From NCBI GenBank assembly GCA_018806915.1, contig JAGKQI010000009.1, positions 186,001 through 250,000 of the forward strand: a DNA stretch of 64,000 bases, read 5' to 3'. Shown one piece after another: positions 1 through 64,000 of this stretch. Made by a program: the position numbers and the translations under genes. The notes beneath the pieces are model-generated. The model worked only from the letters and a program-made list of their open reading frames with translations, was not told where the DNA came from and did not search any database. Source of the DNA: Phytophthora colocasiae. Lineage: Eukaryota > Oomycota > Peronosporomycetes > Peronosporales > Peronosporaceae. Every line of letters begins with the position of its first letter. Positions within the stretch are counted from its first letter, which is position 1.

Positions 1-283
1 TTCGCTGGACAAAGTCTAGCGCACCCGAGCTGAATCCTTTCAGCTTGTCGCCCTTGTCAGCAGCAGGCCCTGCCTGCTCGCTATCATCTCTCATGTCTGT
101 GCCCGGCACAGACATCGCGCGCTTGTTCCTGCTCGAACGAGACGTCGCACGCGTCACCGCAGCTGATAGTGTGCTGCTATCAGTTGCATTCTGCGGTTGT
201 TCGGACGCAACCGTAGATCCTCCCCCACTTAAGGAGGAAGCTACCCTGCCGAGCATGCTCGGCAATCGTGGATGCCTCATGGC
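1..283 (-). pseudogene. Integrase C-terminal tail of Gypsy-A copy A1, out of frame and cut by the window edge
   Basis: On the minus strand a reading frame continues the A1 integrase after a break near 283. It resumes at residues like NAMRHPRLPS, which match the C-family NGLAHPRVPL segment after the integrase core. About 16 residues equivalent to INNAVHASTGFTPFYV are missing, so a deletion of roughly 50 bases with a frameshift separates it from the core. The frame runs open to base 1 through a Ser/Ala/Gly-rich stretch equivalent to the linker before the GPY/F region. The GPY/F motif and any chromodomain would lie left of the window. No function is expected. Confidence 0.6.
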
Positions 284-3200
284 GTTTGGCAAACTCTGCC
301 ATCGGCAAGCACTCGCTCCAGTGCGGGAACGAGTGAGCGTAGCTCTTCAACGTGTCACCCAATACACGGTTGACACGTTCGGTCTGTCCGTCCGTCTGCG
401 GATGATCCGCAGTCGACATTGATAGCTGTGAACCAAGAAGTGTAAACACTTCTTGCCAGAACCGCGCTGTGAAGCGTGGATCACGGTCCGACACAATGTC
501 GAGCGGCATGCCATGGTGTTTGAACACCATGTCAACAAACAGTCGCGCAGTCTGCGCGGCTGTAACAGTAGCTGGGACGGCAGCAAGATGAACCATCTTA
601 CTGAATCGGTCCACAAAGACAACGATGCCCGTCCTCCGCTTGCTGTCAGGCGGAAGACCGAAGACAAAGTCCATGGACATGGACTGCCAACACTCCGACG
701 GAGTCGGTAGTGATTGAAGAGGAGCCTGCGAGAGCTGCGCAGGCTTCACGCGTTGACAAACCTCGCAAGCACGTACGTACTTGCGCACCCACTTGTACTG
801 GTGGTGCCAGTAGAAGTCACGCGTGAGAAGAGTGTATGTCTTCTCACGACCCGGATGCCCTGCCGTGGGGGCATCGTGATACTCGAACATGATCCTCAAC
901 CGGAGGTCATGATCATTCGGAACGACAATGCGATCCGCATTGTCGTCTACTGCACTGTACAACAGTAGGCCTTCGTGTACACGATAGCGGTGTATACGAG
1001 CTCGAAGATGAGGGGTTAGCTTCCGACGTGCCACGTCGGAAGGTGCTGCGAGGAATTCCAGCAGCCCCTTCGCGTCTGCATCCCTTGCATACGCGTTCTT
1101 CACGTCGTCAACCAACGTTGACGACGGCACACTTGTCCTCACGACGCCAACAGCGTTGGCGTCGACTGTCTCCGCATAGTCAGGTCGACGCGATAACGCG
1201 TCAGCCACTACATTGAGTCTTCCGGGTTTGTACTCCACCCGGAAGTTGTACTCCGCGAAGAAGGACAACCATCTCGCCATACGTTGCGAGATGTGCGGCG
1301 ACTTAATCGCCGTACGCAATGATGCGTGGTCTGTATAGACCACGAACGGTCTACTCCCAAGTAGATACACTCGGAACTTTGCGAGTGCATACTTCATGGC
1401 AAGGAGCTCCTTGTCATGTACGGGATAATTACGCTCAGCTGGCTTCAGCTGACGCGATTGATAATAGACTACACGATCACGCCCTTCGTGATCGTGTTGC
1501 ATCAATGCACATCCGATTGCAAAGTCGGATGCATCGCACACTACGTGGAATGGACGATCTTGGTCCGCTACGGCCAAGATCGGCGCTTCAGTCAAGCCCT
1601 GCTTGACTGCACCGAATGCCTCCTCGCACTCGGTCGTCCAAATCCACTCAGCTTCTTTCTTAAGAAGCTGTGACAACGGGCGAATCTTGCCCGCATAGTT
1701 GTCCACGTACTTGCACAAGTACGTGGCAAGCCCAAGGAACTGCCTCAGTTCCTTCACATTGGATGGCGTGGGCCATTCATTGATCACTCTGACCTTCTCT
1801 GGGTCAGGGCGCACGCCGTCTTTCCCCACGAGACACCCCAGCACGGGTATCTCGCTCGCCCCGAAGATACACTTCTTCAGGTTCGCATAGAGCTTATGTT
1901 TCCTCATAAGCTCTAGCAGCTTCCGGAGATGCACCTTGTGCATCTCAATGTCCGTCTTCCCGTTCACAGCCCGGCTGTGGACGAACACGTCGTCAAAGTA
2001 GCTCGGTGCGAAGTCGCGCACCGAGCGCAATAGATGTGTCACGCATCTATTGAACGTCGCAGGGGCGTTCTTAAGCCCCTGTGGCATGACGAGCCACTCC
2101 CAAAGCATACCGCTTGGAGTGCTTACCGCTGTGAGAGGGATGTCCCTCTCACGCATGAGGATTTGATAGAATCCATCACGCAGATCTAGAGCACTGAAGA
2201 TAGTGCTCAAGGCCATCGAATCGATGATAACATCTTTTCGCGGTATCGGCGTCTGCGCCGGTATCGTCGCATCGTTCAACTTGTTGTACGCATGAACGAT
2301 GCGCCAGCCGCCCTGTGGTTTCTTCACACAGAACGTTGGAGCACTGTGCGGGGACTTTGACTCCCGCACTTGACCTGCAAGACGACGACTTTCAAAGAAG
2401 TCGTCGATCGCTTGCACTTGTTCACGCGGCAGTGGCCACTGCCGTGTAACACAGTACTTCGTGCCCGGCACGAGATCAATCTCGTGCTGTACGCCCTTAT
2501 CCTTCGGAAGCTCCGAAGGAATCTTGTCCGGGAGTACATCCTTGTACTCCCGCAGAATCTCGTAATAGGGACTCGACTTCAACGAGTCCCAACTCTGCTC
2601 CTCGAAGCGTTGCTTCTTGGTCTCCGCACTGAGGGGGCCATCGCCCTCAGTGATGCCATCGACGACGAGCTGCTTCAGCTCTTCGGCCTCGCGCTCCACT
2701 CTCTCGATATCCGAGAAAATGCAAATTTGTTCGATGCGTCCATCGTACAAGTCTCGTGCGAAGCGCTTCCAACTCATCGTTGGAAGTGCGGTCAACGCCG
2801 ACGCACTCGTCGGCGGATTCTCCAACCGCATCCTCTGGTACTGTAACCCAGTACCAGTACGTGTCAAGACGTTCAACGTCTCGACACTCGGTGTCTGCAC
2901 TGCAGATACACCCGTCTCAGTCCCGGACTGAGACTCGCGCAGCTCCCTGAGCTTGCGCCGCGAAGGTCTACCGTGGAGCCCGGCTCCAGGTGCTCCACGT
3001 CCAAGGCATCGCACCTTGGACGGGACGTTATCGCAATCGTCAGCGGATTCCTTCCGCTGACTCGCACTATCAAGCCCGGCTTGAGTGCCGCTCATCGCGT
3101 GCAGCGCTGCTGCACGTGAGCACGCAGGTTGTTCGGGTGCTGGGCGTTTGCAACCGCCAGCACCTCCTGCCGCGCAGTCGGTTCCCTGAACCGCTGCGCC

Positions 3201-4274
3201 TCCATCCGTTCCCAGAGCGGATGTACGATCGCTAGTTCCCGGAACTAGCAGCGACTGTTCGCCTATACACGTCTCATCAGCTCCCGGAGCTGATGACCGA
3301 TCGCTAGTTCCCGGAACTAGCAGCGAAGCGCCAGTGGCGTCAGCTCCCAGAGCTGACGCACGCCTTTCGGTTCCCCGAATTTTATTTACTTCGTCAACTC
3401 CCAGAGTTGACGCGACGTCGTCGGCGCGACCCTTGGGGGCTTGAAGTACCTCCAAGGATACCGGTAATACCGGTATTTTACCTTCTCTCAGGTTCACCTG
3501 ACCATCACTCATGTGACAAACATCATTCAGATGTTTATGCATCAGGTGATTCACATTCACCTGACCATCACTCATGTGACCGCGACCCTTCGGCTCAGAT
3601 TTCTGAGTCGACACACATTTTCTCCCAACGACTCCCTGAGTCGCTGGCGGTCGCCGGCAGCGATCGGAGGCAGCAGCGGACGCTGTTGCCTCAACTGGGG
3701 AATCACATGCACCGCCTGGTGCATGTGCAGCACTGACAGGGCCATCGCTCTCTGTCGCGCATGCGTTGTTGAAGCGTACGAGCGTACGCTTCTCCCAGTT
3801 GATCACCGGGTCATGCCGTGCAAGCCATGGCATGCCTAATACCAAGTCGAACTTATCGTCTAGATCCAAGACGATAAGATCTTCTACAAACGTCCTTCGT
3901 TTGTAAGAGAAGCGCACACGGACTACGCGCTTCTCAGTCCTCACGGTGGCACCTGTTGCCAACCGCACCTCCAACACGCTGCGAGGCGTGTCGGCTTCTT
4001 CGAAGTCAAACCTTCGAAGACTTCCCTGTCGAACAAAGTTGTTCGACGCGCCCGAGTCCACTAGGGCACGAAGAGAGTTCACTCTCTTCGACATCACGTT
4101 CAGGATGACAAGGTTTGGCTTGTCATCTTGCAGCTTACAGCGAGAAACCTTCTCGCTGGGGGCAGCAGTCCTCATCGTCGCGTGTCCAAGCTCGACACGC
4201 GAGACTGCATCACCAGTAGGACGCCCCGCGCCTACTGGTCCTTGGCGTTTTTTGAACGCCCGCCCGCTGTGCAC
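180..4274 (-). pseudogene. pol: Ty3/Gypsy pol polyprotein (protease-RT-RNase H-integrase), copy A1
   Basis: This 1364-residue frame codes for the enzymes of an LTR retrotransposon. The retropepsin active site is ALVDSGASNN (Asp near residue 73). A long low-complexity linker follows, rich in LVPGTSDR-type repeats. The reverse transcriptase has its catalytic YFDD near residue 759. The RNase H begins at VVCDASDFAIG (about 910). The integrase has an HHCC zinc module (HPGREKTY to CEVCQRVK, about 1135-1175), then core acidic residues in SMDFVFG, SDRDPRF and DGQTERVNR. The nominal start is GTG and there is no upstream ATG, so expression would be by -1 frameshift from the overlapping gag. The last ~30 residues are out of frame after a deletion near 283, so integrase is broken. 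The sequence is packed with short inverted repeats. Family assignment is firm; the copy is dead. Confidence 0.93.
4212..4253 (-). promoter_or_regulatory. Programmed -1 frameshift site, gag-pol of A1
   Basis: On the minus strand the gag codons TCA AAA AAC contain the canonical slippery heptamer A_AAA_AAC in the gag frame (4247-4253). Seven bases (GCCAAGG) separate it from a perfect 9-bp stem ACCAGTAGG / CCTACTGGT (4231-4239 and 4212-4220) with a 10-base loop. The gag stop codon lies inside the stem. Shifting back one base gives the pol frame exactly. This is the textbook X_XXY_YYZ, spacer, stem layout. The function is inferred, not measured. Confidence 0.82.
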
Positions 4275-5752
4275 TCGCGTGCATAGTGACCGATGTTACT
4301 ACACTTGTAACATCGAACCTTGCTGTTCTTACGCTGCTGTTGACCAGCAGTCGTAGCACTCGAGAGGTCCATAGGTTCCGGACCTCCCGTCTTCACAACA
4401 GGACGCGCCGGCTTCGGTGCGTTCGCATGGAGTTTAGCTTGACGTCGGCTAAACTCCTCTTGCATCGCAAGGCTGATCGCCTCTTCGAGAGTATTCGGAT
4501 ACTCTCGGAAGAGATATGTTTTGACGGGACCATCTCTTAGTCCCTTCATGAACGTGACGACCTTGGTCGCCTCGTCGATCGGGTTGGCCACTATGTTCGA
4601 TACCAAGTATCGAGCTCGCTGGGCAAAGGTGTGGACATCATCCTTGCCCTGCTGCAGATCGAGAAACTCCGCTCTCGATCTGAACTCGTTCTTCGGGGGC
4701 TCAAACGCAAGCTTGAGCTCCTCTTTGAACACCTCGTACGTGCTGAAGCACGTAGGATCCGAGAGTCGGCGCCCATAGGCCCAACTCCTCGCACGTCCGC
4801 CAAGACATGACATGGCGAACGCGACCTTCGACATCGGATCGACGATACGTCGAGCCGCAACGGCTGTGTCAAGTTCGACAAGCCAACGAAGGAGGGTCTC
4901 GTCCTCCTTCCCCGTGTAGGTACTCACGTGGAGTTTCAACGACTCCACGCGTGGCTTCGGGGAAGCCACCGAGGCAGCAACATCTCGTTGCTCCTTAACA
5001 ATGTACCCCAGAGCAACACCGTGTTGCTCTGTCGGCGATAGCGTACGAAGCATCGTCGCTACCGCTGCCTCTCCAATGACTTGTGAAAGTCTTTGGAGAG
5101 CTTCCCACTCTGGATCTGACAGGTGGGCCAGAGCCTCGATCATGTTCGCTGGCTCTGGAACGTTCGCGTTGGGATCCGCCCGGTTGGCACGCCGAGAGAC
5201 CACACCGGGATACCAACGAACCGCATCTACTGCCGGAATGGGGAGGTGAAGGAAGAACGGATCCAACAGGATGTCGAGGTCGAACCACTGATTGCGCATC
5301 ATGGCGGGGAAGGAGGCGAGGAATTGGCGCCAAGCAGACCCAGCCCGACTCCGCCTGGCCTTGCGAGCGACGTAATACCGCTGCAGTTCAAGATCCGCGG
5401 CTTGCATGGCAGAGGTGATCTCGAGGTTATGGGTGGACTCCCAAAACGCCTGACGGTGCCGTTCCTCAAGTACGCGATAAGTGGCGGCCAAGGCCGCGAG
5501 GGGTGTTCCCTCCCTCTCATGCAAATCGAGGTTGAACGTGAGGGGACCCGGGTTCGCGATGTCGTTCCACGGCTCCTGGGCCATCAGATCGAGCACGTTC
5601 ACGCCACTGATCAACTCGTTGAGATAGTCGGTGCCGGGGGTCGGCGCGAGTCCAGCCTGCATCCGAGAGGGGAACAGCCAACCCGAGGGGATCAACAACC
5701 GTTTGGCCAAAGAGTTGGCGATCAGGCCCACGATCGAATACTGCCCGATCAT
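4232..5752 (-). pseudogene. gag: Gag of Gypsy-A copy A1 fused to a foreign N-terminal domain
   Basis: The C-terminal 290 or so residues are a Retrotrans_gag-type capsid (from AHLSDPEWEALQ through TYTGKEDETLLRWLVELD) followed by one CCHC zinc knuckle, CYKCSNIGHYAREC, near the end. This part matches copy A2 at 9582-10526. The first ~210 residues do not. They match the antisense ORF of element B (shared PWDP, KRLL.P.G, WEST...LEITKAM and LLDP.FLH motifs). The join lies near 5125, at the word CCCACCTG. At the same place the sequence changes from GATC-rich to hairpin-rich, which supports recombination between two element types. The frame stays open upstream to about 6155, so the listed ATG at 5752 is not the true N-terminus. 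The stop is in the frameshift stem. Confidence 0.8.
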
Positions 5753-6819
5753 CTGCGGATCCCACGGTTCGACGTCCGCGGCCGCGAAGGTACGCTGCCG
5801 ATCGTAGCCCGGAATGAAAGAGGCGACCGGGAACAGAGGTGGTTGGAGCCCGAGAGGCGGAGAACCGCCGAGAGGAGGTGACGGCGGTGACGGGGGGCCC
5901 GGAGGTGATCCCGGAGACGGTGGGCCTGATCCATCTGGAGATGGGCTCGAGCCGTCCGAAGGCCCCGATCTACGAGCGCCGGAAGTTCGGCTTCTCGGAA
6001 CCTGACCGGATTCTCGCCGGTGCGACGAGATGGATCGTTGGCGACCAATGCGTAGAGCGTCGTCCTCCTCGGAGTCCTCCGCTGCATCGGAATGTTCCGA
6101 TTCAGCCTCAGGACTAGTTTCATTGCTGGGTTCCGGACTCTCGTCCGGTCGGGATCGTAGTCAGAGTCTCCCTCTTCTTCGTCCTGTGAGTCATCATTGG
6201 TGGGGACCGACTCGGGCTGATCAGCCGGTGCCGGAGTCTGATCAGGGGCTGGAGTATCGGTCTCCTCCCCTCCGGCCTGCCCGGAAGCTTGATCCGCCAA
6301 CAGATCCAGCGGGCTCGCCGTTGATCCTGCTGGGGTTGGAACCGCCGTTGGCGGAGCGGGCTGGGTTGACCCGGTGGCTCCGGTGGTAGCGGTTCCTAGA
6401 TCACGGGGGGCTGAGGAGCTCCGAGCTGGACGCTTGCGTGAAGAAGGAGGAACGGCGGGGGAAGCGGAGGTACTTCGAGATCTTTTGGTAGCACGAGCCG
6501 CCCGTCGGTTCGCGATGAACGAGGACAGCCGAGCAGAGGAATCCTCGGCGTGATGCAGCTGTTGTTCAGCTTCGGCATAATCGGCGTCCAGCTCCTGGTG
6601 AGCCTGTCGGATCTCTGAGTTCTGCTGCTGGAGTTGGTTGAGCTCCTGTGTAGCCGCGTCCCGGGCAGAACGGGCCACGTCAAGGTCCGCGAGGGCCGAT
6701 AAGCGATCTTGGGAGGCGGCGTCCAGGTCGACCTGGATCCGATCTCGATCCGCCGTGACTCGATCGAGATCTTGCACCACCTGATCCCGGTCGAGGTGGG
6801 CCTGGTCTCGGTCCGCGAC
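5749..6819 (-). pseudogene. Coiled-coil, proline-rich N-terminal half of a B-type antisense-ORF protein
   Basis: On the minus strand, heptad-like Asp/Arg/Gln-rich repeats (DRDQ..LDRDQVVQDLDR and onward, about 6800-6480) predict a long coiled coil. A Ser/Pro/Thr-rich, partly basic segment follows (ATKRSRSTSASPAVPPSS). It is homologous to the plus-strand ORF at 19336-21925. Near 6155 the coding frame shifts by one base and continues in the frame of the downstream gag fusion (NETSPEAESEHSDAAEDSEE and on to the PWDP motif at about 5765). The upstream end is cut at 6819, where an A-type LTR begins, so the apparent start in that LTR is accidental. GATC is very frequent here, as in B. The function is unknown. 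Confidence 0.6.
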
Positions 6820-7279
6820 TGTAATGGGGTTACACGTACGAGTGGTTGTACCACTTGTAACTCTAACAGTTAGGATAACTGTTAGAGGTTGGAAATGGGC
6901 CTCAGACCTTGGTGTGCTGTACACACCAAAGGATACATGGGCAAACCACATTATTGGGTGGTTCGTGTGCATTTGTGCATATTATTGGTAGAAAGTAACG
7001 GATTTCTACCAATCACTGAGCAGAGTTTCTGCCAACCACACGTTGGCAGACCCTTTAGAAATAGATAACAAACAGTTTTAGGAGGTCCATAATTGGCTTA
7101 TGCCAAATTCAATAACAGTTCTCATTTTACGGTATTTTGCAGTTTAATTTAGTTATATTTGATTTAATTATACTTATTTAAATAAGTATACTTAAATTAA
7201 GTCTAATCTACTTGCACGCTTCCTCATACACGTAAGCGCACGTGTACGCCATCTAATAGGTCTAGGTATACCCATTACA
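6820..7279 (+). repeat. LTR of Gypsy-A type, full length (460 bp)
   Basis: The segment begins TGTAATGGG and ends CCCATTACA, a perfect 9-base terminal inverted repeat with TG...CA ends. Its last ~180 bases recur at 9317-9496. A primer-binding site follows immediately, so this is a 5' LTR in plus orientation. Its element is truncated soon after the leader. It abuts the coiled-coil ORF on the left. I could not identify a target duplication because the right end is lost. Confidence 0.75.
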
Positions 7280-7280
7280 C

Positions 7281-7344
7281 TGGTAGCACTTTGTAGTCCG
7301 TCCCACGACCGACTGCTGTTCGTTCGTATGGAGTCATACGAACG
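7281..7344 (+). promoter_or_regulatory. Primer-binding site and leader hairpin of an A-type element
   Basis: One base after the LTR comes TGGTAGCACTTTGTAGTC. It starts with TGG, as expected for a tRNA 3'-CCA complement, and its first eight bases match the complement of eukaryotic initiator-tRNA-Met ends. At 7321-7344 a perfect 10-bp hairpin follows (arms CGTTCGTATG and CATACGAACG, loop gagt). The same pair is present at 9499-9562. The hairpin could be a packaging or dimerisation structure; that is inference. Confidence 0.6.
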
Positions 7345-7351
7345 CGGGGTA

Positions 7352-8167
7352 GGCGCTGGGGTCATTACAGACTGTCCCGAGGTATTTGCCCATGTACTCG
7401 AGCTCGTGCTAGTCGTACTCTGGCACGCATTTTATTGGCTTGTTGGTGCTTGACTTGTACTACTGCTCATCTTACTTCCATCCTTGAGCTAACGCGTAAG
7501 TGCCTACTTGATCGAACAGCAAGGCGAGCGACTGCAGCACATAGGAACTAGTTTCGTGATTCAAGACCATGAGATGCCTCGGGAATTAGTGACTCAATTT
7601 GACCTCTCTTTTCGACAAGGGATTCGTCCTAGTCTACAGTAAGTGAAGAACGCACTACTTTCACGGGACGAAATGGAAAATAATGGATACGGATTCTGCA
7701 TCGAGTAGTGGCGCACCGAATGACAACAATGGAGTGGCTATGCATATAGGACAGCAGTCTCAGAGGCGGAACGTAGGTCAAGGGGTAACTTCTGGGTCTA
7801 ACCAAGGCCAGAAGGAACAGGTGAAGTCTACTGGCGCAGATAAATGATGCGCAGTTCGTTGTTATCATTGTCATAATTTAGGACACATGCGACGAGACTG
7901 TTGGCACTTCCAAAATAAGCAGACAAAAACTCAGCAGTTGAAGAGTAATTCGCGTAACAACGAGAAGAAGAAGGCCAAAAAGGACAAAGGTGGAAGCTCA
8001 ACCGCATAACTCACCGACTACTGGTACAGCTGGCTACATACGGTTTGTGAAGACTGTGAAGAATGAAGAGGTGAGCAGTAGTTCGGAAGGTGAAGACCTC
8101 GTTGGAATGGCGATACGTAAAGACAGACACGGCTCCAGAGGTGACTCGATGTTTGATTCAGGCACTA
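7352..8167 (+). pseudogene. Degenerate gag/protease remnant, probably Ty1/Copia
   Basis: No intact ORF remains. At about 7683-8010 one frame reads a Gln/Asn-rich segment, a stop, then CYHCHNLGHMRRDC, a CCHC zinc knuckle, and a Lys-rich tail. After a frameshift, 7990-8167 reads on to SMFDSGTM, which resembles a retropepsin DSG active site. Weak gag-like sequence (TQFDLSFRQGIRPSLQ, about 7580-7640) precedes it with stops. CCHC then DSG order suits Copia, but Gypsy cannot be excluded. The C3 LTR starts directly after the DSG-like motif. Bases 7352-7500 show nothing recognisable. Confidence 0.45.
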
Positions 8168-8408
8168 TGTAACGGGTTACACGGCGCTGTGCGCTATGGC
8201 TACATTAGTGTGGCAGACATAGGCCGGAGGCACAAGTCACATATCTGTGTACGATACATCGTGTTCCTCACACGTCACATATGTAGCTATTTGTTGGCAG
8301 TGCCACACATTACATTTTGACTAGGATTTATTATGTTAGATACTAAATCCGTTAAATCGAGTCAACTAAACTCCTCTGTGCCGTGCACACTTACGCAGCC
8401 CCGCTGCA
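8168..8408 (+). repeat. LTR of Gypsy-C copy C3, internally deleted (241 bp)
   Basis: It starts TGTAACGGGTTAC and ends in CAGCCCCGCTGCA, as do the intact 421-bp C LTRs. A long internal piece is missing: after AAATCCGTTA it jumps to the ...CGAGTCAACTAAAC end segment. A primer-binding site TGGTAGCACTTGTAGTC follows at 8411-8427. It is a 5' LTR in plus orientation, clearly older than those of C1 and C2. Confidence 0.75.
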
Positions 8409-8465
8409 TCTGGTAGCACTTGTAGTCAATCCAACTCCTGAGTTGAAGACTGTTTCTCTGTGAGA

Positions 8466-9316
8466 ATGGAGCCAGAAGCATACGCTCACTTGACTCCGAG
8501 TCAGCGGGACACGCTTAACAAGCTCACGTCCTTGCTGGGCCCAGAAGGTATGGCGCTCCTTGCGTCCCAAGGGCCGGAGGCCGTCAACGCGCGCCTCGAG
8601 GCATTTGCCTCGTACGAAAACGCTCTCGTCGAGCACATTCAACGGAATGTAAAAGGGGTTACCCCCGCTCCGAGAGCTAAGCCCGTCATGCTCAGCGTGA
8701 AGACCTTTCACAGGAAGGAGGGAGAGAACCTCCTGTTGTGGACCCGAGAGGTCGAAATGGCCATGGGGGCCGCTATGCTCCAGTTGGAGGGCAACGCGTG
8801 GCGTTCGCCATCTCTAAGCTCGAAGGGCGAGCACGGGAATGGGCCTTGACGTCGGGGACGTCGGTAGAAACGGTCTTCCCCACTTGGGGTGAGCTAAAGG
8901 CCAAGCTCATTGGTAAGCATGGCCTTCGTGCTGATCCAGCAAAGGTCAAGGCCATTGTGGACTGGCCGGTTCCCTTGAACCAGAAAGACTTGCGTAAGTG
9001 GCTGGGCTTGGCCAACTACTTGCACAAGTACAGCGAGAACTACGCTGAGTTGGCTCGGCCACTGTCGGATCTCCTTAAGAAGGATGCCGAATGGGTATGG
9101 CATGCTGAGCACGAGAGTGCGTTCACTCGTATCAAGGATAGCCTGCTTCAGGCACCGATACTGGCGTTGCCAGACCCCGATCGTCCGTTCATCGTCGTCT
9201 GTGACGCCTCGGACTTTGCCATCGGCAGTGCTTTGCTACAAGCGGACGCCGAAGGGCGCGAACGCGTCATTGCGTTTGAGTCTCGGCAGCTCTAGGCTGC
9301 TGAGAAGAACTATCCA
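8466..9316 (+). pseudogene. Gypsy-C copy C3: gag fused to RT/RNase H by an internal deletion
   Basis: The ATG at 8466 begins the C-family gag ([19 protein letters not shown]). A frameshift lies near 8790, where an AACGCG reading replaces the GGGCAACGCG of C2. At about 8909 gag (WGELKAKL) jumps straight to the palm/thumb region of RT (IGKHGLRADPAKVK), deleting the rest of gag, protease and most of RT. The thumb-like LGLANYLHKYSENYAELARPL and the first half of RNase H (VVCDASDFAIGSALLQ) follow. A TAG replaces Lys after SRQL at 9293. At 9317 the sequence is joined to an A-type LTR fragment. It has no coding capacity. Confidence 0.85.
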
Positions 9317-9496
9317 TGCCAAATTCAATAACAGTTCTCATTTTACGGTATTTTGCAGTTTAATTTAGTTATATTTGATTTAATTATACTTATTTAAAAT
9401 AAGTATACTTAAATTAAGTCTATTCTAATTGCACGCTTCCTCATACACGTAAGCGCACGTGTACGCCATCTAATAGGTCTAGGTATACCCATTACA
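9317..9496 (+). repeat. Truncated A-type 5' LTR (3' 180 bp) of copy A2
   Basis: The sequence from TGCCAAATTC to CCCATTACA matches the last 178 bases of the LTR at 6820-7279, with a couple of small indels. The first ~280 bases of the LTR are absent. The left edge is fused to the C3 remnant, so the LTR was truncated by deletion or recombination. Confidence 0.75.
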
Positions 9497-9498
9497 CC

Positions 9499-9562
9499 TG
9501 GTAGCACTTTGTAGTCCGTCCCACGACCGACTGCTGTTCGTTCGTATGGAGTCATACGAACG
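9499..9562 (+). promoter_or_regulatory. Primer-binding site and leader hairpin of A2
   Basis: TGGTAGCACTTTGTAGTC lies two bases after the LTR fragment. The 10-bp hairpin (arms CGTTCGTATG and CATACGAACG) is at 9539-9562. Both are identical in type to the copy at 7281-7344. They precede the A2 gag ATG by 20 bases. Confidence 0.6.
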
Positions 9563-9581
9563 CGGGGTAGAGAACTCCCCA

Positions 9582-10526
9582 ATGGATGAGGGATCCGCTG
9601 GGACCCCTCACATGTCCGTGACGCGCACGGACTGCGCCCACCTGTCTGATCCAGAGTGGGAAGCTCTCCAAAGACTTTCACAAGTCATTGGAGAGGCAGC
9701 GGTAGCGACGATGCTTCGTACGCTATCGCCGACAGAGCAACACGATGTTGCTCTGGGTACATTGTTAAGGAGCAACGAGATGTTGCTGCCTCGGTGGCTT
9801 CCCCGAAGCCACGCGTGGAGTCGTTGAAACTCCACGTGAGTACCTACACGGGGAAGGAGGACGAGACCCTCCTTCGTTGGCTTGTCGAACTTGACACAGC
9901 CGTTGCGGCTCGACGTATCGTCGATCCGATGTCTATGGTCGCGTTCGCCATGTCATGTCTTGGCGGACGTGCGAGGAGTTGGGCCTATGGGTGCCGACTC
10001 TCGGATCCTACATGCTTCGGCACGTACGAGGTGTTCAAAGAGGAGCTCAAGCTTGCGTTTGAGCCCCCGAAGAACGAGTTCAGATCGAGAGCGGAGTTTC
10101 TCGATCTGCAGCAGGGCAAGGATGATGTCCACACCTTTGCCCAGCGAGCTCGATACTTGGTATCGAACTTAGTGGTCAACCCGATCGACGAGGCGACCAA
10201 GGTCGTCATGTTCATGAAGGGACTAAGAGATGATCCCGTCAAAACATACGTCTTCCGAGAGTATCCAAATACTCTCGACGAAGGGATCAGCCTTGCAATG
10301 CAAGAGGAGTTTAGCCGGCGTCAAGCTAAACTCCATGCGAACGCGCCGAAGCCGGCGCGTCCTGTTGTGAAGACGGGAGGTCCGGAACCTATGGACCTCT
10401 CGAGTGCTACGACTGCTGGTCAACAGCAGCGTAGGAACGACAAGGTTCGATGTTACAAGTGTAATAACATCGGTCACTATGCACGTGAGTGCACAGCGGG
10501 CGGGCGTTCAAAAAACGCCAAGGACC
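9582..10526 (+). pseudogene. gag: Gag of Gypsy-A copy A2, native 5' end, frameshifted and 3'-truncated
   Basis: The ATG at 9582 follows a complete leader and gives what I take as the native family-A start (MDEGSAGTPHMSVTRTD, then AHLSDPEWEALQ). The capsid domain and the CCHC knuckle CYKCNNIGHYAREC near 10450-10490 follow. A one-base loss in a G run near 9757 (GGGG in A1, GGG here) breaks the frame after VALG. The reading continues from YIVKEQRD in the next frame. The slippery heptamer AAAAAAC survives at 10509-10515. The stem after it is lost because the copy is joined at 10526/10527 to an inverted fragment of element D. Confidence 0.85.
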
Positions 10527-11203
10527 GAGATCCTCGATCTTCACTTCGACCGTCGCCGTCACAACCTCTGGCAGCATCGCCAGTTCGTTCTCAAGATCCT
10601 CCGCGTAGGATCCGCCATTCTCGTGGACAAACACTCCATCGTCGACGTGATCTTCCGCGTCACTGGGATCCTGTCGAGTCTCAGCAACGGGATCCGCTGC
10701 CCTGACGGCATGTTCTGACTGGGTAGCGGATCCAGGATCCGGCCGGGCACCAACCTCGAGATCCGGCTGGGACTCAGCCACGAGATCCGGTCGGAATCCA
10801 ACCACGAGATCCTGTCGGGATCCAACCACGAGATCCTCGTCTGAGGCGAACTTGTGATCTCCATGTTCTGACGCCGATGACGGATCTTCACTTGTCTCCA
10901 CTCTGGGCGGACCACTGGCTGTTATATGGCTACCAGGATCCAGCCTTCTTGTGGCCGGGTCCGGTCCACGAGCGGCACCTCCCTCGGCAGGTCTTCCGAC
11001 TTCGCTCCCCGCTTCCAAACTGGATCCAACAGCAGGATCACCCTTCGGCGCACCACGTCCAGTTCTCGGATCGCCTTCTGGGGTCTTCGCCGCGTCCACG
11101 TACGTCGCCGTCCCTTGGTCCAGCTCTTCTTGTGCCGTCGCGCCTTGATCCGGATCCCCTGGCGCCTCTGAGTCTTCAATCTTGCCTTGGCGCGCACCAT
11201 CAT
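10527..11203 (-). pseudogene. Protease-RT linker of element D (3' fragment, left of the C1 insertion)
   Basis: On the minus strand an open frame reads GARQGKIEDSEAPGDP onward and ends in FVHENGGSYAEDLENELAML and VEVKIEDLG. The last part aligns with element B's linker just before RT (HLHESGDFSAEDLADNLAVVP, VRIEDLQ). The frame joins in phase with D at 45918 once C1 and one copy of ATCAT are removed. RT, RNase H and integrase of D are absent: the fragment ends at 10527 against the inverted A2 gag. Confidence 0.7.
10739..10835 (-). repeat. 24-bp tandem repeats in the D linker (about 4 copies)
   Basis: The word CCACGAGATCC recurs every 24 bases, encoding on the minus strand an eight-residue repeat of the type DLVVGSRQ / DLVVGFRP / DLVAESQP / DLEVGARP. 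It lies in the non-catalytic linker, where length variation is tolerated. Confidence 0.7.
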
Positions 11204-11664
11204 TGCAGCGGGGCTGCGTAGGTGTGCACCGCACAGAGGAAGTTTAGTTGACTCGTAGAGTCCTGCTTGCAAGGCACTAGCCTTCGGTTCTATACAAGAA
11301 CCTAGTAGTCCACTAAATACGGGACTCACAGAGTCAGGGTCCCTATAACAAAGGACTAACACTAACTATGTAAAATGCAAACTGATTTTTATTGACTTTA
11401 TTGCCCTAATCCTAAATGTAACGGATTTAGTATCTAGCATACTAAATCCTAATTAAAATGCAATGTGTGGCTCTGAGGCCATCTACGTATCTACTCGTGT
11501 GTGTCACTCCATTATGTACCCACATAAGTGTATCTTGAGTGTCACACACCATTATATACCCACATAAGTGTATCATGAGTGTCACACACCATTATGTACC
11601 CACATAAATGTATCCACGTGTGTCACACACCAACGAGAGACATTCGTGTAACATCCCCGTTACA
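11204..11664 (-). repeat. 3' LTR of C1 (461 bp)
   Basis: It is the reverse complement of the C LTR (TGTAAC...GCTGCA). It is 40 bp longer than its partner at 45492-45912 because the TATGTACCCACATAAGTGTA-type unit is present three times (11500-11640) instead of twice. Several substitutions separate the two LTRs, more than in B or C2. An 11-bp stem (GGATTTAGTAT / ATACTAAATCC) lies near 11430-11456. Confidence 0.9.
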
Positions 11665-11676
11665 CTCTCCCCCACC
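11665..11676 (-). other. Polypurine tract of C1
   Basis: On the minus strand GGTGGGGGAGAG directly precedes the 3' LTR. This is the expected position of the plus-strand DNA primer. The same tract precedes the C2 3' LTR at 44755-44766. Confidence 0.75.
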
Positions 11677-12575
11677 AAGATTCCGGATACCGTATCCGGA
11701 AAGTGTATACACACGACGCGATTATCGGCCGATGGCCACGGCACCTTGCCTTGCGCGGACGGCGCTGTCTCTCGTGCGTGTTACACGCCTCCGTACGCGA
11801 TGCCACTTGGTACACACTTGGGCCCAATGCTTACCAAGCATAGGAGCCTACTGGCTCGAGTCAAGGGGCTCTACGGGCATGGAAAGAAGGCCACAGGTGG
11901 CGTATCTATGATACTAATGGATCAGTGATCCACAGGGCAAGCCTTCCAAGCTACCAACGGTTCCACGAACCACACAGCAGTGGGGCCCACTCGCTTCACA
12001 GTTAATGTGACCCTCGGATGAGCACTGTGTGCAGGGCTTGATGCCCAAGTTGTCCTTGAAGCAGGCGCAAGCGCCACTATGTGTCACAGACACTGTGTCT
12101 TGTGAATACACGTGCTCAGCACAGTCATAGACACGACAACGAGCACCAGACAGCTAAGCTGTCGCTCAGGAGGAGCTTACCTACCTCCTACTGCTATGCA
12201 GCATGCGGGGTCCAACGCATTGGCATCCCTGGTATCCACAGTGCCTCATGACATAGTCATACCCATTGAACGCTTCTAGCGTCAGGTGATCGGATAGAAT
12301 CCGTTTCCATCACCACTTGCCGTTTAGACAGAACGTCATTAAGACGGTTGTTCGTCACGAACCATCTTCGCTTCATGATCGCGAAGCTCCGGACCATAGG
12401 CCAGTGTTGTTAAAGGGTCAAAGACCCTTGAAACACGCGCGCGAGGCGCATGTAGCTCTACTGCGCTTGCAGTTTGAGCATTCGATGCCACGTCGACGGC
12501 ACCGACGTGCTCGCTGCAAGTATTGCAGCTACGGGTCAGAGCCTGAGCTCAGCAACGACCCTGTGGACTCCCACC
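11677..12575 (-). pseudogene. Cys-rich decayed reading frame between chromodomain and 3' LTR of C1
   Basis: There is no intact ORF in this 0.9-kb stretch. On the minus strand the frame homologous to C2 43861-44517 reads Cys-rich patches separated by stops. These include ECSNCKRSRATCASRACF (near 12450-12510) and a 65-residue open piece at 11914-12111 with CACF, CTQC, HCC and a final CGS. The stops are shared with C2. Short hairpins are dense, for example AGGGTC / GACCCT near 12415-12430. It occupies the place where an env-like gene would sit, but I cannot name a family. Confidence 0.45.
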
Positions 12576-13688
12576 TTAGTGGGAGGTGCTTGGCGCCCGG
12601 CGACTCCGTCGCACGCCCACCGGGCGGTCTGACACCGGGTGTGCCCGATCATACGCGTCAACGACGTCGGGGCAATCCTGCCGTAGTGGCACCTCGAACT
12701 CCCACGAGTTTTGTGAGTGAGGGTAACCTCGCCACTTCACCAGATACTGGTTGTGTCCTTGGCGACGACGCCGCGCCATCAGGCGATCCACGTGATAGTG
12801 AAGCTCACCTTGCTCATCGAGCAGAGCAGGAGGAGGACGAGCGGTCGATGGGTTCTCGCGCTGCGAGTGTAGACGCGCTGCATTGCTTGCAGACCCGCGT
12901 CGGCTCGGTGAAGGAGCATGACCACCACGTCGGTCATCCGACCCATCGCTTAGCGACTGGTCTCGAGGAGACCTAGAGTCGCGGGGACCGGTCTGAGTCG
13001 CCTCTGGTGCTGCATCAGCGGGTCTAGGACCTCGAGCATCACGTTGCTCCGGATTGACAAGACCTGTTGGTTCGGATGCAACCACCTGTGGCTCTGCCAC
13101 CTGCTTCCGTGCAGCCTTCGTCCGACCCGGCGCCAGCGCCTCAGAACTCACAAGAGCAGGGTCCCGATATGGCTTAAGCAAGCCCACGTAGAACACAGGA
13201 TGTGTTCGCATACGCTTTGGCAAGTCAAGCGTGTATGCCAGGCCCTTCTTGGCCACGACCGTGAACGGTCCAATGAAGCGCGGCCGCAACTTCGTCTTGA
13301 AGACGGCTGACACTGCGTGTGTAGGCAGGTTCTTAGCGTTTAATAAAACGTGGTCACCGACCTTGAACTCCCACATGTTGCTTCTGCCTTTGGCATCAGC
13401 TTGTTCCTTTTGAACATCTTGGCTTTCAGCCATTGCGTCACGCACACGGCGTAAGACGCTAAGCCTCATCGAGAGGAAGTCATCGACTTGCTTGCGAACA
13501 GCAAGGGGGCTGACATCAGCAAGCTCGGAGTCGAGCGACGGCACAGCCTCTCCCCCACCAAGCCCAAGGCTACCGCGTGGCGGAGTGAGCGGGACGCGCG
13601 GATGCGCAAGGCCGTTCACGTAGAACGGGGTGAAGCCTGTCGAGGCATGCACCGCGTTGTTCATTGAGAACTCAACGAGAGGGAGCAT
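12576..13688 (-). pseudogene. Integrase C-terminus and chromodomain of C1 pol
   Basis: This frame begins in the integrase (MLPLVEFSMNNAVHASTGF) and continues through the DNA-binding tail (FKVGDHVLLN, then the GPY/F-type KLRPRFIGPFTVV). After a Ser/Arg-rich linker comes a chromodomain (LHYHVDRLM, YLVKWRGYPHSQNSWEF, CPDVVDAYDRAH). Chromodomains in chromoviruses are thought to guide integration to marked chromatin. It should be continuous with the upstream pol but is separated by a 10-bp deletion near 13735. The start ATG is internal and not a real translation start. Confidence 0.9.
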
Positions 13689-16600
13689 AGCGCTCCAACG
13701 CTTCGGCGTTTCAGCGCATACGCTGCGGAGGATACGCGGTTCACGCGTTCAGTCTGACCGTCGGTCTGCGGATGATCCGCCGTGGACATGTCCCGTCGAG
13801 TGCCAAGCACTTTGAAGACGGACGTCCAGAAGTGACCCGTGAAACGGGGGTCTCGATCCGAGACAATGGTCTCTGGCAGCCCATCCTGGCGGAAGACACG
13901 ATCGATAAAGATCGTCGCTGTACCAGCGCCATCGACGGTGTCCGGCACAGCCGCTAGGTGAGCCATCTTGCTCAGACGGTCAACAAAGACCACAACGCCC
14001 GTGTTGCCTGCCGTATCCTTCGGCAGGCCAAACACGAAGTCCATACTCATGGACTGCCAACACCCAGAGGGTACAGGCAAGCTCGCCAAAGGCGCTGCCG
14101 CATGCGGCGAGGGTTTAACCCGCTGACACGTCTCGCACGTGTGCACATATGTGCTGACCCACTTGTACATCCTCGGCCACCAGTACATGGAGCTCACCGA
14201 GCCGTAGGTCTTCTCGCGACCGAGGTGGCCGCTTGTGGGCGTGTCGTGGGCCTCATAGAGGATACGATACTTCAGGTCCTCATCGTGAGGACCCACCACA
14301 CGTGGTGGGTCATCCTGACCCGTGCTGTAGTACAGCAGACCGCCATCCAGGCTATAGCGTTGGAGTCTCGCCTTTAGGCGTCGTGACAGAGTCACATTTG
14401 AGTCCTTAAACTCATCGCTCCCTAGAGCTTGAAGCAGCGCGACACAAGAGTCGTCCTGAGCGTACGCTACTCGAACCATGTCCGTCACGGACGACGTCAC
14501 TGAGGTGACATGAGATAACTCATAGTCCGGGCGACGTGATAACGCGTCAGCGAGGACGTTCTGCCTGCCAGGCTTGTACTTCACCTCGAAGTTATACTCC
14601 GCAAAGAAGGAGAGCCATCGGGCCATCCTCTGCGAGAGGTGAGGCGACTGCGTCGCTGTGCGTAGTGACGCATGATCCGTGTAGATCACAAACGGCTTGG
14701 AGCCGAGCAGGTAAACCCTGAATTTGACGAGAGCGTACTTCATCGCAAGTAGCTCCTTGTCATGAACTGGATAGTTCTTCTCAGCAGCCTTGAGCTGTCG
14801 AGACTCAAACGCAATGACGCGTTCGCGCCCTTCGGCGTCCGCTTGTAGCAAAGCACTGCCGATGGCAAAGTCCGAGGCGTCACAGACGACGATGAACGGA
14901 CGATCGGGGTCTGGCAACGCCAGTATCGGTGCCTGAAGCAGGCTATCCTTGATACGAGTGAACGCACTCTCGTGCTCAGCATGCCATACCCATTCGGCAT
15001 CCTTCTTAAGGAGATCCGACAGTGGCCGAGCCAACTCAGCGTAGTTCTCGCTGTACTTGTGCAAGTAGTTGGCCAAACCCAGCCACTTACGCAAGTCCTT
15101 CTGGTTCAAGGGAACCGGCCAATCCACAATGGCCTTGACCTTTGCTGGATCAGCACGAAGGCCATGCTTCCCAATGAAGCACCCTAGGAAGGGGATTTCT
15201 TCCGCGCCAAAGACGCACTTGTCTGCGTTGGCGTACAGCTTGTTCGTGCGCATGCACTCGAGCACTGCTCTCACGTGTTCCACGTGTACCTCGACATCAG
15301 TCTTCCCGTGCTCAGCACGACTGTGGACGAACACGTCGTCAAAGTACGTCTGTGCGAATGCCCGTAGGGGCCTGAACAACTGCGTCACTAGACGATTGAA
15401 CGTTGCAGGCGCATTCGACAGCCCTTGGGGCATGACGAGCCACTCCCAGAGCATACCGCTCGGGGTGCTCACCGCTGTAAGCGGAATATCACTGGCTCGC
15501 ATGAGCAGCTGATAGTACCCATCGACTAAGTCGAGCGCACTGTACATGGTGCAACCCACCATGTTGTTCTGAAGAACGTCCTTCCTAAGAATCGGTGTCT
15601 GCGCCGGAATCGTGGCAGCGTTGAGCTTGTTAAAAGCGTGAACGATACGCCACTTGCCATTCGGCTTTCTGACACAGAACGTTGGCGCGGAGTGCGGAGA
15701 CTTGCTCTCGCGCACGAGACCCGCCGCGTGCTTAGCACGGAAGAAGGCGTCAATGACGTCGCATTGCTCTTTAGGAAGAGGCCACTGCCGGGTCACGCAG
15801 TATTTAGTTCCGGGAACTAAGTCGATCTCGTGACGAACGCCTCGGTCAGGAGGCAGGCCACTCGGTGGTTCCTTTGAGACAACGTCTCCATATTCCTTCA
15901 GCAAGGAGTGGAAGGGATCCGAGGGATTCTTGAGGATCTCCGATCCACTCCTGGCGTTCAACGCCTTCTTGACTTCGGCCAAGACGGACTCGTCAACGAG
16001 GGACGACGAGTTTAACTCCTCCTCAGGTCGAACGATGACCACCTCGGCGAATTCGCCAGCCTTCAAGGCATCGCCAAAGTCGGCGAAGGACATCTCTTCT
16101 AGCTCAAGGAGCTTGTCAACACTTGGCAAGTCGTCCAGCAGGACACTGCCTTCGGCACTACCGCCCACTCCATCAACCAGAGTGTATAGCTGCCCACAGC
16201 CCTCCGGTGCGTCGGCACTTGACGTCACGGATGACTCAGACGCAGAGCGTCTCGCCCGAAGGGCCTTACGACGTCTTCGCCTAGCCGAAGATCGTCTACT
16301 CGACGGAGTACGTGCCGTCGCACAAGTTTCGGCCTGGTAAGGCCCGATGCCATCGGCATCCAGTGACGGTCCATGACCGGCGTCACTCGGGTTACGTGAG
16401 CTTTGCCCACACGTTGACTCACTGCCAACCAGCGCTATGCGCTCAACAGGACTGCGGTCCTCGCACTCGGTGCTGTCCACCAACTCGGACACACCGACTT
16501 CCAGCATCATAGCCGACTCGGCTCGATGCTCGCGCCAATAGCGCTTCTGCTTCCTAGCAGAGGTGGGTTCATGACTCGCCAAAGCTCCACTAGGAGAGAA

Positions 16601-17206
16601 GTGCGTAGCACCTAAGGTCTTCGACCTCCAATCAATCCATGGCTCGTGGCGCTCCAGCCACGCCATGCCAAGGATGAGGTCGTACCTCGAATCCAGGTCC
16701 AGGACCAAGCAGCGTTCCACGCTATCGAAGTCCAAGAACTTCAGCCGCAGGTCCATGGGGACCTTGGCCACCGTGACACGGACGCCCGTCGCTAGACGGA
16801 CTGTGACTGTGTCACCTCTTCGCGCTCGAAGCGCCTCAGCATATTGATGACTACCTTCAACGGTGGAGCGTCTGACGTAATTGCCAGACGCCCCCGAATC
16901 GATCAACACGATCCACGGCTTCTCAAAGCCCTTCACGTCCACCTGGACGACCAGCAAGCCCTTCTTGCTCACACGTTCCGTGTTCAAGAGCACGGAGCTC
17001 TTCGGGGCTGAGCCCCAGTGCCTCTCACGCACTGCAGAACTCAGTTCTTCCCCAGTAGACCGCCCCGCGTCTACTGGGAGCCGGCGTTTCCCTGGGCAGA
17101 GCCCAACGCGGGACCCGCGGCAGGGTTGCGGCCATTTTGGCCGGCGCGCTCTTTGCGCAGAGGGCAGTTGGGCCTCAGGTGTGAGGGACTGCCGCATGTA
17201 TAGCAC
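13661..17206 (-). pseudogene. pol: Ty3/Gypsy pol of C1 (protease-RT-RNase H-integrase)
   Basis: The 1181-residue frame has a retropepsin site VLIDSGASGN (Asp near 108) and a variable linker with about one and a half of the 31-residue repeats seen in C2. RT carries FCVRKPNGKWRIVHAFNKLN and the catalytic TYFDDVFVHSRA. RNase H starts at VVCDASDFAIGSALL. The integrase zinc module runs HLGREKTYG to CETCQRVKP, and the core has acidic residues in SMDFVFG, SDRDPRF and DGQTERVNR. After NRV a 10-base deletion (present as CCTGGAGGAC in C2) throws the frame to a stop. The pol frame is -1 to gag and is reached by the shift site at 17086-17092. Confidence 0.93.
17051..17092 (-). promoter_or_regulatory. Programmed -1 frameshift site, gag-pol of C1
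   Basis: In the gag frame, CAG GGA AAC contains the slippery heptamer G_GGA_AAC (17086-17092). A 7-base spacer (GCCGGCT) leads to a perfect 10-bp stem CCCAGTAGAC / GTCTACTGGG (17069-17078 and 17051-17060) with an 8-base loop. The gag TAG is inside the stem. The geometry equals that of A1 although the heptamer differs. Confidence 0.83.
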
Positions 17207-17891
17207 CGGCGGGTGCTCATACGCTGCACCGCAGCTCGTAGCTCAGCTACCTCATCTTCAGCATAGCTGAGGTCCATGGGCTCGGGTCCACCGGACCCTG
17301 TGCTGATAGCACCGACCCTCGACAACTTAAAGTTGTGTTCGGCATTCAATGCCACGCTGACAGCATCTTCGAAGCTGTGGGGATTCTGACGGAATGTCTC
17401 CGTCCTGGCCACGCCAGCTCGTAAGCCTTCCATGAAGACTGTCACGGCGACCACCTCAGGTAGAGGGTCGGCAGCCATGCCAGCAATGAGCGTGCGCAGC
17501 TCTTGGACATAGTCCACCAGATCCTTCTTGCCCTGGCGACAAGCAAGGAAGCGTGACCGCACGCGATACGCCTGGTTAGGCGGAGCAAACACTTGCGTGA
17601 GCTTGGCCTTTAGCTCGCCCCATGTGGGGAAGGCCGCTTCCACCGACGTCCCCGACGTCAAGGCCCATTCTCGGGCTCGTCCTTCGAGCTTAGAGATGGC
17701 AAACGCCACGCGTTGCCCCTCCAACTGGAGCATGGCGGCCCCCATGGCCATTTCGACCTCTCGGGTCCACAACAGGAGGTTCTCTCCTTCGTGCCCGTGA
17801 AAGGTCTTCACGCTGAGCGTGACGGGCTTAGCTCTCGGAGCGGGGTTGACCCCTTTTACATTCCGTTGGATGTGCTCAACGAGAGCGTTTT
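17071..17891 (-). pseudogene. gag: Gag of C1, 3' part (5' part at 45284-45434)
   Basis: This is the major part of a capsid/nucleocapsid protein: [22 protein letters not shown], then [22 protein letters not shown], and a CCHC knuckle [14 protein letters not shown] near the C-terminus. Element B inserted after base 17891. Joining it to 45284-45434 and dropping one TTTT copy gives an uninterrupted 323-codon frame, so gag was intact when B arrived. The N-terminal residues that appear to precede ALVEHIQRN here are B's LTR read in frame and are not gag. Confidence 0.9.
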
Positions 17892-19209
17892 TGTGGTGGA
17901 GCGGATCTGGCCAAAATCTGGTTGAGGCCGATCGCGATCGCCACTTGCGCCCAGACACCGACTAACGGAGGGGGTCCCCCGATGATCCGTGATCTTGCTG
18001 CGTGTAGTGTTCACCTTGTGTACCCGTCGGTAGGCGGGTTACGCTCTTCCAGGTGACTTCTGAAGATGTCTTGGGACGAGAAGAATGTCTTGGGTGACGC
18101 AGGGGTGGTGAGATAGCGTGGGAATACTTCACTCTACCTCGGAGGGGTTGATCCGGGTCACAGGCGAATACTCGAGCCTTGATCCGGTCGCCTGATCTTC
18201 GATCTAGGTCTTCCAAAGGTCCAATGTTGGGGATCTGGTCCCTTCCTTTACGATGCTTGCCGCTTCCTATAGCGGGTGTCTTGATGGGTTGAGAGTCGAC
18301 GAGATCGTCAGGCCAAGCAGCCAATTCCTTCCGATCCGTAGTTCGCACGTAAAGGATAGATCACTAGATAGGGTAAAACTGGCCAATGTATTATCCAGAA
18401 TTAACCTCTATGCTAGATCTCTTCTCCTTACCTTCTTGATGCTGGTAGGCCAATGTAATTCCCGGTTCCAGTCTTGGATGAAGGCACTTGTGAGGTCCAG
18501 AGCAAATTCGATTCTGTTTATGGTTATTCCTATGTCTACTAGCCCCATCCTCATCTGCTATCCTACGATTACCTGACATCCGGCTACACAGCTGCCCCTC
18601 CGATCTTCGATCTTGATCTCACCTAACCCCTGATCGCGATCTCGATCTGCCGATCTGGCGATCAGCCGATCTCGATCAACCATCTCGGTCATCGATCTTG
18701 GTCCACCGTCTTGAACAATGATCTCGATCAGCAGCCTTCATACTTGATCTCGCGTGCCTGTGTCGTCGACATTCCAGGTCTTGAGCTTCCCGGACTTGAT
18801 CACCACTCCCCATGCGACTAACACTGCCATCAGGTCCCCTCGGCAGCATCTCACGGTTATGTTGTCACCGGCCCACCATAGATCGCACCGGTCCCGACCC
18901 TCTGCTGCCTTGATCTCCTTCTCATGCGATCTCAGGCAAGGCGCCCTTTTCTCCTCCGACCCTGAGCCGCCACGCGGGACCGCACGGCGGGTTCTCCAAT
19001 CACTTAGTCTCACTCGACCAAGACGCCATCCATTCATCGCTGGCGAGATCCAGACGAACATCGATCTGGATCCATTCGTCAGCCATCGTTCGCGCAATCT
19101 GGGGTCATCAACTGACATCTTGCTTCGCCAGAGGCCCCTGTCGCTTGATCCGACTCTCTCTGGGCCTGACGTTGCCTTTTCTCGGATTTCTTATTCGCGC
19201 TTCACCACA
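17892..19209 (-). repeat. 3' LTR of B (1318 bp)
   Basis: It begins TGTGGTG and ends CACCACA on either strand. It is a direct repeat of 36381-37611 joined to 45193-45279. GATC is extremely frequent, for example 13 times in 18601-18730. A purine-rich CTGGGGGCGGA on the minus strand at 19210-19220 is the candidate polypurine tract. ORFs within the LTR are not conserved as proteins. Confidence 0.92.
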
Positions 19210-19335
19210 TCCGCCCCCAGCCTGCAAGTTGGTCCGTCTCGGTCCACTTCAGGTCTCATTCTCCAATCTTCAGCCCAAGGCACAAGTCACCCCGACAACA
19301 CTTCGACCACCATCAACGGATCCCTTCCAGTCTCC

Positions 19336-21925
19336 ATGAGCCAGCAAGGAAGTGATCCCGGGAGCGATTATTTGCCTACACCTCCCGATTCCCCAAGATC
19401 CCCCGACGGTCCGCCATCTCCCCATTCCGACATCTCGCGACGTTCGTCGGGTCCGGCTCCAGACCACGCACGTCCGCTCTCATCCGATGAGGCTGGGCCG
19501 ATACCGGGTAGTCCAGGGCGGGATCGCCTGGTGCGCGAACGTGATCAACTAAGTCGTGAAACCATGGAACTTCGGGCGCATGTCGACGCTATGGAGCGGT
19601 TCCGGGCAGACCAGCAGGGCGAGATTGCGCGTCTGGAGCGCGAGATCGCTGATCTCGCGGAGGAAGCCTCTGATCTCGATGGATTGCGTATGCAGGTTCA
19701 CCAACTCCGATCGGAACGCGACGAGTTCGCGCGGCGTCTCAACTCTGCCCAGGCAGACCTAGATCGAGCTACAGAGGACCGGGATCGTTTGACTGAAGAG
19801 GTGGAACAAGCCACCAACGAGATCCAGGATCTTCAGGCGGAAGCCCGGATCCATGCTTGCGATCTGGCTGAGGCGAAGCAAGACTCCGTCACTGCCAAGG
19901 CCAGCTACAACCGGATCTCGGCTGATCTTGCACATCTCCAACTGGATTCCAGCCCCACGCCTTCGACAGGGGCTCCCACTCGATTGGCCCTGGCTGAGCG
20001 AGATCGAGCCTTGGCGGACTCCGCCCGAGCGATCGCTTCCCTGACCAGTATCGCTGGTGAACGTGACCTAGCCACCGATCAACTCGCCCACGCTAACTCC
20101 GAACTGAACCGAGTCACTTCGGAGCGGGATCGCCTACTCGCGGAACGAGACCAAGCGTTCGCAGATCGCGACAGAGCACAGGCGGATCTCAGCACCGAGC
20201 GACAGCGATCCACTCGTCTAGGTGCGTACATAGTCTAGATCCCCCTCCACCTGACCTTGATCACTCATATTCTGTTTGTCGTAGAGGATGATCTGATCGG
20301 TACCCATGCCGAAGTGCAGGAGTTAGGAGCGAGTCTTCAAGCACTGCAGGAGAACTACGATCAAGCGGAAGATAACATATCGGCGACTACCAACGTCCTG
20401 ACCGAAATGGTGTCTCGGCTCCGTGCTGCTCAAGATGAACGGGGGGTCAAACGTGCTCTCAGTCCGCCCCCATCTCCTGCTACATCGCCCCCGCACAAGA
20501 CCTCGCGGACGGAGCCTCCCCCGGCCGATCACGACGCGGCCCCACCTGATGTTCCCGCTGGAGACCAACCCGGTGGCCAGGCCCAGGCGACCGAGCTCGA
20601 AGAAAAGCACGAGGAAGGCCCAGACCCCTTCGATCTGGGTCCTGAACCCGCGATCCCGACTGGGCCAGATGCGGAGGAAGCAGATCGCACCCAGGCCACC
20701 TCGCAAGTGACCGTGGAAGCATCTTCCCCGAAGAAGGGTGGCTCGGATCGGTCCAAACGTAAACCCGATCCAGAGCATGACGATGACGCGGAGGATTCTG
20801 GCGCTGGATCCGACGACGCTCTTCGGGCTACGATACTCCGATCGCTGTCGTGGCACCGCCGGCATGGAAATCCTCCTCCAGCATCCGGTGATCAAGGGGG
20901 GCCTGCTCCATCGACGCCTCCGGCGCAGCCGACACCTCCGGGCGGCAGTTCCCCACAGACTCTGATCACTTCTCCTCAGGGGTCCCCGAGGGGTAGTCCA
21001 GCTGGCGGGAGCCCTCCCGGTGGGGGATCTCCGGGTGGCGGCTCTCCCGGCGGCTCGCCGCGCCCCCAGCTACACCCTCCTCTGTTCGCGATCAGCTCGT
21101 CTATTCCCGGGTATGCGAACGTCCGGCAGTTTGCGGCTGGTGATGTCTTCCCGTGGGATCCGATGTTCGTCGGAACTTTGGCGATCGTCGGTATGATCCT
21201 CTCCACATTGTCCAAGAGGCTGCTGCTACCTCCCGGATTCCTTTACCCAGCGAGATCACCGGCTAATCGCCCTTCCCGAGCTGGGGTCGGTTGGTTGGTT
21301 AGCCTGATCACTGGGCCCAACGTGCAGGCCCTACTTGCTACCCGACCTTGGGAGGTGCTCCGCAACCGACCGGCCCCCCCTCACCTTCGATCTCGGTCTA
21401 CATCGTCGTGCTGGAACTTTGCTGGGGCAGATCGCGGATGCCTACGCCGCCTTCGAGTCAGATCACCTGCAGGCCTACTGGGAATCGACCCATTATCTCG
21501 AGATCACGAAGGCGATGTATGAGGCTGATCCTGATCTCCGTCGGTATTACCTCGAGCGTCGGCAACGGCGTAGCCGTACCGGAGAACGTTGGCGGCTGCT
21601 GTTGGGACGATTCCTGCCCATGATGCGGGCGATGTGGGCGGACATCGATCTTCTGCTCGATCCCTACTTCCTGCACTTCCCTACTATCCGTGATCGGGTA
21701 TACTGGTACCCCGGATCGGCCTCCCGAATGGCTAACCTGGCCCAGCCGACTCTGAACCGCCCGGAGCCCACCGATCTGATCTCTGCGTTGGCAGAATGCG
21801 ATCAGGAGGACCTTTGGCGCAACCATTACCGCGATCGGCCGGCAGATCATCCGTCTCGGCAGATCCCACGGCTCGAAAACAAGTTTAACCCGCCTGCTCC
21901 ACCTACACCTCCTGGGACTCCCTAA
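19336..21925 (+). CDS. Antisense coiled-coil/PWDP-domain ORF inside element B (spliced, one frameshift)
   Basis: This ORF lies on the strand opposite to gag-pol, between pol and the 3' LTR. Exon 1 (19336-20221) starts MSQQGSDPGSDYLP. It has a Pro/Ser-rich head, then a long coiled coil with DRDRL, ERDQL and RDRA heptads. A 63-bp intron (20222-20284) joins in frame to LEDDLIGTHAEVQELG. Exon 2 has a Pro/Gly-rich linker and a conserved domain: IPGYANVRQFAAGDV, PWDPMFVG, KRLLLPPGFLYPAR. In the C run at 21375-21381 the frame shifts, and WESTHYLEITKAM and LLDPYFLHF follow to a stop at 21925. The same protein, in sense, is fused to gag in A1. No homologous family is known to me. A role as an accessory or env-position protein is speculation. 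Confidence 0.6.
20222..20284 (+). other. Predicted 63-bp spliceosomal intron
   Basis: The donor is GTGCGT, the acceptor is GTAG preceded by a T-rich stretch, and candidate branch motifs CTGAC and CTCAT lie inside. The intron contains an in-frame TAG. Removing it joins phase 1 to phase 1 and fuses two ORFs whose products align, in that order, with the continuous homologue at 5749-6819. The length and donor suit oomycete introns. Confidence 0.6.
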
Positions 21926-22300
21926 TCTCGCGATCTCGACCAGTTCGGAGGTGATCAGCCGAACCTGGAGTCGATCAGCACGCTTACATATTCTTTATCA
22001 TGATCTGGTACTTCGTCACGCGATCCCGACTCCAGCCTAGCCTCTTTTCAATTCCACGTAACCTTTCCAACTTCAAAGACCAGCGTTCTTCTCCATACTT
22101 AATCCACAGTTTCGATCTCCGTTTAACATCTTCGAAATCTCCACACCTTCCATCCAATCACTCCGGTTTCACATGCATATACAAGAAAAATATAAAATCT
22201 CCACGAAAAATATAAAATCTCCACATCCGATCCAGATAGACATCCAGATCTGCATCCGCGATCTCGGCGTTGTGACCTGGTCACATCGCCCCCTTCGCGT
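21926..22300. other. Spacer between antisense ORF and pol end in B
   Basis: I see no ORF in these 375 bases. The composition is more AT-rich than its surroundings. A 20-bp direct duplication (GAAAAATATAAAATCTCCAC, twice in tandem) lies at about 22184-22224. The two convergent genes of B would both end here, so transcript-end signals are plausible but not proven. Confidence 0.5.
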
Positions 22301-25300
22301 CTACACCTCTTCGTGCGACTGCATCACGCCAAACCGATTTCGGTTAGCATGATCACGTAGGAACGCACTCAGTATGGCTCCACAGTTAAGATCAGCTTCA
22401 TCAACTTAAGTCGGTTCGTCATAACCGACCCAGTGTACCAGGAATTCACGATAGATCCGGCCGTAGCGAGTTCGTTTCCCACTTCGCATGTCCGAGATCC
22501 GTTCGACTTCGTACTCATCGGCATCCAGATCTGGGACCCAACTGTCCTCCGGAAGGAGGATCTCATCGAAATCGAGCCGATCTGCTTCATCTACCGTCAA
22601 CTCGATCCGCGGTCGATCCGGGAAACTCCGCACTAGCTTTAGCTTAGAAACATGGACCACTGGGAAGATATGGTAATCAGATCCCGCGATCTCCAGCTTG
22701 ATCGTGAATTCATTGAGCTTCTCTGCAACACGGAACGGGCCGTGCCAAAGGTGAGCGAGTTTACGTGCATACCCTTCCTTCACACGATCTAGGTATAGCC
22801 AAACTCGTGATCCAGCTTCGATCTGATGCGGATCGACATCCTCATTGTGCCGATCGGCTCGATCTGCAATCGCCTCTCGTAGTCTAGCGTTGACCTGTTC
22901 TCGCGACTGCTGGTAGTATCTCTGAACCCGATATCTCCACCGTCTTGGATCGCGATCGTGGCGTCTGGTCGATCCGATCGGGATCGTTGCCTCCAACGTC
23001 GATCTCGGATCCCATCCATGTACCAGGTAATGAGGGGTATCTCCCCGAACCCGATCGTGAGCCGTGTTAATGGCGAACGTCAGTCTCTCCGCGTATTCAT
23101 CCCAGTCCTTCTGATCGAGATCTTGAACATACATCTTGATCGCCCTAGTCGCCGTTTGCACCATCCGTTCCGCAGTCCCGTTGGCTTGTGGCCGGTAGGC
23201 CATTGTCGCCCGTTGTCGCTGCCCCAGGATCTTATTGAACGATCTGAAGAAGTCAGACATGAAACCCGGTTCCCGATCGTGCCTGATCATCTCGCTAGCA
23301 CCAAATCTGCGGAACACGCATTCTTCATAGGATTCTGCGACGGTCTGGGCCGATCGGGAGGAACTGGCCTTCGCGATCACATATCCCGTGAACAGATCGA
23401 CCCAGATCAGTAGTTCGGTGTAGCCTTTGTTAGATCTGGGCAGGGAGGGTATGTGATCCATCGCTATGATCTGGAACGGGTATGTTGCTTGCAGATTCCC
23501 CGGCGACTCGCCCCGGATCGTGGGTCTCCCTTTTCCAGTCTCACAGTCTACACACTCGCCTACGTATCGCTGCACGCTCCGATATAATCCCCTCCAGTGG
23601 AAATGATCTCGGATTCGCTGATAAGTGCGTCCGATCCCCTGATGTCCCCCCTCCAGAGTCGTATGGTAGTGGTGGAGGACATCCTGCTGTAGCGTTTCTG
23701 GAACTACAAGTCTCATCAGGCGATCGCGATCACCTCTTGATCTCGGCCCTGGTGGGCAATAAAACAACAGATCCTGTTCATCTACCTCGTACTCGGAAGC
23801 GATCTTGGCGTAGGATCCAGACTCGGCTCGAGTAAGATCCGCGATCTGCCCAGCCAGGTACTTCTTTAGTCCGGCGATCCAGACCTCCTCGTCCTGGGCT
23901 CGCCTGATCCGATCCACCCGCATCTCCCGGATCAGTTCCTCTCGCAGGACGGGGGCATCAGGTCGCGCTCGGGCTGCACGCGTCGCTACTGCCGACACTT
24001 GCACAGTTCGATCTTCAACTCGAGGGATCAACACCTCATCAAGCCGATTCAGGGTGATCAGATCGCACCGATCTGCCTCATCGTGGACCTCGATCCCGCT
24101 TCCTCGCTGCAGCGCGGCACTCACCAAGCTATCTGCGCTCCCATTCCAGTCTCTCTTCACATGGACCAGCTCATGATCTCCCCAATTCCGCAAGTGATCT
24201 AGCACCTTCTGTTTCAGTAACGTCAATCCTGGCGCCTTGCAGTCGATCTCGCCCCCCACTTGTCGGATCACTAGATTCGAATCGCCACAAACGACCAAAC
24301 GGCGGCGTTCTAACTGTGCGATCATGCTAAGACCTAGCAAGAGTCCACGGTATTCCGCTTCATTGACAGTAAGGCTTTCAGCATAATCCGATCTAGCCTT
24401 GATCACTTTCCACTCTGGTAAACTCCACACGATCGCGCTGAAAGCGCCTCCTCCTCGTTTCACGCGTGCCGATCCGTCGAAACTTATAACCCACAACTCC
24501 TCATCTGGGTCTACGGTGGGGATCGACATCTGGATCCGACGTTTTGGCTCCTTTCGCGGCGCGATCGCGATCAGAGCTTCGTCGATCTCCGATCTGGGCG
24601 TTATGTTAGCTGCGATCGCCCCCAGTATTTCATCCTCCCCCTTCGTACACTTCGTGATCTCGAGTGTCCACGGGGACAGAAGAGCAGACCATTGTCCCAG
24701 ACGTCCTTGGAGGCCGGCAGACTTGAACAGCCAGGCAAGCGTCGAGTGTCGGGTTAGGACCTTGATCCGACGTCCCACCAACAAGGTGTAGTGTAAATCC
24801 AAGATCCGAAGTAGAGCTAACACCTCCTTTTCGGCAACATTATAATTCAGCTCGTTGGTCTTCAAGGTTCGGCTGGCAAACGCGACCGGGTGGTAGATCT
24901 GGTCGTGTTCCTGCATTAGTGCGGCGGAAATCGCCCAGTCACTAGCGTACACGATCACCACGGGTAACTTCGTCGTGTCGAAGTGACGAAGGATCGGGGT
25001 CGACGCGATCTTGGTTTTCAAGGCTGTAAACGCCCTGTATGCCCTACCCCACCTCTCGTCACCAGTCTTTAGGCCCAGGTTGGCTCCGATCTCGCTTGAA
25101 CAGGGTGAAGACATCGCCCCCAAGTCAGGATCCGGTGTACTACCGCTTGTTTGAGTCGGGATATCTAGTGATCTATCCCGATCCGACTTAAGCGCGACGG
25201 GATCTTGAGTGATCAGGTCCATGCTATCCATGATCTTTCGTAGATCTGGTCGCTTCTTCAGTTCTGCGAACTCCACCTCACGTAGTTCATATAGGACCGA

Positions 25301-27991
25301 TGCATAGATCGCATAATCCTCGATGAACCGACTATAGTAATTCAAACTTCCAAGGAACGATTGCATGGATCGGAGTGATCCAGGGAATGGTAGATCCGTC
25401 AGAGACTTCAGGTCCTTCGGGTTTGCCTCCAATCCATCGATCGACACTTTGTGTCCGAGATATTCCACTTTATCCATGCCCCAGAAGCTCTTTGCCACAC
25501 TGATCGAGAGATTCCACTTATCACAGGCCTCCAATAGGCCTTCCACCCGATCGCACATTTGATCCCATGATCCAGCCGTGATCAAGATATCGTCGATGTA
25601 TGATCTCCGACCTAGCACCGACGGGCGACCGGGATCTTCCGGGATTCCTGACTCGAACACATCCGCAGAGCCTTCCACATCTCCGGACTGGGAGATCTTC
25701 AAAAATCCATATAGGGCATTGTCCACAAGGTGTTGATAGATCTGAGGGGCGTTCTTCAGCCCGAACGGCATGCGATTCCACTCGAAAAGGCCAAATGGAG
25801 TGATGAAAGCCGAGATCGCGCGAGCTCGATCGGTCATTGATACGACCCAGAATCCACTCGCCATGTCTAATGAACAATACCACAGAACTTTGTCAAGATC
25901 TTCTAGCAGGTCATTGATCAGGGGCATCGGGTAGATCATCAGCCTTGTGAGACCGTTCACCAGCCGATAATCGATACATAGTCGGATGTCTACACCGTTC
26001 TTCTTGATGATCACCACGATCGGAGATGCCCATGGCGATGTCGATGGCCGAATGATCTTGGCAGCTAGGAGTCCTTTGATAAGATCCGATACTTTCTCGC
26101 GAAACTGTGGCGCCACCTTTCGGACTCGTTGTGCGATCGGCTTTGCATCACCCACGTCGATATCGCATATAACACCCTTGGCCGCTGGAGGAAGTGCGTT
26201 TCCCTTTCCGATCAGGAGATGTCGCTTCTTCCAAATAATCTGTCGAAGTTTCTCGATCTCCTCCGGGGTCGCCGATCCCGGATTCCCTACTTGCAGATCT
26301 TCAATCCTGACTTCTTCGGTGGTGGAGATCTGGATCTCTGGTACTACTGCGAGATTATCGGCTAGATCTTCGGCCGAAAAATCGCCACTTTCGTGTAAGT
26401 GGGTCTGATCGGCGTTCTCGATCCCTTCAGGAGATGTCGGATCCGGTTCATCCGTTGATTGATCACGCAGCCTATCGTCCTTGGCTGTCAAGATCGGGGT
26501 GTCTTTAACCATGGGGACGGCATCGGCGTCGGATTCATGTTTGATCTCGATTTGAAAATCTGGTTTTTCTGTTTTTACCTCGATCTCTCCTTCGCATGTC
26601 CGATCTGTCCGATCTGGGGCCTGATCTGGCAAGCTCTCATTCGTCTCAGTCTCACCGCCCCCAGCTTCGCCACTCGGGGTCTTGTCGGAACTGATCGTAA
26701 TCGGTGGGGTATCCATGGGATCCGGTTGGGGATCGATGAATGCGACCTTGACTTCGGCCGTATCGGTTGGTGATCGCGGTTCCAATGTCGATATTGGTGC
26801 AGGATCAGGATCGGTCCTGGTTGCCCCACCTCGGCGGAGTAGGGATCGCGGCGTAACGTAGGTCGGCCGTTCGACCGACGGTAAGGGGATCTCTACGGAT
26901 TCCTGAGGTTCTGGTCTTGCGTCCACAGTCGCTTCTAGAGCTAGATTCTGCCACTCCATGTAACGTCGGGATCCGATCGACACAAACCCGGGGAATCGAG
27001 GCACTTTCTCCTGATCAAGTACCATTCCAACATGTAATCTGTGATCCAGTCGTAAAATCTTCTCGCTCAAATTCGTGATCACTAAGTACCGAGTTCGGCC
27101 GGGTCCATTCACCACTGTAGGTACCCATTGATCGCCTCTGGTCACCCACAATTTCTCTGTCGCCGATAATTTCACTCTCGATGCGATCTCTTCAGATCCC
27201 CCAACTGGGATATGTAGATCTTCCTCCAATTTTACCGATCTTACCTTCTCCCCGTATAATCTCTTGCGACCACTAAGTGGGATCCCCACTTCATTAGGTA
27301 AGCACATCGATCCCTTCGCAAGATCCATCCGGACCCCAGCCGGGATCATGAAATCCATACCCAGGATCGCATCTTGCCCGGATAGATCCCCGATCCAAAT
27401 ATCGAAAAAGTAAACCAAGTATCCCGCAAGCGTGATCTTGATCCTCGTTCTTCCCTCGGTGGTGTACACATTATCACCGATCCCAACACACTCCTGTCTC
27501 TGACTAGTGTCAAAGTGGCACCCAACCTTACGAGCAAAGGCGGTATCCAAGATGGATACCTCGGAGCCAGTGTCCAGGAGCAAGATCGCTCTTTCGTGAT
27601 TGATCTTGCCTGAGATCTTGGCTTGGCGGAACCATTTTTCGGGTGCGTGGTATTTCCAATACCCCCTGGACTCTCCTTCCTTGAGATCCAGAGCCACTTC
27701 CGCACCAGATCGAGAGAACTCATCGATCCGGGGAAGACTCGCGATCCTAGCAGTATACGAATGCAACTTACATGTATTACCGCGCAGATCCAAATTCTCC
27801 CTATCTTGATCTCTCGATTTCTTGTTCACATATGCATAGATGCAGTACTCAGAACGCTCGGCTCGTACCGGTTTCCAAACCGGCGAGCGTCCTAGTTTAA
27901 CATCTTTTCCACCTTCTCGGGGAACAATCCGGCATGTCGGGTCGGGTCGTACCACTTGCGGATCTGGTTGTAGAATTCTTCCATGGGGCAT
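22301..27991 (-). pseudogene. pol: Ty3/Gypsy pol of B with two RNase H domains and a chromodomain
   Basis: The frame is 1861 codons to a premature TAA (22406-22408) and then stays open to TAG at 22301. Protease has LLLDTGSEVSILD (Asp near residue 140). RT starts about 607 and has YIDD near 797. The retroviral-type RNase H is about 985-1090 (VIVYASDWAISAAL). A second, cellular/archaeal-type RNase H is about 1163-1295, with FDGSA, NEAEYRG, GDSNLV and NGSADS giving a D-E-D-D set. The integrase zinc module is about 1435-1490 and the core acids are in AMDHIP, RHDREPGF and NGTAERM. The chromodomain begins DEYEVERI..FLVHWVGYDEPT. The TAA replaces the next residue, expected to be Trp. Pol is reached by -1 frameshift. 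Confidence 0.92.
27854..27901 (-). promoter_or_regulatory. Programmed -1 frameshift site, gag-pol of B (unit 1)
   Basis: Gag ends ATG TTA AAC TAG, giving the heptamer G_TTA_AAC (27895-27901) right before the stop. Four bases further is a nested stem: outer ACGCTCG / CGAGCGT (27884-27890 and 27854-27860), inner CCGGTTT / AAACCGG with a GG loop. Pol continues in the -1 frame (DVKLGRSPV). Identical signals lie at 30934-30981 (unit 2) and 34013-34060 (unit 3). Confidence 0.78.
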
Positions 27992-30054
27992 TCTCCAGCT
28001 TCATGGATCTCCCCACAACCACGGCAGGTATACAGACAGCGATCCGTTGGGTGACCCCTCTTCCCGCACTTTTCACAAGTTAGACGTCTCCAGCAGTCCA
28101 GATCCGTATGCTTCCGCGATCCACAGTGTGAACAGCGACCTCGATCGTGGTCCGACGTACCCCTGCGATCCGCGATCCGGCCTCGATCTTGCGTGTTCAC
28201 CTGCGATCGCGACTGATCCTGTTGGTGGGGGACGCCCCCAGTGCCGATCTGCTTGTCTTCCGACGCGGCAAGATATATCCTCCGGAGATCGCCTTCAGAA
28301 TCGGATCCGTCCGATCCGGATATTTCCTCTGATTCCGAGCTCGGATCTTGGGTTTGGATCGCCCGTACCACCGCTCGGGTGGGTGCCGCCGGGGCACTGG
28401 CCGGTGCCTTTTGTCTGTACTTCGATCCGAACGCAGATTTACGCTGTCTGCTTTTCGCCCGTTCCCGGGCACGAAGTACCTCCTCAAGTTCATCGACGTC
28501 ATTCAGCCGGAGTAGGGTCAGCCGATCAGCTAACTCCGGATCTCCCAATGTCTCGATATAGTGGTCTACATGTTCCCGGCGGGCCTTAGGGCTTCCATCC
28601 TTGATCTTCAGTCTAGCACGTAAAGCCGCCACGTTGAGCCGGTAGAGATAGTCAAGGGGAGTTTCTTCCGATCGCTTGCGAGCGTGATAGTATTGCCACG
28701 CGACCGACATACCCAACCCACAATACTGGGTCTGGAAACTGTCCAACAGATCTGCCCACTTGGTTTTCGTCGTTCGACTGAGCTGCCTGTACCAGTTCTT
28801 TGCCGGTCCCACCATCAGATCTGCAAATGTGAGGCATTTTTCTTCTTCCGTAGCCTGATCGCGCTGAAATGCTGACTTGACTTTACTGATTCAGGCCCGA
28901 GCGCGATCTTCGTCCAGATCTTTACCCGCAAAATCTTTCAGATCCGAGATCGCTGAGATCCGGACCCGCTGGATCATCGACGATCCTCCTTGACCGATCG
29001 CCGCGGATGCGATCGCTGCTCGGCTCGACGTCTGTCCACCGGAACTTGGTATGCCCATGTCGTCTGGATCGTATTCCCATGCATCCGGATCCGAGGCCGT
29101 AACAGACTCCATCTCAACATCCAACTCCCCTTTGATCGGCGATCGGGGTGTCGCGAGATTCCGTTCTTTTAAGAAACGATCCATCGCCATTTGAAAGTAG
29201 TCGTCCAACTTGTTGCTCGATCCAGTGGAATTAGTCATCGGCGCGGTCTGGTCTGTCCGGATCCGGCGATTTTCTTGCTGATCGGGTGTCTTAGCCTCCA
29301 GTTTCGTGGTCACCGATCGTGTATCTTGTTTCTTCATACGCGATTTCAGGAATTTGGCACCGGAGGGGCCCAGCGACATGCGTTGCAGCCTTCTCGGGCT
29401 GTCGGAATCTGGTTCCGAAGTCGCTGACGCGTAGCATGACGATCCAGTCTGATAACCTAGATCGGGCGTCAGTGGGCGTTCGCCGACCAAGACTTTGAGA
29501 GAGTTGAATAGATCATGGGTCGCAGATTGAATCGCTTCCAGTTCCAGATCAAATAGAGAGTTCGGGTCGAATTCTCCAGCCACTAAACCAGCCTCTTGGA
29601 GCAGATCAAGTAGAATCTTCACCGCGTTCAGGCGGTCCGAGCTAGTCCGGGGTTTCGACACTGGGCCGGTGAGGTTACCGATCGGGCGGACTTGTATGAT
29701 CGTAAGAACAGGATCGTTAAGCAAGGTCTCGCTTAGCATCTTCCTGTAATAGGCCTGCTCGATCGCGTCCTTGGTATTCGTCGATCCTGGGCTGATCATA
29801 TCTTCTGGCTCTGAGTCTGGAGCTTTCATTTTCGTCCGGGTGCTCTTGATCTTCTTTTTCTTGGTCGATCTTGAGGCAACAGTGGACTTGGTGAGCAGAT
29901 TAGGTTTCAGCTTTGCTGATTCCTTATCGCTCGTGTGCGGATCTCGATTCTCATCGAGATCCGCGGTGGCCCTCGAAGGGGCCTTGGGAGGAATTCGAGG
30001 TTTTTCTTCAAGATCTGGATTGCGATCCAGGTCTGCCTCGTGCCTGTCAGTAGA
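27892..30054 (-). pseudogene. gag: Gag of B, unit 1 (in-frame TGA)
   Basis: From the junction at 30054 the frame reads STDRHEADLDRNP, a basic Ser/Lys-rich region, YFQMAMDRFLKERN, MIQRVRISAISDLKDFAGKDLDEDRARA, and then TGA at 28891-28893. Elements D and E have TGG (Trp) there. It then stays open through a capsid-like domain (MVGPAKNWYRQLSR, MSVAWQYYHARKRSEETPLDYL) and three zinc knuckles: CSHCGSRKHTDLDC, CEKCGKRGHPTDRC and CRGCGEIHEAGEC. It ends at KMLN in the slippery site. The TGA is shared by all three units. Confidence 0.9.
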
Positions 30055-31071
30055 GATCGACACAAACCCGGGGAATCGAGGCACTTTCTCCTGATCAAGT
30101 ACCATTCCAACATGTAATCTGTGATCCAGTCGTAAAATCTTCTCGCTCAAATTCGTGATCACTAAGTACCGAGTTCGGCCGGGTCCATTCACCACTGTAG
30201 GTACCCATTGATCGCCTCTGGTCACCCACAATTTCTCTGTCGCCGATAATTTCACTCTCGATGCGATCTCTTCAGATCCCCCAACTGGGATATGTAGATC
30301 TTCCTCCAATTTTACCGATCTTACCTTCTCCCCGTATAATCTCTTGCGACCACTAAGTGGGATCCCCACTTCATTAGGTAAGCACATCGATCCCTTCGCA
30401 AGATCCATCCGGACCCCAGCCGGGATCATGAAATCCATACCCAGGATCGCATCTTGCCCGGATAGATCCCCGATCCAAATATCGAAAAAGTAAACCAAGT
30501 ATCCCGCAAGCGTGATCTTGATCCTCGTTCTTCCCTCGGTGGTGTACACATTATCACCGATCCCAACACACTCCTGTCTCTGACTAGTGTCAAAGTGGCA
30601 CCCAACCTTACGAGCAAAGGCGGTATCCAAGATGGATACCTCGGCGCCAGTGTCCAGGAGCAAGATCGCTCTTTCGTGATTGATCTTGCCTGAGATCTTG
30701 GCTTGTCGGAACCATTTTTCGGGTGCGTGGTATTTCCAATACCCCCTGGACTCTCCTTCCTTGAGATCCAGAGCCACTTCCGCACCAGATCGAGAGAACT
30801 CATCGATCCGGGGAAGACTCGCGATCCTAGCAGTATACGAATGCAACTTACATGTATTACCGCGCAGATCCAAATTCTCCCTATCTTGATCTCTCGATTT
30901 CTTGTTCACATATGCATAGATGCAGTACTCAGAACGCTCGGCTCGTACCGGTTTCCAAACCGGCGAGCGTCCTAGTTTAACATCTTTTCCACCTTCTCGG
31001 GGAACAATCCGGCATGTCGGGTCGGGTCGTACCACTTGCGGATCTGGTTGTAGAATTCTTCCATGGGGCAT
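30055..31071 (-). pseudogene. Protease segment of B unit 2, fused in frame to gag of unit 1
   Basis: The frame runs from MPHGRILQ through the active site LLLDTGAEVSILD and ILGMDFMIPAG to RFPGFVSI, then passes directly into the next gag (STDRHEAD) without a stop. The protease is therefore followed by a second gag instead of RT. A 726-codon frame results, ended by the shared TGA. Confidence 0.85.
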
Positions 31072-33133
31072 TCTCCAGCTTCATGGATCTCCCCACAACC
31101 ACGGCAGGTATACAGACAGCGATCCGTTGGGTGACCCCTCTTCCCGCACTTTTCACAAGTTAGACGTCTCCAGCAGTCCAGATCCGTATGCTTCCGCGAT
31201 CCACAGTGTGAACAGCGACCTCGATCGTGGTCCGACGTACCCCTGCGATCCGCGATCCGGCCTCGATCTTGCGTGTTCACCTGCGATCGCGACTGATCCT
31301 GTTGGTGGGGGACGCCCCCAGTGCCGATCTGCTTGTCTTCCGACGCGGCAAGATATATCCTCCGGAGATCGCCTTCAGAATCGGATCCGTCCGATCCGGA
31401 TATTTCCTCTGATTCCGAGCTCGGATCTTGGGTTTGGATCGCCCGTACCACCGCTCGGGTGGGTGCCGCCGGGGCACTGGCCGGTGACTTTTGTCTGTAC
31501 TTCGATCCGAACGCAGATTTACGCTGTCTGCTTTTCGCCCGTTCCCGGGCACGAAGTACCTCCTCAAGTTCATCGACGTCATTCAGCCGGAGTAGGGTCA
31601 GCCGATCAGCTAACTCCGGATCTCCCAATGTCTCGATATAGTGGTCTACATGTTCCCGGCGGGCCTTAGGGCTTCCATCCTTGATCTTCAGTCTAGCACG
31701 TAAAGCCGCCACGTTGAGCCGGTAGAGATAGTCAAGGGGAGTTTCTTCCGATCGCTTGCGAGCGTGATAGTATTGCCACGCGACCGACATACCCAACCCA
31801 CAATACTGGGTCTGGAAACTGTCCAACAGATCTGCCCACTTGGTTTTCGTCGTTCGACTGAGCTGCCTGTACCAGTTCTTTGCCGGTCCCACCATCAGAT
31901 CTGCAAATGTGAGGCATTTTTCTTCTTCCGTAGCCTGATCGCGCTGAAATGCTGACTTGACTTTACTGATTCAGGCCCGAGCGCGATCTTCGTCCAGATC
32001 TTTACCCGCAAAATCTTTCAGATCCGAGATCGCTGAGATCCGGACCCGCTGGATCATCGACGATCCTCCTTGACCGATCGCCGCGGATGCGATCGCTGCT
32101 CGGCTCGACGTCTGTCCACCGGAACTTGGTATGCCCATGTCGTCTGGATCGTATTCCCATGCATCCGGATCCGAGGCCGTAACAGACTCCATCTCAACAT
32201 CCAACTCCCCTTTGATCGGCGATCGGGGTGTCGCGAGATTCCGTTCTTTTAAGAAACGATCCATCGCCATTTGAAAGTAGTCGTCCAACTTGTTGCTCGA
32301 TCCAGTGGAATTAGTCGTCGGCGCGGTCTGGTCTGTCCGGATCCGGCGATTTTCTTGCTGATCGGGTGTCTTAGCCTCCAGTTTCGTGGTCACCGATCGT
32401 GTATCTTGTTTCTTCATACGCGATTTCAGGAATTTGGCACCGGAGGGCCCAGCGACATGCGTTGCAGCCTTCTCGGGCTGTCGGAATCTGGTTCCGAAGT
32501 CGCTGACGCGTAGCATGACGATCCAGTCTGATAACCTAGATCGGGCGTCAGTGGGCGTTCGCCGACCAAGACTTTGAGAGAGTTGAATAGATCATGGGTC
32601 GCAGATTGAATCGCTTCCAGTTCCAGATCAAATAGAGAGTTCGGGTCGAATTCTCCAGCCACTAAACCAGCCTCTTGGAGCAGATCAAGTAGAATCTTCA
32701 CCGCGTTCAGGCGGTCCGAGCTAGTCCGGGGTTTCGACACTGGGCCGGTGAGGTTACCGATCGGGCGGACTTGTATGATCGTAAGAACAGGATCGTTAAG
32801 CAAGGTCTCGCTTAGCATCTTCCTGTAATAGGCCTGCTCGATCGCGTCCTTGGTATTCGTCGATCCTGGGCTGATCATATCTTCTGGCTCTGAGTCTGGA
32901 GCTTTCATTTTCGTCCGGGTGCTCTTGATCTTCTTTTTCTTGGTCGATCTTGAGGCAACAGTGGACTTGGTGAGCAGATTAGGTTTCAGCTTTGCTGATT
33001 CCTTATCGCTCGTGTGCGGATCTCGATTCTCATCGAGATCCGCGGTGGCCCTCGAAGGGGCCTTGGGAGGAATTCGAGGTTTTTCTTCAAGATCTGGATT
33101 GCGATCCAGGTCTGCCTCGTGCCTGTCAGTAGA
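30972..33133 (-). pseudogene. gag: Gag of B, unit 2 (TGA and frameshift)
   Basis: It has the same architecture as unit 1. TGA lies at 31971-31973. A one-base loss in the G run near 32447 (GGAGGGCCC against GGAGGGGCCC) breaks the frame around the LGPSGAKFLKS segment. The three CCHC knuckles and the KMLN end are intact. Confidence 0.88.
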
Positions 33134-34150
33134 GATCGACACAAACCCGGGGAATCGAGGCACTTTCTCCTGATCAAGTACCATTCCAACATGTAATCTG
33201 TGATCCAGTCGTAAAATCTTCTCGCTCAAATTCGTGATCACTAAGTACCGAGTTCGGCCGGGTCCATTCACCACTGTAGGTACCCATTGATCGCCTCTGG
33301 TCACCCACAATTTCTCTGTCGCCGATAATTTCACTCTCGATGCGATCTCTTCAGATCCCCCAACTGGGATATGTAGATCTTCCTCCAATTTTACCGATCT
33401 TACCTTCTCCCCGTATAATCTCTTGCGACCACTAAGTGGGATCCCCACTTCATTAGGTAAGCACATCGATCCCTTCGCAAGATCCATCCGGACCCCAGCC
33501 GGGATCATGAAATCCATACCCAGGATCGCATCTTGCCCGGATAGATCCCCGATCCAAATATCGAAAAAGTAAACCAAGTATCCCGCAAGCGTGATCTTGA
33601 TCCTCGTTCTTCCCTCGGTGGTGTACACATTATCACCGATCCCAACACACTCCTGTCTCTGACTAGTGTCAAAGTGGCACCCAACCTTACGAGCAAAGGC
33701 GGTATCCAAGATGGATACCTCGGCGCCAGTGTCCAGGAGCAAGATCGCTCTTTCGTGATTGATCTTGCCTGAGATCTTGGCTTGGCGGAACCATTTTTCG
33801 GGTGCGTGGTATTTCCAATACCCCCTGGACTCTCCTTCCTTGAGATCCAGAGCCACTTCCGCACCAGATCGAGAGAACTCATCGATCCGGGGAAGACTCG
33901 CGATCCTAGCAGTATACGAATGCAACTTACATGTATTACCGCGCAGATCCAAATTCTCCCTATCTTGATCTCTCGATTTCTTGTTCACATATGCATAGAT
34001 GCAGTACTCAGAACGCTCGGCTCGTACCGGTTTCCAAACCGGCGAGCGTCCTAGTTTAACATCTTTTCCACCTTCTCGGGGAACAATCCGGCATGTCGGG
34101 TCGGGTCGTACCACTTGCGGATCTGGTTGTAGAATTCTTCCATGGGGCAT
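33134..34150 (-). pseudogene. Protease segment of B unit 3, fused in frame to gag of unit 2
   Basis: It has the same content as the unit 2 segment, with DTGAEVS at the active site. It runs in frame into the following gag for 574 codons until the frameshift at about 32447. Confidence 0.85.
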
Positions 34151-36212
34151 TCTCCAGCTTCATGGATCTCCCCACAACCACGGCAGGTATACAGACAGCG
34201 ATCCGTTGGGTGACCCCTCTTCCCGCACTTTTCACAAGTTAGACGTCTCCAGCAGTCCAGATCCGTATGCTTCCGCGATCCACAGTGTGAACAGCGACCT
34301 CGATCGTGGTCCGACGTACCCCTGCGATCCGCGATCCGGCCTCGATCTTGCGTGTTCACCTGCGATCGCGACTGATCCTGTTGGTGGGGGACGCCCCCAG
34401 TGCCGATCTGCTTGTCTTCCGACGCGGCAAGATATATCCTCCGGAGATCGCCTTCAGAATCGGATCCGTCCGATCCGGATATTTCCTCTGATTCCGAGCT
34501 CGGATCTTGGGTTTGGATCGCCCGTACCACCGCTCGGGTGGGTGCCGCCGGGGCACTGGCCGGTGCCTTTTGTCTGTACTTCGATCCGAACGCAGATTTA
34601 CGCTGTCTGCTTTTCGCCCGTTCCCGGGCACGAAGTACCTCCTCAAGTTCATCGACGTCATTCAGCCGGAGTAGGGTCAGCCGATCAGCTAACTCCGGAT
34701 CTCCCAATGTCTCGATATAGTGGTCTACATGTTCCCGGCGGGCCTTAGGGCTTCCATCCTTGATCTTCAGTCTAGCACGTAAAGCCGCCACGTTGAGCCG
34801 GTAGAGATAGTCAAGGGGAGTTTCTTCCGATCGCTTGCGAGCGTGATAGTATTGCCACGCGACCGACATACCCAACCCACAATACTGGGTCTGGAAACTG
34901 TCCAACAGATCTGCCCACTTGGTTTTCGTCGTTCGACTGAGCTGCCTGTACCAGTTCTTTGCCGGTCCCACCATCAGATCTGCAAATGTGAGGCATTTTT
35001 CTTCTTCCGTAGCCTGATCGCGCTGAAATGCTGACTTGACTTTACTGATTCAGGCCCGAGCGCGATCTTCGTCCAGATCTTTACCCGCAAAATCTTTCAG
35101 ATCCGAGATCGCTGAGATCCGGACCCGCTGGATCATCGACGATCCTCCTTGACCGATCGCCGCGGATGCGATCGCTGCTCGGCTCGACGTCTGTCCACCG
35201 GAACTTGGTATGCCCATGTCGTCTGGATCGTATTCCCATGCATCCGGATCCGAGGCCGTAACAGACTCCATCTCAACATCCAACTCCCTTTGATCGGCGA
35301 TCGGGGTGTCGCGAGATTCCGTTCTTTTAAGAAACGATCCATCGCCATTTGAAAGTAGTCGTCCAACTTGTTGCTCGATCCAGTGGAATTAGTCGTCGGC
35401 GCGGTCTGGTCTGTCCGGATCCGGCGATTTTCTTGCTGATCGGGTGTCTTAGCCTCCAGTTTCGTGGTCACCGATCGTGTATCTTGTTTCTTCATACGCG
35501 ATTTCAGGAATTTGGCACCGGAGGGGCCCAGCGACATGCGTTGCAGCCTTCTCGGGCTGTCGGAATCTGGTTCCGAAGTCGCTGACGCGTAGCATGACGA
35601 TCCAGTCTGATAACCTAGATCGGGCGTCAGTGGGCGTTCGCCGACCAAGACTTTGAGAGAGTTGAATAGATCATGGGTCGCAGATTGAATCGCTTCCAGT
35701 TCCAGATCAAATAGAGAGTTCGGGTCGAATTCTCCAGCCACTAAACCAGCCTCTTGGAGCAGATCAAGTAGAATCTTCACCGCGTTCAGGCGATCCGAGC
35801 TAGTCCGGGGTTTCGACACTGGGCCGGTGAGGTTACCGATCGGGCGGACTTGTATGATCGTAAGAACAGGATCGTTAAGCAAGGTCTCGCTTAGCATCTT
35901 CCTGTAATAGGCCTGCTCGATCGCGTCCTTGGTATTCGTCGATCCTGGGCTGATCATATCTTCTGGCTCTGAGTCTGGAGCTTTCATTTTCGTCCGGGTG
36001 CTCTTGATCTTCTTTTTCTTGGTCGATCTTGAGGCAACAGTGGACTTGGTGAGCAGATTAGGTTTCAGCTTTGCTGATTCCTTATCGCTCGTGTGCGGAT
36101 CTCGATTCTCATCGAGATCCGCGGTGGCCCTCGAAGGGGCCTTGGGAGGAATTCGAGGTTTTTCTTCAAGATCTGGATTGCGATCCAGGTCTGCCTCGTG
36201 CCTGTCAGTAGA
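33134..36212 (-). repeat. Tandem gag-protease unit 3 of B (3079 bp)
   Basis: This is the 5'-most unit, joined upstream to the native gag N-terminus (36213-36380). A one-base loss in a C run near 35287 distinguishes it. The right junction is again in GATC. Confidence 0.92.
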
Positions 36213-36380
36213 GATCCTCCCAGAACTCTGCTGATCTGTGGATCTTTCCGTTTTCAGTGGTGCCTCCGCCGATCCAACATTCGTAGGCACTTCTTCCCCT
36301 TGTTCTTCCTTAATCTTGACATCTTCTTGGGACTCACGGTGATATCCGAAGTCACCAGAAGATCCAGGCACGCGCACCAT
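34051..36380 (-). pseudogene. gag: Gag of B, unit 3, with the native N-terminus
   Basis: The native ATG is 36378-36380 and lies inside the primer-binding site, so the protein begins MVRVPGSSGDFGYHRESQ. The reading passes into the triplicated part at about 36212. It is broken by a one-base loss near 35287 (after SPIKG) and by the shared TGA at 35050-35052. The capsid-like part and knuckles follow at 34051-34974. The alternative upstream ATG at 36503 lies in the LTR and is unlikely to be used. Confidence 0.87.
36363..36380 (-). promoter_or_regulatory. Primer-binding site of B overlapping the gag start codon
   Basis: On the minus strand the LTR end CACCACA is followed by A and then TGGTGCGCGTGCC, a tRNA 3'-CCA complement. 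Together they form ATGGTGCGCGTGCC, so the first codons of gag are the primer site. The same is true in E (55606-55624). Its position next to the right-hand LTR fixes the orientation of B. Confidence 0.75.
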
Positions 36381-37611
36381 TGTGGTGGAGCGGATCTGGC
36401 CAAAATCTGGTTGAGGCCGATCGCGATCGCCACTTGCGCCCAGACACCGACTAACGGAGGGGGTCCCCCGATGATCCGTGATCTTGCTGCGTGTAGTGTT
36501 CACCTTGTGTACCCGTCGGTAGGCAGGTTACGCTCTTCCAGGTGACTTCTGAAGATGTCTTGGGACGAGAAGAATGTCTTGGGTGACGCAGGGGTGGTGA
36601 GATAGCGTGGGAATACTTCACTCTACCTCGGAGGGGTTGATCCGGGTCACAGGCGAATACTCGAGCCTTGATCCGGTCGCCTGATCTTCGATCTAGGTCT
36701 TCCAAAGGTCCAATGTTGGGGATCTGGTCCCTTCCTTTACGATGCTTGCCGCTTCCTATAGCGGGTGTCTTGATGGGTTGAGAGTCGACGAGATCGTCAG
36801 GCCAAGCAGCCAATTCCTTCCGATCCGTAGTTCGCACGTAAAGGATAGATCACTAGATAGGGTAAAACTGGCCAATGTATTATCCAGAATTAACCTCTAT
36901 GCTAGATCTCTTCTCCTTACCTTCTTGATGCTGGTAGGCCAATGTAATTCCCGGTTCCAGTCTTGGATGAAGGCACTTGTGAGGTCCAGAGCAAATTCGA
37001 TTCTGTTTATGGTTATTCCTATGTCTACTAGCCCCATCCTCATCTGCTATCCTACGATTACCTGACATCCGGCTACACAGCTGCCCCTCCGATCTTCGAT
37101 CTTGATCTCACCTAACCCCTGATCGCGATCTCGATCTGCCGATCTGGCGATCAGCCGATCTCGATCAACCATCTCGGTCATCGATCTTGGTCCACCGTCT
37201 TGAACAATGATCTCGATCAGCAGCCTTCATACTTGATCTCGCGTGCCTGTGTCGTCGACATTCCAGGTCTTGAGCTTCCCGGACTTGATCACCACTCCCC
37301 ATGCGACTAACACTGCCATCAGGTCCCCTCGGCAGCATCTCACGGTTATGTTGTCACCGGCCCACCATAGATCGCACCGGTCCCGACCCTCTGCTGCCTT
37401 GATCTCCTTCTCATGCGATCTCAGGCAAGGCGCCCTTTTCTCCTCCGACCCTGAGCCGCCACGCGGGACCGCACGGCGGGTTCTCCAATCACTTAGTCTC
37501 ACTCGACCAAGACGCCATCCATTCATCGCTAGCGAGATCCAGACGAACATCGATCTGGATCCATTCGTCAGCCATCGTTCGCGCAATCTGGGGTCATCAA
37601 CTGACATCTTG
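36381..37611 (-). repeat. 5' LTR of B, part 1 (interrupted by C2)
   Basis: It matches 17892-19122 with about 2 substitutions by eye. At 37607-37611 the target TCTTG is duplicated by the C2 insertion. The LTR resumes at 45193. Confidence 0.92.
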
Positions 37612-38032
37612 TGTAACGGGGATGTTACACGAATGTTTCTCGTTGGTGTGTGACACACGTGGATACATTTATGTGGGTACATAATAGTGTGTGACACTCA
37701 TGATACATTTATGTGGGTACATAATGGTGTGGCACACACGAGTAGATACGTAGATGGCCTCAGAGCCTCACGTTGCATTTTGATTAGGATTTAGTATGTT
37801 AGATACTAAATCCGTTACATTTAGGATTAGGGCAATAAAGTCAATAAAAATCAGTTTGCATTTTACATAGTTAGTGTTAGTCCTTTGTTATAGGGACACT
37901 GACTCTGTGAGTCCCGTATTTAGTGGACTACCTGGTTCTTGTATAGAACCGAAGGCTAGTGCCTTGCAAGCAGGACTCTACGAGTCAACTAAACTTCCTC
38001 TGTGCCGTGCACACCTACGCAGCCCCGCTGCA
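37612..38032 (+). repeat. 5' LTR of C2 (421 bp)
   Basis: It runs from TGTAACGGGG to CCCCGCTGCA. It has two copies of the 40-bp ATACATTTATGTGGGTACAT-type unit. A perfect 11-bp hairpin has arms GGATTTAGTAT and ATACTAAATCC (37787-37797 and 37803-37813). Confidence 0.95.
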
Positions 38033-38034
38033 TC

Positions 38035-38051
38035 TGGTAGCACTTGTAGTC
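38035..38051 (+). promoter_or_regulatory. Primer-binding site of C2
   Basis: TGGTAGCACTTGTAGTC lies two bases after the LTR. The TGGTAGCA start fits the 3' end of an initiator tRNA-Met; the rest does not extend that match, so the primer tRNA is uncertain. Confidence 0.6.
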
Positions 38052-38089
38052 AATCCAACTCCTGAGTTGAAGACTGTTTCTCTGTGAGA

Positions 38090-39059
38090 ATGGAGCCAGA
38101 AGCATACGCTCACTTGACTCCGAGTCAGCGGGACACGCTTAACAAGCTTACGTCCTTGCTTGGCCCGGAAGGTACGGCGCACCTTGCGTCCCAAGGGCCG
38201 GAGGCCGTCAACGCGCGCCTCGAGGCATTTGCCTCGTACGAAAACGCTCTCGTCGAGCACATTCAGCGGAATGTAACAGGGGTTACCCCTGCTCCGAGAG
38301 CTAAGCCCGTCACGCTCAGCGTGAAGACCTTTCACGGGAATGAGGGAGAGAACCTCCTTTTGTGGACCCGAGAGGTCGAAATGGCCATGGGGGCCGCCAT
38401 GCTCCAGTTGGAGGGGCAACGCGTTGCGTTTGCCATCTCTAAGCTCGAAGGACGAGCACGAGAATGGGCCTTGACGTCTGGGACGTCGGTGGAAGCGGCC
38501 TTCCCCACATGGGGCGAGCTAAAGGCCAAGCTCACGCAAGTGTTTGCTCCGCCTAACCAGGCGTATCGCGTGCGGTCACGCTTCCTTGCTTGTCGCCAGG
38601 GCAAGAAGGATCTGGTGGACTATGTCCAAGAGCTGCGCACGCTCATTGCCGGTATGGCTGCCGACCCTCTACCTGAGGTGGTCGCCGTGATCGTCTTCAT
38701 GGAAGGCTTACGAGCTGGCGTGGCCAGGACGGAGACATTCCGTCAGAACCCCCACAGCTTCGAAGATGCTGTCAGCGTGGCATTGAATGCCGAACACAAC
38801 TTTAAGTTGTCGAGGGTCGGTTCTAGCAGCACAGGGTCCGGTGGACCTGAGCCCATGGACCTCAGCTATGCTGAAGATGAGGTAGCTGAGCTACGAGCTG
38901 CGGTGCAGCGTATGAGCACCCGCCGGTGCTATACATGCGGCAGTCCTCACACCTGAGGCCCAACTGCCCTCTGCGCAAAGAGCGCGCCGGCCAGAATGGC
39001 CGCAACCCTGTCGCGGGTCCCGCTTTGGGCTCTGCCCAGGAAACGCCGGCTCCCAGTAG
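38090..39059 (+). pseudogene. gag: Gag of C2 (frameshifted)
   Basis: The ATG at 38090 starts [17 protein letters not shown]. The capsid region is intact through [20 protein letters not shown] and [15 protein letters not shown]. In the zinc knuckle a C run is one base short (GGCAGTCCTC against GGCAGTCCCTC in C1), so CYTCGSPHT ends at 38956. The second half of the knuckle and the linker continue in another frame to the original TAG at 39057. Otherwise it is almost identical to C1. Confidence 0.92.
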
Positions 39060-39079
39060 ACGCGGGGCGGTCTACTGGG
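39038..39079 (+). promoter_or_regulatory. Damaged -1 frameshift site of C2
   Basis: The stem CCCAGTAGAC / GTCTACTGGG (39052-39061 and 39070-39079) is intact. The heptamer has lost one G: CCAGGAAAC here against CCAGGGAAAC in C1. The X_XXY_YYZ pattern is gone. Confidence 0.8.
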
Positions 39080-39742
39080 GAAGCACTGAGTTCTGCAGTG
39101 CGTGAGAGGCACTGGGGCTCAGCCCCGAAGAGCTCCGTGCTCTTGAACACGGAACGTGTGAGCAAGAAGGGCTTGCTGGTCGTCCAGGTGGACGTGAAGG
39201 GCTTTGAGAAGCCGTGGATCGTGTTGATCGATTCGGGGGCGTCTGGCAACTACGTCAGACGCTCCACCGTTGAAGGTAGTCAGCAATATGCTGAGGCGCT
39301 TCGAGCGCGAAGAGGTGACACAGTCACAGTCCGTCTAGCGACGGGCGTCCGTGTCACGGTGGCCAAGGTCCCCATGGACCTGCGGCTGAAGTTCTTGGAC
39401 TTCGATAGCGTGGAACGCTGCTTGGTCCTGGACCTGGATTCGAGGTACGACCTCATCCTTGGCATGGCGTGGCTGGAGCGCCACGAGCCATGGATTGATT
39501 GGAGGTCGAAGACCTTAGGTGCTACGCACTTCTCTCCTAGTGGAGCTTTGGCGAGTCATGAACCCACCTCTGCTAGGAAGCAGAAGCGCTATTGGCGCGA
39601 GCATCGAGCCGAGTCGGCTATGATGCTGGAAGTCGGTGTGTCCGAGTTGGTGGACAGCACCGAGTGCGAGGACCGCAGTCCTGTTGAGCGCGTAGCGCTG
39701 GTTGACAGTGAGTCAACGTGTGGGCAAAGCTCACGTAACCCC

Positions 39743-40139
39743 TGTGGGGCGGCACGTACTCCGCCGAGTGACGCCGGTCATGGACCGTCACTGGATGCCG
39801 ATGGCATCGGGCCTTACCAGGCCGTGAACTGTGGGGCGGCACGTACTCCGTCGAGTGATACTGGTCGTGGACCAAGTCGATCGCTGAGTATCTCTGACAC
39901 TGGACCTGTTACGGTCATTGATTGTGCAGCGGCACGTACTCCGCTGAGCGGCATCGGTCGTCGACCAAGTGGATCGCAGAGTGTCACTGACACTGGGCCT
40001 GAAGGGGCCGAAACCTGTGCGGCGGCACGTACTCCGTCTAGTGACGTCGGCGGTAGACCGAGTCAGTCACTGAGTGTCACTGACACTGGGCCGGGCAAGG
40101 CCATTACCTGTGCAGCGGCACGTACTCCGTCGAGTGGAC
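39743..40139 (+). repeat. 31-residue tandem repeats in the C2 protease-RT linker (4 and a part)
   Basis: Units start TGTG.GGCGGCACGTACTCC at 39743, 39830, 39923, 40016 and 40109, with spacing 87, 93, 93 and 93. They encode CxAARTPxS..G.rPS..S..DTGP. C1 has only about one and a half units, so the repeat number changes between close copies. Confidence 0.88.
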
Positions 40140-42733
40140 GTTCGTCGGCTAGGCGACGACGTCGTAAGGCCCTATGGGCGAGACGCTCTGCGTCTGAGTC
40201 GTCCGTGACGTCAAGTGTCAACGCACGGGAGGGCTGTGGGCAGCTATACACTCTGGTTGATGGAGTGGACGGCAGTGCCGAAGGCAGCGTCCTGCTGGAC
40301 GGACTGCCGAGTGTTGACAAGCTCCTTGAGCTAGAAGAGATGTCGTTCGCCGACTTTGGCGATGCCTTGAAGGCTGGCGAACTCGCCGAGGTGGTCATCG
40401 TTCGACCTGAAGAGGAGTTAAACTCATCGTCCCTCGTTGACGAGTCCGTCTTGGCCGAGGTCAAGAAGGCGCTGAGCGCCAGGAGTGGATCGGAGATCCT
40501 CAAGAACCCCTCGGATCCCTTCTACTCCTTGCTGAAGGAATATGGAGACGTTGTCTCAATGGAACCACCGAGTGGCCTGCCTCCTGACCGAGGCGTTCGT
40601 CACGAGATCGACTTAGTTCCCGGAACTAAATACTGCGTGACCCGGCAGTGGCCTCTTCCTAAAGAGCAATGCGACGTCATTGACGCCTTCTTCCGTGCTA
40701 AGCACGCGGCGGGTCTCGTGCGCAAGAGCAAGTCTCCGCACTCCGCGCCAACGTTCTGTGTCAGAAAGCCGAATGGCAAGTGGCGTATCGTTCACGCTTT
40801 AACAAGCTCAACGCTGCCACGATTCCGGCGCAGACGCCGATTCCTAGGAAGGATGTTCTTCAGAACAACATGGTGGGTTGCACCATGTACAGTGCGCTCG
40901 ACTTAGTCGATGGCTACTATCAGCTGCTCATGCGAGCCAGTGATATTCCGCTTACAGCGGTGAGCACCCCGAGCGGTATGCTCTGGGAGTGGCTCGTCAT
41001 GCCCCAAGGGCTGTCGAATGCGCCTGCAACGTTCAATCGTCTAGTGACGCAGTTGTTCAGGCCCCTACGGGCATTCGCACAGACGTACTTTGACGATGTA
41101 GTCGTGCTGAGCACGGGAAGACTGATGTCGAGGTACACGTGGAACACGTGAGAGCAGTGCTCGAGTGCATGCGCACCAACAAGTTGTACGCCAACGCGGA
41201 CAAGTGCGTCTTTGGCGCGGAAGAAATCCCTTTCCTAGGGTGCTTCATTGGGAAGCATGGCCTTCGTGCTGATCCAGCAAAAGTCAAGGCCATTGTGGAC
41301 TGGCCGGTTCCCTTGAACCAGAAGGACTTGCGTAAGTGGCTGGGCTTGGCCAACTACTTGCACAAGTACAGCGAGAACTACGCTGAGTTGGCTCGGCCAC
41401 TGTCGGATCTCCTTAAGAAGGATGCCGAATGGGTATGGCGTGCTGAGCACGAGAGTGCGTTCACTCGTATCAAGGATAGCCTGCTTCAGGCACCGATACT
41501 GGCGTTGCCAGACCCCGATCGTCCGTTCATCGTCGTCTGTGACGCCTCGGACTTTGCCATCGGCAGTGCTTTGCTACAAGTGGACGCCGACGGGCGCGAA
41601 CGCGTCATTGCGTTTGAGTCTCGGCAGCTCAAGGCTGCTGAGAAGAACTATCCAGTTCATGACAAGGAGCTACTTGCGATGAAGTACGCTCTCGTCAAAT
41701 TCAGGGTTCACCTGCTCGGCTCCAAGCCGTTTGTGATCTACACGGATCATGCGTCACTACGCACAGCGACGCAGTCGCCTCACCTCTCGCAGAGGATGGC
41801 CCGATGGCTCTCCTTCTTTGCGGAGTATAACTTCGAGGTGAAGTACAAGCCTGGAAGGCAGAACGTCCTCGCTGACGCGTTATCACGTCGCCCGGACTAT
41901 GAGTTATCTCATGTCACCTCGGTGACGTCGTCCGTGACGGACATGGTTCGAGCAGCGTACGCTCAGGACGACTCTTGTGTCGCGCTGCTTCAAGCTCTAG
42001 GGAGCGATGAGTTTAAGGACTCAAAGGTGACTCTGTCACGACGCCTAAAGGCGAGACTCCAACGCTATAGCCTGGGAGGCGGTCTGCTGTACTACAGCAC
42101 GGGTCAGGATGACCCACCACGTGTGGTGGTTCCTCACGATGAGGACCTGAAGTATCGCATCCTCTATGAGGCCCACGACACGCCCACAAGCGGCCACCTC
42201 GGTCGCGAGAAGACCTACGGCTCGGTGAGCTCCATGTACTGGTGGCCGAAGATGTACAAGTGGGTCAGCACATATGTGCACACGTGCGAGACGTGTCAGC
42301 GGGTTAAACCCTCGCCGCATGCGGCAGCGCCTTTGGCGAGCTTGCCTGTACCCTCTGGGTGTTGGCAGTCCATGAGTATGGACTTCGTGTTTGGCCTGCC
42401 GAAGGATACGGCAGGCAACACGGGCGTTGTGGTCTTCGTTGACCGTCTGAGCAAGATGGCTCACCTAGCGGCTGTGCCGGACACCGTCGATGGCGCTGGT
42501 ACAGCGACGATCTTTATCGATCGGGTCTTCCGCCAGCATGGGCTGCCAGAGACCATTGTCTCGGATCGAGACCCCCGTTTCACGGGTCACTTCTGGACGT
42601 CCGTCTTCAAAGTGCTTGGCACTCGACTGGACATGTCCACGGCGGATCATCCGCAGACCGACGGTCAGACTGAACGCGTGAACCGCGTCCTGGAGGACAT
42701 CCTCCGCAGCGTATGCGCTGAAACGCCGAAGCG

Positions 42734-43855
42734 TTGGGCGCTATGCTCCCTCTCGTTGAGTTCTCAATGAACAACGCGGTGCATGCCTCGACAGGCTTCA
42801 CCCCGTTCTACGTGAACGGCCTTGCGCATCCGCGCGTCCCGCTCACTCCGCCACGCGGTAGCCTTGGGCTTGGTGGGGGAGAGGCTGTGCCGTCGCTCGA
42901 CTCCGAGCTTGCTGATGTCAGCCCCCTTGCTGTTCGCAAGCAAGTCGATGACTTCCTCCCGATGAGGCTTAGCGTCTTACGCCGTGTGCGTGACGCAATG
43001 GCTGAAAGCCAAGATGTTCAAAAGGAACAAGCTGATGCCAAAGGCAGAAGCAACATGTGGGAGTTCAAGGTCGGTGACCACGTTTTATTAAACGCTAAGA
43101 ACCTGCCTACACACGTAGTGTCAGCCGTCTTCAAGACGAAGTTGCGGCCGCGCTTCATTGGACCGTTCACGGTCGTGGCCAAGAAGGGCCTGGCATACAC
43201 GCTTGACTTGCCAAAGCGTATGCGAACACATCCTGTGTTCTACGTGGGCTTGCTTAAGCCATATCGGGACCCTGCTCTTGTGAGTTCTGAGGCGCTGGCG
43301 CCGAGTCGGACGAAGGCTGCACGGCAGCAGGTGGCAGAGCCACAGGTGGTTTCATCCGAACCAACAGGTCTTGTCGATCCGGAGCAACGTGATGCTCGAG
43401 GTCATAGACCCGCTGATGCAGCACCAGAGGCGACTCAGACCGGTCCCCGCGACTCTAGGTCTCCTCGAGACCAGTCGCTAAGCGATGGGTCGGATGACCG
43501 ACGTGGTGGTCGTGCTCCTTCACCGAGCCCACGCGGGTCTGCAAGCAATGCAGCGCGTCTACACTCGCAGCGCGAGAACCCATCGACCGCTCGTCCTCCT
43601 CCTGCTCTGCTCGATGAGCAAGGTGAGCTTCACTATCACGTGGATCGCCTGATGGCGCGGCGTCGTCGCCGAGGTCACAACCAGTATCTGGTGAAGTGGC
43701 GAGGTTACCCTCACTCACAGAACTCGTGGGAGTTTGAGGTGCCACTACGGCAGGATTGCCCCGACGTCGTTGACGCGTATGATCGGGCACACCCGGTGTC
43801 GGACCGCCCGGTGGGCGTGCGACGGAGTCACCGGGTGCCAAGCACCTCCCACTAA
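42734..43855 (+). pseudogene. Integrase C-terminus and chromodomain of C2 pol
   Basis: It continues the integrase in the next frame (GAMLPLVEFSMNNAVHAST). The DNA-binding tail (FKVGDHVLLN), GPY/F-type KLRPRFIGPFTVV, Ser/Arg-rich linker and chromodomain (YLVKWRGYPHSQNSWEFEV) follow, with a stop at 43853-43855. The domains are complete but cut off from the rest of pol by the indel at about 42738. Confidence 0.9.
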
Positions 43856-44754
43856 GGTGGGGGTCCACAGGGTCGGTGCTGAGCTCAGGCTCTGACCCGT
43901 AGCTGCAATACTTGCAGCGAGCACGTCGGTGCCGTCGACGTGGCATCGAATGCTCAAACTGCAAGTGCAGTAGAGCTACATGCGCCTCGCACGCGTGTTT
44001 CAAGGGTCTATGACCCTTTAACAACACTGGCCTATGGCCCGGAGCTTCGCGATCATGAAGCGAAGATGGTTCGGGATGAACAACCGTCTTAATGACGTTC
44101 GGTCTAAGCGACAAGTGGTGATGGAAACGGATTCTATCCGATCACCTGACGCTAGAAGCGTTCAATGGGTATGACTATGTCATGAGGCACTGTGGGTGCC
44201 AGGGATGCCAATGCATTGGACCCCGCATGCTGCATAGCAGTAGGAGGTAGGTAAGCTCCTCCTGAGCGACAGCTTAGCTGTCTGGTGCTCGTTGTCGTGT
44301 CTACGACTGTGCTGAGCACGTGTATTCACAAGACACAGTGTCTGTGACACATAGTGGCACTTGCGCCTGCTTCAAGGACAACTTGGGCATCAAGCCCTGC
44401 ACACAGTGCTCATCCGAGGGTCACATTAACTGTGAAGCGAGTGGGCCCCACTGCTGTGTGGTTCGTGGAACCGTTGGTAGCTTGGAAGGCTTGCCCTGTG
44501 GATCACTGATCCAGTAGTATCATAGATACGCCACCTGTGGCCTTCTTTCCATGCCCGTAGAGCCCCTTGACTCGAGCCAGTAGGCTCCTATGCTTGGTAA
44601 GCATTGGGCCCAAGTGTGTACCAAGTGGCATCGCGTACGGAGGCGTGTAACACGCACGAGAGACAGCGCCGTCCGCGCAAGGCAAGGTGCCGTGGCCATC
44701 GGCTGATAATCGCGTCGTGTGTTTACACTTTCCGGATACGGTATCCGGAATCTT
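43856..44754 (+). pseudogene. Cys-rich decayed reading frame downstream of pol in C2
   Basis: No intact ORF remains. One frame (codon starts 43861, 43864 and so on) reads three Cys-rich patches between stops: IECSNCKCSRATCASHACF (43945-44001), HCGCQGCQCIG (44188-44220) and a 79-residue open piece (44281-44517) with CRVYDC, CACF, CTQC, HCC and CGS. All three share that frame, as expected for a decayed gene. C1 has the same stops. The remaining bases up to the polypurine tract hold short hairpins only. Confidence 0.5.
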
Positions 44755-44766
44755 GGTGGGGGAGAG
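44755..44766 (+). other. Polypurine tract of C2
   Basis: GGTGGGGGAGAG directly abuts the 3' LTR, the usual site of second-strand priming. Confidence 0.8.
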
Positions 44767-45187
44767 TGTAACGGGGATGTTACACGAATGTCTCTCGTTG
44801 GTGTGTGACACACGTGGATACATTTATGTGGGTACATAATAGTGTGTGACACTCATGATACATTTATGTGGGTACATAATGGTGTGGCACACACGAGTAG
44901 ATACGTAGATGGCCTCAGAGCCTCACGTTGCATTTTGATTAGGATTTAGTATGTTAGATACTAAATCCGTTACATTTAGGATTAGGGCAATAAAGTCAAT
45001 AAAAATCAGTTTGCATTTTACATAGTTAGTGTTAGTCCTTTGTTATAGGGACACTGACTCTGTGAGTCCCGTATTTAGTGGACTACCTGGTTCTTGTATA
45101 GAACCGAAGGCTAGTGCCTTGCAAGCAGGACTCTACGAGTCAACTAAACTTCCTCTGTGCCGTGCACACCTACGCAGCCCCGCTGCA
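44767..45187 (+). repeat. 3' LTR of C2 (421 bp)
   Basis: It is identical to 37612-38032 except for one substitution seen by eye (TGTCTCTC here, TGTTTCTC in the 5' copy). Confidence 0.95.
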
Positions 45188-45192
45188 TCTTG

Positions 45193-45279
45193 CTTCGCCA
45201 GAGGCCCCTGTCGCTTGATCCGACTCTCTCTGGGCCTGACGTTGCCTTTTCTCGGATTTCTTATTCGCGCTTCACCACA
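45193..45279 (-). repeat. 5' LTR of B, part 2
   Basis: It matches the last 87 bases of 17892-19209 and ends CACCACA. Together with 36381-37611 it restores a 1318-bp LTR. Confidence 0.92.
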
Positions 45280-45283
45280 TTTT

Positions 45284-45434
45284 CGTACGAGGCAAATGCC
45301 TCGAGGCGCGCGTTGACGGCCTCCGGCCCTTGGGACGCAAGGTGCGCCGTACCTTCCGGGCCCAGCAAGGACGTAAGCTTGTTAAGCGTGTCCCGCTGAC
45401 TCGGAGTCAAGTGAGCGTATGCTTCTGGCTCCAT
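45284..45434 (-). pseudogene. gag: Gag of C1, 5' part
   Basis: On the minus strand ATG at 45434 begins [20 protein letters not shown] and reads to ASYEN, where element B interrupts. It joins in frame to 17887-17071. Confidence 0.9.
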
Positions 45435-45472
45435 TCTCACAGAGAAACAGTCTTCAACTCAGGAGTTGGATT

Positions 45473-45489
45473 GACTACGAGTGCTACCA
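45473..45489 (-). promoter_or_regulatory. Primer-binding site of C1
   Basis: On the minus strand TGGTAGCACTCGTAGTC lies two bases after the 5' LTR, one base different from the C2 site. Confidence 0.6.
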
Positions 45490-45491
45490 GT

Positions 45492-45912
45492 TGCAGCGGG
45501 GCTGCGTAGGTGTGCACCGCACAGAGGAAGTTTAGTTGACTCGTAGAGTCCTGCTTGCAAGGCACTAGCCTTCGGTTCTATACAAGAACCAAGTAGTCCA
45601 CTAAATACGGGACACACAGAGTCAGGGTCCCTATAACAAAGGACTAACACTAACCATGTAAAATGCAAACTGATTTTTATTGACTTTATTGCCCTAATCC
45701 TAAATGTAACGGATTTAGTATCTAGCATACTAAATCCTAATTAAAATGCAATGTGTGGCTCTGAGGCCATCTACGTATCTACTCGTGTGTGTCACTCCAT
45801 TATGTACCCACATAAGTGTATCATGAGTGTCACACACCATTATGTACCCACATAAATGTATCCACGTGTGTCACACACCAACGAGAAACATTCGTGTAAC
45901 ATCCCCGTTACA
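45492..45912 (-). repeat. 5' LTR of C1 (421 bp)
   Basis: It is the partner of 11204-11664 but has two, not three, of the 40-bp units, and it carries several substitutions relative to it. The flanking ATCAT at 45913-45917 is the target duplication. Confidence 0.93.
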
Positions 45913-45917
45913 ATCAT

Positions 45918-47783
45918 CTTCGTCTTGCGGAGGCGCATCCGTAGCACCCTTGGTACACGCGTAGATCGCCCTGGGTGCCTTGCAATCAGCGGCGCCCTTC
46001 CTGCTGGTCGTCCCCGCCGCTCGCTCGTATTCGTGTGAATATGAGGAGCTCAGATCCCCACTAAGTGCGGAAACAGACGACCGTTCAGACCTGCCCCGTC
46101 CTTGACCCCTGTCGCATACGCGACACCGATCTTCAAGCTGTGTCAGGTTGGGATCCGACTTTGCTTGTAGGCGTCGGTGTGGGGCGTGGGGCACCTCATT
46201 GGAAACGTCTTGAGCAGGCGCGTATACTGAGCGCTCCCCGAGCTCCGGGGCATTCCTGTGAGCTTCAGGGCACCCCGAAAGCTTGGATCCGACTGTGCCA
46301 CCTGAATGATGGTCACCTGTCTCATGATTACGGGGCGACCCTTCGAGCTCATTGTCCCGGCTCTGCGCAGAGACAGGGCAGCCCTCCGGATCTTCAAGGA
46401 GGCGCGTCGACATGAGCCCTTCGGCTTCTAGGGCTTCGTTTGAGGCATGCGATGGCTCGTTAGACGTGCCTCGCCTCGCGCTGCATACCCGGCAGCGGGG
46501 CATACATATTCGCCCCAGGGCACCCCAAAACGTCATCTCCGACTGATTTGTCGGAGTGATGGTCGTCGCCCGTCGCATGGACATGCTGCCGATCCTCAAC
46601 GGTGGCGTCCAGTCTCTGTCCAGAGACAGTACACGTTGCCGGATCTTCAATCAGACAAGCTGAAGAGGATCCGGAGGATCCTTGAGCCTGTGGATCTCGG
46701 ATCCGGGCGTGTGAGGACGCCCCTCGATCCGATGAGCCTGGCGCAGCATCCTTTGCGGCATCTGGTCCAAATTGGACACGGCGGTGCGCTTGGAGCTTAG
46801 ACGTCGTCGGATCGGATCCGTCGGACTGGATCCTGTCTCGCCAGTCGACCTTTCCTTCAAGGATCCGGTCCGACGTAGGTGGCGAGCCGGGGCAGCGTGA
46901 CACGACAGCGGTGTGGACGGGGCGCTTCAGGATCCCTCTCGGCTCTGCGTACTTCGGCCGATCCACCGCCGGCTCAAGCTCCCAAGGCTCCTTCGGACGC
47001 GGTGGCGGCGGGATCTCCGTCGTGGCGCTCATGGCAAGGTTCTGCCACTCGTTGTAGCGCCGGGATCCGACGGAAATGAAGCCCGGGGTGCGAGGAACGT
47101 GATCCCCGGCCAGCCACATGCCGATCTCCTCGTTGTGGTTGAGGGAGACCGCTTTCTCACCGACATTGGTAAGTTGTAGATAGCGGATCTTGCCTGGACC
47201 TTGTGCTAACGTTGGTACCCATTGCTTGCCTCTGCGTAGCCACAGCTTCTCGTACTCCTTGAGATGGATCCGATCCGGATGCTCGAAGATCTCGCCGGGT
47301 TCCAGCCGTATGCCTTCTTGGAGGAGTAGCGGGCGAGCCCGGCCGCTGAAGATCTGCCGTCGTCCCTGGAGTCGCACACGGATCCGTCACCCAGGTCGAG
47401 TCGGATCCCGGCCGGTACCATGAAGTCCATGCCGAGGATCGCGTCGCAGTCGAGTGGAAGATCCTCACCGACCCAGACGTCGCAGAAATACACCAAGTAT
47501 CCAGCCAAGGTAACCTTGATCCTTGTTTTGCCTGCTGCAATGTACAGCTGCTCACCAATTCCGAGGCATTCTTGTGTTTGACTAGTGTCGATCTGGGATC
47601 CAACCTTACGAGCAAAGGCGGCATCGATGATCGACACCTCGGATCCTGAGTCAAGAAGCACGGTGGACTTGGCATTGTTGATCTTGCACGTTGCCTTGGC
47701 CTGCTTGAAGTGTTTGCTGGGGACATGGTACTTCTAGTACCCGCGTGACTCTCCAGGCATGAGATCCAAGGACATGGCGATCT
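45918..47783 (-). pseudogene. Protease and linker of element D
   Basis: Reading from 47783 down: SLDLMPGESRGY, then TAG where B has Trp (near 47735). Protease with LLDSGSEVSIIDAAFARKVG and ILGMDFMVPAG follows. A frameshift lies near 47375. A segment IHLKEYEKLWLRRGKQWVPT to TPGFISVGSRRYNEWQNLAM aligns with B up to and beyond the point where B is triplicated. A long linker follows with two diverged repeats of a DPxxCxVSxQ...TGDxHHS...LGCP type and another frame change near 46500-46640. Rich in GGATCC/GATC. RT is lost. Confidence 0.75.
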
Positions 47784-47788
47784 CGGAT

Positions 47789-48070
47789 TGAAGAAGGTCG
47801 TGGTAGAGGTTGTCTTGCGAGGGGAGGACTGCCGAAGCTTGGGGCGAGGAGGCCGAGGCGAGGGAAGTCACTTGAGGGGTAGAATGGAAATTCAGAAGTG
47901 ATTGATTGATATGAGCTTACACTGTTTTCTCTACCTGGTCTGCATCCAATCATTTGGTGCATCCAATCACCAACATTCTGTACTCGTCCAATCATCCTAC
48001 TCGTCTAATCATCGGTGGCGTAAACATCTTACCGTAATCATTGCGGGATCGTATTGGATCACCTGCAACA
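47789..48070 (-). repeat. 3' LTR of Copia (282 bp)
   Basis: It runs TGAAGAAGG to CCTGCAACA on the plus strand. A purine-rich GAGAGGGGC on the minus strand at 48071-48079 is the likely polypurine tract. Confidence 0.92.
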
Positions 48071-48077
48071 GCCCCTC

Positions 48078-51000
48078 TCAATGCGAACACGCTTGAACGC
48101 CAAGAGCCGTCGTTAAGTCCTTGTGACGAGGTCCGCCGAGTCCCTTGGTCAAGATGTCGGCCAGCATGGTCGTAGTCGCGCAGTACTCGACGATCACTTC
48201 ACCGCGCTTGACATCATCACGGATGTGGTGGTACTTGATGTCGATGTGCTTCGCGCGGCCATGGTTCACAGGGTTCTTCGTCATCTTGATGCACGACTGA
48301 TTGTCTTCGAAAATCTTCACATCCGGGATGTCTTCGCCTGCAGCGTCAAGGATCTCACACAGAAGCTTGTGCACCCACTTGCCTTCTTGGATTGCCAGAC
48401 TGAGCGCAATGTACTCGGCTTCACTCGTGGAAAGAGACACACTCGATTGCTTCTTGGATCCCCGACACAGGTCCGCCAAGAACTTGAAACAGGTAGCCCG
48501 AAGTCGACTTGCGGTCACTGTGGTCACCAGCCCAGTCTGCATCCGAATAGCCACGAAAGTCGATTCCCTTGATCGGCGAAAAACGGAGTCCATGCGACTT
48601 GGTGCCCTGAAGGTAACGGAAGATGCGCTTGACTGCAATCCAGTGCTCGACTTGAGGGTTCTCCACGAAGCGCGAAACGTAACCAACTGCAAAAGCAATG
48701 TCCGGGCGACTCGACGTCATCAAGTGCATGAGGGCACCGACAGCTTCGCGGAACAGCGCATCCAACTTCGTCGAGAGGTCACTGGCAACGAGCTTCATGC
48801 TGAGGTCGACTGGACTGGCAGCAGGTTTGCAGTTCTGCATGCCAAAGCGCTCCAGGATGTCGTTGATGTAGCGAGCTTGACTCAATGTGACACTGCCATC
48901 CGCATTGTCGACCACCTCAATCCTCAGAATGAAGGAACATTTGCCGCTGTCGATCATCTCGAATCGTGCCTTGAGCTGTTTCTTGACTTCAGCAATGATC
49001 GTCGAAGAGCTTCCGGTCACCAAAACATCGTCGACGTACACCAGCATCAGAACGCAGTCACCATCGACAACCTTGATGTAGAGGCACGGATCGTAGCTCG
49101 AAACGCGAAATCCGATGGAGCGCACATACTCGTCGAAGGTCTCATTCCACACTCGAGAAGCTTGCTTGAGACCGTAGATCGCCTTGAGCAGTTCCACGCA
49201 GTCGTAGCCGTCATCAAGTTCCACGCCTTCTGTAACACTACAGAACACCTTCTCCTTCATCAAGCCGTACAGGAACGCCGTGACGACATCAAGTTGGTCG
49301 AGGGGCCAATTAAAGAACTTGGCCACAGCGATGATCATTCGCAGCGTGACGTACTTGACCACCGGCGAAAACGTCTCGGTGTAGTCGATGCCATACTTCT
49401 GCACAAATCCTTTCGCGACGAGTCGAGCCTTGTACTTCTCGATGGACCCGTCGGCTTTACGCTTGATCTTGAACACCCACTTGGTTCCGATCGCGCGTTG
49501 GTTGTTCGGTAGTTTGGCGCCACGAAACACTCCACGAAGTCGCATCGACTTGAGTTCTGCTCGGATCGCCTTCCGCCAGTGGACTTGGTCTTCGCCGCTC
49601 ACAGCATCTTGGAACGTCTTCGGCTCGGCGCTGTCACTCGTCTCCACTGCATTCGCACTCGCACGCCAGTACATCGGCTGAGTCGAGTCATCATCATCAT
49701 TGTCTTCAGATTTGGCTTCTTGATGGTCAGAGTGCGGAGCGCTTGCTTCTTCTAATCCAGCGCTGCTACGCGGTCGACGAACATGTTCACGATCCTCAGC
49801 ATTAGAACGAGCCTTGCGTTTCCCCGCCTGCTTGAATTCACGCGTTCCATGGCCGTTTGAAATCTCGAGGTCTTCAAGCATATCCGCAGCATCTTCGACA
49901 TCTTCATCATCATCCACAACAACATTGGCGTCGTCGAAGGTCGATTCGTCGAAAGTGACATCGCGAGAAATCACTACCTGGCCCGCCTCGATGTCATAAA
50001 CGCGATACGCCTTCGAACACTCTTCATAGCCCATGAAAATTCCTTCACGAGCCTTGGGGTCCCACTTGAGTCGCTTCTCCTTCGGCGTCAGGACGTAGGC
50101 CTTGCACCCGAAAACGCGCATGTGCTTCACGTTGGGCTTCCTCTTGTACACAATCTCAAACGGCGTCTTCCCTGGGACCTTGGGTGACGGCAGTCGATTC
50201 TTGATGTAAATTGCCGTCATCGCCGCTTCCGCCCAAAACGTCTTGTCCAAACGTGCGAAGTGAAGCATGCTGCGCCCGATAGTCACAATCGTCCGGTTGG
50301 CGCGTTCCGCAGTAGCATTCGTCTGATGCGCATATCGAACCGTCGGCTAGACTTCAATGCCATGATTGTCGTAAAAGGCCTTGAGCGAGTTGGTCGCGAA
50401 CTCCTTGGCACCGTCATGACGCACGAACTTGACCCTGGCATCGAATTGGCGCCCCACTTTAGCGATGAACTTGCGCAGACAGTCTTCACTCTCCGACTTA
50501 GCGCGCAAACAGAATCCCGTCATGCAGCCGCTGGCTTCGTCAGTGATTAGCAGTAGATACTTGCTGCCACCAAGCGACTCTTTCTCCATGGGGCCACAAA
50601 GGTCGAAGTGCAGGAACTCGAATGGCTTGTACTTGGGCTTGTCCGGGTTACTCGGAAAGGGTTTTGGACCATCTTCCCTTGCTGACACCCGCGGCATCCG
50701 CTTGAGTTCTTCGACGATGTCGGCATTTTCGCGCCCGTCACCATGCCGCTCGAAACCATCTTCCGTAGCACGTCGTTCGGAGCATGACCTATCCGCGCAT
50801 GAAGATCGACACTGTTGATCGAGACCGTAGTCGTCGAATTGGCAGAACCCTTTGGTACTCGTAGCCAGTAGAGTCCGTCGATCAGGTCTGCGGAAGCAAC
50901 GATCTTCTTCGACGACTTGCGCGCAATGTGCATCACGGAGCCGTCAAACACCACCTTGAAATCTCCACCTCGGTTGATCTGAGGCACAGACAGCAGGTTC

Positions 51001-51221
51001 TTGTTCATACTCGGCACGTAGAGAGCATCTTCGATTCGGACGTCACGCACACTCCGGTTGGGCAGAATCACTTGTTGTACAACGGTACCAACTCCCAAAA
51101 TCTTGGCCGTTTGACCGTTGGCAACTGTGAGTTCGCCTTCGTCGCGCAAGTTGATGTCGATGAATTTGGACTTGTCGTTGCAAATGTGGTGGGTTGCACC
51201 ACTGTCGATCGCCCATGAGCC
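48078..51221 (-). pseudogene. pol: Copia pol: protease, integrase, RT, RNase H (broken)
   Basis: After a TAA near 51221 the frame reads GSWAIDSGATHHICND (protease active site) and the integrase zinc module (LHARIGHAP, CRGCQQGKM). A T run one base short near 50660 shifts the frame. The core has HFDLCGPM, RHDGAKEF and NATAERANRT, with a TAG at 50347-50349 where related elements have Gln. RT follows (IGTKWVFKIKRKADG, catalytic YVDDVLVTG near 49030). RNase H follows (ADWAGDHSDRKSTSGY). A 2-base loss near 48485 precedes STSEAEYIAL and DNQSCIKMTKNP. The stop is at 48078. Confidence 0.92.
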
Positions 51222-51347
51222 TTAAAACTTCTTGTCCGACGACATTCCACACGCTGTCGACATGGAGACTGCAAACGCGATGTAGTCGTCATCGTCGTCG
51301 CACCACTCAACGTTGCTGGCACCGCGACCACCTCGGCCGCGTCGTGC

Positions 51348-52079
51348 TCATCGATTTTCTTCTTTCTGCTTGGTCCAGCACTTGTCGATAACGTGCCCCA
51401 ATTTTCCGCAGTAGTCACACCGGCGAGTTTGACGCTCTGCGTTGAAGGCCTTTGCTGCTTCCTCGATTTTCACCGCCGCAGTCTTCTCGCCTTGTCGCTT
51501 GATATGCTCATTCGTGAGCACCTTCACCACATCTTGCGTCCGCAGCTCTGCATTGCTCATCTCCATGTTGAGCACGACGTTCTCGTAGCTCTTGGGCAGA
51601 CTGCGCAGCAAGCAGATTGCCACATCCTCGTCCTCCATCTTGGCGCCGATACTGCTAAGCTTCGCGCTGATGTAGAGGACCTCGTTGCAATGGTGAAGGA
51701 TGTTTCCGCCTTCTGCCATCTCCATGCTGAAGAGCTGACGCTTGAGATAAATGCGTCCAGCCTTCTGCGATCCACCGTAAAGGGTACGCAAGCGCGCCCA
51801 CGCGACCCAGGCTTCCTCGTAGTCGTCGACCACATGATGGTAGTCCGCGTCCATGTGGAGGAGCATCAGACCGAAGGCGAAGTTGCTCGACTTGACATAC
51901 TCGTCCTTGGCCCTGGAGTCCGTGAACGTAGGCGTCGTCTCGCGGTTCACCACATTCCACACCGACTTGGTCAGGAACACGCCACGCATATAACGGTTCC
52001 ACGTGGCGTAGTTCTCGCCGTTGAACTTGTCGATGGAGATCTTGGTATCTTGGACAGATGACATGGTACTTGGGCTCAT
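51348..52079 (-). pseudogene. gag: Copia gag
   Basis: The ATG at 52079 lies four bases inside the LTR end and overlaps the primer site, giving [21 protein letters not shown] second ATG follows after five codons. The UBN2-type gag domain ([32 protein letters not shown]) is followed by a CCHC knuckle [18 protein letters not shown] at 51348-51350 ends it, probably from CGA, since the same frame continues into protease. The longer ORF start at 52166 lies in the LTR. Confidence 0.85.
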
Positions 52080-52083
52080 AACC
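52072..52083 (-). promoter_or_regulatory. Copia primer-binding site matching the anticodon loop of initiator tRNA-Met
   Basis: The plus strand reads GGGCTCATAACC next to the 5' LTR. This is the anticodon stem-loop of initiator tRNA-Met (CAT anticodon), not a CCA end. Drosophila copia is known to prime from a half-tRNA of this kind, so the same mechanism is inferred. Confidence 0.65.
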
Positions 52084-52365
52084 TGAAGAAGGTCGTGGTA
52101 GAGGTTGTCTTGCGAGGGGAGGACTGCCGAAGCTTGGGGCGAGGAGGCCGAGGCGAGGGAAGTCACTTGAGGGGTAGAATGGAAATTCAGAAGTGATTGA
52201 TTGATATGAGCTTACACTGTTTTCTCTACCTGGTCTGCATCCAATCATTTGGTGCATCCAATCACCAACATTCTGTACTCGTCCAATCATCCTACTCGTC
52301 TAATCATCGGTGGCGTAAACATCTTACCGTAATCATTGCGGGATCGTATTAGATCACCTGCAACA
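52084..52365 (-). repeat. 5' LTR of Copia (282 bp)
   Basis: Direct repeat of 47789-48070. Confidence 0.92.
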
Positions 52366-52370
52366 CGGAT

Positions 52371-52660
52371 CTCTGGTATTCATCGTCTGTAGAGCGGAAG
52401 CTTGCAACTCTAGCCGTACGTTTCCCATGAAGTTCACATGTATTATCCAATAGATCCGTTCGCTTGTTGCTAACTTGATCCATGGCCTTCTTGTCCACAT
52501 CTGCATAGATGTAAGACGTTGAACGCTTGTCTCGTACCGGATTCAAACCCGGCGAGCGTCCTAGTTTAACATCTTCTCGGCAGCTTCCGGAAGCATGTGC
52601 TTGCTCGGATCAAACCACTGTCGGATGAGGTTGTAGAACTCCTCCATCTGGCACTTGCCG
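52371..52660 (-). pseudogene. N-terminal part of D pol, in the -1 frame
   Basis: The minus-strand frame overlaps the gag end and reads KRSTSYIYADVDKKAMDQ onward to STDDEYQR, matching B's ERSEYCIYAYVNKKSRDQ. The Copia insertion at CGGAT interrupts it. It continues at 47783. Confidence 0.7.
52524..52571 (-). promoter_or_regulatory. Programmed -1 frameshift site of D
   Basis: The heptamer G_TTA_AAC followed by TAG (52565-52571) is conserved with B and E. The stem is kept despite sequence change: the inner arm pair CCGGGTT / AATCCGG still pairs (one G-T) and the outer ACGCTTG arm keeps six of seven pairs on its plus-strand reading. Confidence 0.75.
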
Positions 52661-54863
52661 TGATCATGAAGCTCTCCGCAGCCGCGACATACGAAGAAGC
52701 AGCGATCCGACGGATGACCCTTCTTGCCGCACTTCAGGCAGGTGAGGCGCTTCCAGCAGCCAAGATCCGAATGTTTCCTGGATCGGCAGTGCGAGCAGCG
52801 CTGTCCTTCGTTGGAAAAACGTGGTCGACGATCTTGTGGCGTTGGATACGAGCTGGCTTGGGTTGGATCCGGATCCTTCGTAGGATCCGAAGTTCCCGTC
52901 TTGGTCTCTGTTGATCCGGCTGTCGTCGAGGTAATCGGTCGCTCACTCGAGGCTGCTACGTATGCTCTGCGGAGCTCACTATCGGATCCGGAGTCCTCGG
53001 AGTCGGATCCCTCAGATTCTACAACTTGCATGGAACGGATCGCACGCGTTGGACCGGTTGGCTGCGGAGCCGTCGTGGTCTTCGGCCGGAACTTGCTGGA
53101 TCCTGATGACGGTTTCTTCTGTCTGGATCTCGCGCGATCTCGGGCCCGCAGTACGTCTTCTAGTTGATCCGCGTCCGCAAGTCGGAGTAATGTCAGTTGG
53201 TCTGCCAGATCCGCATCCCCAAGCATCTCGATGAAGTGTTCAACATTCTTGCGGCGAGCTTTGGCATCTCCATCCTTGATCATCACTCTCGCACGAAGAC
53301 CTGCTACGTTCAAACGATACAAGTATTCTAGTGGCGACTCATCGGATCTCTTGCAAGCGTGGTAGTATTGCCACGCCACCGAGACTCCGAGGCCACAGTA
53401 CTGCGTCTGGATGGCTTTCAGCAGATCACTCCACTTCAGCCTTGTGGATCGACTGAGTTGTCTGTACCAGTTTCGCGCTGGACCAGTGAGGAGATCTCCA
53501 AAGGTAAGGCACTTCGTCAGATGCTTGATCTCTCGTAAAGGCTGACTTGACTTTACTGATCCATGATCTTGCTCGTTCCTCGTCGTGATCCTTGCCTGTG
53601 AACTCCTTCAGGTCCGATATTGCAGAAATCCGGATCCGTTGAATCGTGCTGGATCCTGCTGTAACGGACGCGGCGGTGGTCGTCGCCGTACGCCGGGGAG
53701 CCAATCCGTCAAGGTCGTCAGGGTCATACTCCCAGTTTTCGGCTACTGACTCCATCTCGACGTCCCGGTATACAGGATCCGAAGCGCGCGTCGTGGCTCT
53801 TGGGACCGTAGTCATCTGCCGCTCCTTCAAGAACTTGTCCATGGCTGATTGGAAGTAGGCTTGCAGTCCCTTGGTAGATGTATGCGGCTGGTCCGCGTTA
53901 CGGGATCGATCCGGCGCTGGGATGTCCAGCGATCGAGTCGGCTTGGCATCCAGGATGTCAGTCGACACGGGGGTTGTCAGCAAAGCGGCACCTGCGGGAC
54001 CAAGCGCCATACGTCGGGATTCCGACGAGCTGTCGGATCCTACTTCTGACTCCGCCGAGGCGTATCGCGAGGATCCTGTCTGGTACTCTGGGGACTGCGC
54101 TAGCTTGGACATCGGATCTCGGATCACTGGTCGCTCACCGACGAGGGGCTTCAGTCGGCTGAAGAGCGAGGTCGCTGCGATACGGATCCTGTCGTGATCC
54201 AAGCGGAAGAGGGTATCTCCGTCGAAAGCACCCGCAGCAAAACCTGCTTCCTCGAGCAGGCGTAGGAGATCCAAAGCGCAGTCCAAACTGTTCGTAGACT
54301 GAGCCGGTACCGTGATCAGGCCGGTGAGGGATCCAAGCAACTGGGGTTGTAGGATCCTCATCACAGGGTCTTCCCGGAGGAAGTCTTCGAGCGCGATCCG
54401 GCGATACGAAGCCTCCAGCTGGGTCGACGACCACTCTGATTTCACTACCGGCTTCTCATCCGATTCTGGTGCCTTCAGCTTCTTCCGCGCAGTCCTCGTC
54501 TTCTTCTTCGACGTTTTACCACCTGAGGGCTGCGCGGTGGTGGTGGTGGTGGATGAAGATCCAACAGCTTTCGCTGTCGAATCCCCACCCAGCGGTTCCG
54601 AACGCGGGTTCAGAACCGCGGGGGTCCTCGAAGGGACCTGGGGAGGAGGGAGAGGTTTTTCTTCCGAGTCTGTTGCCAGACTCGCCTCCCTCCTGTCGGC
54701 AGAGCTCCTCCCAGGGCTCCGCCGATCCGTGGATCTAGCGTTCAGCGGTGCTGACGGCGATCCAACGACCGTCGGCACTTCTTCTCCCGGTTCTTCCTTC
54801 ACTTGTACAGTCTCTTCGGACTCACGGTGATATCCTCGGTTCGAATCCGGGCACGCGCACCAT
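52561..54863 (-). pseudogene. gag: Gag of element D
   Basis: It reads RGYHRESEETVQVKEEPGEE, a Ser/Thr/Lys-rich region, AYFQSAMDKFLKERQ, then IQRIRISAISDLKEFTGKDHDEERARSW (Trp kept, unlike B). A frameshift near 53525 follows ASDE. The capsid-like part (SVAWQYYHACKRSDESPLEYL) and three zinc knuckles (CSHCRSRKHSDLGC, CLKCGKKGHPSDRC, CRGCGELHDHGKC) follow, with KMLN at the slippery site. The expected ATG in the primer site (54863) is out of frame with the body, so the 5' end is also damaged. Confidence 0.87.
54835..54862 (-). promoter_or_regulatory. Long primer-binding site of D
   Basis: The plus strand here reads like the last ~28 bases of a tRNA: a T arm (CTCGG, TTCGAAT, CCGGG) and then CACGCGCA and CCA. 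The complementarity extends well beyond the usual 18 bases. B and E keep only the first ~18. The tRNA identity was not determined. Confidence 0.7.
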
Positions 54864-55150
54864 TGTGGTGTAGTTAATCCGCTGGAATGCGCAGGGATCC
54901 AACGTTCACACACGGCGCCCAGACACTGACTAACGGAGGGGGTACTCCGATAACCGTGGGGTTGCTGAGGCTCACATTGTGTACCCGTCAGTGGGCGGGA
55001 TCTGCTCTCTCAGGAACGGAAGAGTGTACACAGGCGTGAGGGCTTGAACGTCCTTGGCGGGGACTTAGGAGGTTGGACGTGCGTGGGTATTCCTGCACAC
55101 AGGTCCTGGTTAGGGGGATCTTGGTCTTGGACTCGAAGATCGTGTGGATC
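54864..55150 (-). repeat. Partial 5' LTR of D
   Basis: It starts TGTGGTGTAG and shares with B's LTR the CAGACACTGACTAACGGAGG and GTGTACCCGTC stretches, then diverges. It ends in a head-to-head join with the LTR of E somewhere near 55140-55160; the exact point is unclear. Confidence 0.6.
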
Positions 55151-55605
55151 CTCGATACATCGGATCGGAAGGAGTTGGTTGTTTAGCCTGACGATCCCGT
55201 CGAATCTCACCCCCTCAAGACCCCCGCTAAAGGAAGCGGTAAGCAACGAAAGGAAGGGGCCGAATCCCGAACATTGGACTATTGGAAGACCTGGATCACG
55301 AACCAGGCACCCGGATCAAGGCTCGAGGACTCGCCTACGACCGGTATCAAGTACCCCGAGGTGGAGTGAAGAACTTCCACGCCGCCTCAAAACCCCTGCG
55401 TCACCCAAGACCTTCTTCCGATCTACAAGACACCTTCAGAAGTTACCTGGAAGAGCGTAACCCGCCTACCGACGGGTACACAAGGTGAAACTACACACAG
55501 CTAGATCACGGATCATCGGGGGACCCCCTCCGTTAGTCGGTGTCTGGGCGCAAGTGGTGATCGGGACCTGCCTTAACGAGATTTTGGCAGATCCGCTCCA
55601 CCACA
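55150..55605 (+). repeat. Partial 5' LTR of E
   Basis: It matches the last ~450 bases of B's LTR in B's own sense, ending GATCCGCTCCACCACA. Upstream LTR sequence is missing at the join with D. It is followed at once by the primer site and gag of E. Confidence 0.75.
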
Positions 55606-57925
55606 ATGGTGCGCGTGCCCGGATCTTCTGGTGACTTCGGATATCACCGTGAGTCCCAAGAAGATGTCAAGATTAAAGAAGAGCAAGGGGAAGAAGTGCC
55701 TACGAAAGTTGGATCGACGGAGGCACCGCTGAAAACAGAAAGATCCACAGATCAGCAGAGTTCTGGGAGGATCTCTACTGACAGGCGCGAGGCAGACCTG
55801 GATCGCAATCCAGATCTTGAAGAAAAACCTCGAATTCCTCCCAAGGCCCCTTCGAGGGCCACCGCGGATCTCGATGAGAATCGAGATCCGCACACGAGCG
55901 ATAAGGAATCAGCAAAACTGAAACCTAATCTGCTCACCAAGTCCACTGTTGCTTCAAGATCGACCAAGAAAAAGAAGATCAAGAGCACCCGGACGAAATT
56001 GAAAGCTCCAGACTCAGAGCCAGAAGATGTGATCAACCCAGGATCGACGATCACCAAGGACGCGATCGAGCAGGCTTATTACAGGAAGATGCTGAGTGAG
56101 ACCTTGCTTAACGATCCTGTTCTTACGATCATACAAGTCCGCCAGATCGGTAATCTCGCCGGCCCGGTGTCGAAGCCCCGGACTAGCTCGGACCGCCTGA
56201 ACGCGGTGAAGATTCTACTCGATCTACTCCAAGAAGCTGGTTTAGTGGCTGGAGAGTTCGACCCCAACTCTCTATTTGACATGGAACTGGAAGCGATCCA
56301 ATCTGCGACCCATGATCTATTCGACTCCCTCAAGATCCTGGTCGGTGAACGCCCACTGACGCCCGATCCAGGCTATCAGACCGGATCGTCATGCTTTTCG
56401 TCAGCGACCTCGGAACCAGATTCCGACAGCCCGAGAAGGCTGCAACGCATGTCGTTGGGCCCCTCTGGGGCCAAATTCCTGAAATCACGTATGAAGAAAC
56501 AAGATACACGATCGGCGGCTACAAAACTAGAGACCAAGACGCCTGATCAGCAAGAAAATCGCCGGATCTGGACAGACCAGACCGCGCCGACGACTAATTC
56601 TACGATCGAGCAACAAGTTGGACGACTACTTCCAAATGGCGATGGATCGTTTCTTGAAGGAACAGAGTCTCGCGGCGCCCCGATCGCCGATCAAAGGGGA
56701 GTTAGATGTTGAAATGGAGTCCGTCACGGCCTCGGATCCGGATGCATGGGAATACGATCCGGACGATCTGGGCATACCAAGTTCCGGGGGACAGATGTCG
56801 AGCCGGGCCACGATCGCATCCGCGGCGATCGGTCAAGGAGGATCGTCGATGATCCAGCGGGTCCGGATCTCAGCGATCTCGGATCTAAAGGATTTTGCGG
56901 GTAAAGATTTGGATGAAGATCGCGCTCGGGCCTGGATCGGTAAGGTCAAGTCGGCGTTCCAGCGCGACCAGGCTACGGAAGAAGAGAAATGCCTCACGTT
57001 TGCCGATCTGATGGTGGGACCGGCAAAGAACTGGTACAGGCAGCTCAGTCGAACGACGAAAACCAAGTGGGCGGATCTGTTGGACAGTTTCCAGACCCAG
57101 TATTGTGGATTGGGTATGTCGGTCGCGTGGCAGTACTATCACGCTCGCAAACGATCGGAAGAGACTCCTCTCGATTATCTCTACCGGCTCAACGTGGCGG
57201 CTTTACGTGCTAGACTGAAGATCAAGGATGGGAGCCCTAAGGCCCGCCGGGAACATGTAGACCACTACATCGAGACATTGGGAGATCCAGAGTTAGCTGA
57301 TCGGCTGACCCTACTCCGACTGAGTGACGTCGACGAACTGGAGGAGGTACTTCGTGCCCGGGAACGGGCGAAAAGCAGACAGCGTAAATCTGCGTTTGGA
57401 TCGAAGTACAGACAGAAGGCACCGACCAGTGCCTCGGCAGCACCTACCCGAGCGGCGGTACGGGCGATCCAAACCCAAGATCCGAGCTCGGAATCAGAAG
57501 AGATATCCGGATCGGACGGATCCGATTCTGAAGGCGATCTCCGGAGGATATATCTTGCCGCGTCAGAGATCGGTGCTGGGGGCGCTCCCAACCAACAGGA
57601 TCAGTCGCGATCGCAGGTGAACGCGCAAGATCGAGGCCGGATCGCGGATCGCAGGGGTACATCAGATCACGATCGAGGTCGCTGTTCACACTGTGGATCG
57701 CGGAAGCACACGGATCTAGACTGCTGGAGACGTCTAACCTGTGACAAATGCGGAAAGAGGGGCCACCCAACGGATCGCTGCTTATATACATGCCGTGGTT
57801 GTGGGGAGATCCATGAAGCTGGAGAATGCCCCATGGAAGAATTCTACAACCAGATCCGCAAGTGGTACGATCCGACCCGACATGCCGGATTGTTCCCCGA
57901 GAAGGTGGAAAAGATGTTAAACTAG
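55606..57925 (+). pseudogene. gag: Gag of element E
   Basis: The ATG at 55606 lies in the primer site (MVRVPGSSGDFGYHRESQ). It is close to B throughout and keeps Trp in RARAWIGKVKSAF where B has TGA. A small deletion near 56605 (after NST) shifts the frame; it continues at 56618 with DDYFQMAMDRFLKEQS. The capsid-like part and three zinc knuckles (CSHCGSRKHTDLDC, CDKCGKRGHPTDRC, CRGCGEIHEAGEC) are intact to KMLN at 57922. Only one gag-protease unit is present. Confidence 0.9.
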
Positions 57926-60713
57926 GACGCTCGCCGGTTTGTAAACCGGTACGAGCCGAGCGTTCTGAGTACTGCATCTATGCATATGTGAACAAGAAAT
58001 CGAGAGATCAAGATAGGGAGAATTCGGATCTGCGCGGTAATACATGTAAGTTGCATTCGTATACTGCTAAGATCGCGAGTCTTCCCCGTGTCGATGAGTT
58101 CTCGCGATCTGGTGCGGAAGTGGCTTTGGATCTCAAGGAAGGAGAATCCAGGGGGTATTGGAAATACCACGCACCAGGAAAATGGTTCCGCCAAGCCAAG
58201 ATCTCAGGCAAGATCAATCATGAAAGAGCGATCTTGCTCCTGGACACTGGCGCCGAGGTATCCATCTTGGATACCACCTTTGCTCGTAAGGTTGGGTGCC
58301 ATTTTGACACTAGTCAGAGACAGGAATGTGTTGGGATCGGCGATAATGTGTACACCACCGAGGGAAGAACGAGGATCAAGATCACGCTTGCGGGATACTT
58401 GGTATATTTTTTCGATATTTGGATCGGGGACCTGTCCGGGCAAGACGCCATCTTAGGTATGGATTTCATGATCCCGGCTGGGGTCCGGATGGACCTAGCC
58501 AAGGGGTCGATGTGCTTACCTAATGAAGTAGGGATCCCACTTAGTGGTCGCAAGAGATTATACGGGGAGAAGGTAAGATCAGTGAAATTGGAGGAGGATC
58601 TACACATCCCAGTTGGGGGATCGGAAGAGACCGCATCGAGAGTGAAATTATCGGCGACGGAGAAATTGTGGGTGACCCGAGGCGACCGATGGGTACCTAC
58701 CGTGGTAAATGGATCCGGCCGAACTCGGTACTTAGTTATTTGGAAGAAGCGACATCTCCTGATCGGAAAAGGAAACGCGCTTCCTCCGGCGGCCAAGGGT
58801 GTTATATGTGATATCGACGTGGGGGATGCAAAGCCAATTGCACAACGAGTCCGAAAGGTGGCGCCACAATTTCGCGAGAAAGTGTCAGACCTTATTAAAG
58901 GACTCCTAGCCGCCAAGATCATTCGGCCATCAACCTCGCCATGGGCATCTCCGATCGTGGTGATCATCAAGAAGAATGGCGTAGACATTCGGCTATGCAT
59001 CGACTATCGGCTGGTGAACAGCCTCACGGGACTGATGATCTACCCGATGCCCTTGATCAATGACCTGTTAGAAGATCTTGTCAAGGTTCTGTGGTATTGT
59101 TCATTAGACATGGCCAGTGGATTCTGGGTCGTATCAATGACCGATCGAGCTCGCGCGATCTCAGCTTTCATCACTCCATTTGGCCTTTTCGAGTGGAATC
59201 GCATGCCGTTCGGGCTGAAGAACGCCCCCCAGATCTATCAACGTCTCGTAGACAATGCCCTATATGGAGTTTTGAAGATCTCCCAGTCCGGAGATGCGGA
59301 AGGCTCTGCGGATGTGTTCGAATCAGGAATCCCGGAGGATCCCGGTCGCCCGTCGGTGCTAGGACGGAGATCATACATCGATGATATCTTGATCACGGCT
59401 GGATCATGGGATCAAATGTGCGATCGGGTAGAAGACCTATTGGGGGCCTGTGATAAGTGGAATCTCTGGATCAGTGTGGCAAAGAGCTTCTGGGGCATGG
59501 ATAAGGTGGAATATCTCGGGCACAAGGTGTCGATCGATGGACTAGAGGCAAACCCCAAGGATCTGAAATCCCTGACGGATCTACCATTCCCGGGATCGCT
59601 CCGATCTATGTAGTCCTTCTTAGGGAGCCTGAAATATTATAGTCGGTTCATCGAGGATTACGCGATCTAGAGTTCGCAGAACTGAGGAGGCGACCGGATC
59701 TACGGAAGATCATGGACAGAACGAGCCCGATCTCCCATGACCCTACTAAGCCAGAGTCAGATCGAGATGGATCGCGAGACATTTCGGGTCAAGGAGGCGA
59801 TAGTGCCCCGGACCCAGACTTGGGGACGACTTGTTCCTCCAGATCGAGCGAAATTAAGATCGCCACGGGACTCAAGACGGAGGATGAGAGGTGGAGTAGA
59901 GCGCACGGGGCGTTCACAGCCTTGAAAGCTAAGATCGCATCGACTCCAGTCCTCCGCCACTTCGATACGGCGAAGTTGCCTGTGGTGATCGTGTATGCCA
60001 GCGACTGGGCGATCTCCGCTGCGTTGACGCAAGAACACGACCAGGTCTACCACCCGGTCGCCAGCCGAACCCTGAAGACGAACGAGCTGAACTACAATGT
60101 TGCAGAGAAAGAAGTGCTATCCTTGTTACGGATCCTGGATCTGTACTACACCATGTTGGTGGGTCGCCGGATCAAGGTCTTTACCCGACATTCCACCCTT
60201 GCCTGGTTGTTCAAGTCAGCCGGTCTTCAAGGGCGCCTAGGTCAATGGTCTGCACTCCTATCGCCATGGTCGCTTGAGATCACGAAATGTACGAAAGGGG
60301 AAGACGAGATACTGGGGGCGATCGCGGCCAGCATGACGCCCAGAACGAAGGTAGACGACGCCCTGATCGCGATCGCACCCCTTAAAGAACCCAAGCGCCG
60401 GATCCGAGCCCCAGTGCCCACAGTGGGTCAAGATGAAGAGCTGTGGGTGTTAAGCTTTGACGGGTCAGCTCGGGTCAAACGAGGTGGGGGTGCATTCAGC
60501 GCGATTGTGTGGAGACTGCCTGGTTGGGAGATAACTGACGCTAGATCCGGTTACGCCGAAGGTCTCACAGTTAACGAGGCAGAATACAACGGGCTCCTCT
60601 TAGGGCTTGATATGCTCACCGGTCGGGATCGCCGTCGCCTGGTGATCTGTGGTGACTCAAATCTCGTGATCCGTCAAGTTCGTGGCGAGATCGATTGTAA
60701 GGCGCCGGGATTA
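57826..60713 (+). pseudogene. pol: Pol of element E, up to the DNA transposon insertion
   Basis: Protease LLLDTGAEVSILD is intact. Right after GRTRYLVI an in-frame deletion removes the long linker present in B and joins to IWKKRHLLIGKGNALPP at the RT start. RT is complete to RRSYIDDILITAGS. A TAG near 59611 replaces Gln in LRSMQSF and a deletion after EDYAI removes about ten residues. RNase H 1 (VVIVYASDWAISAAL) and most of RNase H 2 (FDGSA, NEAEYNG, GDSNLV) follow at 59712-60713. The transposon interrupts at GL|T; the rest is at 63716-64000. Confidence 0.9.
57916..57963 (+). promoter_or_regulatory. Programmed -1 frameshift site of E
   Basis: GTTAAAC (57916-57922) is followed by TAG and then the nested stem: outer ACGCTCG / CGAGCGT (57927-57933 and 57957-57963), inner CCGGTTT / AAACCGG with a GT loop where B has GG. 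Confidence 0.78.
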
Positions 60714-60816
60714 TTGTGGGTTCTACTCCAAATTGGATTGAGCGATTCATCAATCGCCCCTGCCCAATCGCCTAGCAAATCGCCCAACTATCTTAACTCA
60801 TAAGAAATAACATAGG
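60714..60816. repeat. Left terminal inverted repeat and subterminal repeats
   Basis: The 5' ~35 bases align with the reversed right end (63679-63713). Behind it CAATCGCC-like words occur three times (about 60757-60787), one of them in a run with TTGAGCGATT. These could be transposase-binding sites; that is inference. Confidence 0.6.
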
Positions 60817-62151
60817 TTGAAGTTCAATCTCGAAGTTGCGTGCGGTTGCACTACCATGGACAGCGCGAACGCTAGCAGATCACGCCGAAGGAGCTCAACT
60901 CGTGCACGGGCTCGTGCGTTGCCTTATCAAGGGTCCCGACACCTTCCAGTACGTACAGCACATCTTGAAGCAATAGGGAGCACCGTACATCGGCCACGTT
61001 CTTCATCAAGCGATAGTCCCAGCGCGCTTACGGGTCAAGAAACACGTCTAAATGGACCGCAGACTGTGCAGGTGGAAGCGGTAGCTCAGCTCACACCGCC
61101 TAAAGCACCAGAACATTCAGTGCCGTCGTCACCATCTCCCGCTCCAGCAGCCCCAACCTTTCCTCCGTCTCCTTCACAAGCTGTGTCGCCTCCAGCCTCC
61201 CCACTACAAGCAAATATCGATGGCCAAGACCGAGAAGTTCAGCCGTCTAGAGAAGAGCAGGAATATGCGGAAGGCGGACTTCTTCAGCTTCTTGTTCGGC
61301 CCGTTATCAAGAGTACAGTCTGTCAACGTGATCAGAGTGGGAAGAAGCCAGGCGACTTTGTTGCAAATGGAAGCACCTTTCAAGAGATATTGCAGACTCT
61401 TTGGGAAGAGTTTCGCGGTCATATAAAAGGCAGAGCAGTAAAGGAGGAAGGTCAATGGGTGCTCAAGGACCCTGAGCCAGCGGAATGGTATAACATCTTG
61501 CAGTTTAAGTCGGGCCGCCATCTTGTCGTGAATACCAAGACCGAGTTCGAATGGAACCAGTGGCTGGTGAAATCAAAAGGAAAGACAATTATACTCATAA
61601 TCTTTGAGTATGGTTCAGATATCGCAACGGCAAGGGACTATGACGAGTTCGTGGCTGTATGCATCCGACCCCAGACCGACAGAGCTGGTGCTACCGCTGA
61701 GGCTTCACTCCGTGATATTGCTGAAAAACTACAGGACCACTGGGGATCAAGTTTCCAGGCAACGACAATTACTTGGAGAATGTGGGCTAACTACATCACA
61801 CGGAATCTCAATCGCTCCACGTGGCAGGAACAAATTGCGGATCCTCCTCCAGTTTATTTGGTGCATTTGCTTAATGCTACCCATTCGCAGGTTGCAGAGC
61901 GATTGACTAGGATCACCAAGTCAGCAGAGATGGCATTAGATTGCGTTAATAGCAGTCTAGCGGACAATGAAGAGATACTAAACGATCTGGAGGCTCTCAT
62001 ACTTCGCCTGTCATCACACAAGAAAAACCTGATTTCGAAACGAACGATAGTCGAGAGTTTTCTCGCTGATATTGATCTCATGGCCATCACTGATGTGATT
62101 GACCCGTTTTCCGTGATGGAAAACCTTCAAGATACCGAGCATGAAGAGTAG
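60817..62151 (+). CDS. Unknown 444-residue protein of the Tc1-type element
   Basis: This is an intact ORF. The first ~60 residues are Arg/Ser-rich (SRSRRRSSTRARARA) and could be a nuclear or DNA-binding tail. Residues ~75-135 are Pro/Ser-rich. A folded-looking part follows, with STFQEILQTLWEEFRGHIKG, EWYNILQFKSGRHLVVNTK and KTIILIIFEYGSDIA. The C-terminal ~90 residues are helical, likely coiled coil (AERLTRITKSAEMALDC, NEEILNDLEALILRLSS). It ends one base before the transposase stop on the other strand. I do not recognise a family. Its place inside the inverted repeats suggests an element-encoded accessory protein. Confidence 0.75.
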   Translation: MKFNLEVACGCTTMDSANASRSRRRSSTRARARALPYQGSRHLPVRTAHLEAIGSTVHRPRSSSSDSPSALTGQETRLNGPQTVQVEAVAQLTPPKAPEHSVPSSPSPAPAAPTFPPSPSQAVSPPASPLQANIDGQDREVQPSREEQEYAEGGLLQLLVRPVIKSTVCQRDQSGKKPGDFVANGSTFQEILQTLWEEFRGHIKGRAVKEEGQWVLKDPEPAEWYNILQFKSGRHLVVNTKTEFEWNQWLVKSKGKTIILIIFEYGSDIATARDYDEFVAVCIRPQTDRAGATAEASLRDIAEKLQDHWGSSFQATTITWRMWANYITRNLNRSTWQEQIADPPPVYLVHLLNATHSQVAERLTRITKSAEMALDCVNSSLADNEEILNDLEALILRLSSHKKNLISKRTIVESFLADIDLMAITDVIDPFSVMENLQDTEHEE

Positions 62152-63282
62152 TTAATCACGAGAGTAGCTTGCGCTGCTATCGTCGGACACCAGGTTAAAT
62201 CCAAGTAATTCTTCGTCATCACTTGCTTGTTCATTGTCACCCAACAGAGAAGGGAGGGGGCGATTTTCTGATGCCATGGGGCCATTAGGGTCAAAATAGC
62301 CTTGCATTTTCCAGCCGCAATGCTCAAAAACTCTTGACATGTCGAATCGTTCAAATCGGTGAAAAGTCTCCACGGTAAATGGTAGTAAGTCACGCCCACT
62401 CTTTTCGTCGTAATGACGCTGGAAGTATCTCTTCACATACCCAAACATGAACTCGATTGGGTTGAAGAATGGGCAGTAAGCCGGTAGGAAAATAGGAACG
62501 ACTCCAATACTGCGCAAAAAGTGAATTATTTCAGGGTGTCGGTGAATCGATGCTCCATCCAGTATCCACACCGAGTTCGACCCAGGATATTGTCGAACGT
62601 TTGCACGTTTAGAGTATGCAAAGTCCTGGCAGCACTTCACAAACTCAACTCGATCAAATGTGCCTTGAGTGTCAAAACTATCGATCAATCCACTAACTCC
62701 AATAAATGCCAGTACAGAAATCCTCGGCTTGCGTTGAAAGTCACCTCGAATCGCAAGCTTTCGCCCTTTCATGGAATATCCACGTTTTCTGATCATACCC
62801 CGATTATCAAAAGAAACTTCATCAAGAAACACGAGATTGTGGTGACTCCAGTCAAGGTTTGACAGCTCCTCGACAAATCGGAATACATCCTGCTCCTTAA
62901 TATGCATCGCTCGTCTTTCCAGCACCTTCCACGTGAGGCCACAGTCATGAATGATGCGCCATACAGACGACTTTGAGATCGACATACTGTGCGCGTCCCT
63001 GAATGCGGCTTGAGCCTCATCCAAGTAGGCTAAAGGATGCTCACTGTAGAACTCACAAAGCCACTTTCGGTGATTCGCCGTGAACTTCTGTTCTATCCTT
63101 GTCTGAGCACGCTCAACGGTTCCTGTAGCTTCATACGCTCGAATCCAGTTACCAATTGTCGTTTCACACTTGGTAAATGCGCGAGAGAGCTCCTTTCGCG
63201 ACAACCCATGCTCATAGAAAGCGTACAAACAGTGGAGAATAGTATTGGGGTGCGCATGTTGCTGAGTGACAGCTACCTCCAT
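62152..63282 (-). CDS. Tc1/IS630-family DDE transposase
   Basis: This intact 376-residue ORF starts MEVAVTQQHAHPNTI. Two helix-turn-helix-like regions fill residues ~10-115 (GLSRKELSRAFTKCETTIGN; SISKSSVWRIIHDCGL). The catalytic acids are Asp154 (VFLDEVSFD), Asp242 (WILDGASIH) and Glu277 (NPIEFMFG), with 34 residues between the last two, a DD34E spacing. The motif PAYCPFFNPIE is typical of the DDE_3 group. An acidic C-terminal tail follows (DNEQASDDEELLG). The length suits the family. It should cut at the inverted repeats and insert at TA. Upstream there is only non-coding sequence, presumably its promoter. Confidence 0.93.
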   Translation of the reverse strand: MEVAVTQQHAHPNTILHCLYAFYEHGLSRKELSRAFTKCETTIGNWIRAYEATGTVERAQTRIEQKFTANHRKWLCEFYSEHPLAYLDEAQAAFRDAHSMSISKSSVWRIIHDCGLTWKVLERRAMHIKEQDVFRFVEELSNLDWSHHNLVFLDEVSFDNRGMIRKRGYSMKGRKLAIRGDFQRKPRISVLAFIGVSGLIDSFDTQGTFDRVEFVKCCQDFAYSKRANVRQYPGSNSVWILDGASIHRHPEIIHFLRSIGVVPIFLPAYCPFFNPIEFMFGYVKRYFQRHYDEKSGRDLLPFTVETFHRFERFDMSRVFEHCGWKMQGYFDPNGPMASENRPLPSLLGDNEQASDDEELLGFNLVSDDSSASYSRD

Positions 63283-63713
63283 GATAGCAAAACACTCTCG
63301 TAGAATCTAACCACATACAGCAGCGAGCATTTTGTTAGTTAGCTAGCCAGCATAGCACACTACAATGCAACTCACCACTGGCCTGAAGTGCCCCTCTTCT
63401 TTCTGCAGTTGTGTCTTTACTTGCAGTTATTTAGCGTCCTCCGCGAAGGCACCGGTAGAGCCTTCTATGCTGGCGCCTTCTGAGCGATGCTAAGTCTAAA
63501 CAGTTTATTCATAATATACGACAACATGTTAAAGAATACGCCTTTGCTCTCAGGTACCTCCACGGATAACATACTCACACCACGCGCTTGACGAGACTTC
63601 CGCACTGGAGCACTTGGAGCAAGTTGGTTTTTTTGACCAATCGCGAGAAGGCGTCGATTGGTTGCTCCAATGTCCAATCGCCCAAGGCATCCAAATTTAG
63701 CTGGGATTGACAA
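63283..63713. other. Non-coding right arm of the DNA transposon, with terminal inverted repeat
   Basis: I see no ORF. It presumably carries the transposase promoter. CCAATCGC appears at about 63637-63645 and CCAATCGCCC at about 63674-63683, with CGATTGG between, mirroring the left arm. The terminal repeat ends at 63713. Confidence 0.6.
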
Positions 63714-63715
63714 TA

Positions 63716-64000
63716 ACGATATTGAAACAGAGGACACTAGATCGTCTGAAAGGATGGAGCGATCACGAGCTGGTTCATGTAAAGAGAGACTGGAACGGGA
63801 GTGCAGACAGCCTGGCAAGCGCAGCCCTACGACGCCAATGCGGGATCGAGGTTCGCGTCGAGGAAGACCAACAGGATCTAGTCACCTTGAATCGGCTAGA
63901 CGAGATCCTGACCCCCAAGACCGAAGATCTGGTGGTCCGAGTGTCCGCAGTAACTACGCGGGCCGCTCGAATGAGGACGGATGCTGCCGTCCTACAAGAG
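63716..64000 (+). pseudogene. pol: Pol of element E, continued (end of second RNase H and linker)
   Basis: It is open to the window edge and in phase with 59712-60713 after removal of the transposon and one TA. It reads TILKQRTLDRLKGW, then HELVHVKRDWNGSADSLASA, which supplies the last Asp of the second RNase H. The linker to integrase follows (LVTLNRLDEILTPKTEDLVV), matching B. Confidence 0.88.

What the first reader, a model, noticed from the sequence alone, without database searches (positions are those of the whole stretch)
180..4274. Gypsy-A and Gypsy-C are saturated with short perfect hairpins
In 2383-2590 alone there are perfect stems of 9, 9, 9 and 8 bp: 2383-2391/2398-2406, the 18-base palindrome at 2427-2444, 2529-2537/2544-2552, and 2568-2575/2583-2590. 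Several of 6-7 bp lie between them (2469-2486, 2501-2519). By rough counting, fewer than 0.1 stems of 8 bp or more with short loops are expected in such a stretch. The pattern runs through A1 gag-pol, all of C1 and C2 (for example 39239-39262), the C LTR (11-bp stem at 37787-37813) and the C non-coding tail. Elements B, E, Copia and the DNA transposon do not show it. This looks like a genome-wide ordered RNA (or single-stranded DNA) structure, possibly for packaging, nuclease or silencing evasion, or cDNA synthesis.
Basis: partly seen in the sequence, partly recalled or inferred. Interest (0 to 1): 0.86.

Follow-up and report, generated by a model that had tools for sequence, protein, structure and literature searches.

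The report
Retrotransposons saturated with lineage-specific hairpins
Two related families of jumping genes in a genome that is likely a Phytophthora are packed from end to end with tiny perfect hairpins, mostly eight to ten base pairs long in one family and five in the other, which are likely kept by selection on the folded single-stranded copies made when the elements multiply.

Summary
Gypsy-A's pol ORF (180-4274) holds 68 perfect hairpins of 7 bp or more; synonymous shuffles give 4.5. An A copy with both LTRs holds 144 against 4.8, from LTR to LTR, with flanks near background. Gypsy-C is saturated too, with another geometry: 5-bp stems with 3-4-nt loops, 18-23 per kb from LTR to LTR. A third lineage, D, is weaker (7-9 bp). 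B, E, Copia and the DNA transposon lie within their shuffled range.

Variants shared by several copies are depleted in stems at third codon positions (A 2/261 against 38/576; C 3/154 against 60/572); private variants much less so. Pairs are Watson-Crick: in C, stems with one G.T are barely above shuffles (29 against 23.0), which argues against sense RNA as the target. Some A copies carry inverted loops, a known template-switching product.

Best reading: selection for local folding of single-stranded copies, predicted to be the cDNA (0.42). A template-switching ratchet is a serious rival (0.28). Nine literature searches, whose listings were partly cut, showed no such pattern.

The parts
1..5128 (-). 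Gypsy-A element body (pol ORF 180-4274, gag domain in ORF 4232-5752), continuing beyond the window start; saturated with 8-10-bp hairpins
   Evidence: 95-99% identical to the A copy L031 in three blastn pieces; 63 hairpins of arm >=8, 12.3 per kb, against 0.76 shuffled; Pfam RT, RNase H, integrase, protease, gag
2346..2652 (-).
   Evidence: listed with sequences
6820..7352 (+). A fragment with the LTR and leader
   Evidence: 98-99% identical to both ends of the A copy in L031; 5 hairpins of arm >=8 in 6820-7280 against 0.12 shuffled
9316..10526 (+). Second A fragment (leader and gag)
   Evidence: 95-98% identical to L031's A copy; 9 hairpins of arm >=8 in 9636-10526 against 0.08 shuffled; gag domain
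11204..17894 (-). Gypsy-C copy C1, without its 5' LTR here; saturated with 5-bp mini-hairpins
   Evidence: 96% identical to C2; mini-hairpins 18.2 per kb in 12576-17958 and in 11204-12575
37612..45190 (+). Gypsy-C copy C2 with both LTRs; saturated with 5-bp mini-hairpins
   Evidence: 10 mini-hairpins in each LTR (23 per kb), 18.9 per kb in 38084-43855, 18.7 per kb in the 3' non-coding part, 0 in the 912-bp left flank
37612..38035 (+). C2 5' LTR
   Evidence: 99.8% identical direct repeat
44767..45190 (+). C2 3' LTR
   Evidence: 99.8% identical direct repeat
45280..45912 (-). C fragment (LTR and leader)
   Evidence: 97.5% identical to C2's first 633 bases

Best explanation
Two related Ty3/Gypsy lineages in this genome carry short perfect hairpins from LTR to LTR, each with its own stem length (mostly 8-10 bp in A, 5 bp in C), and the stems are likely kept by selection for local folding of the element's single-stranded copies, predicted to be the cDNA made during reverse transcription. 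Shown: the saturation, its extent from LTR to LTR, the lineage-specific geometry, the lack of it in B, E, Copia and the DNA transposon, the Watson-Crick character of the pairs, the depletion of shared third-position variants in stems, and inverted loops in some copies. Inferred: that purifying selection rather than copying causes the depletion, that the folded molecule is DNA, and that folding compacts or shields the long single-stranded intermediate and keeps it from annealing elsewhere. The different stem lengths would reflect different demands of each lineage's own particle or reverse transcriptase. Untested: any biochemical function.
For: Saturation and extent. Maintenance in A (26 copies, 2.5 kb of pol): variants shared by >=3 copies 3/768 stem columns against 48/1743 others; third positions 2/261 against 38/576 (p=7e-5), unchanged with other support thresholds and when stems are taken from one copy and variants from the others. 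Private variants 62/768 against 187/1743. At sites with a silent transition, shared 3/261 against 31/580 (p=0.004), private 20/261 against 63/580 (p=0.17). Maintenance in C (13 copies): 3/154 against 60/572 at third positions (p=3e-4; with a looser stem definition 7/170 against 56/556, p=0.018), and likewise for pairs of a DNA-parameter fold. Watson-Crick only. Both strands fold alike with DNA parameters (z -5.6 and -5.9). Stability: longer A stems are poorer in G+C (rho -0.27, p=0.001); C loops are closed by 5'-pyrimidine/3'-purine pairs in 74% against 50% in shuffles. Age: where a protein of another Phytophthora differs from A inside a stem, the stem stays encodable in 97 of 184 cases against 0.33 for control positions (10 homologues).
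Against: No compensatory Watson-Crick to Watson-Crick changes in A (0 of 443 pairs in pol, 0 of 151 in the tail) or C (0 of 254). Depletion is not significant in A's non-coding tail (2/302 against 10/543, p=0.23), in lineage D (7/242 against 87/2002, p=0.39), or for the few C hairpins of >=7 bp (4/78 against 74/2100, p=0.36) or >=6 bp (6/174 against 72/2004); in 11 pairwise D comparisons one reached p<0.01. Private variants are also somewhat fewer in A stems (p=0.023). In A, G.T-containing stems exceed shuffles (18 against 2.1), though A.C-containing ones more so (46 against 1.7; overlapping windows counted); in D, G.T exceeds A.C (11 against 6, 8 against 5). Far homologues show no retention of stems (0.153 against 0.123). 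Stem registers in A and C are close to even, so silent changes alone did not build the stems. No probing data.
Confidence: 0.42

Rival explanations
1. Template-switching ratchet. Reverse transcriptase or a host polymerase folds back at near-palindromes and copies one arm from the other, perfecting stems without any benefit; protein function filters the result, and each lineage's polymerase sets its stem length.
For: Inverted loops in A copies: AAGGG/CCCTT (24/2), GCT/AGC (17/3), GCA/TGC (3/1), GAT/ATC (25/1) in pol and GGA/TCC (18/1) in the tail; GGC/GCC (24/2) differs by one base and is ambiguous. Arms are strictly Watson-Crick, as copying would give. Template switching that makes or mends stems is published (PMC8794818, abstract and passages); loop inversion at arms over 9 bp in yeast genes is published (PMC8604942, section 6). 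D has 5 of 121 pairs changed on both sides to another Watson-Crick pair.
Against: Copying should spread changes to both arms: 0 of 443, 0 of 151 and 0 of 254 pairs; but in A pol only 22 of 376 pairs could change silently on both sides, so the coding test is weak. No difference between 5' and 3' arms in amino-acid conservation. No reason is known for a sharp 5-bp stem in C. No inverted loop differing at 2 or more bases was found at C hairpins seen in 4 or more of 13 copies. The yeast inversions arise in chromosomal replication, so the A inversions need not involve the element's enzyme.
Confidence: 0.28
2. Silencing evasion by both transcripts. Local hairpins in sense and antisense RNA keep the two from annealing into long double-stranded RNA that Dicer would cut.
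For: Needs Watson-Crick pairing on both strands, as seen. Phytophthora retrotransposons yield abundant 24-30-nt small RNAs (PMC3804510, passages).
Against: No small-RNA or antisense data here; B, E and Copia in the same genome do without hairpins.
Confidence: 0.1
3. Genome-scale ordered structure of the sense RNA, as in persistent RNA viruses, for packaging, stability or evasion of sensing.
For: Strong folding excess; stems maintained.
Against: G.U is not favoured over A.C in A (11 A.C, 8 G.T fixed) and barely enriched in C (29 against 23.0); with RNA parameters the antisense of A folds better than the sense.
Confidence: 0.08
4. Structure-dependent mutability. Stems are shielded from damage or copying errors while single-stranded, so the depletion needs no selection.
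For: In A pol variant density rises from stem to spacer to loop, both shared (0.004, 0.024, 0.047) and private (0.079, 0.101, 0.155).
Against: Does not explain why the hairpins exist or their lineage-specific lengths; inverted loops inflate the loop counts.
Confidence: 0.07

Closest known systems
[quoted passage not shown]
   Same: Folding excess over shuffles spread along the whole genome, coding regions included
   Different: Here discrete perfect hairpins with a lineage-specific stem length, Watson-Crick only, on both strands, LTRs included, in a retrotransposon
Template-switch mutations at inverted repeats (PMC8794818, abstract and passages; PMC8604942, section 6)
   Same: Perfect stems with inverted loops, at arms of 10-11 bp in the A cases checked
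   Different: Known cases are scattered single events; here about 18 hairpins per kb along a whole element, with stems poor in shared variants and without two-sided changes in A and C
Ty3 and Ty1 genomic RNA structure (PMC11381356, passages)
   Same: Ty3/Gypsy element; structured regions dispersed along the RNA
   Different: In the passages seen, Ty3 is described by probing-derived regions and a few short palindromes, not by saturation with perfect hairpins
Oomycete Ty3/Gypsy groups such as Chronos and Archon (PMC5348765, passages)
   Same: Host group; C also carries a chromodomain
   Different: A and C pol show no match to an additional RNase H domain; the word hairpin does not occur in that paper

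Membership tests
Ty3/Gypsy LTR retrotransposon | gag, protease, RT, RNase H, then integrase | tested here: met
   Pfam matches in A and C
Ty3/Gypsy LTR retrotransposon | flanking direct LTRs | tested here: met
   172-bp LTRs, 99.4% identical, in L031; about 424-bp LTRs, 99.8%, in C2
GORS | genome-wide folding energy below sequence-shuffled controls | tested here: met
   A z -6.2, C1 -2.5; synonymous shuffles -4.7 and -2.1
GORS | pairing of the sense RNA, with G.U tolerated as in RNA helices (this criterion is my own reading of RNA structure, not quoted) | tested here: not met
GORS | RNA formed in cells and linked to evasion of sensing | not testable with these tools
   no probing or infection data
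Template-switch product | loop inversion between perfect arms | tested here: met
   five unambiguous inverted loops at four hairpins among 70 A hairpins (52 pol, 18 tail), 1-3 copies each
Template-switch product | arm homogenisation, seen as two-sided Watson-Crick changes | tested here: inconclusive
   0 of 443, 0 of 151, 0 of 254 pairs in A and C; 5 of 121 in D; low power in coding stems

The most novel reading that the evidence does not exclude
A structural code of retrotransposons: each lineage enforces its own hairpin geometry (stems of about 9 bp in A, 5-bp stems with 3-4-nt loops in C) over its whole genome, LTRs included, in the single-stranded DNA made during reverse transcription, with a lineage-encoded factor reading stem length.
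Probability: 0.25. Interest if true: 0.93.

Novelty: categorically new. Interest (0 to 1): 0.86.

Why it matters
I know of no element saturated end to end with perfect hairpins, and the papers listed in nine searches (several lists were cut, and subscription papers are mostly missing) showed none. Two sister lineages with different stem lengths are a natural experiment. If confirmed, this is a layer of constraint on the silent and LTR sequence of retrotransposons, a fingerprint by which families can be sorted, and a way to test whether folding of cDNA rather than RNA is under selection.

Tried and rejected
Codon usage or composition as the cause: rejected by synonymous and dinucleotide shuffles. 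One hairpin unit duplicated many times: rejected, stem sequences differ throughout; one local 52-bp repeat accounts for a few similar stems at 3203-3326. A loop motif: none clear. Sense-RNA structure: disfavoured. Directional copying by arm: no difference between 5' and 3' arms. Stem codons less conserved than others in distant homologues: seen for 5 distant homologues in the RT-integrase part (0.64-0.67 against 0.72-0.75) but not with 110 homologues over the whole ORF, so not used. DNA of other species: viral contigs gave no relative; the DNA collections on hand hold no oomycete genome that I could use other than the window's own.

Limits. The 26 A copies are those that I had fetched with the pol region (40 hits scored, 51, both capped lists). 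C variants were counted in 13 copies and D in 6. Far homologues were the first 25 aligned over more than 600 residues; near ones were the 10 with at least 80% identity. In one search the 16 regions were chosen by me from the ORF list.
Full report
Setting. The window is C17:186001-250000 of an unnamed 92.5-Mb genome. In the listed protein hits (120 of 3934) A's pol is 88% identical to proteins of P. cinnamomi and P. sojae and 87% to P. ramorum, so the host is likely a Phytophthora. A and C are Ty3/Gypsy elements; their RT-integrase regions are about 63% identical at the nucleotide level.

Check of the observation. In A pol there are 68 perfect hairpins with arm >=7 and loop 3-15, 41 of them >=9 bp; 100 synonymous-codon shuffles give 4.5 on average and at most 10. 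B, E, Copia and the DNA transposon are within the range of their shuffles.

Extent. An A copy with both LTRs (L031, 172-bp LTRs) has 144 hairpins in 7.9 kb against 4.8 (max 11 of 40 dinucleotide shuffles), and 81 of >=9 bp against 0.38. Density per kb is 23 in each LTR, 11 in the leader, 13 in the first ORF, 18 in gag-pol and 18 in the tail, and 1.9 and 2.7 in the flanks. About 42% of the element lies in hairpins. In that copy arms of 9 bp are the most frequent, 17 of 125 with loops up to 12 are 11 bp or more only when arms of 10 are counted with them, and 12 bp is the longest; loops are mostly 3-7 nt. In the window hairpins follow A homology: 1-5128, 6820-7280 and 9636-10526 are rich, 5129-6819 is not.

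Other lineages. I fetched 20 loci from integrase-domain hits. Seven hold a third lineage, D (L001-L005, L008, L012), with 3.3-8.1 hairpins of >=7 bp per kb in the RT-integrase region against about 0.8 shuffled; A has 16-18, and C 1.4-2.8. Eleven hold C by nucleotide identity. C is nevertheless saturated: it has 62 stems of exactly 5 bp with a 3-nt loop against 4.6, and 28 with a 4-nt loop against 5.8, and the numbers fall from 5 to 6 to 7 bp about as chance extension would give (62, 14, 4). These mini-hairpins run at 18-23 per kb from LTR to LTR in C2. The left flank has none; a stretch to the right at 46000-47300 has 8 against 3.4, equal to the largest of 60 shuffles. They exceed synonymous shuffles in all five C ORFs tested (for instance 64 against 10.6, max 18, in C1 pol); B (19 against 12.4, max 22), E, Copia, the DNA transposon and two further ORFs stay within range, while A also has some (36 against 13.2, max 22). 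One-kb bins of the 20 loci show both fingerprints again and again.

Maintenance. In 2.5 kb of pol from 26 A copies, private variants, mostly later than insertion by inference, number 62 at 768 stem columns and 187 at 1743 others. Variants shared by three or more copies, which by inference passed through replication, number 3 and 48; at third codon positions 2 of 261 and 38 of 576 (p=7e-5). Support thresholds and a leave-one-out definition give the same. Loops and spacers are not depleted. C gives the same for its 5-bp stems (3/154 against 60/572, p=3e-4; looser definition 7/170 against 56/556, p=0.018) and for pairs of a DNA-parameter fold. The non-coding tail of A and lineage D point the same way without significance, and the few C hairpins of >=6 or >=7 bp are not depleted.

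Which strand and which molecule. If sense RNA were the target, G.U should replace Watson-Crick pairs far more often than A.C does. In A, fixed single mismatches inside stems are A.C 11 and G.T 8. In C, 5-bp stems number 131 against 15.9 when all Watson-Crick, but 29 against 23.0 with one G.T and 28 against 19.8 with one A.C. In D, G.T exceeds A.C in small numbers. With DNA parameters the two strands of A fold alike (z -5.6 and -5.9, p=0.20); with RNA parameters the antisense folds better, slightly also in the controls. Pairing thus looks like a property of both strands, which fits single-stranded or extruded DNA, or both transcripts.

Loop inversions. At one hairpin with 11-bp arms two of 26 copies carry CCCTT where 24 carry AAGGG; at another GCT/AGC and GCA/TGC both occur; GAT/ATC and, in the tail, GGA/TCC occur in one copy each. 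Yeast genes show the same at arms over 9 bp through template switching (PMC8604942, section 6). This indicates that these hairpins form while the DNA is copied; it does not say whether the element's enzyme or the host's is at work.

Selection or ratchet. A copying ratchet would explain perfect arms and the inversions, and predicts changes in both arms. None is seen in A (0 of 443 and 0 of 151 pairs) or C (0 of 254), although only 22 of 376 A pol pairs could change silently on both sides. D has 5 of 121. The sharp 5-bp stems of C, the longer AT-rich stems of A, the loop-closing preference in C and the retained encodability in other Phytophthora proteins (97 of 184 against 0.33; the 10 proteins are related, so the cases are not independent) favour selection. 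I put selection at 0.42 and the ratchet at 0.28.

Literature. Nine searches of the open library listed no paper that, by title or abstract start, reports hairpin-saturated LTR elements; five of the lists were cut. Seen: PMC8604942 outline and section 6; PMC8794818 abstract and passages; passages of PMC3804510, PMC11381356, PMC5348765 and PMC6911290; abstract of PMC3950689.

Noticed in passing
26975-35823: Three direct copies spaced 3079-3080 bp, 100% identical over the 300-nt pieces reported, within element B.
   Followed up: no
5749-6972: A 407-aa ORF without a Pfam match, largely in the non-A stretch between A fragments.
   Followed up: no
39743-40147: Tandem repeats of about 93 bp in C2, 69-75% alike.
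   Followed up: no
L032-L045 and other A pol copies: Loops hold more private variants than spacers (40/258 against 163/1616); in C the same holds at third positions (15/53 against 54/519).
   Followed up: partly
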